Assembly (NCBI RefSeq): GCF_001597725.1
Contig: NZ_LUTR01000028.1
Location: forward strand, 1-40,614
Source: Neptuniibacter marinus
GTDB lineage: Bacteria; Pseudomonadota; Gammaproteobacteria; Pseudomonadales; Balneatricaceae
Reading direction: 5' to 3'
DNA length: 40,614 nucleotides
Shown: piece after piece, positions 1 through 40,614 of the stretch
Layout: each line of letters begins with the position of its first letter
Numbering within the stretch: the first letter of the stretch is position 1
Translations under genes and position numbers: made by a program
The notes under the pieces: generated by a model
Databases searched by the model: none
Told to the model about the DNA's origin: nothing
What the model saw: the letters and a program-made list of their open reading frames with translations, nothing else

Positions 1-81
1 CGTGCGGAAGCGGTGGTTAATAATCCAGATGAGTTTACCTTCCGAAATGAGCGTAACTCTAAAGTATTTGCTAAGGGGTAG
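1..81 (+). CDS. 3' end of an unidentified gene (partial)
   Basis: An open frame runs from the first base of the window to a TAG at 79-81, giving the last 26 residues of a protein whose start lies outside the window. The tail is charged and ends in ...SKVFAKG. It shows no recognisable domain. The frame is supported by its uninterrupted reading and by a strong terminator hairpin 21 bases after the stop. I do not recognise the product. Given the neighbouring pqqA and AcoR-type regulator it could belong to a PQQ-dependent oxidation cluster, but that is inference from context only. Confidence 0.5.
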   Translation, partial: RAEAVVNNPDEFTFRNERNSKVFAKG

Positions 82-102
82 CGATTCTCTATGGTCATAT
101 CT

Positions 103-145
103 GCGAGAGGTTTAATCCTCTCGCATTCATTCTGTTTTTCTTTTT
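103..145 (+). terminator. Rho-independent terminator after the partial gene
   Basis: A perfect 8-bp stem, GCGAGAGG (103-110) with CCTCTCGC (117-124), has a 6-base loop and is followed within 15 bases by two T-rich runs. It ends transcription of the partial plus-strand gene and lies just beyond the convergent minus-strand gene that ends at 144. The T-rich side favours the plus strand. Confidence 0.75.
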
Positions 146-1373
146 AAGCGGTCGCGTATTCAACCAGAGGAATAGCGCGAGTGACTATCCAATAGCTTGA
201 TACGGCGAGCGTACCTAAAGAAACATAATAAGGAAGCGGTTTGTTGAATATAAGCTTCTTACTGAGCAGTGAAGTAAGTACAAAAATCACTATATAGATA
301 AATAACTGTCCTGCCTCTATTCCAAGATTGAAACCGAGAAGGTTAATAAGACTCGTTTGAGCTCCCTCCTGTGCTAGTTCGCTAAATACAAATGAGAAAC
401 CAAAGCCATGAATAACGCCGATAATAAGTAGGGGTGTTGTGCCTAAATGTTGTGCTTTATTAAAAAGCAGTGCGATGGCTGTTATGCCAATGGTTAGAGC
501 AATTAAGAGTTCGATACATGGGGTAAAAAGAGGAGATGATATCGGTGCGCTGTCTCCTACGAATAAACTAAATGAGTGTCCAATCGTAAAGGCTGTGGCG
601 AGTGATAAAAGCCTTAAGAAGGTTGGAGCACTAAAAAACAATAAGACGACGAAAAGCACGTGGTCTAAACCAATCAAAATATGACTAAACCCATCCTTAA
701 ATCCGCCCATTAATTTATGAGAAAGCGTAGGCTGATGCTGAGAGGAGTAGTCTAAAACCCCGACGGTAGTTTCAGAGATCTGTTGCTCATCTATGTGGAG
801 AGTAATGATGTTAGCTAATCGAGTGATGGCGTTAAACTTATCTCCTAAATAGCTTGTGATCGTAATATCATTTTCGACAATTGATGTATTCGGCAAGCGC
901 AATTGAATATCAATGCCTGAATCAAATAGCTTGGTTGCGTCGGGAGTGATGACCAGCTCTCCGTTAAAATTTTCTAGTGCAGTATCTAGGTCACTGAATG
1001 GTTTCCGGCTATCGGTATTAAAAATATGTATCTGTTCAACAGAGAAGGGCTGAGTAGCGCCATCTTTTGTGAATGTGTAGCCTTGGCTGATGTAGTTTTT
1101 TAAACGATCAAGCGTTGTTCGCACTTCATCATGCTTAATAAAATAATCATTCCCTTCAGGTGCAGCTCTTTTTTCTGTGAACGGTAGGTCTTGATTGCTA
1201 TCTATACCTTGCCATGTGTTGTCTAGAAGGACTAGAGGTAGGGGCATACGCATTAAGGCAATAGTGTCTTGGTTGTCTTGATAAAGATGGATTATACGGG
1301 GTTCAAAATGCGTGAAATGCGCTTGAGCGATTGAACAGAATAGTAGTGTAAATAGTGCGAATATTTTTTTCAT
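144..1373 (-). CDS. HupE/UreJ_2 family membrane protein with N-terminal periplasmic domain
   Basis: This 409-residue protein begins with a Sec signal peptide (MKKIFALFTLLFCSIAQA), followed by about 190 soluble residues and then a six- to seven-helix membrane domain. The membrane part has the family features KDGFSHILIGLDHVLFV, an FTIGHSFSL helix and VIHGFGFSFVF, with histidines in membrane segments that suggest metal or small-ion handling. Relatives (HupE/UreJ) are associated with nickel or cobalt uptake, but this long secreted-domain subfamily has no settled substrate. The ATG at 1373 is chosen over an upstream GTG at 1385 because AAGGTG lies 9 bases before the ATG and overlaps the GTG. It probably shares a transcript with the VOC gene 83 bases upstream. 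Confidence 0.8.
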   Translation of the reverse strand: MKKIFALFTLLFCSIAQAHFTHFEPRIIHLYQDNQDTIALMRMPLPLVLLDNTWQGIDSNQDLPFTEKRAAPEGNDYFIKHDEVRTTLDRLKNYISQGYTFTKDGATQPFSVEQIHIFNTDSRKPFSDLDTALENFNGELVITPDATKLFDSGIDIQLRLPNTSIVENDITITSYLGDKFNAITRLANIITLHIDEQQISETTVGVLDYSSQHQPTLSHKLMGGFKDGFSHILIGLDHVLFVVLLFFSAPTFLRLLSLATAFTIGHSFSLFVGDSAPISSPLFTPCIELLIALTIGITAIALLFNKAQHLGTTPLLIIGVIHGFGFSFVFSELAQEGAQTSLINLLGFNLGIEAGQLFIYIVIFVLTSLLSKKLIFNKPLPYYVSLGTLAVSSYWIVTRAIPLVEYATA

Positions 1374-1456
1374 TATTTTGGCCACCTTCTATTCATAGCA
1401 CCACCTTAAAATGGAGGGGCTATGAATAGGGTTCAAATAGTAGAGTGAAGTATCTG

Positions 1457-2038
1457 TTAGTAGCGCGGGTCCCACATTCTACGACCGGTTTCTTTTTCAT
1501 AACCTTGGCCAAATGGGTAGCTAACAATCTCAAGCTGCATTCCCCATGGCGCCATGAAGTAAACCCAAGTTAGGCCTTTCATTCCAGTGTCAGTAAAGGT
1601 ATGAGGTTTACCCAGTATTTTTATCCCTTTCTGTTCCAAATATCCTACGGCTTTTTCCATGTCATCAACATAAAATGCAAGATGATGACCACCTATATCA
1701 CTATTGCGAGGGGGTGTTTGCTTTTGATCAGGTGCGGAATATTCAAAAATTTCTAGGGCTGGGCCATTACCGCAGCGCATAAGGTGAGCTGTTTTTATGA
1801 CGGCTTCCTTATCAACATTAAGGTTTTCTGTCATCCAATCATCTTCGAAAGGTCCAAAGGGTCCGATTGAGAAAAATGACTCACAGCCAATTACATCTTT
1901 AAAAAATGCAGTAGCTTCCTTCACGTTAGGAACGGTGAGACCAAGATGTTGAACGCCGCGCATACCAGGCATTCCTGCCTGGGCGATTTGGGATGCCAAA
2001 AGGAAGATAAGTACTGTAAGTATTTTTGTTTTTTTCAT
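1457..2038 (-). CDS. Exported VOC (glyoxalase/dioxygenase fold) protein
   Basis: This 193-residue protein has a signal peptide (MKKTKILTVLIFLLASQIAQA) and a VOC domain of two beta-alpha-beta-beta-beta modules. The four expected metal-ligand positions are visible: His in VQHLGLTV, Glu in ALEIFEY, His in GGHHLAFYV and Glu in QLEIVSYP, so a mononuclear metal site is likely. The substrate cannot be read from sequence; VOC proteins include glyoxalases, epimerases, dioxygenases and binding proteins, and a periplasmic one is less common. The ATG at 2038 is used rather than GTG at 2083 because the signal peptide starts there and a possible sigma-54 promoter (2080-2094) would place the transcript start between them. 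It is followed in the same direction by the HupE/UreJ_2 gene. Confidence 0.8.
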   Translation of the reverse strand: MKKTKILTVLIFLLASQIAQAGMPGMRGVQHLGLTVPNVKEATAFFKDVIGCESFFSIGPFGPFEDDWMTENLNVDKEAVIKTAHLMRCGNGPALEIFEYSAPDQKQTPPRNSDIGGHHLAFYVDDMEKAVGYLEQKGIKILGKPHTFTDTGMKGLTWVYFMAPWGMQLEIVSYPFGQGYEKETGRRMWDPRY

Positions 2039-2079
2039 GTGTGTATTCCATGCTTTATTGGTGTTTATCTGGGAGGAAT

Positions 2080-2094
2080 ACACTTTTTGTGCCA
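2080..2094 (-). promoter_or_regulatory. Possible sigma-54 promoter for the VOC-HupE genes
   Basis: On the minus strand the sequence reads TGGCAC, five A residues, GTGT. The -24 element is perfect, but the -12 dinucleotide is GT instead of GC, so the match is imperfect. It would start transcription near 2068, about 30 bases before the VOC start codon. A dyad resembling an activator site lies about 105-120 bp upstream (2198-2217). Confidence 0.35.
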
Positions 2095-2197
2095 GTTGTT
2101 GGGTTGCTTTTTATACCCTACAGCTTATGCCCTACAGTGTCCGTATCTATTATGTTTTTTTAGGTATCGTGAGATGAAATATATTATTGAGCCACTC

Positions 2198-2227
2198 TGT
2201 TTCAGTCTTTTGAGTCAAAGTGTTTCA
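2198..2227. promoter_or_regulatory. Dyad TGTTTCA-N6-TGAGTCA with an extra half-site
   Basis: TGTTTCA (2198-2204) and TGAGTCA (2211-2217) form an inverted repeat, followed by another TGTTTCA at 2221-2227. A closely similar dyad occurs at 2682-2700. AcoR- and NifA-type activators bind TGT-N(10-14)-ACA-like upstream sites, so this is a candidate site for the activator encoded at 4154-6154. That assignment is inference. From 2228 to 2315 I see no gene. Confidence 0.45.
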
Positions 2228-2315
2228 TTATGTTTGATAGGACGGCTCAACTTGATTTGAGTTTGTTCTTATAAAGTATCTGTGAGCGGTAAGTTGACTT
2301 GGTGTTTGCTTAGAA

Positions 2316-2332
2316 CCCCTGCATAGCAGGGG
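2316..2332 (-). terminator. Hairpin downstream of pqqA
   Basis: CCCCTGC (2316-2322) and GCAGGGG (2326-2332) form a perfect 7-bp stem with a 3-base loop, 28 bases after the pqqA stop codon. There is no good T-run after it on the minus strand, so it may stabilise the short pqqA transcript or pause transcription rather than act as a classical terminator. Confidence 0.5.
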
Positions 2333-2360
2333 CGGGCACGTATGTATTAAGATTTTTTAC

Positions 2361-2435
2361 TTAGCGGTTAGCAAAGTACATTGTTACTTCGAAACCAATT
2401 CTAAGGTCTTTATAAGCTGGTTTTGTCCAGTTCAT
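2361..2435 (-). CDS. pqqA: Coenzyme PQQ precursor peptide PqqA
   Basis: A 24-codon gene encodes the ribosomally made precursor of pyrroloquinoline quinone. The sequence has the PqqA signature: it starts MNWTKPAY, continues with [15 protein letters not shown], and has the conserved Glu16 and Tyr20 in an E-x3-Y arrangement. These are the two residues that PqqE cross-links (with PqqD as peptide chaperone) and that become PQQ. AAGGA sits 7 bases before the ATG. No pqqB, pqqC, pqqD or pqqE follows; the next minus-strand gene is the VOC protein about 320 bp away. It is therefore a solitary pqqA in this window, possibly a second copy, with the biosynthetic genes elsewhere. Confidence 0.92.
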
Positions 2436-2681
2436 CGTTATTTCCTTTTTCAGTGTTTTTTAATAATTATTCGTGTGGCACTTCAGACCACAATTTGTAA
2501 AAGCAAAGATTATGCCGCATAGAGAGTCCTTGGTTTGGGTTTTAATAAAATATCAATTTTATTAGATGTTTTAGAGGCTAAAATCGCAGTACATAGGGGA
2601 GGGAGAGTGGGTAGAGCTCGTAACTGGTGAGAAGCCACCAGGTAGATATCTATTTAGATACCTTGTGTGGTTACTACAGAG
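2436..2681. other. Non-coding stretch upstream of pqqA and lipA
   Basis: This AT-rich stretch holds the upstream region of pqqA on the minus strand. It also has a small hairpin CTGGTG-AGAAGC-CACCAG near 2624-2641 and a second, weaker stem centred near 2652. I found no convincing sigma-54 site for pqqA and no open frame with coding character. Confidence 0.4.
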
Positions 2682-2700
2682 TGTTTCATTTCTTGAGACA
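2682..2700. promoter_or_regulatory. Dyad TGTTTCA-N5-TGAGACA, candidate activator site
   Basis: TGTTTCATTTCTTGAGACA is a near-perfect inverted repeat of the form TGT-N13-ACA. It lies about 100 bp upstream of the -24/-12 promoter at 2797, a normal distance for a sigma-54 enhancer site. A similar dyad lies at 2198. The likely binder is the AcoR-type activator at 4154-6154 (inference). Confidence 0.55.
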
Positions 2701-2796
2701 TACTGTGACGGTAGTGTTTTTTTTACGCCTAAGATGATTTCGGGATTGATGTTAATTCCCCTTTTTATTCAGAGGCTTATGTGTGTATTTTTTTAT

Positions 2797-2813
2797 TGGT
2801 CTAGGTTTTGCTT
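2797..2813 (+). promoter_or_regulatory. Sigma-54 (-24/-12) promoter driving the lipA leader
   Basis: TGGTCTAGGTTTTGCTT keeps the obligatory GG at 2798-2799 and GC at 2810-2811 with exactly 10 bases between them, and the -12 box TTGCTT matches consensus. The predicted start is near 2823, leaving a leader of about 180 nt before lipA. The position relative to the dyad at 2682 supports a functional sigma-54 unit. Confidence 0.65.
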
Positions 2814-2858
2814 TGTTTGTGGCTAAGGTTAAGGTGATTATTTAAATAGTAGGTGTAT

Positions 2859-2912
2859 ATGGACGTTAACGTACTTTTTTTATGTCTCATTTATCTGGAA
2901 GTTGAAAGTTAA
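2859..2912 (+). CDS. Possible 17-residue leader peptide in the lipA leader
   Basis: An ATG at 2859 preceded by AGGTG opens a short frame encoding MDVNVLFLCLIYLEVES, ending with TAA at 2910-2912. It lies between the predicted sigma-54 start and the terminator hairpin at 2957. There is no homology to lean on. It could be a leader peptide or a chance ORF. Confidence 0.25.
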   Translation: MDVNVLFLCLIYLEVES

Positions 2913-2956
2913 GGTTGTTGTCACCTCCGCTTCTGCGCTCCCAAAGCAGAACTTTT

Positions 2957-2988
2957 GAGCGCGTATAACGCGCTCCTTTTTATTTTTT
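2957..2988 (+). terminator. Terminator hairpin inside the lipA leader (attenuator or sRNA end)
   Basis: GAGCGCG (2957-2963) pairs with CGCGCTC (2969-2975) over a 5-base loop and is followed by a run rich in T, the normal form of an intrinsic terminator. It ends 17-20 bases before the lipA start. An upstream GCGCTC (2935-2940) could pair with GAGCGC (2957-2962) instead, and TTCTGC (2931-2936) with GCAGAA (2946-2951). The two structures are mutually exclusive, as in an attenuator. Alternatively the terminator ends a separate RNA of about 160 nt. Confidence 0.7.
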
Positions 2989-3004
2989 GGAGTTTTCCGT
3001 TGTT

Positions 3005-3949
3005 ATGCAGAAAGTAAGTATTAAACAGGGAATAAAACAAAGAGGTCAGGACAAGGTTGACCGTATTCCTGTAAAAATTGTGCCCACAACTAGAGAGGAT
3101 CAGCTTAGAAAGCCCGATTGGCTTCGTGTACGCTATAACAATTCACCCAAGGTTGATGGGATAAAGCAGACCTTACGTCAGCATAGTTTAGCATCAGTCT
3201 GTGAAGAGGCTAGTTGCCCTAATTTGTATGAATGTTTTAGTAAAGGTACTGCGACCTTTATGATTATGGGAGATATCTGTACTCGCCGTTGCCCTTTTTG
3301 TGATGTTGCTCATGGACGGCCCAATCAGCTGGATAGCGATGAACCGGCAAAACTGGCTGAAGCGGTTACGAGTATGGGATTAAAATATGTCGTGATTACG
3401 TCAGTAGATAGAGATGACCTTCGTGATGGGGGAGCTGGTCACTTTGTTTCTTGCATTAAGGAAATTCGTCAACGAAGTGAACATATCAGAATCGAATGTT
3501 TAGTACCTGATTTTCGTGGTCGATTAAACGATGCTATCGATAAATTTAAAGATTGTGTGCCTGATGTACTGAACCATAATCTCGAATCAGTTCCGCGTCT
3601 TTATAAAAAGATTCGTCCAGGTTCTAACTACGAAGAATCGTTGCGCCTGCTTAAAACCTTTAAAGAGCACCATCCTGAGATTATGACAAAGTCAGGTATT
3701 ATGTTGGGGTTAGGTGAAAGTGAAAGCGAAATTCATGAGGTGATGAGGGCGCTGAGAGAAGCTGATGTGGATATGATTACCATTGGTCAATACTTGCAAC
3801 CGAGCAAGCATCATCTCCCTGTTGATCGCTATGTAACACCTGAAGAGTTTGATCGATTACATGATATGGCAATTGACATGGGGTTTGTGCATGCAGCATG
3901 TGGTCCTTTGGTAAGGTCTTCCTATCATGCTGATGAGTATTCGTTCTGA
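3005..3949 (+). CDS. lipA: Lipoyl synthase
   Basis: This 314-residue radical SAM enzyme inserts two sulfurs into octanoyl groups on lipoyl domains of 2-oxoacid or acetoin dehydrogenases. The radical SAM motif CTRRCPFC (C-x3-C-x2-C) and the auxiliary cluster motif [12 protein letters not shown] (C-x4-C-x5-C) are both present, as is the C-terminal RSSYHADE with the cluster-binding serine. The ATG at 3005 is preferred over a TTG at 2987; TGGAG lies about 12 bases upstream. There is no lipB next to it. Its place beside an AcoR-type activator and behind a sigma-54 promoter suggests an inducible, pathway-specific lipA, perhaps a second copy (inference). Confidence 0.93.
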
Positions 3950-4153
3950 TGGGACGTGTGAACTATAATGTACGACATTGTGACGTTAAATATGGCAAAA
4001 AACGCTTATGGTTTAAGGGTATATTGTGGTAATTTTGGTAAATAACTGTTGCATATATGCCCTGATGTGCCGCAGACTGACACAACTATAAATATAAAAA
4101 TCACCTTGTCTTATGCATTATATAAGCTAGGCAAGGAGTGAGCAGGTGAAATA

Positions 4154-6154
4154 ATGTCTTCTAAAAGTGCAGATCGTTCTGATACTAAGAGTTTTCACAG
4201 GATGAAAACTCCAAAAAGCGGAGATACTTTAACTGATAGATACATTGAAAGCTCTTGGGAGCGGTGTCGAGACAGATATAAAATCTCGGAACATGTTGAT
4301 GTGGAGTTGGTAGCACTAACTGATTCTGAAATTAAAGAACACCAAGGGCCTTTAGAAAAGCTATTAAATGATTCGGTCGAAGTTTTTGATAAAATTCGAA
4401 CCTTATCTAAACATAGTGGTTATACCGTTCTTATTACCAATGAAGAAGGTGTTGCGGTTAAATCATTTGCTGAGTCAAGTGTAGGCCATGATTTGGTAGC
4501 AAAAGGGCTACGACAAGGTACTTTGTGGTCAGAAAGCATTGTTGGGACAAATGGCGTAGGTACATGCTTAACGGAGTGTAGTCCCGTCACCGTTTATGCT
4601 GAAGAGCATTACGGTAGTAACTTACAGGGATTTAGTTGTTCAGCAGCACCGCTGATCTCTCCAGATGGAACACCTTTTGGTGCTATTGATGCTTCCACCT
4701 TTGCGACAGGGAATCGTTTGGGGCAGGCGCTGGCACTAAATATGGTGTGTGAAACCGCCGATGAAATCGAAGCGATAGTGTTTAAAGATGCGTATGTTAA
4801 TCAACGTGTAATTAGCTTTTCGGTTTCACCTGTTGTTTCTATTACAAAAGCCTTAGTTGCCGTTAATGAAAGTGGTACTATCGTCGCTGCAACGACCCCC
4901 ATTCTATTGACATTAGGCTGTCGCGATCGCTATGAAATTGTTGGCAAAAAGTTTCAAGATATTTTTGATTTAAGCTTCGAGCAGTTAGAGTCGGCCGGAT
5001 CGGGCGCTGTTGAGCACTATATGCAGGTTATGGGTAAGCCTTACAAATTTCATGCGAGCTTACTACAAAATACTGCTTACTCTGTGCAGAAGTCGCAGCC
5101 GAGGATTGCGACATCAAGACCCTTAACGGTTGAAAGCTCTGTGCCAACCGATACCCCCTTAGTGTTGGCTGCAGGTAAGGAGCCTGCACTGTTAAGACAG
5201 GCAACGCGCTGCCAAAAAATTGTTAATAAAGGCATTAGCATTCTTTTACAAGGGGAGACTGGGACGGGTAAGGAAGTTTGGGCACGTGCTTTGCATCAGA
5301 GCAGTAACCGCGCGGACAAACCATTTATTACGTTGAACTGTGCAGCTATTCCTGAATCGTTGATAGAAAGTGAGTTATTTGGTTATGGTGCTGGTACGTT
5401 TACTGGCGGCCTTAAAACTGGCAAGGTTGGTAAAATTCAAGCTAGTGATGGTGGTACCTTATTTCTTGATGAGATAGGTGATATGCCATTAGAGCTGCAA
5501 GCTAGTTTGCTGCGTGTACTGGCAGAAAGTGAAATTATCCCATTAGGTGAACATGAGCCTGTCCCCGTCAGTTTAAATGTTATTTGCGCGACTCACCGTG
5601 ATCTAAAAGAGTATGTGGCCCGTGGAGAGTTTAGGGAAGATCTATACTATCGTATTGGTGGCTTCCAAGTCTCATTGCCGAGCTTGCGTCAACGTAGCGA
5701 TCAACAGGTAATTATAGATAAAGTGCTAAGTGGCCTCTGTCTTGATGAAGGGGAAGCTGAGACTGTAGATATTGATCAGAAAGCGATGGATATCTTAACT
5801 GCCTATAGTTGGCCTGGAAATATTCGACAGCTTAAAAATGTTCTTCAATATGCCTTATGTATGAAAGAAGGAGATATTATCTGCGTCGAAGATTTACCTG
5901 ATGAGGTTTTTTCAAATGAAGAGCGTTTGTTGAATGAGCAAGAGCTTAATAGCAATACTCCGCCTTTACGGGTTTTATCTATTTCAAGTGAATCTGGAAA
6001 CCTTTCAGAGAAAGAGGCGTTGGAAAATATATTGGAGCAACATCGTTGGGTTGTTACCCGCGCGGCTAAAGCAATGGGCGTGAGTCGATCAACGCTGCAT
6101 CGCAAAATTAAAAAATACGGACTTCTGAGTGAGGATCAGCTTTCAGATCATTGA
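4154..6154 (+). CDS. AcoR-type sigma-54-dependent transcriptional activator
   Basis: This 666-residue activator has an N-terminal GAF-like sensory region (about 70-210), a PAS-like stretch (about 230-300), an AAA+ domain and a C-terminal Fis-type helix-turn-helix. The Walker A is GETGTGKE (367-374), Walker B is GGTLFLDEIGD and the arginine finger region is FREDLYYRI. The sigma-54 contact loop reads GTFTGG (414-419) instead of the usual GAFTGA. The HTH is AAKAMGVSRSTLHRKIKKYG near 638-657. This layout matches AcoR, which responds to acetoin or related small molecules; the ligand here is unknown. AGGTGA precedes the ATG. It probably acts on the dyads at 2198 and 2682. Confidence 0.88.
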   Translation: MSSKSADRSDTKSFHRMKTPKSGDTLTDRYIESSWERCRDRYKISEHVDVELVALTDSEIKEHQGPLEKLLNDSVEVFDKIRTLSKHSGYTVLITNEEGVAVKSFAESSVGHDLVAKGLRQGTLWSESIVGTNGVGTCLTECSPVTVYAEEHYGSNLQGFSCSAAPLISPDGTPFGAIDASTFATGNRLGQALALNMVCETADEIEAIVFKDAYVNQRVISFSVSPVVSITKALVAVNESGTIVAATTPILLTLGCRDRYEIVGKKFQDIFDLSFEQLESAGSGAVEHYMQVMGKPYKFHASLLQNTAYSVQKSQPRIATSRPLTVESSVPTDTPLVLAAGKEPALLRQATRCQKIVNKGISILLQGETGTGKEVWARALHQSSNRADKPFITLNCAAIPESLIESELFGYGAGTFTGGLKTGKVGKIQASDGGTLFLDEIGDMPLELQASLLRVLAESEIIPLGEHEPVPVSLNVICATHRDLKEYVARGEFREDLYYRIGGFQVSLPSLRQRSDQQVIIDKVLSGLCLDEGEAETVDIDQKAMDILTAYSWPGNIRQLKNVLQYALCMKEGDIICVEDLPDEVFSNEERLLNEQELNSNTPPLRVLSISSESGNLSEKEALENILEQHRWVVTRAAKAMGVSRSTLHRKIKKYGLLSEDQLSDH

Positions 6155-6178
6155 TGCTGACTCCATTGCTTAAAATAG

Positions 6179-6205
6179 GCCATGCCAAACGCATGGCTTT
6201 TTTTT
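6179..6205 (+). terminator. Rho-independent terminator after the sigma-54 activator
   Basis: GCCATGC (6179-6185) pairs with GCATGGC (6191-6197) over a 5-base loop, followed directly by eight T residues. It separates the activator gene from the moxR operon. Confidence 0.9.
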
Positions 6206-6364
6206 ATCTTTTTAATAAGAAGAGGCTGATTTTAATCATTGAAACTTCTTTGTAAATCGACAGTCAGAGGGTGTTGAACTGCCTTGAAATAAATAGAATT
6301 GACCTCATTTTTCAAGCGTTAACCCATTGAATTAACATAGTTAAAAGGTTCTAGGAGTAATGGA

Positions 6365-7372
6365 ATGACAGCAGATGTGGCAACTGAGACCGTTGAGGCG
6401 GTTGCGTTACAAGCGAAAGTGATGAGCCTGTCTGAGGCATTAAAAAAACGTGTGGTAGCTCAGGAAGAATTAATAGAGTACTTGTTAATTGCGCTGCTTA
6501 CCGATGGACATGTGCTGTTAGAAGGTCCACCTGGACTCGCAAAAACCCGTACGATTCATGCATTAAGTGACTTGCTCGAAGGCACCTTTCATCGCGCACA
6601 GTTTACACCAGATCTGTTACCTAGTGATATTACAGGTACGGAGATTTATAACACTCAAAAGGGGGAGTTTAGTTTTCGCCCGGGTCCTCTTTTTTGTAAT
6701 TTACTTTTGGCTGACGAGATCAACCGAGCACCGGCTAAAGTGCAATCAGCGTTGCTGGAAGCGATGGCCGAACGCCAAGTAACGGTGGCGGGTAAAACAT
6801 ACCCTTTAGCTAAATTTTTTATGGTGATGGCAACACAAAACCCGTTAGAGCAAGAGGGAACGTATCCTCTTCCAGAAGCTCAATTGGATCGTTTTATGTT
6901 GCATATTAGGGTTGATTATCCAGATCACGAACAGGAAAAAGAGATTCTCTCTCTTGTGCGAAATGAACACACATCAAGCCTAGGTGGCCAAACCAAATTG
7001 GCGGAGATTGCTTTGACTGAAGATGATCTCTTTCGTGTTCGCTCGTCCATTATGGGTACCTATATGGCCCCTAACCTTGAAGACTACTTAATTGCGCTTA
7101 TTATGGCGACTCGCGAGCCAGAGAAGTATGGGGATGATCTTAAAGGGAGTCTTGTGTTTGGGGCGAGTCCACGTGCCACAATCGCTTTAGATCGGGCGGT
7201 CCGGGCAAAAGCATGGTTAGCGGGTCGAGACTTCGTAACACCGGATGATATTCAAGAGATCGCCCCCAGTGTGCTGCGTCATCGAATTGGTTTAAGTTAC
7301 GTCGCAGAAGCTAAAGGGCTAGATAAAGATCAAATGATTGCAGAGCTTATTGCTCGCGTGGCTGTACCATAG
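6365..7372 (+). CDS. MoxR-family AAA+ ATPase
   Basis: This 335-residue AAA+ ATPase has Walker A GPPGLAKT (about 54-61), Walker B LLLADEINRAP, the sensor-1 region MATQNPLEQEGTYPLPEAQLDRF and the C-terminal AAA lid domain. MoxR ATPases act as chaperones with von Willebrand A proteins in the maturation or insertion of complexes, first known from methanol dehydrogenase, and several affect envelope stress tolerance. GGAG lies 7 bases before the ATG. It is the first gene of a six-gene operon with gaps or overlaps under 20 bases. The 160 bases before it show no promoter I would defend. Confidence 0.9.
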   Translation: MTADVATETVEAVALQAKVMSLSEALKKRVVAQEELIEYLLIALLTDGHVLLEGPPGLAKTRTIHALSDLLEGTFHRAQFTPDLLPSDITGTEIYNTQKGEFSFRPGPLFCNLLLADEINRAPAKVQSALLEAMAERQVTVAGKTYPLAKFFMVMATQNPLEQEGTYPLPEAQLDRFMLHIRVDYPDHEQEKEILSLVRNEHTSSLGGQTKLAEIALTEDDLFRVRSSIMGTYMAPNLEDYLIALIMATREPEKYGDDLKGSLVFGASPRATIALDRAVRAKAWLAGRDFVTPDDIQEIAPSVLRHRIGLSYVAEAKGLDKDQMIAELIARVAVP

Positions 7373-7390
7373 TAGTAGGCGGTAGTTTAT

Positions 7391-8314
7391 ATGTTTCAGG
7401 GAGACAGTAGCCCAAGGCCGGTTCCGGCTGCCCGTAACTTACTAACCTTAGATGAGTTAGTCAGCTTACGGTATTGGCCGCCAGCAAGGGGGCAGCAACG
7501 TGAACGTATGGCTATTCGAGAAGGCCATCACTTAAGCCATATTCGAGGTCGGGGTATGGAGTTTGATGATGTGCGCGAGTATCAACCTGGTGATGATATT
7601 CGACATTTAGATTGGCGGCTTATGGCTCGAACCGGCGAAGCGCATACGAAGCTGTATCGAGAAGAGCGTGAGCGCCCTGTCTTTGTAGTGACAGATTTGC
7701 GACAACCAATGCATTTTGCAACGCGAGGCCATTATAAATCAGTGTTAGCAGCTTACGCTGCAGCGATGGTTATGTGGACTACATTGGCAAACGGGGATAG
7801 AGTGGGTGGCCGTATTTTGGCTAATGACTCGGGCGATCTTTTTAAGCCAACAAACAACCGCCAACAAGTAATGCAGATGATCTCTGCGCTATCCCAAGGG
7901 TTTACCGATAAATCGGATACTCTCACTGCGTCATTGACGACTCAATTAATAGAGATTGAACCTCTTTTAAGTAGTGGAACCCTTATTTATCTGTTTAGTG
8001 ATTTTCATGATGTTGATCCAATGCTGCAGCAACACCTTATGCGTATAGCACAGCGTTGCGAGCTAAAAATGGTGCTTATCTCTGATCCTTTGGAAGCGAA
8101 ACTACCTTCGGGTAAGCATTATCGCTTTATGGGTAAAGGTCGTGAAGTTGTAATCGATGCCAATGCAAAACAGCAAGCGAACTATCACGCACAATTTCAA
8201 CAACGGATAGATCTTTTGGAGCAGCTACGAAACCTCCGAGGGGTTGAATTTGCTCATTGGCACAGTAATCAGCACCCCTTATTCAGCTTAGATGGAGGAC
8301 CTAATGGATTATAG
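7391..8314 (+). CDS. DUF58 domain protein
   Basis: This 307-residue soluble protein has the DUF58 core motif GRGMEFDDVREYQPGDDIRHLDWRL near residue 55, followed by a vWA-like fold (VFVVTDLR, LIYLFSDFHDVD). DUF58 proteins are regularly encoded directly after MoxR and are thought to be its partners. The gene begins 18 bases after the moxR stop and overlaps the next gene. Molecular function is not established. Confidence 0.88.
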   Translation: MFQGDSSPRPVPAARNLLTLDELVSLRYWPPARGQQRERMAIREGHHLSHIRGRGMEFDDVREYQPGDDIRHLDWRLMARTGEAHTKLYREERERPVFVVTDLRQPMHFATRGHYKSVLAAYAAAMVMWTTLANGDRVGGRILANDSGDLFKPTNNRQQVMQMISALSQGFTDKSDTLTASLTTQLIEIEPLLSSGTLIYLFSDFHDVDPMLQQHLMRIAQRCELKMVLISDPLEAKLPSGKHYRFMGKGREVVIDANAKQQANYHAQFQQRIDLLEQLRNLRGVEFAHWHSNQHPLFSLDGGPNGL

Positions 8315-8780
8315 TCAGATCCCTCTACGTGATATGCATACGCCGGATATGATCAGCTGGTGGCCGTTGGCTTATGGTTGGTGGTTATTAATTATTAGTC
8401 TGATCATTATTGTTGTATTTTGTGGCTGTTATTTGCGGAAAAAACTGAGTGACCCTCGACGTTATGCACTGGAGGAATTAAAGCTGCTTGAACAGAATTT
8501 CTTGCAAGATCAAGACGGTAAACGGTTAGTCATGCAAAGTAATGCACTGTTGAAACGACTTGCGCTTTCCCTCTACCCAAGGGAACAGGTCGCCCCTTTG
8601 TCGGGTGCTCGTTGGTGTCACTTTTTGCAAGAAACTGGCGCGGCACCTGATTCCGCTGTACTTGACGTGTTAGCCCAAGGCCCCTATCAGGAGCAACATT
8701 CTGGCACTATAGATGGTGCTGCCTTGATTAAGTTTTCACGGCTATGGATCAAACAGGTTAAAGGGGCTTCTCATGCTTGA
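8304..8780 (+). CDS. DUF4381 membrane protein
   Basis: This 158-residue protein has a DUF4381-type start (LRDMHTPDMISWWPLAYGWW) leading into one transmembrane helix (about 30-48), then a cytoplasmic domain. The ATG at 8304 is used because GGAGG lies 5 bases upstream of it; an in-frame ATG at 8292 precedes that ribosome site. It overlaps the DUF58 gene by 11 bases and the next gene by 8. It is a standard member of MoxR-vWA operons with no assigned biochemical role. Confidence 0.85.
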   Translation: MDYSQIPLRDMHTPDMISWWPLAYGWWLLIISLIIIVVFCGCYLRKKLSDPRRYALEELKLLEQNFLQDQDGKRLVMQSNALLKRLALSLYPREQVAPLSGARWCHFLQETGAAPDSAVLDVLAQGPYQEQHSGTIDGAALIKFSRLWIKQVKGASHA

Positions 8781-9786
8781 GTTTGCTTGGCCTTGGTTAT
8801 GGTTGTTGGCACCACTGCCTTTATTAGTAAGAATGATGTTACCCCCAGCAAGTGGCAGAAATCATAATGCTTTATATGTTCCCTTTATTGATCAAATGGA
8901 AAACGCAGTGGGTGGGCAGCATAGCCTCGTTGGTCGTAATAGCTATACCGGCTTTATCTTAGCGTTTATTGTTTGGCTGTTTTTAGTCGCGGCTGTTACG
9001 AAACCGCAGTGGTTGGGTGAACCCATTCCACAGCAATTAGAGGGTAGAGATTTAGTACTGGCTGTTGATCTGTCTGAAAGTATGTTTGAAACGGATTTTG
9101 AGCTCAACGGTCAGTTGATTAATCGCCTTGTTGCTACCCGAATTGTTGCGGGGGATTTTATTGAACGGCGGCAAGGTGATCGTGTCGGTTTAATACTGTT
9201 TGGTGAAAAAGCCTATGTTCAAGCGCCTTTGACGCATGACCGGAAAACTGTGAAAGCGTTACTGGATGAGGCTCAAATTGGCTTAGCGGGTAAGTCAACG
9301 GCGATAGGAGATGCGATCGGACTTGCGGTTAAGCGTTTCCAAAAGTCTGATAAGAAACAGCGAGTTTTAATATTACTAACTGATGGTACGAGTAATGCTG
9401 GTGCTTTAGACCCATTAGTGGCTGCTGAATTAGCAGCTAAAGAAGGCTTTAAAATTTATACCATAGGTGTCGGGGCGGATACCCGCTTAGGGTTGTTAGG
9501 GGCTTTTTCGGGTTTTAATTCTTACATGCAAGCATCCTCTAACAGTAATATTGATGAAGCTACGCTCACCTCGATTGCAGACAAAACGGGCGGTAAATAT
9601 TTCCGTGCACGGGATATCGATCAGCTAGCTGAAATTTATGAGCTGTTAGATGAGCTCGAACCTATCTCGCAAGATAATGAGTTTTTTCGCCCCATTGAGT
9701 CGCTTTATCATTGGCCTTTGTTAGCGGCGTTACTCTTAGCTTTTATCTTGCTTCTTTTCTCTTTTAAGTATGTGAAGGAAGGGTAA
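8773..9786 (+). CDS. von Willebrand factor A membrane protein, BatA type
   Basis: This 337-residue protein has an N-terminal BatA segment with two membrane helices (about 5-20 and 60-80), a vWA domain and a C-terminal helix (about 312-332). The metal-ion-dependent adhesion site is intact: DLSES, the downstream threonine region GLAGKSTAIGDA, and LLTDGTSNAG. Such proteins sit in the inner membrane with the vWA domain facing the periplasm and are paired with MoxR ATPases. Translation is coupled to the DUF4381 gene by overlap. Confidence 0.88.
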   Translation: MLEFAWPWLWLLAPLPLLVRMMLPPASGRNHNALYVPFIDQMENAVGGQHSLVGRNSYTGFILAFIVWLFLVAAVTKPQWLGEPIPQQLEGRDLVLAVDLSESMFETDFELNGQLINRLVATRIVAGDFIERRQGDRVGLILFGEKAYVQAPLTHDRKTVKALLDEAQIGLAGKSTAIGDAIGLAVKRFQKSDKKQRVLILLTDGTSNAGALDPLVAAELAAKEGFKIYTIGVGADTRLGLLGAFSGFNSYMQASSNSNIDEATLTSIADKTGGKYFRARDIDQLAEIYELLDELEPISQDNEFFRPIESLYHWPLLAALLLAFILLLFSFKYVKEG

Positions 9787-9789
9787 AGG

Positions 9790-11847
9790 ATGGATTTTTT
9801 TACGATGTTAACTACATTTCATTTTTTACAGCCCAGTTGGCTTTTGCTAATTCCTGTAACCGTCGCCGTTGCTTATTTTTCTGCTAAAAAGCGTGTCAAT
9901 CGTACCTACTGGCAAGCGATCTGTGATCCTGAATTAATTCCTTTTCTAGAGCAAAAAGGCGAGGGACGTTCCTCACGGCTCTTTATAAGTTTGCTAATAG
10001 CAGCCTTACTATTAATTGTGGCTGCGGCTCAGCCTGTTTGGGAAAAACAACCTCAACCTGTTTTTAAACAAGGTAATGCGTTAGTCATTGCGTTGGACCT
10101 TTCTGCATCAATGAATGCCGAGGATATTAAACCCAGTCGGCTGCAGAGGGCTCGCTTCAAGATTGAAGACTTATTGGCACGTATACCCGACGCGCAGGTA
10201 GCGTTACTGGTTTATGCTGCTGAAGCGTTTAGCGTAACTCCGCTTACGGATGACAGCGATACCATATTGGCCCAATTGCCAGCAATGGTCCCTGAGATTA
10301 TGCCTGTTCAAGGGAGTCGAGCGGATAAGGCGCTTATACTAGCTGATCAGCTACTAACTCAGGCAGGTATCGCACGAGGTAATATTTTATTGGTAAGTGA
10401 TGAAGTTCTCCCTGTAGATATTGCAGCCATTGCTACTCGTCTAAAAAGCCAAGGTCGTCAGATCTCGATTTTGGGGGTGGGTACTGAGCAGGGTGCACCA
10501 ATTAATACAGAACAAGGCATATTAAAAGATCAAAATGGGCAAGTCATCGTTGCTAAGGTGCAGGCGTCGCTTATGCAAGAATCTGCAGGCCTTGGTGGTG
10601 GCCAAGCAAAAATGATTACGGTCGATGATAGTGATATTAATTATTTGGTTGCTCAATTTCAGCGAGATGAACAACGGCCGGCTGAATCTAACGAAAAAAT
10701 GGATAGATGGGTAGCTGAAGGACCTTGGTTTATTTTGTGTGCTCTGCCGTTTGTCTTAATGGTTTTTCGTCGGGGTGTCGTTGCGCTACTTATACCGTTG
10801 TTGCTTCCTATCGTGCTGCTCGGAGGCGGGGGATATAGCAACTCAGCAGAAGCAGAACCCGTTAAGGCGACTGACCATAAGGGCGAGGATAGTGTAGCGA
10901 GTAGCCGCCAAGTGTGGGCAGACCTCTGGCAAACGAAAGATCAGCAAGCCTTAGCGCTTTATCGGTCAGGGGATAAGGCGGGTGCTGCAGAGGTCTTTGA
11001 AAACCCGAAGTGGAAACAGTTTTCATACTATGAGAGTGGTCAATATGATAAGGCTGAAACGGTAACTGTAACACCTCAGACACCTGCTGAATGGTATAAC
11101 CTTGGCAATATTTTAGCGCGTAAAGGCGAGTTAGAACGTGCTTTAAATGCCTATGATCAGGCTCTTGAGGCGCAGCCTGATTTTGAGGATGCGCGTTATA
11201 ACCGTAACGTGGTAGAAGAGTTGTTTAAACAGCAATCGAAGCAGAAGCAAAATAATGCCACGCCTAACGGGCAGCAAAAGGAAAACTCCCAGAAAAACAA
11301 TGGAGATGGTTCTGACAACGAAGATGCTAACGGCCAAAATTCAGAGGAAGGTATGGCTAGCGATAGTAATACTGAAGGTGCTGGGGCACAAAATGGCTCA
11401 TCGCAAAAGGCTAATCAGCAAACAGGTGGTTCTGACAATCAATCCCAAGTACCAAAACAGCACACAAAAAACACTGTGTCTGATGACCAGGTTTCCTCCG
11501 AGGGGAGTCAGGGATCTAGCGAACAAGATAAATCGGCTGCTGATGAACAGCTACAACAAGCCTTAAAAGATAAGATCGATCAACAATTGAAGGATGAGTC
11601 GGATTCGACTGCAGCCTTGAATGATATTGAAGATAATACCGCTGATGATAAAAAAGTGAGGCCTAGCGGGATAGCGCCTACCGGGAGAGCAGAACAAATA
11701 AGCCAACCTTTAGATGAGGCGGAGCAAGCGCGACAGCAATTATTGAACCGGATTGAGGATGATCCTGCTGGACTGTGGAGAAGGAAATTTATCTATCAAT
11801 ATCGTCAGCAGTCTAGTGGGCAAGCGGTTGAGGAGAAACAGTGGTGA
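9790..11847 (+). CDS. vWA-TPR fusion membrane protein (BatB/BatC type)
   Basis: This 685-residue protein combines a BatB-like part and a BatC-like part. The BatB-like part has membrane helices near 15-30 and 60-80, a vWA domain with MIDAS motif DLSASMN, and a helix pair near 315-350. The TPR motif reads AEWYNLGNILARKGELERALNAYDQALEAQPDFEDARYNR. The last 200 residues are low complexity, rich in Q, N, S, D and E, and probably unstructured. In Bacteroides-type bat operons BatB and BatC are often separate; a fusion is common in Gammaproteobacteria. It starts 3 bases after the previous stop and overlaps batD by 4 bases. Confidence 0.85.
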   Translation: MDFFTMLTTFHFLQPSWLLLIPVTVAVAYFSAKKRVNRTYWQAICDPELIPFLEQKGEGRSSRLFISLLIAALLLIVAAAQPVWEKQPQPVFKQGNALVIALDLSASMNAEDIKPSRLQRARFKIEDLLARIPDAQVALLVYAAEAFSVTPLTDDSDTILAQLPAMVPEIMPVQGSRADKALILADQLLTQAGIARGNILLVSDEVLPVDIAAIATRLKSQGRQISILGVGTEQGAPINTEQGILKDQNGQVIVAKVQASLMQESAGLGGGQAKMITVDDSDINYLVAQFQRDEQRPAESNEKMDRWVAEGPWFILCALPFVLMVFRRGVVALLIPLLLPIVLLGGGGYSNSAEAEPVKATDHKGEDSVASSRQVWADLWQTKDQQALALYRSGDKAGAAEVFENPKWKQFSYYESGQYDKAETVTVTPQTPAEWYNLGNILARKGELERALNAYDQALEAQPDFEDARYNRNVVEELFKQQSKQKQNNATPNGQQKENSQKNNGDGSDNEDANGQNSEEGMASDSNTEGAGAQNGSSQKANQQTGGSDNQSQVPKQHTKNTVSDDQVSSEGSQGSSEQDKSAADEQLQQALKDKIDQQLKDESDSTAALNDIEDNTADDKKVRPSGIAPTGRAEQISQPLDEAEQARQQLLNRIEDDPAGLWRRKFIYQYRQQSSGQAVEEKQW

Positions 11848-13607
11848 GATTATTTAGGTTATTATCAATTGTATTGATGTTACTGACCAGCGTTCAGCTT
11901 CATGCGGCTATTAGTAGTCAGATTGATCGTAATGTGGTTGAGCAGGGACAAACATTTTTATTAATGCTGAGTTTCACACAAAATGATTTAAGAGGCGTAG
12001 ATCTATCGCCCTTAGAAGAAGACTTTGAGATTATTAGTCGCAGTCACCAATCAGGAACCAGTATTATCAATGGTGAATTGAAAACGAGTACCAAACTTAT
12101 CATTACTTTAGCGCCAAAACGTGCGGGTAAACTAGAGGTCCCAGCTGTAAGCCTTAATAGCCAACAAAGCCAATCGCATGAAATAGAAGTAAAACCCGTT
12201 AAACAGCTATCGGCGGTGGATGGAGGAGTTGAGTTACTTTCCACCTTGTCCGACTCTGAGCCTAGGGTGCAACAGCCGATTATCTATCAAATGAACCTTG
12301 TCTTAGGACAGCGTATTTATAATGCGTCTTTTCAAGAGCCAACGATTAAACAAGGTAAAGCGCTGATTCAGCCCTTAGGTGAACAGCGCCAGTATCGCCA
12401 AACATTAAATGGTCGAGAGATGTTGGTTGTTGAGCAATCATGGCTTATTATCCCTCAGCAAAGTGGGGCGTTAAATATTGAGGGAGCAAAACTTAGTGCT
12501 GAAATACGTAATGTGAATGGTAGTATTGATCCGTTTCGACGTATGAATGATCCCCGTGCTGTACGACGTATCTACCTTTCTGCCGATAGCTATACCGTAG
12601 AGGTTACGCCGATACCAAAAAGTTTTAGTGGGCGGGATTGGATTGCAGCCACTGATTTGAGCCTTAAAAGCGAGATGAGTAGTGATGATTGGAAGGTTGG
12701 TGAACCGGTTACCCGTATTATTACGCTTCAGGCCAAAGGTATAGGTCAAGATCAACTTCCCGAGATTGTTTTACCGTCGTTGCTCGGTATTAAACAATAC
12801 GCAGCGAAACCAGTTTACGAGCAAGATCAGAAAAACAATGAATTGGGTGTCACTATGACACAAGAGATAACTATTATCCCGAGCCAGCAGGGAGAGGTTA
12901 TTTTGCCAGAAGTTAAGTTGCCTTGGTGGAACACTGAAACAAATAAAGAAGAAGTGGCGATTTTACCCAAGCAAGCCATTAACGTTCTACCATCTGATTT
13001 AGGTAACTTTACAGAGAGTACTGAGCATAGCCCAAATACTTTAAAGGCAAATACACCGATCGAAGAGATTGCTCCTTCCTCGGTTCAGAATAAACAGAGT
13101 ATAACGCCGGTATCACCATCACAATTAAGTGCCGATTATCCAGCAACGAAAGAGTGGGCTGCAAGTTATAGATCTTGGATATTAATTTTCGTCATGGTTG
13201 TGGTTGGTGGCATTTTAGGAAGTATTATTACGATCTTATTTTATAAACGTTCTAGGTCATCGGTGGGCGATTCTACTCTCCATAATGCTCAGCAGAATAG
13301 CAGTGTTTCACGTAGCTTAAATACTTTGCAGAAAGCTTGTAAAAGTAACGATCCACATCGTGCTCGTGATGCATTATTAACATGGGGGCGAGTTGCGCTG
13401 GATTGTAAGCATTTAAATAGTTTGCAGCAGAAACTACCATCTGACGTACGTGATCTTATTAATGAACTCAATAGCTGTTGCTACGATAAGGCGCGTAGAG
13501 ATTGGAAGGGGGATAAGCTTTGGCGGGCAATACAAGGTTATGACTTAAAAGGGGGTAAGTGCAAGCTAGATCACTTAGAACCTTTAGTTCCTCGTATGGG
13601 TTGTTAG
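11844..13607 (+). CDS. BatD family protein
   Basis: This protein of about 587 residues begins with a signal peptide (RLFRLLSIVLMLLTSVQLHA). Beta-rich Ig-like repeats of the BatD ('oxygen tolerance') family follow through about residue 390, then one membrane helix (SWILIFVMVVVGGILGSI, near 447-465) and a cytoplasmic tail. Two adjacent GTG codons (11841, 11844) can start it. I use 11844, which overlaps the preceding stop as GTGA and sits 8 bases after AGGAG; 11841 is equally possible. It is the last gene of the moxR operon and is closed by a strong terminator. Confidence 0.85.
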   Translation: MRLFRLLSIVLMLLTSVQLHAAISSQIDRNVVEQGQTFLLMLSFTQNDLRGVDLSPLEEDFEIISRSHQSGTSIINGELKTSTKLIITLAPKRAGKLEVPAVSLNSQQSQSHEIEVKPVKQLSAVDGGVELLSTLSDSEPRVQQPIIYQMNLVLGQRIYNASFQEPTIKQGKALIQPLGEQRQYRQTLNGREMLVVEQSWLIIPQQSGALNIEGAKLSAEIRNVNGSIDPFRRMNDPRAVRRIYLSADSYTVEVTPIPKSFSGRDWIAATDLSLKSEMSSDDWKVGEPVTRIITLQAKGIGQDQLPEIVLPSLLGIKQYAAKPVYEQDQKNNELGVTMTQEITIIPSQQGEVILPEVKLPWWNTETNKEEVAILPKQAINVLPSDLGNFTESTEHSPNTLKANTPIEEIAPSSVQNKQSITPVSPSQLSADYPATKEWAASYRSWILIFVMVVVGGILGSIITILFYKRSRSSVGDSTLHNAQQNSSVSRSLNTLQKACKSNDPHRARDALLTWGRVALDCKHLNSLQQKLPSDVRDLINELNSCCYDKARRDWKGDKLWRAIQGYDLKGGKCKLDHLEPLVPRMGC

Positions 13608-13639
13608 CGCTTTTAATCGTATTTCGTACAAATAGTTAA

Positions 13640-13665
13640 AGGCGGGTATACCGCCTTTTTTTTTT
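13640..13665 (+). terminator. Rho-independent terminator of the moxR-bat operon
   Basis: GGCGG (13641-13645) pairs with CCGCC (13651-13655), extended by a flanking A-T pair, with a 5-base loop and a following run of ten T. This is a textbook intrinsic terminator. Confidence 0.92.
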
Positions 13666-14047
13666 CTCTAAGTAGTGTTACCTTCCGTTCTATTGATCTC
13701 AATTGATTGCTCATTTGAGTTATAGGTTGAAATGAACTGAATTATACTTACTTGCTTTTTTATTGCGCCGCATCATTTTTTTATTGTCCTGTGTGTGATT
13801 TATTTCGCTATATCTCAACCTAATGATAGCCTTTGAAGATATTTCTAATATACTGAAATAATAAGAATAAAATTATATTTAACTATTTCTTGTTGGTGAC
13901 TTAAGCTTAGCTTATTAATGTGTAACAAAGAGTTAAAAAGTGTGTAGTATTAATTTTTATGTACACTGCAATAACTAAAGAATACGGTAGCAGGGGATTA
14001 ATTAGCCAAGGAACAAATCGAACATTTGGTCGATATGGGAGCTTAGG
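13666..14047. other. Intergenic region upstream of the chemoreceptor gene
   Basis: These 380 AT-rich bases have no open frame of note. GGGAG about 7 bases before the ATG at 14048 is the ribosome site. I looked for a flagellar sigma-28 promoter and a c-di-GMP riboswitch and found neither convincingly. A short inverted repeat (ATCGA-N8-TCGAT) lies near 14018-14035. Confidence 0.4.
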
Positions 14048-15589
14048 ATGCATTGCACGGGTACGGAGCGAAAATTTTCAAATCAACTAAGGCTGATCTC
14101 TACGACGGACCTGAAAGGCCAGATTACTTATGCTAATTCTGAATTTTGCGAGGTATCAGGCTATAACGCTGATGAATTAATTGGTTGTCAGCACAATATT
14201 GTTCGTCATCCGGATATGCCCCCAACTGCTTTTTCTGATCTTTGGGATCATGCAAATAAAAGTAAGCCATGGATGGGATTGGTTAAAAATCGCTGCAAAA
14301 ATGGTGATTACTACTGGGTGCAAGCTTACATAACCCCTCTCTTTGATAAAAAGGGAGAAAAGGTTGGCTATCAATCAGTTCGAACAAAGCCGACAGATGA
14401 ACAAATCATCCATGCAGAGAAGGCTTACGCAAAAGTTTTACGTAAACCTGCTTCTATCAAGGCAACAAGCCTTGTGACTAAGGTTATGTCAGTTACATTA
14501 CTTTTTGCTTTAGCGATGATTGTTACGGCGTTTAGTCCAGAGAATGCCATGCTGCAAGGTCTAGTGACGATCGCTCTTTGCGTACTTCTGCTGGTTACTA
14601 ATTATTACCTGCTTTTACCCCTTAAGCGAATTAGGCAATATAGCCAAGCGATCTATGTTAACCCGTTAGCGCAATATGCGATGACCAGTAGTATGAATGA
14701 GGTTGGTTCTGCGGAATTAGCTAATTATATGATGCAGTCACGTCTTCGAACGGTGATTGGGCGGGTAGAGGATAGTATCGATCTTTTAAGTCACTTTATG
14801 CAAGCAACTCAAGAGTCTATTGAAGAAACCACACAGGGGATAAAGCAACAGAACCTTGAGAGTGATATGTTAGCCAGTGCGGCGACGCAAATGTCGACGA
14901 CTGCCCATCAAATTGCGGAGAATACTGCTCAAACCTCAGAAGCAACACAATCCACCGCGCAGTTAGCAAATACAGGCAAAGTAATTGTTGGCGATATGAT
15001 TGAGGGTATTAAAGAGCTTGTTGGTGAGGTAGAGCATGCAAGTGACTCATCCGAAGAGCTTAAAGTAAAGGCTGCTGAGGTCGAGCAGATTGTTAATATT
15101 ATTAACAGCATAGCTGAACAGACTAATTTACTGGCTCTAAATGCGGCTATTGAAGCAGCCCGTGCTGGTGATCATGGGCGTGGTTTTTCCGTGGTTGCTG
15201 ATGAAGTGAGGGGCTTAGCTCAACGAACACAAGAGTCGACAGGGGAGATAGGTTCGACAATTGATGCTATCCAAAAGCAAGTATCAATGACCGTCGATAT
15301 AATGGCTCGTTGTAATCAACACGCCCATGCGAATATAGAACGTGCGGAAAATACTGGGCGTTCATTTGATAATGTAGATGAAGCGATGGTCAATATTACT
15401 GATAGATCGACTCAAGTAGCAACGGCTTCAGAAGAGCAAAGTGCGGTTGCTGAAGAGATCAGTCAGAATATTTTTAACATCCGTGAAGCGGCAAGAAACA
15501 ATAGTGAAATATCAAAGCAGATGATGGATTCTTCTGAGGAATTGGCTAACTTAATTGTAGATTTGAGGTCTATGCTCAAAACTATTTAG
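14048..15589 (+). CDS. PAS-domain methyl-accepting chemotaxis protein (Aer-like)
   Basis: This 513-residue chemoreceptor has an N-terminal cytoplasmic PAS domain (about 15-115; [20 protein letters not shown] and NIVRHPDMP are typical of Aer), two closely spaced membrane helices (about 142-162 and 168-190), and a long signalling coiled coil. The conserved hairpin tip is [20 protein letters not shown]. There is no periplasmic ligand domain. In Aer-type proteins the PAS domain binds FAD and reports redox or energy state; here that is inferred from similarity. There is no C-terminal methyltransferase-binding pentapeptide (it ends SMLKTI). It appears to be a single-gene transcript. Confidence 0.9.
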
Positions 15590-15618
15590 CGGGATTTTCT
15601 GCCGATTTTTTATAATGC

Positions 15619-15642
15619 AGCCCCTTACATAAGTAAGAGGCT
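15619..15642. terminator. Hairpin between convergent chemoreceptor and TauE genes
   Basis: The arms 15619-15628 and 15633-15642 pair with a single mismatch over a 4-base loop. No T-run follows on either strand, so it is only a possible bidirectional terminator. Confidence 0.35.
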
Positions 15643-15701
15643 TATCTACAAGTTATATGGTTGTTGATAATTAATTGTCGGTATAAATGTAAGCTGGCAT
15701 A

Positions 15702-16475
15702 TTAAATAGTATAAGTGTCATAAAAAAAGTAAGCAGTAATGGCGATACTTGCAAAAATAACCAATTGGCGTACAGCTTGCTGCGGAAGCTTTTTGGATAA
15801 GATTGCGGCAACATACCCACCGGCAAGGGAGCCTAAAAGTACTATAGTTCCTGAATACCAATCAATTGCCCCATCAATCATAAACAGTATGATAGCAATG
15901 AGTGATACTAAAGAAGAGACTAAGAGTTTCAGTCCATTCATCACGTTAATATCACTATAACCTGCAAGGGCTAGATAGCTTAATGTAATAATACCTAGGC
16001 CCGCATTGAAAAAGCCTCCATAAATAGCAACGCCCAGCAGTAAAAGTGCCAGTAACAGAGTTCCCATAGATGATGCATGTCTATGCATAGTCGCCAGCTT
16101 TTTTAGTGAGCTGTTTAGTTGTCCGCCAAAGATAAAGAGAAGTGTTGCGAATAGTAAGAGCCAAGGAACAGCTTCCATAAAAACGGCTTCGGGGGTTTGT
16201 AGTAAGAGCCAGGCCCCAGCAATTCCGCCTATTAAACTCAGAATAGTTATTTTTAGTAGCTCTTTTTTATGCGCCATAATTTCTTTACGAAAAGCAAAGG
16301 TTCCGCTGATATAGCCTGCGCTGGATGCAAACGTATTTGTGGCATTAGCGATAATGGGGGGAACACCAGCAAATAGTAAAGCTGGGAAGGTGATAAAGCT
16401 TCCTCCACCGGCCACGGAATTTAAAATCCCACCTAAAAAGCCTGCAATAAAAAGTACTAATAATTCGAAAGTCAT
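15702..16475 (-). CDS. TauE/SafE family membrane transporter
   Basis: This 257-residue protein is almost entirely hydrophobic, with seven to eight membrane helices. It opens with the family repeat GFLGGILNSVAGGGSFITFP and continues ANATNTFASSAGYISG; a second half-repeat appears near GGFFNAGLGI. TauE/SafE (DUF81) members export sulfite, sulfoacetate and other small organosulfonates or anions. The substrate here is not determinable because no sulfonate genes adjoin it. The ATG at 16475 has no clear Shine-Dalgarno sequence. The 185 bases upstream show no gene. Confidence 0.87.
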   Translation of the reverse strand: MTFELLVLFIAGFLGGILNSVAGGGSFITFPALLFAGVPPIIANATNTFASSAGYISGTFAFRKEIMAHKKELLKITILSLIGGIAGAWLLLQTPEAVFMEAVPWLLLFATLLFIFGGQLNSSLKKLATMHRHASSMGTLLLALLLLGVAIYGGFFNAGLGIITLSYLALAGYSDINVMNGLKLLVSSLVSLIAIILFMIDGAIDWYSGTIVLLGSLAGGYVAAILSKKLPQQAVRQLVIFASIAITAYFFYDTYTI

Positions 16476-16660
16476 AAGCGGGTAGTCATTTAGTAAAGAG
16501 AGATTTAATTGAGTATTTTCGCATTTTAGGGAACAACTAGAACCCGTATTTATACGTAGTTCTGCTCTAGTGAATAGATTTTAGGTTATATAAAAAGGGA
16601 TAGGTAGAGGGTGATCAGTCGAGCACTTCGCCTAGTTACAATATTTGTTCCTATAGGACG

Positions 16661-17236
16661 TTAAGTTTCGGCTAAAGAGAGATTAGATTCCGTAGTAATG
16701 ATCTTCATTAATGCATCTATACCTGCTTCAAGGGAGTTGTTATTGTCAATATATTGCATTGAATCATCCTGTAGTAGGTGGAGAAGTGATGCATGTTGTT
16801 TTAGACGCTGATCTATTTCAGTCAGTGATTCTCGCCCTCGCTGAATAAGCCGTTTTTTTAATTGCTCCGTTTCTACAGTGACCATGATCGGTGTAATCGA
16901 TTTGAAGCGCTCCTTCGCTTCGGCTAAATGGCCTCTAGAGCCGTTGATGATCACACGATGTCCTTGGGCGACCCATATCTCTACCTCCTTCCCTATGCCA
17001 TATAGATGTCCATGGGAGGCCCAGTGCATGCAGAACATTTCATTATTTTTGCGTAACTCAAATTCTGATTCAGTTAAGTGAACATGGTTTTCGCCACCGG
17101 CACTAACGGCGCGTGTAATATAGCGGTGTGCAATAAATACATTATGGCTATGTTCCAATCGTTGGCGACAACCTTGGAGAAGAGAATCTTTTCCCGATCC
17201 TGATGCGCCCATGAGATAGTACAAATGTCCGCTCAT
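16661..17236 (-). CDS. phnN: Ribose 1,5-bisphosphate phosphokinase PhnN
   Basis: This 191-residue P-loop kinase has the guanylate-kinase-like fold. It has Walker A GASGSGKD (about 10-17), the region HRYITRAVSAGGENHVHLTESEF, and NGSRGHLAEAKERF. PhnN phosphorylates ribose 1,5-bisphosphate to PRPP, the last step of phosphonate carbon-phosphorus lyase catabolism and a route to NAD and PRPP. No other phn genes are near, so a role outside phosphonate use, or a phn operon elsewhere, must be considered. AAGGA lies 5 bases before the ATG. Confidence 0.87.
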   Translation of the reverse strand: MSGHLYYLMGASGSGKDSLLQGCRQRLEHSHNVFIAHRYITRAVSAGGENHVHLTESEFELRKNNEMFCMHWASHGHLYGIGKEVEIWVAQGHRVIINGSRGHLAEAKERFKSITPIMVTVETEQLKKRLIQRGRESLTEIDQRLKQHASLLHLLQDDSMQYIDNNNSLEAGIDALMKIITTESNLSLAET

Positions 17237-17266
17237 TAGTATCCTTAATAACCGCTGATATTTACT

Positions 17267-17287
17267 CTATTTATACAGGATAAATAG
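17267..17287. repeat. Inverted repeat upstream of phnN
   Basis: CTATTTAT (17267-17274) and ATAAATAG (17280-17287) form perfect 8-bp arms separated by 5 bases, 31-51 bases upstream of phnN and downstream of the DUF1127 gene. It could be an operator or a weak transcript end; the AT-rich stem argues against a strong terminator. Confidence 0.4.
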
Positions 17288-17333
17288 ACTATATTTTGCA
17301 TTGGCTTATATTATTTCTAATTTGCGGCTCTCG

Positions 17334-17561
17334 TTATCTCCAGAATACTTTTTCAGATTCTAGTTTTGCTTGCTTAAGAGTGAGCCCTATATCTCTTAGT
17401 TGATCAGCATTTAGCAGGGCTAATTGTTTTCTGGATTGATAATTATGCTGCCACAGTTCTAATCGCTGTTTTATATTCTGTAGAACAGAATTTAAATTAA
17501 AACTTATCTGAGTTTTCGATTCTAAGTGGCTTTTTAAGTATGATCTAGATAAAGGTATCAT
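17334..17561 (-). CDS. Small DUF1127 protein
   Basis: This 75-residue protein has a C-terminal DUF1127 motif (SRKQLALLNADQLRDIGLTLKQAKLESEKVFW). DUF1127 proteins are small, basic, and in some bacteria act as RNA- or protein-binding regulators in phosphate, stress or developmental responses; the function of this one is unknown. AGGGGG lies a few bases before the ATG at 17561. It is transcribed divergently from a LysR regulator, a common arrangement that suggests control by that regulator. Confidence 0.82.
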   Translation of the reverse strand: MIPLSRSYLKSHLESKTQISFNLNSVLQNIKQRLELWQHNYQSRKQLALLNADQLRDIGLTLKQAKLESEKVFWR

Positions 17562-17629
17562 GGTATCCCCCTAAAAATAGGTTGCATTTTGTTGTTATAT
17601 AGTTAGATTTTCGTCTATTTTGAGGGTTT

Positions 17630-17641
17630 AGTCGCTATACT
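17630..17641 (+). promoter_or_regulatory. Possible promoter element for the LysR gene
   Basis: AGTCGCTATACT contains a -10-like TATACT that would start transcription about 37 bases before the LysR ATG. The identical 12-mer occurs at 23357-23368, upstream of the solute-binding protein gene. I found no convincing -35 box, so the assignment is weak. Confidence 0.3.
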
Positions 17642-17684
17642 GACAAACGATATATTTTTAAATTCACTTAAGAAAAAATTAACT

Positions 17685-18617
17685 ATGACTAGGTTGCCAC
17701 CATTAAAAGCTCTAAGAGTATTTCAGTTTGCTGCAGAGAGTGGCAGCTTTAAATTAGCGGCAGAAAAGCTTAATGTGACGCAAGCGGCCATTAGCCAGCA
17801 GATAAAACTGTTAGAAGATTTTTTTGGTGAACCATTATTTTTACGCCTTAATCGAGAAGTGCGGGCAACCCCATCTGCTCATAGGCTTTTACCTTATATT
17901 CAGCAAGCTTTTGCTTTAATTGAGGAGGGTAGTAAAACCTTGGAGCAGGACTCTTTTTCCCATCAATTGAAAATCACGTCCATTCCCTCGTTTGCCGCTC
18001 AGTGGTTAATTCCTAAATTAGGCGCCTTTCAGACACAGCATCCCGACTTGAGCTGTTTTGTTTCCACCTCTCTAGATTTACATGATTTTAGTGATGACTC
18101 TCAAGACCTTGCTATTCGGTTTGGTTCTGGAGGGTTCGTGGGATTAGAGGAGCGAATGATCGCTAATGATTATATCTTGCCACTTTGTCATCCCATGTTA
18201 TTAGAACAGCTTAATAGGGGAGAGAGGACGATTGATGAGATGCCTATTCTTTTGGATAGCTCACAGGAATTAGAGACTTTAAATAATGCTTTTAAAGCTA
18301 TGTTTGGCGGAACCAGTAAGGTCGCTTTACAAGTAAAAGATTCAAGCCTGCTTATGAATGCAGCCCTTAATGGTCAAGGCGTTGCTCCAATTCGTTACAG
18401 TTTAGCATTTGAGTTAATTCAGAGAGGGCAGTTGGTGTGCCCCGTTAATTTTTATTGGCATTCTGTTTTTAGTTATTACTTAGTCGCACCGGAAGCTTAT
18501 TTTCAGCGGCATAAAGTGAAAGTGTTTAGCCAATGGATTATTAACGAAGTATCGGTGATCGAAAGCACTTGGCAAGTATATAAACAGAAAGCAGGGCTGC
18601 AATTACAAAGGCTTTAG
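17685..18617 (+). CDS. LysR-family transcriptional regulator (GcvA-like)
   Basis: This 310-residue regulator has a winged helix-turn-helix at the N terminus (LRVFQFAAESGSFKLAAEKLNVTQAAISQQIKLLED, about 10-45) and a LysR substrate-binding domain (about 95-300). The PPLKALRVF start and overall sequence resemble the GcvA group. The effector is unknown. LysR proteins usually act on the divergent neighbour, here the DUF1127 gene 123 bases away. Confidence 0.9.
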   Translation: MTRLPPLKALRVFQFAAESGSFKLAAEKLNVTQAAISQQIKLLEDFFGEPLFLRLNREVRATPSAHRLLPYIQQAFALIEEGSKTLEQDSFSHQLKITSIPSFAAQWLIPKLGAFQTQHPDLSCFVSTSLDLHDFSDDSQDLAIRFGSGGFVGLEERMIANDYILPLCHPMLLEQLNRGERTIDEMPILLDSSQELETLNNAFKAMFGGTSKVALQVKDSSLLMNAALNGQGVAPIRYSLAFELIQRGQLVCPVNFYWHSVFSYYLVAPEAYFQRHKVKVFSQWIINEVSVIESTWQVYKQKAGLQLQRL

Positions 18618-18627
18618 CTTGTAATTG
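18600..18627 (+). terminator. Hairpin over the LysR stop codon
   Basis: CAATTACAA (18600-18608) and TTGTAATTG (18619-18627) form 9-bp arms around a 10-base loop that includes the TAG stop, followed by TTTA. The stem is AT-rich and the T-run short, so termination is possible but unproven. Confidence 0.4.
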
Positions 18628-18738
18628 TTTACTGCTGGTTGATCTATAACTGGCATGAAGACTGCACTAATTAAATGCAAATTATAGAATTCCGTGCTCA
18701 ATTTGATCGCGTTCTCGCTATATAAAGGGTCTGGCGTA

Positions 18739-18786
18739 TATACAAGCAACTATATAAGTACCTATACAGGTAACTATACAAACAAC
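18739..18786 (+). repeat. Four tandem 12-bp repeats upstream of the sensor kinase gene
   Basis: Four directly adjacent 12-bp units are visible: TATACAAGCAAC, TATATAAGTACC, TATACAGGTAAC and TATACAAACAAC, with consensus TATACAAGTAAC. The middle also forms an inverted repeat TACCT-ATAC-AGGTA. The array ends about 110 bp before the kinase start. Spacing of 12 bp is close to one helical turn, as expected for cooperative binding of a regulator on one DNA face, possibly the LuxR-type response regulator of the same operon (inference). The rest of 18628-18888 shows no gene. Confidence 0.75.
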
Positions 18787-18894
18787 TTAGGTTTGCTTGA
18801 TCTTGATGATGTTATTTATTGATGCATTGTTTTTGTGCGCTAATGCTCTTTGGTGGTGCGATTTTCTGTGGGCATTTTCTAGTGGTGGGTGAGT

Positions 18895-21800
18895 ATGAGT
18901 GCTTCGCAGCGCATTTTAAAAGAGCGGCGACATTACAATAAATGGGTAGCAAACCAAACATTAGAGGACTATGCGCTGCGTTTTACTGCGGTGGGTGGTC
19001 GTCATATGAGTATTTCCAAGGTGGGGATGACAGCTCTTGGTGCTGCTTCGTTTTTGGCTCTCGAAGGTTTAGCGGCGGCGGTTACGCTTAGCTATGGCTT
19101 CACTAATACCATCACGGCCATGTTGGCTGTTTGTTTGGTTCTGTTTGTCACCGGCTTTCCTATTGCTTATTACTGTGCGAAACATGGATTAGATATAGAT
19201 CTACTTACCCGTGGCGCTGGCTTTGGTTATTTGGGGTCGACTATTACCTCGCTGATCTATGCCTCCTTTACCTTTATTTTCTTTGCCATTGAAGCCGCTA
19301 TTCTCGCCTCCGCTTTAAATGTTTTGCTCGGGATTCCGTTATTTATTGGCTATGTTATCTGTGCGGTTGCTGTTATCCCTATTGTGACCCACGGTATTAC
19401 TGCAATCAGTAAATTTCAGGTAGGCACTCAATATATATGGCTGCTCTTACAATGCTCAGCTTTGGCCGTGGTGTTGATCTACGAATACGATAGTTTAAAG
19501 GGTTGGACTGAATTTGTAGCACCGCAAGCGCCCCAAGGAGATAGTTTTAACTTAGTGTTGTTTGGATCTGCTGTATCTATTTTTATTGCCTTAGTTGCGC
19601 AAATAGGTGAACAAGCCGATTACCTACGTTTTATGCCCCCTAAAACCCAAGAAAATCGAAAACAATGGTGGTTTTGGTTAGTGCTCTCTGGCCCTGGTTG
19701 GGTCTGGGTTGGGTTTATAAAAATGTTATTAGGCTCATTTTTAGCTTATTTAGCCTTTACTCAGCTAATGCCATTTGAGCAAGCTACAGATCCTACCTAT
19801 CTCTATCAGCAAGTGTTTCTAACATTGACGGAATCACCGGTTATATCATTGATTCTTGCGGCGGTGATGGTGATTCTGTGTCAAATGAAGATTAATGTGA
19901 CTAATGCATATGCAGGGTCTATCGCCTGGTCAAACTTCTTTTCCCGTTTAACCCATAGTCACCCTGGCCGAGTAGTGTGGTTGGTCTTTAATGTCTCTAT
20001 CGCCTTGCTATTGATGGAGCTGGGTATATACCAAGCCTTAGAAGCGATTTTAGGTACCTTTGCTATCCTTGCGCTGGGCTGGTTGGGGTCACTATCAGCG
20101 GATCTGTTAATTAATAAACCTTTAGGTTTAAGCCCTAAAAATATTGAGTTTAAACGTGCTCACCTATATGACATTAACCCTGTAGGCATCGGCTCTATGC
20201 TGATTTCAACCATATTGGGTATGCTTGCCTACTTGGGCTTGCTAGGGGAGCTGGCTAAGCCTTTATGTCATTTTGTTACTTTGCTCTCCTGCTTTATCTG
20301 TGTGCCGTTGATCGCATGGCTGACCAAGGGACGTTATTACATCGCTAGAGAATCAAGCAATCTGAGCCATTTCTTGAGCAAAGAAAAGCGTATACATCCG
20401 GCAGCATTAACAACATTGACCTGCGGTATTTGTGAGAACAAATTTGAATTGGAGGATATGGCTTATTGCCCCGCTTATGAGCAGCCGATCTGCTCATTAT
20501 GTTGCTCATTGGATGTGCGTTGTTTAGATGGCTGTAAGCCAAAAACAGGTTTTTCACAAAGTGTATTAAAAAATTTATACCGTTATCTTCCCCGTATGGC
20601 AGTACGCTCGATCTACTCTAGATTAGGGCGGTTTATCACTTGGGTGTTTAGTGTGAACCTCGTTTTGGGCGGATTGCTGTTGCTAATCTATATTCAGATG
20701 AAGCCCGCCAATGCCGCGGAAATTTTGTTACTTGAGAAAACCTTTATTTCGTTGTTTATTACGCTGTTTATCGCCTCAGGCGTTGCGACTTGGGTATTTT
20801 TGCTTGCACACGAAAGTAGAGTCACAGCACAAAAAGAGTCTAACCGGCAAAGTTTAAAGCTTACCCGTGAGATCGATGCCCATGAGCAGACGGATAAAGA
20901 GCTACAGCAGGCTAAAGAACATGCTGAGCGAGCAAATGCTGCCAAAAGTCGTTATCTAACAGGTATCAGTCATGAACTTCGTACTCCTTTGCAATCAATT
21001 TTAGGTTATGCGCAGTTACTGGGAGAGAAAGAAAGCATTGCAGACGAACATAAACGCGGCTTAAAGATTATTCATCGTAGTGGGCAGTATTTGACTGATT
21101 TAATTGAAGGTTTACTTGATATATCAAAGATAGAAGCGGGCCGATTGGATCTATACCGTAATCAAGTGAAACTACCTGAACTTATCGATCAATTGGCGCA
21201 AATGTTTGGCGTACAAGCGGAACAAAAGCATCTGAAATTTACCTGCCGAATTAATAATCCTTTACCTGATGTCGTTATTACCGATGAAAAGCGGTTACGA
21301 CAGATCTTAATTAATCTCCTCTCAAATGCGATTAAATACACACCCCAAGGTAATATCGATTTTGAAATAAACTACCGCAACCAAGTAGCAGAATTCTGTA
21401 TCCGTGATACAGGTCCAGGAATAGATGAAGATCACTTGCAGCGTATTTTCGATCCTTTTGAAAGGGTCCGCAATAGAGATACGGCAAGCCTTCCAGGAAC
21501 GGGGTTGGGGTTAACCATTGTAAAATTGTTGGCTGAAATTATGGGCGGAGATCTTCAGGTGGATAGTCAGCTTAACAAAGGCTCTGAATTTAAAGTTAGC
21601 CTATTATTACCTTGGGTTGATAGTGTGCATGAGGATGAGCCTAAATTACGTAAAGCTATGGGCTATGAAGGATTCCAACGCACGATCTGTTTGGTTGATG
21701 ACGATCCGGTTTTACGCGGCTTATTGTCAGACCTGTTAGTTCCGCTGGGGTTTAATACGGTGGAAGCCCATGATGCCTATAGCTGTCTCCAATTGGTTAA

Positions 21801-22365
21801 AGAGGTGAGGCCAGACCTTTTTCTACTGGATATATCTATGCCCGGCATGAGTGGCCTAGAGCTAGCAAGTCAGCTTAGAGAGGAAAGGTATAGAGAGCCG
21901 ATTGTGATGCTTTCGGCCGATGCGCAGGAGTATAATCAACAGGAAGATTATAAGTTGGTTTATGATGATTACTTGGTTAAACCGGTGAGTAACCATCTCT
22001 TGTTGGATAAGCTTGCTCAGCACCTTGATTTAGATTGGGTGTACCGTACTGAAACTTTAAACGTTGTTGTTCCAAGTAGCTTGCAAATTAATTCGGAGGT
22101 TGATGCTGGAACTCCACTTGATAACTTGAAGAATCGGACAGATTTAGCGGCAAGGCCCCCAGTTAAAAATCTTCCTAAGCACAGTCTGTTGTTAGAGCTT
22201 AAAGCCTATGCTGAAATGGGTTATCAAAAAGGTGTTAATAATATATTACAGCAGATTGATGAAGAGGGTATTTTGAACGCTGAAGCATTTGGGCATTTAC
22301 AAGGTTTATCCCAAGCATTTCAATTTGAAAAACTTGCACAACATATCGAGGCATATACGTTATGA
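18895..22365 (+). CDS. NCS1 permease-like hybrid sensor histidine kinase/response regulator
   Basis: This protein of about 1156 residues is a transporter-linked kinase. Residues 40-475 are an NCS1 (purine-cytosine permease) type membrane domain with about 12 helices. A cysteine cluster follows (C512-x2-C515, C527, C535-x2-C538-C539, C545-x3-C549, numbering from GTG 18889), resembling a zinc-binding knuckle. Two further helices (585-605, 620-640) lead through a coiled coil to HisKA with SHELRTP (His695), HATPase (LSNAIKYT, DTGPG, GTGLGL), a receiver domain (Asp981 in LLDISMPGMSG) and a helical tail. The plan parallels CbrA, where an SLC5 transporter is joined to a kinase. A nucleobase, allantoin or urea-related signal is plausible but unproven. 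ATG 18895 is preferred over GTG 18889. It overlaps the next gene by 4 bases. Confidence 0.88.
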   Translation: MSASQRILKERRHYNKWVANQTLEDYALRFTAVGGRHMSISKVGMTALGAASFLALEGLAAAVTLSYGFTNTITAMLAVCLVLFVTGFPIAYYCAKHGLDIDLLTRGAGFGYLGSTITSLIYASFTFIFFAIEAAILASALNVLLGIPLFIGYVICAVAVIPIVTHGITAISKFQVGTQYIWLLLQCSALAVVLIYEYDSLKGWTEFVAPQAPQGDSFNLVLFGSAVSIFIALVAQIGEQADYLRFMPPKTQENRKQWWFWLVLSGPGWVWVGFIKMLLGSFLAYLAFTQLMPFEQATDPTYLYQQVFLTLTESPVISLILAAVMVILCQMKINVTNAYAGSIAWSNFFSRLTHSHPGRVVWLVFNVSIALLLMELGIYQALEAILGTFAILALGWLGSLSADLLINKPLGLSPKNIEFKRAHLYDINPVGIGSMLISTILGMLAYLGLLGELAKPLCHFVTLLSCFICVPLIAWLTKGRYYIARESSNLSHFLSKEKRIHPAALTTLTCGICENKFELEDMAYCPAYEQPICSLCCSLDVRCLDGCKPKTGFSQSVLKNLYRYLPRMAVRSIYSRLGRFITWVFSVNLVLGGLLLLIYIQMKPANAAEILLLEKTFISLFITLFIASGVATWVFLLAHESRVTAQKESNRQSLKLTREIDAHEQTDKELQQAKEHAERANAAKSRYLTGISHELRTPLQSILGYAQLLGEKESIADEHKRGLKIIHRSGQYLTDLIEGLLDISKIEAGRLDLYRNQVKLPELIDQLAQMFGVQAEQKHLKFTCRINNPLPDVVITDEKRLRQILINLLSNAIKYTPQGNIDFEINYRNQVAEFCIRDTGPGIDEDHLQRIFDPFERVRNRDTASLPGTGLGLTIVKLLAEIMGGDLQVDSQLNKGSEFKVSLLLPWVDSVHEDEPKLRKAMGYEGFQRTICLVDDDPVLRGLLSDLLVPLGFNTVEAHDAYSCLQLVKEVRPDLFLLDISMPGMSGLELASQLREERYREPIVMLSADAQEYNQQEDYKLVYDDYLVKPVSNHLLLDKLAQHLDLDWVYRTETLNVVVPSSLQINSEVDAGTPLDNLKNRTDLAARPPVKNLPKHSLLLELKAYAEMGYQKGVNNILQQIDEEGILNAEAFGHLQGLSQAFQFEKLAQHIEAYTL

Positions 22366-23273
22366 ATACCGCTCTAGGGAAAGAGATCGTGCTGGTGGTT
22401 GATGATTCACCTGACGCATTGAGCCTTATTAATGATGCTTTAGAGCACGCGGGTATGGATGTGTTGGTTGCTCTAGAGGGACGCCAAGCACTGACGATCG
22501 CAAAAAGGATACGGCCTGATATTATCTTATTAGATGCGATTATGCCTAATATGGATGGTTTTGAAACCTGCTTAGCGCTTAAAGCGGACCCTTCACTAGC
22601 GTCAATCCCCGTGATTTTTATGACAGGTTTAACAGATACCTGTGATGTTGTTCGAGGGCTAGAGGCGGGAGGTGTTGATTACCTTACAAAACCTATTAAC
22701 CCAAGTGAGTTATTAGCTCGCATGCGGGTTCATTTGGCTAATGCGCGTCAGGCGGTCAGTGTCGAATCAGCACTTGATAGTAGTGGTCAGCACTTAGTAA
22801 CAGTGGATACACAAGGGGTGATGTTATGGGGGACACCGCAAGCCCATGCTCTGTTGGCAAAAGCGGGCATTGGTTCGTTGGGTCAAGCTAAAGCGCTGGT
22901 GCCGCAAATTCAGCGTTGGCTTGAGCAGCCTAAACTTGCTCAAAATCAAACTTTAAAGGTAAAAAACCTTAGTTATCCTTTAGAGCTTAAACTCGTCGCA
23001 TACCAAAACAACAATCAGATATTGGTTAGGCTGATTGATGGAAATCGGCCTACAGGTTCAACGCTGTTAAAAAGTAAGTTATCCATTACGGAAAGAGAAT
23101 CAGAAGTACTGCATTGGATAGCCAATGGTAAAACGAACCGTGAGATTGCTGAAATTCTTGAGATGAGCCCTAGAACAGTGAATAAACATCTTGAGCAGAT
23201 ATTCCCTAAATTAGGGGTAGAGAATAGAACCGCTGCTGCGGGAGTTGCCTTGAGAGTGTTGGCCACTGAATAA
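22362..23273 (+). CDS. Response regulator with LuxR-type DNA-binding domain
   Basis: This 303-residue protein has a receiver domain (phosphoacceptor Asp58 in DIILLDAIMPNMDG; VVDDSP acidic pocket; T in FMTGLTD; K in YLTKPI), a middle segment of about 100 residues without a recognised domain, and a C-terminal LuxR/NarL helix-turn-helix (LSITERESEVLHWIANGKTNREIAEILEMS, about 235-295). It overlaps the kinase gene as ATGA, so the two form one translationally coupled two-component system. Targets are unknown; the tandem repeats at 18739 and the region upstream of urtA are candidates. Confidence 0.9.
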   Translation: MNTALGKEIVLVVDDSPDALSLINDALEHAGMDVLVALEGRQALTIAKRIRPDIILLDAIMPNMDGFETCLALKADPSLASIPVIFMTGLTDTCDVVRGLEAGGVDYLTKPINPSELLARMRVHLANARQAVSVESALDSSGQHLVTVDTQGVMLWGTPQAHALLAKAGIGSLGQAKALVPQIQRWLEQPKLAQNQTLKVKNLSYPLELKLVAYQNNNQILVRLIDGNRPTGSTLLKSKLSITERESEVLHWIANGKTNREIAEILEMSPRTVNKHLEQIFPKLGVENRTAAAGVALRVLATE

Positions 23274-23666
23274 AGAATATCTGTATATAACTCATATGCT
23301 TGTATAGACTATTTCGAGTGACAGAAAGCGGATTTGAATGCTCTTATTTCTTTTAAAGTCGCTATACTTTAGATTGATATAATGCCCGTGTTCACGTAAA
23401 AAATCGTCTATTTCCTATTATTTATCATCCTTCATGTATCACTTTTCGACGGCTAATATTTCTTGTTAACCTATGTTTAATCAATGAAATAAACACCTGT
23501 ATTTATATGTAAGTAAGACAATTTAACTAAGACTAAAGTCTTTTCTTTCTTTCGGGAAAATAGTCGTTAAGTTCATAAAACAGAGACTAACAATTTTTAA
23601 GATAAGGTTTATGATGGATTATAGTGGGGACTGTTGGTACATACCAACAGATAGAGGGGAGTTGTT
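23274..23666. other. Intergenic region with candidate promoter and hairpins
   Basis: This stretch of 390 bases holds a -10-like TATAAT at 23378-23383, the 12-mer AGTCGCTATACT at 23357 shared with 17630, and a copy of GCTTGTATA (23298-23306), the reverse complement of the core of the 18739 repeats. It also has an inverted repeat AAGACT-AA-AGTCTT (23529-23542). No open frame looks coding. Confidence 0.4.
23631..23650 (+). promoter_or_regulatory. Hairpin just before the ribosome site of the solute-binding protein gene
   Basis: CTGTTGGT (23631-23638) and ACCAACAG (23643-23650) form a perfect 8-bp stem with a 4-base loop. It ends 5 bases before GGGGAG and 16 bases before the ATG at 23667. It may be an operator or an RNA element affecting translation; no T-run follows. 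Confidence 0.5.
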
Positions 23667-24452
23667 ATGCGTTGTTTTAAAAGTGAATTTTATTCTTTTG
23701 CTGCTTTAATTTTGTTCTTATTTATTCCAGCGGCTCAGTCTGCAGAGCAGCAGGTAGAACCAATAACGCTTTATACTGTTAACTACCCTCCTTATTCTAT
23801 CATTCGTTCAGATGGAGCCTTTGAAGGGGTTGATGTGGATGTAGTTCGAGCGGCATTCTTAGCTGTAGGTATCAATATCCATTTTAAAACAGCGCCCTGG
23901 AAACGAATCTTAAAAAATATACAGCATGGCTACATTTTGGCCAGTATAACCTGTTCAAAACGCCCTGATAGGTCAGCGTATATCAAGTATAGCGATCCAA
24001 TAAGTGTTGCTAATCAAGTTGCAGTAATGGCTTCTGCAAGTGACGCTAGCGCATTGGTGAAATTTTCAGACCTTAATAAATTTGAGGTAACGGTTGTTGA
24101 TGGCTGGGGAATTGAAAAGGAGCTGACTGACTCAGGGATAGAACATACGACCACACCGAGCATTAGTAGTGGAATTAATGCCGTTTTAAACCGAGGGGTT
24201 GATGTTTTCTATAACGGGGATGCAGCAACATTATTTGTCGCAAAGAAGTTAGGTGTGCAAGACCAGATAAAAATAAAGCACTTTGTTGATCGAGAAGCGA
24301 CCCTTTTTCACCTCTGCTTCAGTAAAAAAAATCATAATACAGAGTACTTAGTTCATCAGTTTAATAAGGGACTAAAGGTTATTAAAAAAAATGGTACGTA
24401 TCAGGCTATATATGAAAAATACTTGTCATCAAATTTGATCACCAATTATTAA
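23667..24452 (+). CDS. Periplasmic solute-binding protein (SBP_bac_3 type)
   Basis: This 261-residue protein has a signal peptide (cleavage near AAQSA-EQ) and a family 3 solute-binding fold. It begins ITLYTVNYPPYSIIRSDGAFEGVDVDVVRAAF, the usual amino-acid-binding start, and contains ISVANQVAVM and a C-terminal GTYQAIYEKYL. No ABC permease or ATPase follows. Instead a membrane GGDEF-EAL protein starts 6 bases after its stop, so it probably serves as a periplasmic ligand sensor for that enzyme rather than for transport. The ligand is unknown. Confidence 0.85.
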   Translation: MRCFKSEFYSFAALILFLFIPAAQSAEQQVEPITLYTVNYPPYSIIRSDGAFEGVDVDVVRAAFLAVGINIHFKTAPWKRILKNIQHGYILASITCSKRPDRSAYIKYSDPISVANQVAVMASASDASALVKFSDLNKFEVTVVDGWGIEKELTDSGIEHTTTPSISSGINAVLNRGVDVFYNGDAATLFVAKKLGVQDQIKIKHFVDREATLFHLCFSKKNHNTEYLVHQFNKGLKVIKKNGTYQAIYEKYLSSNLITNY

Positions 24453-24458
24453 CAGGGT

Positions 24459-26879
24459 ATGAGAATGGGGTTTGAATTTAGACACAGGATTGCATTTAAA
24501 CAAGCTCGGACAGTGTTACTGATCTCCTTGGTTTTAGGACTACTCTCTACAAGTATCCAAATATTTCTTGATCTTAGACAGGAAAAGATAAGTTATCTTG
24601 CTGGAATCGAACGCGTTATTGCCCTGCATAAAAAGACAGCAGAGCGTGCGATTTATAATTTGAACTATGTAAAGGCAAGTGAAATTACCGCGACATTAAT
24701 TTCTCACCCAGAAATATCTGAAGCAACGCTTGTCGATGACTTTGGGGATCCGTTATCACATGATAAACAAGAAATTTCCTCGCCTAACACCTTTTTTTAT
24801 AAGCTAGGGAACTATTTCTTTCAGTTTAATACCCATTACGAATCGATTTTAAAGATTGATAACTCCCAAACGGGGGCTGCAAAACTTATTATAGAGTTGG
24901 ATTCCACCTACATTACGCATAATTTTGCGTTACGGGCTTTTATCGGTTTGGTATTTGGTTTGCTGTACAACGTGTTGTTAGCTTGCGTGTTTTTATTCTT
25001 TTTCTATCGTTACTTATCGCGTCCTATATTAGATATTGTTAAGTGGGTTGATCAATTAAATACCCATAATAACCTGCCTTTACCTTATAAAGGACGTGAT
25101 GAAATAGGGGATCTTGTAGCGAGTTTTTCTAAGCTTTGGGATGAGCGACGACAGGTGACCGATCGTTTAAATAATACCATTTCAAAACTTTCTAAAAGCA
25201 AAAACTTTTCACGAACATTAATGGAAAATGCTGGGGATGCAATGTTTCTCTGCGCTCCAGATGGCACAATAATAGATTTAAATCATCAAGCTGTTGAAAC
25301 GCTGAAAAGTGATAAAGAACATATTTTGGGTAGTAAGCTTTCCGTTTATAGCCAAAATTATTCAGAAAATGATTTAGTAGATCTTTTTTTATCAATAGAT
25401 GAAAAACACGTTTGCACTTTCGAAGATATTCAAATAGATATGCATAAAAAGGTGTTTCCTATTGAGGCAAGAGGAATAAGAATTAAGCAAAACGATAAAG
25501 ATTATATTCTTATTTCCGCACGAGATATTAGCGCACGAAAAGAGTCAGAAAAGCAGATCTTTGAACTCGCCTTTTTTGATACCTTAACGGGGTTAGCCAA
25601 TCGTAGATTGTTTACGGATAGATTGTCCTCTGTTATTACCCATCATCAAGTGCATGATATTCACGGTGCTGTGCTTTATATGGATTTAGATCGTTTTAAA
25701 ACCATTAATGATTCATTGGGCCATAGTATCGGTGATAAATTACTCTGTGCTGTTTCGCAAAGGTTAACGGCGATTGCTCCAGTAGGAACAACATGCGCGC
25801 GTTTTGGGGGAGATGAATTTGTTATATTACTACCTGAAATAGGTCCTACTGTTGTTTCCAGTGCGGAAGTGGCTGTACACATTTCTAAAAAAATAATTGA
25901 TGCTATTGCTGCCCCTTTTGAGATAGAAGGGCACACTCTTTATTGCACTATAAGTATAGGTATTGCGGTCTTTCCTGAAAAAGAGCTAAGTGCTATCGAT
26001 ATCCTCCGACATGCGGATATTGCGCTCTATCGCACAAAAGCGATGGGGAAAAATGGCTTTCAGTTCTATGATCCAGAGGTGCAGTCCTCTGCGCAAGAAC
26101 GCTTACTGATTGAGAAAGGGTTACATAAAGCATTAGATAAAGGGGAATTTCAACTCTGGTTCCAACCTCAAGTGAAGTCGGACGGTTCCGTGTTTGGTGC
26201 AGAGGTTTTACTCCGTTGGATGCATCCTGAAAAAGGGGTTATTAGCCCAGATGACTTTATTCAAATTGCGGAAGAAAGTGGCCAAATTATTGAAATGGGA
26301 CAATGGGTGTTAAATGAAAGCTTTAACCAACTTGCGCAGTGGAGAGAGAGAGGCTTCCCCGAGGGCTGTCGACGTTTAGCGATCAATATTAGTCCGTTAC
26401 AATTTATGCAGGTTGATTTTGTTGGCCGAGTTTTAAAGCTTTTAACTGATTATCAAATACCAGGTGAGCTGATTGAATTAGAAATTACCGAAAATATGCT
26501 GCTAAATAACTTTGATATCGCTAGTAATAAAATGAGAATTTTAAAGCAACGAGGGATTTCTTTTGCCATTGATGATTTTGGGACAGGCTACTCGTCACTT
26601 AAGTATTTACGTTATATGCCTTTAGATATACTTAAAATTGATCGATCTTTTGTAACAAACCTACGCCCATCTTCAGAAGAAGCGGCCATTGTAGAAGTTA
26701 TTATCGCCACAGCGGATAGGCTCGGATTGGCAGTGGTTGCTGAAGGAGTTGAAACTGTAGAAGAGAGGGATACCTTAATAGAGCTTGGGTGCCATCGTTT
26801 CCAAGGTTATCTTTATTCTAAACCACTTCCAGCCGCACAATTCTATGAGTTGATCAGTGAAACGCGGTTGAGTGTTTAA
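24459..26879 (+). CDS. Membrane GGDEF-EAL protein with HAMP and PAS domains
   Basis: This 806-residue protein handles cyclic di-GMP. It has a membrane helix (18-36), a periplasmic segment of about 120 residues, a second helix (158-183), a HAMP linker (about 185-235), PAS (245-360), GGDEF (365-535) and EAL (545-800). The GGDEF signature RFGGDEF (449-454) is intact, with no RxxD inhibitory site in the usual place. The EAL residues are also intact: EVLLRW (E582), NISPLQF, ELEITEN, DDFGTGYSSL (705-714) and VAEGVET. Both synthase and phosphodiesterase activity are therefore possible; tandem proteins often keep only one. It is co-transcribed with the solute-binding protein. Confidence 0.92.
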   Translation: MRMGFEFRHRIAFKQARTVLLISLVLGLLSTSIQIFLDLRQEKISYLAGIERVIALHKKTAERAIYNLNYVKASEITATLISHPEISEATLVDDFGDPLSHDKQEISSPNTFFYKLGNYFFQFNTHYESILKIDNSQTGAAKLIIELDSTYITHNFALRAFIGLVFGLLYNVLLACVFLFFFYRYLSRPILDIVKWVDQLNTHNNLPLPYKGRDEIGDLVASFSKLWDERRQVTDRLNNTISKLSKSKNFSRTLMENAGDAMFLCAPDGTIIDLNHQAVETLKSDKEHILGSKLSVYSQNYSENDLVDLFLSIDEKHVCTFEDIQIDMHKKVFPIEARGIRIKQNDKDYILISARDISARKESEKQIFELAFFDTLTGLANRRLFTDRLSSVITHHQVHDIHGAVLYMDLDRFKTINDSLGHSIGDKLLCAVSQRLTAIAPVGTTCARFGGDEFVILLPEIGPTVVSSAEVAVHISKKIIDAIAAPFEIEGHTLYCTISIGIAVFPEKELSAIDILRHADIALYRTKAMGKNGFQFYDPEVQSSAQERLLIEKGLHKALDKGEFQLWFQPQVKSDGSVFGAEVLLRWMHPEKGVISPDDFIQIAEESGQIIEMGQWVLNESFNQLAQWRERGFPEGCRRLAINISPLQFMQVDFVGRVLKLLTDYQIPGELIELEITENMLLNNFDIASNKMRILKQRGISFAIDDFGTGYSSLKYLRYMPLDILKIDRSFVTNLRPSSEEAAIVEVIIATADRLGLAVVAEGVETVEERDTLIELGCHRFQGYLYSKPLPAAQFYELISETRLSV

Positions 26880-26892
26880 TCTTTAGCTTAGA

Positions 26893-26927
26893 GGCCTAAA
26901 TAAGGTCTATTACACCAGATTTAGGCC
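26893..26927. terminator. Hairpin between the GGDEF-EAL gene and rhlE
   Basis: GGCCTAAA (26893-26900) and TTTAGGCC (26920-26927) form perfect 8-bp arms with a 19-base loop between two convergent genes. There is no clear T-run on either side, so a bidirectional terminator role is only likely from position. Confidence 0.45.
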
Positions 26928-26964
26928 GAACAGAGCGGATTGCAAAATTCAACGGTTGGGTTGC

Positions 26965-28458
26965 TTAATGGCTAGGCTTAGGTGTTGGCCTTTTCCTAAC
27001 ACGGCGTGTTGGCCGAGTTGTTACCGAAGCGCCGTTCGTTGTTGGTCTACTAGTGGAGGCTCTACTATTAGATATCCCTTGGTGTTGCCCTTGAGACGCC
27101 ACGTTATTTCCACTACTTTGCGAACCTGAATTCGTACCCTTTGCTGTTCTTGATCGTGAACTGCTGCTTCCATTACCTGAACGGTGGGATTTATTTTTAC
27201 CTTGTGGTTTATGGCCGCGTGCATTATCTGCTGAACGCTGTCCATCTTTATGTCCACTGCCACCGCGTTTCTGGCTTGGCTTTCTTTTGCTTGGTTTCTT
27301 ACTTAAATCGGATTCAGGTAGCGGATGTACTGGTGAGAAACCATTTAGTTCCTTACGCTCAAGAATTTTACCAATCAAGTGTTCGACTGCTGCCAAGTGT
27401 TCAAATTCATCAGCGCAAACTAAAGATACCGCTTCACCTGATGCACCGGCGCGGCCAGTACGGCCAATACGATGGACATAATCTTCAGGCACATTCGGTA
27501 GATCAAAGTTCACTACATGGGGTAGTTGGTCAATATCTAAGCCGCGTGCGGCAATATCTGTAGCGACTAATACCTTAATTGCACCGCTTTTAAATTCAGA
27601 TAAGGCCTTTGTGCGTGCGCCTTGGCTTTTATTGCCATGAATCGCCGCTGCAGTAATCTTGGCTGCATCTAACTGCTTAGCTAGGCGGTTTGCACCATGT
27701 TTAGTACGTGAGAAAACAAGCACTTGTTCCCAGTCATTAGCTGTAATCAGCTCAATAAGTGCGGGTGCTTTCTTGTTTTTATCAACGGGAGTTATCCATT
27801 GCTTAACGGTGGTTGCGGTAGAGTTGACCGGTGTTATGGAAATCTCTACAGGATCATTAACTAACCCTTTTGCTAACTTTCGTATTTCTGCAGAAAAGGT
27901 TGCGGAAAAAAGAAGATTTTGGCGCTGCTTCGGTAGGACCGCTAAGATCTTTTTAATATCGTGAATAAAGCCCATATCTAACATACGGTCGGCTTCATCA
28001 AGCACAAGAACTTCCAACTGAGAAAACTTAATAATGCGTTGGTTGTATAGATCAAGTAAACGCCCTGGGGTCGCAACAAGAATATCCACACCGCCGCGCA
28101 GTTTAGCGATCTGCGGGTTGATCTTTACGCCACCAAACACAACGGCAGAGCGTAATGGTAAATTCTTTGAATAATCACTTACACTTTCAGCAACTTGCGC
28201 AGCCAGTTCGCGGGTAGGCGTTAATATTAACGCTCTAATCTGATTCCCTTGTGCTGGCGTGCCAGTACTTAAACGCTCTAAAAGAGGCAACGTAAAGCCT
28301 GCTGTTTTTCCTGTGCCGGTCTGTGCGGCAGCCATTAAATCTCTACCCTGAATGACGGCAGGAATGGCTGCTGCTTGAATAGGGGATGGGGTGTCGTATC
28401 CTTTAGCGGAAACGGCATCCAAAATTGGGCGTGAAAGGCCCAGGTCGGCAAAACTCAT
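26965..28458 (-). CDS. rhlE: DEAD-box ATP-dependent RNA helicase RhlE
   Basis: This 497-residue helicase has the Q motif ([14 protein letters not shown]), motif I AQTGTGKT, Ia [27 protein letters not shown] and [12 protein letters not shown]. It matches the RhlE group, which remodels RNA in ribosome assembly and decay. The last 110 residues are a basic, low-complexity tail rich in K, R, S, G and Q, as in many RhlE proteins. It is a single gene with a leader of about 250 nt. Confidence 0.93.
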
Positions 28459-28503
28459 TTGTTGCTCTCTATATGGTATTTACAGAATTGCATTAAAACT
28501 TAA

Positions 28504-28520
28504 TCGAACGCGCAGTTCGA
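28504..28520 (-). repeat. Inverted repeat in the rhlE leader
   Basis: TCGAAC (28504-28509) and GTTCGA (28515-28520) form 6-bp arms around 5 bases, about 50 bases upstream of the rhlE start codon and inside the predicted leader. It could be an RNA hairpin affecting translation. A 12-bp palindrome TTAAAGCTTTAA lies at 28672-28683. Confidence 0.35.
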
Positions 28521-28715
28521 AAGTAAGTGCTATCGCAGTGTTAATTCTATTTGTTTGTTATCTAGAATCGATGTGAAAGGAAGGATTCACTCTATCTAAA
28601 GCTCTCTGAAGGCCCCTGCATAAATGCTAGGAAGTGCTTGAAACACGGTGCCAACAGGTCTTTTAGAGTAATTAAAGCTTTAAGACTCGTTCGCTTTGAT
28701 CTTCGGAACCTCGCA

Positions 28716-28724
28716 ATTATAGCA
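28716..28724 (-). promoter_or_regulatory. Extended -10 promoter for rhlE
   Basis: On the minus strand the sequence reads TGCTATAAT, a perfect extended -10 element. No good -35 box is needed or seen. The predicted start is near 28709, giving a leader of about 250 nt, in line with the long leaders of autoregulated DEAD-box helicase genes. Confidence 0.5.
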
Positions 28725-28810
28725 CTGATCGGCGCTTAGGCGTAGCAAGGATTGATAAAACTTCAATTTGAGCTGCGAAAAAGCACGGCTGACGGCGTAT
28801 TCTCATACTA

Positions 28811-28870
28811 TATACGTCAAATGACGTATAGGTGTGCGTCAATCACCTCATACCTGTTCGGACCTATATG
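28811..28870. promoter_or_regulatory. Nested palindromes upstream of urtA
   Basis: TATACGTCA (28811-28819) and TGACGTATA (28822-28830) are perfect 9-bp arms separated by AA. AGGTG and CACCT flank 9 bases just after (28830-28848), and TATAGGT (28827-28833) can pair with ACCTATA (28862-28868). These are likely regulator sites or a structured leader for the urea operon. The binder is unknown. No NtrC consensus site was recognised. Confidence 0.5.
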
Positions 28871-28914
28871 GAATAGCCTTATTGCATCGCACAAAGAAGC
28901 CGTTTTATTGAAAG

Positions 28915-28930
28915 CGGTTTGACTGGTGCA
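28915..28930 (+). promoter_or_regulatory. Weak sigma-54-like promoter for urtA
   Basis: CGGTTTGACTGGTGCA keeps GG (28916-28917) and GC (28928-28929) at the right spacing but matches the rest of the consensus poorly. The predicted start near 28941 would leave a 20-base leader. Urea transporter operons are often NtrC/sigma-54 controlled, which makes it worth noting, but the score is low. Confidence 0.3.
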
Positions 28931-28960
28931 GCTAATTTTATAATCAGGGGAAGGGCAGGT

Positions 28961-30241
28961 ATGAAACTTAAAAGTATTGCGGCAGGGGTTGCACTTTCAA
29001 TAGGTGCTTCAGTGATCAGTATTAGCGCTATCGCGGCTGAAACGATCAAAGTAGGTGTATTACATTCGCTATCAGGCACTATGGCTATTAGTGAAACAAC
29101 ACTGAAAGACACTGTCCTAATGATGGTTGAAGAGCAAAACAAAAAGGGTGGTTTGTTAGGAAAACAGCTAGAAGCCGTTGTTGTTGACCCTGCCTCTAAT
29201 TGGCCTCTATTTGCAGAAAAAACACGTGAACTACTAACAAAAGAAGAAGTAGATGTAATCTTCGGTTGCTGGACATCTGTATCACGTAAATCTGCACTAC
29301 CTGTGTTAGAAGAGCTAAACGGACTGATGTTCTATCCTGTTCAGTATGAAGGTGAAGAGTCATCTAAAAATGTATTTTATACAGGTGCAGCGCCAAACCA
29401 GCAGGCTATTCCTGCGGTTGATTACTTAGCAAATGACCTTGGTGTTGAACGTTGGGTTCTAGCAGGTACCGACTATGTTTATCCACGTACAACCAATAAG
29501 ATTCTTGAAGCTTACCTTAAAGCTAAAGGCGTAGCGGCTGAAGATATCATGATTAACTACACGCCTTTTGGTCATTCTGATTGGCAGTCAATTGTATCGG
29601 ATATCAAAAAGTTTGGTGGTGAAGGTAAGAAAACAGCCGTGGTTTCTACGATCAACGGTGATGCAAACGTCCCTTTCTATAAAGAGCTAGGTAACCAAGG
29701 TATCTCTTCTGAAGATATTCCTGTCGTGGCTTTCTCCGTAGGTGAGGAAGAGCTTTCAGGTCTAGATACTACACCGCTTGTGGGTCATCTAGCTGCTTGG
29801 AACTATTTCCAGAGTGTTGAAAATGATGCGAACGCTGCATTTATTAAACAGTGGAAAGCGTTTACAAGTGAAGAACGTGTAACTAACGACCCAATGGAAG
29901 CAACCTATATAGGTTTCAACATGTGGGCTAACGCGGTTACTAAAGCGGGCACAACAGATGTTGACGCAGTAGAGCAGGCGATGATCGGTCAGGAAACCCC
30001 TAACCTTACCGGTGGTATGGCTGTAATGAACAAAAATCACCACTTGAGCAAACCGGTTCTGATCGGTGAAATTCAGGATGATGGTCAGCTTGAAGTTGTT
30101 TGGGAAACTGATGGTGTTGTTGCCGGTGATGCATGGTCTGATTTCCTACCAGGTTCTAAAGACCTGATCTCTGATTGGACTAGCCCTATTAAGTGCGGTA
30201 ACTACAACACCGTAACTAAAGAGTGTTCTGGTTCTAAATAA
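28961..30241 (+). CDS. urtA: Urea ABC transporter substrate-binding protein
   Basis: This 426-residue periplasmic binding protein has a signal peptide (MKLKSIAAGVALSIGASV to ISAIAA) and starts ETIKVGVLHSLSGTMAISE, followed by VIFGCWTSVSRKSALPVLEE, both diagnostic for UrtA. It binds urea for delivery to UrtBC. The ATG at 28961, with GGAAGG 7 bases upstream, is used rather than a TTG at 28919 because the signal peptide starts there. It leads the urtABCDE-ure cluster and is separated from urtB by 219 bases with a stem-loop, which would let urtA be made in excess. Confidence 0.95.
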   Translation: MKLKSIAAGVALSIGASVISISAIAAETIKVGVLHSLSGTMAISETTLKDTVLMMVEEQNKKGGLLGKQLEAVVVDPASNWPLFAEKTRELLTKEEVDVIFGCWTSVSRKSALPVLEELNGLMFYPVQYEGEESSKNVFYTGAAPNQQAIPAVDYLANDLGVERWVLAGTDYVYPRTTNKILEAYLKAKGVAAEDIMINYTPFGHSDWQSIVSDIKKFGGEGKKTAVVSTINGDANVPFYKELGNQGISSEDIPVVAFSVGEEELSGLDTTPLVGHLAAWNYFQSVENDANAAFIKQWKAFTSEERVTNDPMEATYIGFNMWANAVTKAGTTDVDAVEQAMIGQETPNLTGGMAVMNKNHHLSKPVLIGEIQDDGQLEVVWETDGVVAGDAWSDFLPGSKDLISDWTSPIKCGNYNTVTKECSGSK

Positions 30242-30258
30242 ACGACCAGTAGTAAGTA

Positions 30259-30299
30259 GTGGAGGTCTCTCGTTCATGAAAAGTGACGGATACCTCCAC
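30259..30299 (+). terminator. Stem-loop between urtA and urtB
   Basis: GTGGAGGT (30259-30266) and ACCTCCAC (30292-30299) form a perfect 8-bp stem, with further partial pairing inside the loop. It is followed by AAGTTTTAC rather than a strong T-run, so it looks like a partial terminator or mRNA-stabilising hairpin that raises UrtA relative to the membrane components. The remaining 160 bases before urtB hold no gene. Confidence 0.55.
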
Positions 30300-30460
30300 A
30301 AGTTTTACGAAGCCTGTTTGCCAAGTAAATATAAGCTTTAACTACGTTAATAAGTGGTTCTCTTTGATTAAGTGTAGCCACTTTCCATTCCTGATTCGCT
30401 GATACTACGGTTACTTTTTACCCATAAATCGGACTCAGCGGTCTATACAGGAGAATTCAC

Positions 30461-32143
30461 GTGAGACGTCTGTTTGCCACCCTGTGCTGCTATGTTGCTG
30501 CGTCCCTAACATCGGTTTATGCAAATGAGCCAATAGAGGTCGATGCTGATCCCGCAACTGTCGCGGCAGTTTCCTCCCCCCCACTTTCAGCAACAATGGT
30601 AGAAACTGAAGAGCCAGTTTCTGTTGCTGGGCTTTTAATAAATTTAACAGAGGTCAAGCTAAGTAAAGCGCTGCCTGTACTTAAGCAACTAGAAATACTA
30701 GGCGGCTTAGATATGCTGCCGATGTTTAAAGGCATGCTAGAAGGTGATTTGTATTTTGTTAAAGCCAGTAAAGAGGTGGTCATCATCTCTACGGTTGATG
30801 GTGAATTAACAGCGCAAGGTGTTTTAAGCAAAAAGCAGTTGGCCGATGTAAGTAAGAGCCAGCTCAAAAAAATTCGTGTAAACAACAAGCTTCGTGGTTT
30901 TTTAAAGCAAGCTATCGCACGTTTACATATCTCTCATCCTGATTCTGATAAGCGCTTAGCAGCGGTGCAAACCCTGTTAACACATCTGTCAGATGACACT
31001 ATCGCTACCTTAATCGCTGCCCGTGTAAATGAAGCGGATGAAGATGTTCAGGCTATGATTGATTTGGCACTGGCCTTATATCAAGCAGATTCAAAAGACC
31101 CCGCTGAACGCCTTATTGCCGTAAATATTATGGCCGATAGTCTTGAAGGTGATGCAAGAAATAAACTCGTAAAACTTGCTGAAAATGATACAGATACACA
31201 AGTTAAAGTAGCCGCAGCCAAAGCACTAAAACAGATTAATGAGAAGATAGAGTTTTATGGTTTTATTGATCAGCTCTTCTTTGGTTTAAGTTTAGGTTCG
31301 GTTCTTCTATTAGCTGCAATTGGTTTAGCGATCACCTTTGGTGTTATGGGTGTTATCAATATGGCCCATGGTGAGATGATCATGTTGGGTGCCTACACGA
31401 CTTATGTTGTGCAGTTAATGATGCCAAATGCGATTGAATATTCACTATGGGTTGCGATACCCCTTGCGTTTGTTGTGTCTGGTTGTGTCGGTATTCTGAT
31501 TGAACGTGGTGTTATTCGTCATTTACATGGTCGCCCATTGGAAACTTTACTCGCGACCTTTGGTATTAGCTTAATTTTACAGCAGCTAGTCCGTACTGTT
31601 TTTTCTCCCCTCAACCGTCAAGTGGCATCACCGGAATGGATGAGTGGTTCATTAGAAATTAACCCTATTTTGAGCTTAACCTTGAACCGCTTATATATTT
31701 TGGCCTTTGCGCTTTTGGTTTTTGGTTTATTGCTGATTATCTTACGTAAAACCTCCTTAGGACTTAATGTACGGGCAGTGTCCCAGAACCGTGATATGGC
31801 AAAAGCCATGGGTATTCGTACCGATTGGGTCGATGCTATGACTTTTGGCTTAGGTTCAGGTATAGCCGGTATCGCCGGTGTTGCTTTAAGTCAGTTGACC
31901 AATGTTGGTCCTAACTTAGGACAAGCCTACATTATCGATTCGTTTATGGTCGTTGTATTTGGCGGGGTGGGTAACTTGTGGGGCACCCTTGTCGCTGCGT
32001 TCTCGTTAGGGATAGCGAACAAGTTCTTAGAGCCGGTTACCGGTGCAGTGCTTGCGAGTATTTTTGTACTTATCTTTATTATTCTCTTTATCCAAAAACG
32101 TCCTAAGGGCTTATTCCCCCAGAAAGGGAGGGCTGCAGAATGA
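30461..32143 (+). CDS. urtB: Urea ABC transporter permease UrtB
   Basis: This 560-residue inner-membrane permease of the branched-chain amino acid type has a signal peptide, an N-terminal periplasmic helical-repeat region of about 240 residues (HEAT-like, as known in UrtB) and then about eight membrane helices from LFFGLSLGSVLLLAAIGLAI onward. The ABC-contact loop is near NVRAVSQNRDMAKAMGI. It begins with GTG at 30461 after AGGAG, and its stop overlaps the urtC start as ATGA. It forms the urea channel with UrtC. Confidence 0.93.
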   Translation: MRRLFATLCCYVAASLTSVYANEPIEVDADPATVAAVSSPPLSATMVETEEPVSVAGLLINLTEVKLSKALPVLKQLEILGGLDMLPMFKGMLEGDLYFVKASKEVVIISTVDGELTAQGVLSKKQLADVSKSQLKKIRVNNKLRGFLKQAIARLHISHPDSDKRLAAVQTLLTHLSDDTIATLIAARVNEADEDVQAMIDLALALYQADSKDPAERLIAVNIMADSLEGDARNKLVKLAENDTDTQVKVAAAKALKQINEKIEFYGFIDQLFFGLSLGSVLLLAAIGLAITFGVMGVINMAHGEMIMLGAYTTYVVQLMMPNAIEYSLWVAIPLAFVVSGCVGILIERGVIRHLHGRPLETLLATFGISLILQQLVRTVFSPLNRQVASPEWMSGSLEINPILSLTLNRLYILAFALLVFGLLLIILRKTSLGLNVRAVSQNRDMAKAMGIRTDWVDAMTFGLGSGIAGIAGVALSQLTNVGPNLGQAYIIDSFMVVVFGGVGNLWGTLVAAFSLGIANKFLEPVTGAVLASIFVLIFIILFIQKRPKGLFPQKGRAAE

Positions 32144-33318
32144 ACCAGTTAATGCGTTTTAGCCGTTTACATGGTGACAGTAAAGTTGCGCCATTTGTCG
32201 CGATCTTAGTTATTTTAACGTTGTTAGCGTCTATGGGTAATCTATTGATGCCTGAAGACTCAGCGTTTTATGTCAGCACCTATACCATCACTTTATTAGG
32301 TAAATACCTATGTTATGCCATGTTGGCCTTAGCGGTTGATGTGATTTGGGGTTACTGCGGAATATTAAGTTTAGGCCATGGGGCATTCTTTGCTTTAGGT
32401 GGTTACGCTATGGGTATGTACCTTATGCGCCAGATCGGTGATCGCGGTGTTTATGGTAATCCAGAGCTGCCTGACTTTATGGTCTTCCTTAACTGGACTG
32501 AGCTGCCTTGGTTCTGGCAGGGGATGGATCAGTTCTGGTTTGCGATGCTGATGGTCTTGCTTGTCCCTGGTATTTTAGCCTTTGTCTTTGGTTGGTTAGC
32601 ATTTCGTTCCCGTGTAACGGGTGTTTATCTATCCATTATGACCCAAGCTTTAACTTATGCGTTATTGCTTGCCTTCTTCCGTAATGAGATGGGTTTTGGG
32701 GGTAATAATGGCTTAACCGACTTTAAAGATATTTTAGGCTTTGATCTGCAAGCAGATACAACCCGTGTCACGCTTTTCGCCATAACTGCGCTGCTCTTAG
32801 CTGTGATCTTAGTGGTGAGCCACAAAATTCTACAATCCCGTATGGGTAAAGTAATTGTTGCCATTCGTGATGGTGAGAGTCGAGCACGTTTTATTGGTTA
32901 CCGTACCGAGCGTTTTAAAGTCTGGTTGTTCGTTTACTCTGCATTGATTGCGGGTATTGCCGGTGCGCTGTATGTACCTCAAGTGGGGATTATCAACCCC
33001 GGTGAGTTCTCTCCACTTAACTCAATTGAGATGGTGATCTGGGTTGCTGTTGGTGGTCGTGGCACATTGATTGGTGCCATTGTTGGTGCGCTGCTTGTCA
33101 ACTTTGCGAAAACTAAATTTACCGCCATTATGCCTGATGGTTGGTTGTTTGCTTTAGGTGCGCTGTTTGTCTTTGTCACCCTTTATCTACCTCAAGGGTT
33201 AATGGGTCTATACCAAAAGATGGTCAACAAGCGCCGTTCTGGTGGTGGCGATAATGATGCTAGGCCAGCAGATGATAAGGTGGATACCGCACCTGCAATT
33301 AAAGGGGGTGATGCATGA
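32140..33318 (+). CDS. urtC: Urea ABC transporter permease UrtC
   Basis: This 392-residue LivM-type permease has about nine membrane helices. Diagnostic stretches are WGYCGILSLGHGAFFALGGYAMGMYLM, FGGNNGLTDF and the coupling-helix region VIVAIRDGESRARFIGY. The C-terminal 30 residues are polar. The ATGA overlap with urtB upstream and with urtD downstream shows translational coupling. Confidence 0.94.
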   Translation: MNQLMRFSRLHGDSKVAPFVAILVILTLLASMGNLLMPEDSAFYVSTYTITLLGKYLCYAMLALAVDVIWGYCGILSLGHGAFFALGGYAMGMYLMRQIGDRGVYGNPELPDFMVFLNWTELPWFWQGMDQFWFAMLMVLLVPGILAFVFGWLAFRSRVTGVYLSIMTQALTYALLLAFFRNEMGFGGNNGLTDFKDILGFDLQADTTRVTLFAITALLLAVILVVSHKILQSRMGKVIVAIRDGESRARFIGYRTERFKVWLFVYSALIAGIAGALYVPQVGIINPGEFSPLNSIEMVIWVAVGGRGTLIGAIVGALLVNFAKTKFTAIMPDGWLFALGALFVFVTLYLPQGLMGLYQKMVNKRRSGGGDNDARPADDKVDTAPAIKGGDA

Positions 33319-34148
33319 GTCCATTAACTGATGTACGCGAAATAATGCGTAGAGACCAAGTGTGGTCATTTTTAAAAGATGAGCAAAAGCCGGTTGATGT
33401 TTCCCATGACGTTATTCTTTACGTTGAAGGGCTTAATCTGAGCTTTGATGGTTTTAAAGCACTAAATGATCTGAACCTCTATGTAAATGATGGTGAGTTA
33501 CGCTGCTTAATTGGTGCCAACGGTGCGGGTAAAACAACCTTGATGGATGTGATTACCGGTAAGACAACACCCGATTCCGGCAGTGTTTATTTTGGCCAGA
33601 GCATTAACCTTTTACAGCATGATGAGGCCGATATTGCACAGTTGGGTATAGGACGTAAGTTCCAAAAGCCAACCGTGTTTGAGGCCCATAGCGTATTTGA
33701 TAACTTAGAGTTATCGCTCAAACAGCAAAAATCAGTTATCCCTATGTTATTTGCTCGATTAACACCAACGGAAATTGATCGTATTGATGAAGTACTCAAT
33801 GTGATTGGTTTAAAAGAGCAATGCTTTATGCAAGCAGGGGCTTTATCGCACGGCCAGAAGCAATGGTTAGAGATCGGTATGTTACTGGTTGCTGAGCCTC
33901 GATTGTTATTAATTGATGAACCTGTAGCAGGTATGACAGCCCAAGAGACAGAACGGACCGCCGAGTTACTTACCTCATTAGCGGGTGAGCGTACCGTGAT
34001 TGTGGTAGAGCATGATATGGAATTTGTGCGCAGTATCGCCCGTACTGTAACTGTGCTGCATCAAGGCTCTGTACTAGCAGAAGGTACGATGGATCAAGTT
34101 CAAAATAACCCTGATGTTATTGAAGTTTATCTGGGAGAAGCACCATGA
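33315..34148 (+). CDS. urtD: Urea ABC transporter ATP-binding protein UrtD
   Basis: This 277-residue ATPase of the LivG type has Walker A GANGAGKT, signature LSHGQKQWLEIGMLL, Walker B LLLIDEPVAGMT and the switch histidine in VVEHDMEF. The N-terminal 40 residues precede the nucleotide-binding fold. It overlaps its neighbours by 4 bases on both sides. Confidence 0.94.
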   Translation: MSPLTDVREIMRRDQVWSFLKDEQKPVDVSHDVILYVEGLNLSFDGFKALNDLNLYVNDGELRCLIGANGAGKTTLMDVITGKTTPDSGSVYFGQSINLLQHDEADIAQLGIGRKFQKPTVFEAHSVFDNLELSLKQQKSVIPMLFARLTPTEIDRIDEVLNVIGLKEQCFMQAGALSHGQKQWLEIGMLLVAEPRLLLIDEPVAGMTAQETERTAELLTSLAGERTVIVVEHDMEFVRSIARTVTVLHQGSVLAEGTMDQVQNNPDVIEVYLGEAP

Positions 34149-34840
34149 TAGAGATCTCAAAAGTTAATCAACGTTATGGTGGAACTCAAATCCTTTGGGA
34201 TTTGGATTTGGATATTAAACCAGGCTCCTGTACCTGTATTATGGGACGTAATGGGGTGGGTAAAACGACGCTGTTAAAATGCCTTATGGGTTTGCTGCCG
34301 GTCGAGAACGGTGAAATTCTACTTGAAGGTGAGCCTCTGCATACAAAACCCGCTCAGTTTAGAGCGCCGGCAGGTATAGGTTATGTGCCTCAAGGTCGAG
34401 ATATTTTCCCAACCTTAACAGTGGAAGAGAATCTTAGAATTGGCTTACCTATACGTAAAGATAAAGCGAAACAAATACCGGAGAAGATCTTTGAACTCTT
34501 TCCTGTATTAAAGGAGATGCTTCATCGCCGCGGTGGTGATCTATCAGGGGGCCAGCAACAGCAGTTGGCGATAGGTCGTGCCTTAGTGATTGAACCTAAA
34601 GTGTTGATCTTGGATGAACCTAATGAAGGTATTCAGCCTAATATTGTGCAACAGATAGGTGATGTTATCCTCAAACTTAATCAGGAAGAGGGGCTAACCG
34701 TTATCTTAGTCGAGCAAAAGTTAGGATTTGCACGTAGAGTAGGCAAAGAGTTTCGCTTAATGGAAAAAGGCCGTGTGGTTGCCAGTGACCAGATGGCCAA
34801 CTTAAGTGAGGAACTGATAAAACAGTACCTTGCTGTATAA
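34145..34840 (+). CDS. urtE: Urea ABC transporter ATP-binding protein UrtE
   Basis: This 231-residue ATPase of the LivF type has Walker A GRNGVGKT, signature LSGGQQQQLAIGRAL, Walker B VLILDEPNEGIQPN and the switch region VILVEQKLGF. It completes the urea ABC transporter with UrtA-D. The urease operon starts 36 bases after its stop with no terminator between, so urt and ure genes are probably read through. Confidence 0.95.
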   Translation: MIEISKVNQRYGGTQILWDLDLDIKPGSCTCIMGRNGVGKTTLLKCLMGLLPVENGEILLEGEPLHTKPAQFRAPAGIGYVPQGRDIFPTLTVEENLRIGLPIRKDKAKQIPEKIFELFPVLKEMLHRRGGDLSGGQQQQLAIGRALVIEPKVLILDEPNEGIQPNIVQQIGDVILKLNQEEGLTVILVEQKLGFARRVGKEFRLMEKGRVVASDQMANLSEELIKQYLAV

Positions 34841-34876
34841 GATAAGCATTAGCCTTGGAATTAGGTTCGAATATAG

Positions 34877-35797
34877 ATGAATAATTGGGTAAACCCTATA
34901 ACAGAACGATTACCTAACACAGGTAAAGAGTCAAAGTGGGAAGCCGAACTTAGCCTTGGGTTAAGCAAAACCACCCGCGGGTCAGTTCTTAAAACCTGTG
35001 CTCATAAAGGCCCACTTTATGTGCAGAAGGCGTTTTATCCAGAAGGTAGAGATCTTGCTCATCTTTACCTTCTTCATCCGCCCGGCGGTATGGTGTCGGG
35101 TGATGATCTACGTATCAATGTAGATATGTCACCTAATGCCCATGGGCTTATCACTACTCCCGGTGCGGGGCGGGTTTATAAAGCCCGTGCTGATAAAACA
35201 CTGCAAACTCAGCATATTCAATTGCGTTTAGCATCCGGCAGTAGCTTAGAATGGTTACCTTTAGAAAATATCATCTACCCCGGCGCACATACTCAGTTGC
35301 ATACAGATATTCATCTTGCTGAAAATAGTCGCTTTATTGGTTGGGAGATTAGCTGTTTTGGTCTAAAAGCCAGCCAGCAACCCTTTAACCATGGCCAATT
35401 AGCACAGCGTTTGCAGATCTTCCAAGCGGGACGTTTAAAAGTACGCGAAGCCTTATCACTTAATCCAGAACAGCATCATTTTATGCATAGCCGTGCAGGT
35501 TTAGCGAACCGATCGGTAAATGCCTTGCTCATTGCAGGCCCGTTTTCAGGTGAGAATCAAGTCGATGAGCTACTTAGCGCTTTGCAGACGCAATGTACTG
35601 AATTAACAAAGGTAAAAGCGGCGAATAACCCACCGCCTGCACTGGCTGCGGTTAGCTTGAACGGCGAATTTATGCAGATAAGGTATTTAGGTGATTGCTC
35701 GGAACAGGCTCGCTTATTGTTTACTCGTTGCTGGCGTTTATTACGACCTGCGTTGATCGAACGGGAGGCGTGCGAACCAAGAATTTGGGCAACCTAA
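34877..35797 (+). CDS. ureD: Urease accessory protein UreD (UreH)
   Basis: This 306-residue urease accessory protein is recognised by YVQKAFYPEGRDLAHLYLLHPPGGMVSGDDL, LITTPGAGRVYKARAD, and LEWLPLENIIYPGA. UreD binds the urease apoprotein and, with UreF and UreG, delivers nickel and CO2 for lysine carbamylation. The ATG at 34877 has only a weak ribosome site. It is the first gene of the ure part of the cluster. Confidence 0.94.
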   Translation: MNNWVNPITERLPNTGKESKWEAELSLGLSKTTRGSVLKTCAHKGPLYVQKAFYPEGRDLAHLYLLHPPGGMVSGDDLRINVDMSPNAHGLITTPGAGRVYKARADKTLQTQHIQLRLASGSSLEWLPLENIIYPGAHTQLHTDIHLAENSRFIGWEISCFGLKASQQPFNHGQLAQRLQIFQAGRLKVREALSLNPEQHHFMHSRAGLANRSVNALLIAGPFSGENQVDELLSALQTQCTELTKVKAANNPPPALAAVSLNGEFMQIRYLGDCSEQARLLFTRCWRLLRPALIEREACEPRIWAT

Positions 35798-35873
35798 AAG
35801 CCCGCTATAAAACATAACAATGAATTGTAATGAAGCATCCAAATTTAATTACACCTGGCCAAAGAGGTGAGTA

Positions 35874-36176
35874 ATGGAACTGTTACCAAGAGAGAAAGAT
35901 AAGTTGCTGGTGTTTACGGCAGCATTACTGGCAGAGCGACGCCTTAACCGTGGCTTGAAACTGAACTACCCCGAAGCGATGGCCTATATCAGTATGGAAA
36001 TAATAGAGGGCGCACGTGATGGAAAAACAGTTGCGGAATTGATGAGCTACGGTAAAAGCCTTTTAACAGCTGAGCAGGTGATGGACGGGGTACCGGAATT
36101 GATCCACGAAGTACAAGTGGAAGCGACATTTCCCGACGGCACTAAATTAGTCACCGTTCATAACCCAATTAACTAA
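35874..36176 (+). CDS. ureA: Urease subunit gamma
   Basis: This 100-residue urease gamma subunit has the standard length and sequence ([20 protein letters not shown], then [18 protein letters not shown], and [18 protein letters not shown]). GAGGTGAGTA before the ATG is a good ribosome site. It is encoded separately from the beta subunit, unlike the fused gamma-beta subunit of Helicobacter. Confidence 0.96.
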
Positions 36177-36204
36177 ATGTTGATGGCGCGAAGAGGATAG
36201 AACC

Positions 36205-38256
36205 ATGATTCCAGGCGAGATTCAGGCAGCAGAGGGAAGCATAGCGCTTAATGCTGGCCGTAAAACGCAAACCATCCGAGTTGAAAACAGTGGCGACCGT
36301 CCAGTACAGGTAGGCTCTCACTATCACTTTTTTGAGGTTAACCCCGCATTAGAATTTGATCGTGAAGCGACGAAAGGTTATCGCCTGAACATAGCGTCGG
36401 GTACTGCGGTAAGGTTTGAGCCGGGCCAAGGCCGTGAAGTTGAATTGGTTGAGTATGCGGGCAGCAAAACGATCTATGGATTCCGCGGCGATGTAATGGG
36501 AGCGCTTGAGCTCGACGAGTCATCTTCAGGCGCCTCATCAAAAACCTCATCAAAAACAATGGATCGCACTAGTTATGCGCAGATGTTTGGTCCAACAACC
36601 GGGGATAAGGTTCGTTTAGGTAATACAGATCTCTGGATTCAGGTTGAGAAAGACTTCACCACCTATGGCGACGAAGTAAAGTTTGGTGGTGGTAAAGTGA
36701 TTCGTGATGGCATGGGACAAAGCCAGCTTACCAACGATATCGCCATGGATCTGGTTATTACCAATGCACTCATACTTGATCATTGGGGTGTAGTTAAAGC
36801 GGATGTGGGCATTAAAGAGGGGCGCATTGCCAAAGTAGGCAAAGCGGGGAACCCGGATATACAAGATAATGTGGATATAGTGATCGGTCCCGGAACCGAA
36901 ATTATCGCAGGGGAGGGTTCTATCCTTACCGCGGGTGGTATCGATGCGCATATTCACTTTATCTGCCCTCAGCAGATCGATGAAGCCTTGATGTCGGGTG
37001 TAACTACGATGATTGGCGGTGGTACAGGGCCAGCAACCGGCACTAATGCAACAACCTGTACACCCGGCCCGTGGAATATTGGAAAAATGCTACAAGCAAC
37101 CGACAATATGCCGATGAACTTAGGCTTTTTAGGTAAAGGGAATGCAAGTTTACCTGAGGCTTTAGAAGAGCAACTTGAGGCCGGTGTTTGTGGTTTAAAA
37201 CTACATGAAGACTGGGGAACGACCCCAGCGTCAATAGATAACTGTTTAACCGTTGCTGATAAGTACGATGTACAAGTAGCGATTCATACCGATACGCTGA
37301 ATGAATCGGGGTTTGTTGATGACACTATAGGTGCGTTTAAAGGCCGTGTTATCCATACCTACCACACAGAAGGAGCGGGCGGTGGCCATGCGCCTGATAT
37401 TATTCGGGCCTGTTCCTATCCTAATGTGATGCCATCATCCACTAACCCTACACGTCCGTTTACGGTAAATACGGTGGATGAGCATTTGGATATGTTGATG
37501 GTTTGTCATCATCTAGATAGCAATATCCCTGAAGATGTGGCCTTTGCCGATTCCCGTATTCGTAAAGAAACCATAGCCGCCGAAGATATCTTCCACGACC
37601 GAGGTGCCTTCAGCATGATCTCCTCCGACTCCCAAGCGATGGGACGTGTTGGTGAAGTGATCACCCGTACTTGGCAAACAGCCCATAAAATGAAAACGCA
37701 GTTTGGCTTATTGGCAGAAGATCTAGCCGGAGGTACTGATAATTTTAGAGCCAAACGTTATATCGCTAAATACACGATTAACCCGGCTATTACCCACGGT
37801 ATTTCGCATGAAGTCGGTTCTATCGAACCGGGCAAGTTGGCGGATTTAGTGTTGTGGAAACCGGCGTTCTTTGGTGTAAAACCCTCCATGATTATTAAAG
37901 GCGGTATGATTGCCGCCGCGCCGATGGGGGATCCAAATGCTTCAATTCCGACTCCACAACCTGTGCACTATCGTCCTATGTTTGGTTCTTGTGGTTCAGC
38001 ACCCGCTAAAACCAGCGTAACTTTCGTCAGTCAGGCCGCTTTAGATAATAATATTGCCGAGAGCTTAGGCTTGCAGCGTCGTTTATCTGCCTGCGCGAAC
38101 ACACGAAATATCAGCAAATCCGATATGGTACTCAATGACTGGATGCCTGATATTACGGTTGATCCACAAACCTATGAAGTCCGCGCAGATGGTGAAATGC
38201 TAACCTGTGAACCGGCAGAAGAGCTGCCTTTAGCACAGCTATATACCCTGTTTTAA
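36205..38256 (+). CDS. ureBC: Urease beta-alpha fusion (UreB-UreC in one ORF)
   Basis: This 683-residue ORF begins as UreB ([31 protein letters not shown]; residues 1-103), passes through a serine-rich linker (about 104-118, containing SSKTSSKT) and continues as full UreC from M119 ([21 protein letters not shown]) to [10 protein letters not shown]. UreC active-site residues are all present and lie exactly 115 positions beyond Klebsiella numbering: nickel ligands H249, H251, carbamylated K332, H361, H387 and D475, and catalytic flap H435. No stop codon separates the two parts. The Met119 codon lacks a ribosome site, so a single fused polypeptide is expected. It hydrolyses urea to ammonia and carbamate in the cytoplasm with UreA. 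Confidence 0.93.
36534..36557 (+). repeat. Perfect 12-bp tandem duplication in the UreB-UreC linker
   Basis: CTCATCAAAAAC occurs twice in direct succession, encoding SSKT-SSKT, immediately before the codon that normally starts UreC (36559). The copies are identical, suggesting recent slippage or expansion of a flexible linker at the fusion joint. Confidence 0.85.
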
Positions 38257-38300
38257 GGTTGTTTTATAAGCGCGAGATTTAATAAAGAGTGAGACGTTAG

Positions 38301-38744
38301 ATGTTAGAAGTTTATGAACGTTTAGGCACACACTGCCATCATCAAGCGGATAGCCGTGTAGTGCTAACCCATGAGCAGCGTGATCGAGGCCGCCTTAAAT
38401 TGATCAGTGATCAAGGTGAAGAGGTGCGTGTTTTTCTTGAGCGCGGCAAACCTTTGCTGGTGGGCGAATATCTAAAAACCACCTGCGGACGTTACATCAA
38501 AGTGGCGGGCGCTGTTGAATCGGTTGCCTTAGCCTCAGGTGATGATTGGCACCAATTTTCCCGTGCTTGTTACCACTTAGGGAATCGTCATACAAAAATA
38601 GAGGTGGGTGAGCGTTGGTTAAGAATTAAGCCCGATCATGTACTAGAGGAGATGCTAGTACAGTTAGGTTTAGTCGTTACGCATGAAGAAGCGATCTTTG
38701 TTCCTGAATCTGGAGCTTATAGTCATGGTCACTCCCATCACTAA
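38301..38744 (+). CDS. ureE: Urease accessory nickel chaperone UreE
   Basis: This 147-residue metallochaperone has an N-terminal peptide-binding domain and a C-terminal metal-binding domain (FSRACYHLGNRHTKIEV, with the conserved nickel-binding histidine). It ends in a short histidine-bearing tail (SHGHSHH). UreE carries nickel to UreG. The histidine tail is much shorter than in Klebsiella UreE. The ribosome site is weak. The last 20 bases overlap ureF. Confidence 0.93.
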   Translation: MLEVYERLGTHCHHQADSRVVLTHEQRDRGRLKLISDQGEEVRVFLERGKPLLVGEYLKTTCGRYIKVAGAVESVALASGDDWHQFSRACYHLGNRHTKIEVGERWLRIKPDHVLEEMLVQLGLVVTHEEAIFVPESGAYSHGHSHH

Positions 38745-39495
38745 GGCGACGATGCTGCAGCCAGAGCCTATGACGCCAACGACTAAGTCTGTTGAGGACG
38801 CAGAGGCCATTTTAACGAATGATCGTGCCCTGTTCCGTTTAATGCAGCTTAGTAGTGCGAGTTTACCTGTGGGGGGATACTCCTTTTCTCAAGGTTTGGA
38901 GTACGCCATTGATTGCGGTTGGCTTGGTAAACAGGTGGATGTCCATGAATGGTTGGAGATGCAGTTATTGCATGCGGTCGCCCAAGTAGATCTCCCAGCA
39001 CTTAGATTATTGATGGATGCAGCAAACCGCAAAGATTGGGACGAGGTTAAACGCTTAAATGATCTGGTATTAGCTTGCCGCGAAAGCAAAGAACTTAGGC
39101 TAACCGATACCGCAATGGGCGAAGCCTTAGTTCGCTTACTCAATAGCTTAAATATAGAGCAGCCTTTTGCCCATGGCCGAGGCAGCATTCCTGAAGAGGT
39201 TAGCTTTATAACGCTATTTGCTATCGCCGCCGCCCATTGGAAGATCAACTACGCCAGTGCAGCCTTAGGTTTTGCATGGTCTTGGTTAGAAAACCAAGTG
39301 GCAGCGGCCACTAAGCTAGTACCACTAGGGCAGACCCAAGCACAGATCTTATTAGGTGATCTGCAACCTATACTAAGCCGCGCCTTAAAAATAGCTGCGC
39401 CAATAGAAGAAGAACAGATCGGCGCTGGCTTACCCGCATTAGCTATCGCGAGTGCCTTACATGAACAACAATATTCACGGTTATTTCGTTCTTAA
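38725..39495 (+). CDS. ureF: Urease accessory protein UreF
   Basis: This 256-residue all-helical accessory protein has the conserved core LFRLMQLSSASLPVGGYSFSQGLEYAID and ends EQQYSRLFRS, typical for UreF. It bridges UreD and UreG in the urease activation complex. The ATG at 38725 is chosen because GGAG lies 9 bases upstream; an in-frame ATG at 38683 would overlap ureE more deeply. The first 35 residues before the conserved core are poorly conserved. Confidence 0.92.
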   Translation: MVTPITKATMLQPEPMTPTTKSVEDAEAILTNDRALFRLMQLSSASLPVGGYSFSQGLEYAIDCGWLGKQVDVHEWLEMQLLHAVAQVDLPALRLLMDAANRKDWDEVKRLNDLVLACRESKELRLTDTAMGEALVRLLNSLNIEQPFAHGRGSIPEEVSFITLFAIAAAHWKINYASAALGFAWSWLENQVAAATKLVPLGQTQAQILLGDLQPILSRALKIAAPIEEEQIGAGLPALAIASALHEQQYSRLFRS

Positions 39496-39558
39496 TATTT
39501 ATACAAACAGAAAATAACTGCGGAATAACGACAGAATGACAACAGAGGTAAACAATAG

Positions 39559-40206
39559 ATGAGTAAACCAAAGCAAACACTACGAGTTGGCGTAGGTGGC
39601 CCCGTCGGATCCGGCAAGACGGCACTGTTGAGATCACTCTGTGCCGCTATGAAAGATCATTATGATATAGCGGTCGTCACTAATGATATTTACACCCAAG
39701 AAGATGCTAAGTTTCTCACCGAACATGAAGCGCTTAGTGCAGACAGAATTATCGGTGTAGAAACGGGCGGTTGTCCCCATACTGCTATACGTGAAGATGC
39801 CTCAATGAACCTCGCCGCAATCGACCAGCTAATCGAACGTCATGGGGATCTAGATGTCGTCTTTGTCGAAAGCGGTGGTGATAACCTAAGCGCTACCTTT
39901 AGTCCTGAACTGTCGGACCTTACTATCTATGTGATTGATGTATCAGCAGGTGATAAAATCCCACGTAAAGGTGGGCCGGGTATTACCAAATCGGATCTAC
40001 TTATTATCAATAAAATCGACTTAGCTCCTCTTGTTGGTGCATCTCTTGAAGTGATGGATACCGATGCAAAGCGAATGCGTGGTGACCGTCCATTTGTATT
40101 TGCTAATCTAAAACAAGCGAAAGGTTTAGATGATATTATCCAATTTATTATTAGCGAAGGCATGCTAACGGCTAAAACTTTACCACCTGCCGTTGCTGTT
40201 GTTTAA
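39559..40206 (+). CDS. ureG: Urease accessory GTPase UreG
   Basis: This 215-residue SIMIBI-class GTPase drives nickel insertion into urease. It has P-loop [10 protein letters not shown], the metal-binding [17 protein letters not shown] (Cys-Pro-His), [16 protein letters not shown] and the guanine-specificity motif NKID. GAGGT lies 9 bases before the ATG. It is followed 37 bases later by a small HupE/UreJ-like gene. Confidence 0.96.
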
Positions 40207-40243
40207 ACATGGCTTACGTATTCAAAAAAGGGGAAAAGAACAT

Positions 40244-40453
40244 ATGAAAAAAATTGCAAAAGTAGGGATCAGCACATTAACCGGCGCTGCTGCATTAACG
40301 TCATCACTACCTGCACTAGCGCACTCAGAACACGCCAGCATTATGAGCGGTATTGTTCATTTTATGACAGAGCCGGATCACCTAGCGATCTCTGGTTTAG
40401 TGTCTCTAGCCTTAATTTTTATCGTTCGTCGAATGGGCAAGAAAAAGGTCTAA
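40244..40453 (+). CDS. Small HupE/UreJ-like membrane protein
   Basis: This 69-residue protein begins with a signal-like segment (MKKIAKVGISTLTGAAALTSSLPALAHS). HASIMSGIVHFMTEPDHLAISG follows, then one membrane helix (LVSLALIFIV) and a basic end (RRMGKKKV). The H-x(5)-PDHLA stretch resembles the start of HupE/UreJ (GxxHPxxGxDHLLAM), but the remaining helices are absent, so it looks like a minimal version of that nickel-related family. GGGGAAAAG precedes the ATG at 40244. The function is unknown; its place after ureG suggests a urease or nickel link. Confidence 0.7.
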   Translation: MKKIAKVGISTLTGAAALTSSLPALAHSEHASIMSGIVHFMTEPDHLAISGLVSLALIFIVRRMGKKKV

Positions 40454-40482
40454 AGGCATCCTAGCCAACGAGTAAAAGAGGT

Positions 40483-40517
40483 GCCAACCTTTAATAGGGC
40501 TTCGGCCAAAGGTTGGC
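40483..40517. repeat. REP-like palindrome / terminator hairpin after the urease cluster
   Basis: GCCAACCTTT (40483-40492) and AAAGGTTGGC (40508-40517) form a perfect 10-bp stem with a nested GGC-TTCG-GCC hairpin at the tip. Read on the minus strand it is GTAGGAG followed by the palindrome GGCCAA-CCT-TTGGCC and GAA, the layout of Pseudomonas-type REP elements with a GTAG head. It may also end the ure transcript, though no T-run follows. The last 97 bases of the window contain only an inverted repeat AAGCTTTT/AAAAGCTT (40560-40567, 40599-40606). Confidence 0.55.
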
Positions 40518-40614
40518 CTCCTACAGAAATACGCTGATGTAGATACTCTGTTAATGCTCAAGCTTTTTTTCACTGAAATTGAATAATTTATCAGAATCAA
40601 AAGCTTCGCATTGA

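Follow-up and report, generated by a model that had tools for sequence, protein, structure and literature searches.

What does a histidine kinase perceive when an entire permease stands in front of it, and which genes does its partner regulator serve? The question is raised by a 40,614-nucleotide stretch of Neptuniibacter marinus DNA (hereafter the window), in which the gene for such a kinase is followed by one for a LuxR-type response regulator and, further downstream, by urea uptake and urease genes (Table 1). We argue, at a probability of about three in four, that the kinase and regulator control the uptake, and in some hosts the hydrolysis, of urea and short-chain amides.

Domain layout of the kinase and its neighbours

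The kinase ORF (1158 aa) opens with a GTG; the ATG at 18895, which the first-pass annotation had used, is the likelier start, because the alignment consensus begins at that point. Pfam, hhalign, the alignment and a structure model together confirmed the layout that the first-pass annotation had described, namely a permease head, a cysteine knuckle, two extra helices, a kinase and a receiver, and the regulator ORF overlaps that of the kinase by 4 bases, as it had also stated. In the model, the second added helix continues toward HisKA. The two proteins have what a hybrid kinase with a LuxR-type regulator should have: HisKA, HATPase_c, both receivers, GerE and the phospho-acceptor residues. No PAS family was found in the kinase by Pfam at E ≤ 1, and its best 25 NCBIfam matches were kinase models, all under their cut-offs. 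Homologues in a 26-row alignment are 49-80% identical to the window's kinase, and in one Neptuniibacter sp. locus (L031) the N-terminal half is 99% identical. A chance fusion or assembly error was rejected, since most of the matches to this half, which come from 65 of the 244 genomes analysed from the order, span its full length, in an open frame of more than 1,100 codons. The urea genes were said to lie about 6 kb downstream, which is right (regulator end to urtA ORF start in Table 1); they run in the order urtA, urtBCDE, ureDA, ureBC, ureEFG, and the likely start of urtA is the ATG at 28961.

Table 1. Features of the window discussed in the text, with positions on the forward strand
Feature	Position	Strand	Basis
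Hybrid histidine kinase	18889..22365	+	ORF, Pfam, alignment
NCS1-like permease head, residues 21-485	18949..20343	+	
Eight-cysteine knuckle, residues 512-549	20422..20535	+	alignment; putative metal binding
Two added helices, residues 578-604 and 609-665	20620..20883	+	structure model, hydropathy
HisKA (DHp), residues 685-751, SHELRTP motif, His695	20941..21141	+	Pfam
HATPase_c, residues 798-906	21280..21606	+	Pfam
C-terminal receiver (Response_reg), residues 933-1042, Asp981	21685..22014	+	Pfam
Response regulator, 303 aa: receiver (Asp58) and LuxR/GerE HTH	22362..23273	+	Pfam Response_reg and GerE
Palindrome TACGTCAAATGACGTA, proposed regulator site, urtA promoter	28813..28828	.	motif matrix
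urtA (urea ABC binding protein)	28919..30241	+	TIGR03407, 570 bits, above cut-off
urtB	30461..32143	+	TIGR03409, above cut-off
urtC	32140..33318	+	TIGR03408, above cut-off
urtD	33315..34148	+	TIGR03411, above cut-off
urtE	34145..34840	+	TIGR03410, above cut-off
ureD, ureA, ureBC (fused), ureE, ureF, ureG	34877..40206	+	

The head belongs to a divergent branch of NCS1

The head had been called an NCS1 permease, and this identification holds, although it is invisible to single-sequence searches. The Pfam model Transp_cyt_pur, suggested as a check, matched neither the whole protein (E ≤ 1) nor the head (E ≤ 10) nor any of the 26 alignment members (E ≤ 1). Because single-sequence Pfam and PDB searches with the head, and likewise a profile of residues 1-666 against PDB sequences, gave nothing useful, profile-profile and fold comparisons were required. 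By hhalign against 14 PF02133 proteins the head scored a probability of 98.9 (E 2.9e-17, 410 columns), rising to 99.7% (E 2.8e-25) when a Pantoea intermediate, which itself passes PF02133, was added. The best PDB matches of the head's structure model are CodB and Mhp1, and its LeuT-type fold is closest to NCS1 structures. Treating Transp_cyt_pur as a recogniser and not as a defining feature of NCS1, we place the head in a divergent branch of that family (TC 2.A.39), with possible transport activity, and do not count it as a canonical member.

Positions of Mhp1 were mapped through a comparison with Mhp1 and a joint alignment, in which W220 and G219 found no confident placement. W117, Q121, S312, T313 and N318, residues of the Mhp1 substrate and Na2 sites, correspond to F131, E135, K334, I335 and G343 in the window's kinase; N314 is retained as N336. 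The head therefore lacks the Mhp1-type set of substrate and Na2 residues, and the lack of conservation at the substrate residues we count against our proposal. These residues are identical across eight kinases and nine kinase-free permeases of the same branch, save for one L in place of F at W117. The first-pass annotation had held that loss of the substrate-site residues in all homologues would refute its reading: the Mhp1-type residues have indeed changed, but kinases and kinase-free permeases share the same replacements, which suggests a different ligand and not a dead site. The lysine at the Na2 position would argue for Na-independence; proton-coupled NCS1 members exist (PMC13390362, available text).

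Whether the head is a working transporter whose flux the kinase reads, or a transport-dead receptor, is a choice between variants of our proposal and not a challenge to it. The shared core (K334 and E135 in all 17 proteins) speaks for a working transporter, as does CbrA, the SLC5 counterpart, which transports histidine (PMC7918813, available text). At the I41/Q42 positions, in contrast, the kinases have S/F and the kinase-free permeases A/Y, a hint of changed function, and Ks-Amt5, the ammonium counterpart, has lost transport (PMC5764959, available text). We put the working transporter a little below even odds.

Kinase-free relatives and the likely ligand

The kinase-free permeases show about 39-50% identity with the head of the window's kinase and have its core motifs. 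They are annotated as cytosine or allantoin permeases or as hypothetical proteins, and no NCBIfam model matched three of them at 1e-4. Among 12 records or genomes checked, seven have urease, formamidase or amidase neighbours and five do not. The permease heads ureEFGJDABC in Acinetobacter NEB149, lies directly 3' of ureG in Klebsiella pneumoniae, adjoins fmdA-fmdB in Moraxella osloensis, lies near fmdB-fmdA in Tsukamurella, stands between the kinase-regulator pair and an amidase in Methylovirgula, and precedes an aliphatic amidase in Arthrobacter U41. In another genome (G523, locus L160), a regulator-kinase pair diverges from permease-FmdA-(131 aa)-AmiE. The permease of this last cluster occupies the position that urtABCDE holds in other clusters. 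No urease, formamidase or amidase gene was found near the permeases of two Streptomyces and two Arthrobacter plasmids, nor was there a match to one within 17.6 kb in Acinetobacter baumannii (L209), whose permease adjoins a kinase; these cases count against our proposal.

A quick tree groups the heads of 51 kinases in one clade (SH-aLRT 98) and leaves 12 kinase-free permeases outside it, a pattern that fits a single permease-kinase fusion. The head is related, apparently through one fusion, to a permease branch whose members most likely carry urea or small amides. Could it sense a nucleobase, hydantoin or allantoin instead, as is usual for NCS1 proteins, the urea genes being induced since urea is a breakdown product of purines and allantoin? 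Its fold is closest to CodB (cytosine) and Mhp1 (hydantoin), and some relatives are named cytosine or allantoin permeases; those names, however, are annotation only, the replacements W117 to F, Q121 to E and N318 to G fall on Mhp1 residues of the mapped site, and PF02133 finds nothing in the window's genome at E ≤ 0.001. Furthermore, in the regions examined, no nucleobase, purine, pyrimidine or allantoin gene is annotated next to the kinases of the branch or its kinase-free permeases, and the latter often have urease, formamidase or aliphatic amidase as neighbours. The first-pass suggestion of a nucleobase or allantoin ligand thus finds no support, and we regard it as very improbable.

The eight-cysteine knuckle

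All eight cysteines of the knuckle (residues 512, 515, 527, 535, 538, 539, 545 and 549; C-x2-C-x11-C-x7-C-x2-CC-x5-C-x3-C) are invariant in the 26-row alignment, and their exact spacing recurs in 176 of 176 kinase matches among the locus matches listed, repeats of some genomes included. Judged from the alignments, such strict retention says that the knuckle matters in the kinases. The zinc-ribbon search that had been recommended yielded a resemblance to the CRIPT zinc ribbon that stays below threshold: Pfam's Cript model gave 20.5-22.1 bits on the knuckle against a cut-off of 25.5, and the sole PDB match of a profile of kinase residues 1-666 was a CRIPT chain at E 0.15. Two kinase-free permeases (L160 and L206) have the same eight-cysteine knuckle; in others, four of its cysteines are left (Acinetobacter, Klebsiella and Moraxella), or five (two Streptomyces), two (Tsukamurella) or one (three Arthrobacter). 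Since kinase-free permeases carry it, the knuckle belongs to the permease branch and is, by the sequences compared, an old tail of it. A kinase-specific relay was accordingly rejected as its role. The earlier view that the signal passes through a metal site is weakened both by this sharing and by the reduction or near loss of the knuckle in other permeases.

The same evidence bears on the idea that the head is an anchor, or an input of another kind, and that metal (Zn or Ni) or redox state at the knuckle is the true input, tuning urea uptake to nickel or nitrogen. Urease requires nickel, and the unbroken cysteine spacing of the kinases would suit such a sensor. Nevertheless, the knuckle is not confined to kinases, the head is conserved beyond what an anchor needs, with runs of invariant residues in the 26-row alignment, and some linked clusters contain formamidase or amidase but, over the stretch seen, lack urease. 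We consider a metal or redox input unlikely.

Distribution and linkage to urea and amide genes

The 65 genomes with a match to the N-terminal half, one of them with a fragment only, represent 33 of 113 genera of the order. The collection as a whole holds at least 79 loci with such a match, and plasmids add 531 records (342 from Klebsiella, 78 from Sinorhizobium); a small number of the 531 are kinase-free permeases. Among the matches listed, a relative of the regulator is present in 75 of the 79 loci, and urt, urease, formamidase or amidase genes in 52 of the 79, in stretches with flanks of up to 8 kb. The association with nitrogen genes is therefore frequent; its absence would have refuted the first-pass reading. 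The other 27 of the 79, again among the matches listed, show none of these genes in their stretches, several of which are truncated, and count against our proposal.

For the distance from kinase to UrtA, we used 66 kinase genes in 64 genomes, leaving out the fragment (G039, placed among the 180 other genomes) and the permease-only matches of G043 and G155. UrtA lies within 1 kb of 25 of the 66, within 5 kb of 37 and within 20 kb of at least 54, the last a lower bound because the UrtA cut-off of 1e-80 missed a kinase-adjacent second UrtA in four genomes (G207, G011, G232 and G192). UrtA is present in 61 of the 64 kinase genomes vs 60 of the 180 others; many of the genomes are related, so that these counts are not independent. 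Of the 64, 30 carry a divergent UrtA with about 40% identity to that of the window, and in 28 of these 30 it is the kinase-adjacent one; where inspected, it heads urtABCDE together with formamidase and/or aliphatic amidase. In Paracoccus the kinase stands beside formamidase, AmiS/UreI and FmdB, with no urt gene in the stretch seen, and in Methylovirgula beside urease and urt at one place and formamidase and amidase at another. No urea or amide genes were found within 10 kb of the Tistrella kinase, or in the stretches surrounding four further kinases (two in G398, one each in G193 and G044), and these too count against our proposal.

A palindrome before urtA

The spacers between the kinase and a divergent urtA were compared, those with identical last 80 bases being counted once, which left 41 with some close relatives still among them. 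TACG-N8-CGTA occurs in 33 of the 41, while any such word reached at most 8 in five shuffles. The full palindrome, TACGTCA-N2-TGACGTA, is present with at most four mismatches in 37, and from these 37 we built a matrix; the window was excluded from the set, and its own site is thus an independent test. The window has one strong site, a perfect copy scoring 27.2 about 130-150 bases before the likely urtA start, the next best scoring 7.1. No other perfect copy exists in the 3.45-Mb genome, where the closest remaining copies have two mismatches. At up to three mismatches the palindrome is not enriched in that genome (88 vs 149 for the reversed pattern), and scanning the urtA promoter for sigma-70 elements revealed no sigma-70-like promoter close to the site; we count both against our proposal.

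In loci outside the matrix (1.17 Mb), 23 sites scored at least 16, vs none in two Markov draws, and 21 of them precede the projected UrtA start by 56-145 bases. The independence of this test is incomplete, the matrix having included spacers of canonical urtA genes (L055, L102 and L103), the same kind as in the test loci. In two loci (L047 and L094) a further site follows at a distance of 22 bases, or two helix turns.

As a control, up to 700 bases before UrtA were scored in 118 genomes. None of 60 urtA promoters in kinase-less genomes reached 14 (best 6.6), whereas 16 of 29 genomes with the kinase and one UrtA have a site at that score; the other 13 lack a strong site within those 700 bases and count against our proposal. 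Where the kinase is accompanied by a second UrtA, the canonical UrtA has the site in one of 29 genomes, and in that one (G029) the kinase adjoins the canonical gene. G192 was classed with the second-UrtA genomes, as its kinase-adjacent second UrtA bears out. The formal p for this control, 3.8e-10, is too small owing to the relatedness of the genomes. In G193, kinase and urtA sit on separate long contigs, and urtA is nevertheless preceded by the site; the same holds for G238, where the contig ends are nearer.

Of 244 genomes, 22 contain the exact site, compared with 3 for the reversed pattern, and 18 of the 22 bear the kinase. In 14 of these 18 it precedes urtA or lies in the kinase/urtA spacer, and in four (G090, G160, G192 and G232) it stands 100-138 bases before fmdA. 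Within the spacer it is closer to the kinase in G055 and G058, which we count against our proposal. Because four of the 22 have no detected kinase, the site is not strictly tied to it; in G203 it precedes fmdA by 85 bases and in G087 it falls within a urt-urease cluster, which leaves the tie to urea and amide genes intact, and in G016 and G119 no urea or amide gene is in the stretch seen.

The palindrome might belong to another nitrogen regulator and travel with the cluster. Several nitrogen regulators act on urt operons, and the sites of G203 and G087 would fit. Such a regulator would, however, hardly leave all 60 kinase-less urtA promoters without the site, or 28 of 29 canonical ones where a second UrtA exists; the site is found in kinase/urtA spacers, and its symmetry suits a LuxR-type dimer, like CrbR's ACTU motif (PMC5715377, available text). 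We judge another owner of the site improbable. Gene linkage and the shared promoter site together support the link to nitrogen genes, urea uptake above all, that had been proposed for the pair.

Proposed mechanism

By our proposal, the permease core would bind, and perhaps carry, urea or a short amide such as formamide or acetamide, and binding or passage of the compound would shift its conformation. The two added helices, as placed in the structure model, may relay this change to the DHp and kinase domains, whereupon phosphate would pass from His695 to a receiver aspartate (Asp981 of the hybrid, Asp58 of the regulator, or both). The phosphorylated regulator would then bind the palindrome before urtA and activate urtABCDE, perhaps with the urease genes behind; in other genomes the same site before formamidase would serve formamidase activation. 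More broadly, and with rather less assurance, we favour the view that there is an unrecognised NCS1 branch of urea or short-amide permeases with a C-terminal knuckle, fused once to yield a receptor that controls urt and formamidase genes via TACGTCA-N2-TGACGTA. If so, the naming of the permease group in urease and formamidase operons would be corrected, and in some genomes the sensor head would be a homologue of the adjacent transporter. The family offers a kinase, a regulator, a putative DNA site and target operons, all testable together. If the proposal is true, another transporter family joins the few transporter-headed kinases described (SLC5 and Amt heads), which helps in asking how a signal can be drawn from a transport cycle.

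Comparison with known systems

A literature search, mostly outside subscription journals, found no account of an NCS1-kinase or of a sensor kinase linked to urea or formamidase genes, nor any sensor devoted to urea or amides upstream of urt operons; searches on NCS1 urea transporters, urtA regulators and transceptors found no description of this kinase. In the available text of a paper on the Klebsiella urt-formamidase cluster (PMC13060141), and in that of PMC13209695, the terms "histidine kinase" and "response regulator" occur 0 times.

The nearest systems differ in their head, their linkage or both. RpuS is counted among the SLC5-STAC sensor kinases. Similar to CbrA, CrbS/MxtR and PrlS, the window's kinase fuses a full LeuT-fold transporter to a histidine kinase (PMC13022988, PMC7918813, PMC5715377, available text), and CrbS and PrlS are likewise hybrid kinases with a LuxR-type partner (PMC7918813, PMC5715377, available text). 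Unlike theirs, its head is NCS1-like and probably not SLC5, no Pfam PAS domain precedes DHp, where the eight-cysteine knuckle and two extra helices stand instead, and its linkage is to urea and amide genes and not to histidine, acetate or pyruvate; STAC gave no match in a sequence search, which can miss that domain. CrbR acts via an imperfect palindrome, the ACTU motif, in its target promoters, the nearest parallel to the site described here (PMC5715377, available text). Ks-Amt5 also repurposes a nitrogen-compound transporter domain as a kinase sensor; in contrast to the window's kinase it has an Amt domain, 679 residues, a layout of Amt, DHp and CA only, and another compound (PMC5764959, available text). 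Given what is probably another head family, the lack of a Pfam PAS or STAC match and the knuckle of its own, we file the window's kinase with neither group. With the NCS1 transporters CodB, Mhp1, PucI and MetT, the head has a distant sequence kinship through the PF02133 proteins, and its fold is shared with CodB and Mhp1; it differs from them in the Lys-Ile that replaces the Na2-site Ser/Thr, in its replaced substrate-site Trp, Gln and Asn, in its C-terminal knuckle and kinase fusion, and in being missed by the Pfam model. Closest are the kinase-free permeases of urease and formamidase operons, with predicted substrates, which are of the same branch, two of them with the eight-cysteine knuckle, but which lack a kinase and fall outside the kinase clade.

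The palindrome beyond urtA

Because the exact palindrome proposed as the regulator site before urtA (TACGTCA-N2-TGACGTA) also stands 85-138 bases upstream of the formamidase gene fmdA in five genomes, the regulon, as judged from sequence, probably includes fmdA. A weaker second copy, lying 22 bases (two helix turns) past the first, was seen at three loci; that in the window is very weak.

Coordinates of features in the window and in loci (L numbers) from the genome and plasmid collections
Feature	Position	Remarks
Exact palindrome before fmdA	L330 4037; L331 5702; L332 8951; L333 12592; L337 2888	
Second palindrome copy	Window 28831-28854; L047 12778; L094 14029	
Paracoccus kinase	L115 9920-12541	~873 aa versus the usual 1,100-1,200
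Two basal kinases of genome G398	L161 7023-10838; L162 6852-10520	
Permease annotated as cytosine permease or hypothetical	L202 5956-7563; L114 9950-11557	Klebsiella and Acinetobacter urease operons
Urease beta and alpha in one ORF	Window 36205-38256	Urease_beta 3-99, Urease_alpha 118-234, amidohydrolase

Genes surrounding the kinase and regulator

The regulator's middle part, the roughly 108 residues from receiver to HTH (window 22755-23078), matched no Pfam family at E 0.01. The interval between regulator and urtA holds, at window 23667-26879, a family-3 solute-binding protein and a protein judged by eye to be GGDEF/EAL-like. Among the matches listed, the solute-binding protein has a relative in only 3 of the 79 related loci.

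Urease beta and alpha form one ORF in the window, and among the other genus members compared, a single match spans both subunits in G246, with a 690-codon frame, and in G006, with one internal stop counted, and the two subunits were matched separately in seven others. A HupE/UreJ-type membrane protein is encoded on the minus strand at 144-1385, far from the urease genes, which lie towards the other end of the window.

Short and basal kinases, and relatives of the permease head

The short Paracoccus kinase is followed by a response regulator that is longer than usual. Neither a matching regulator nor urea genes were found in the stretches fetched around the two basal kinases of G398, which perhaps have another target. 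The kinase-free permeases of the Klebsiella and Acinetobacter urease operons, relatives of the kinase head, lie at the operon end or head and are candidate urea permeases.

In the plasmid collection, the permease side (N-half) of the kinase was matched in 342 Klebsiella plasmid records, and at two loci (L113 and L119) the match adjoins urtABCDE and a formamidase gene. Where a preprint (PMC13060141) describes such a cluster, the portion seen names no kinase or regulator; the components named there are UrtABC/AmiF.
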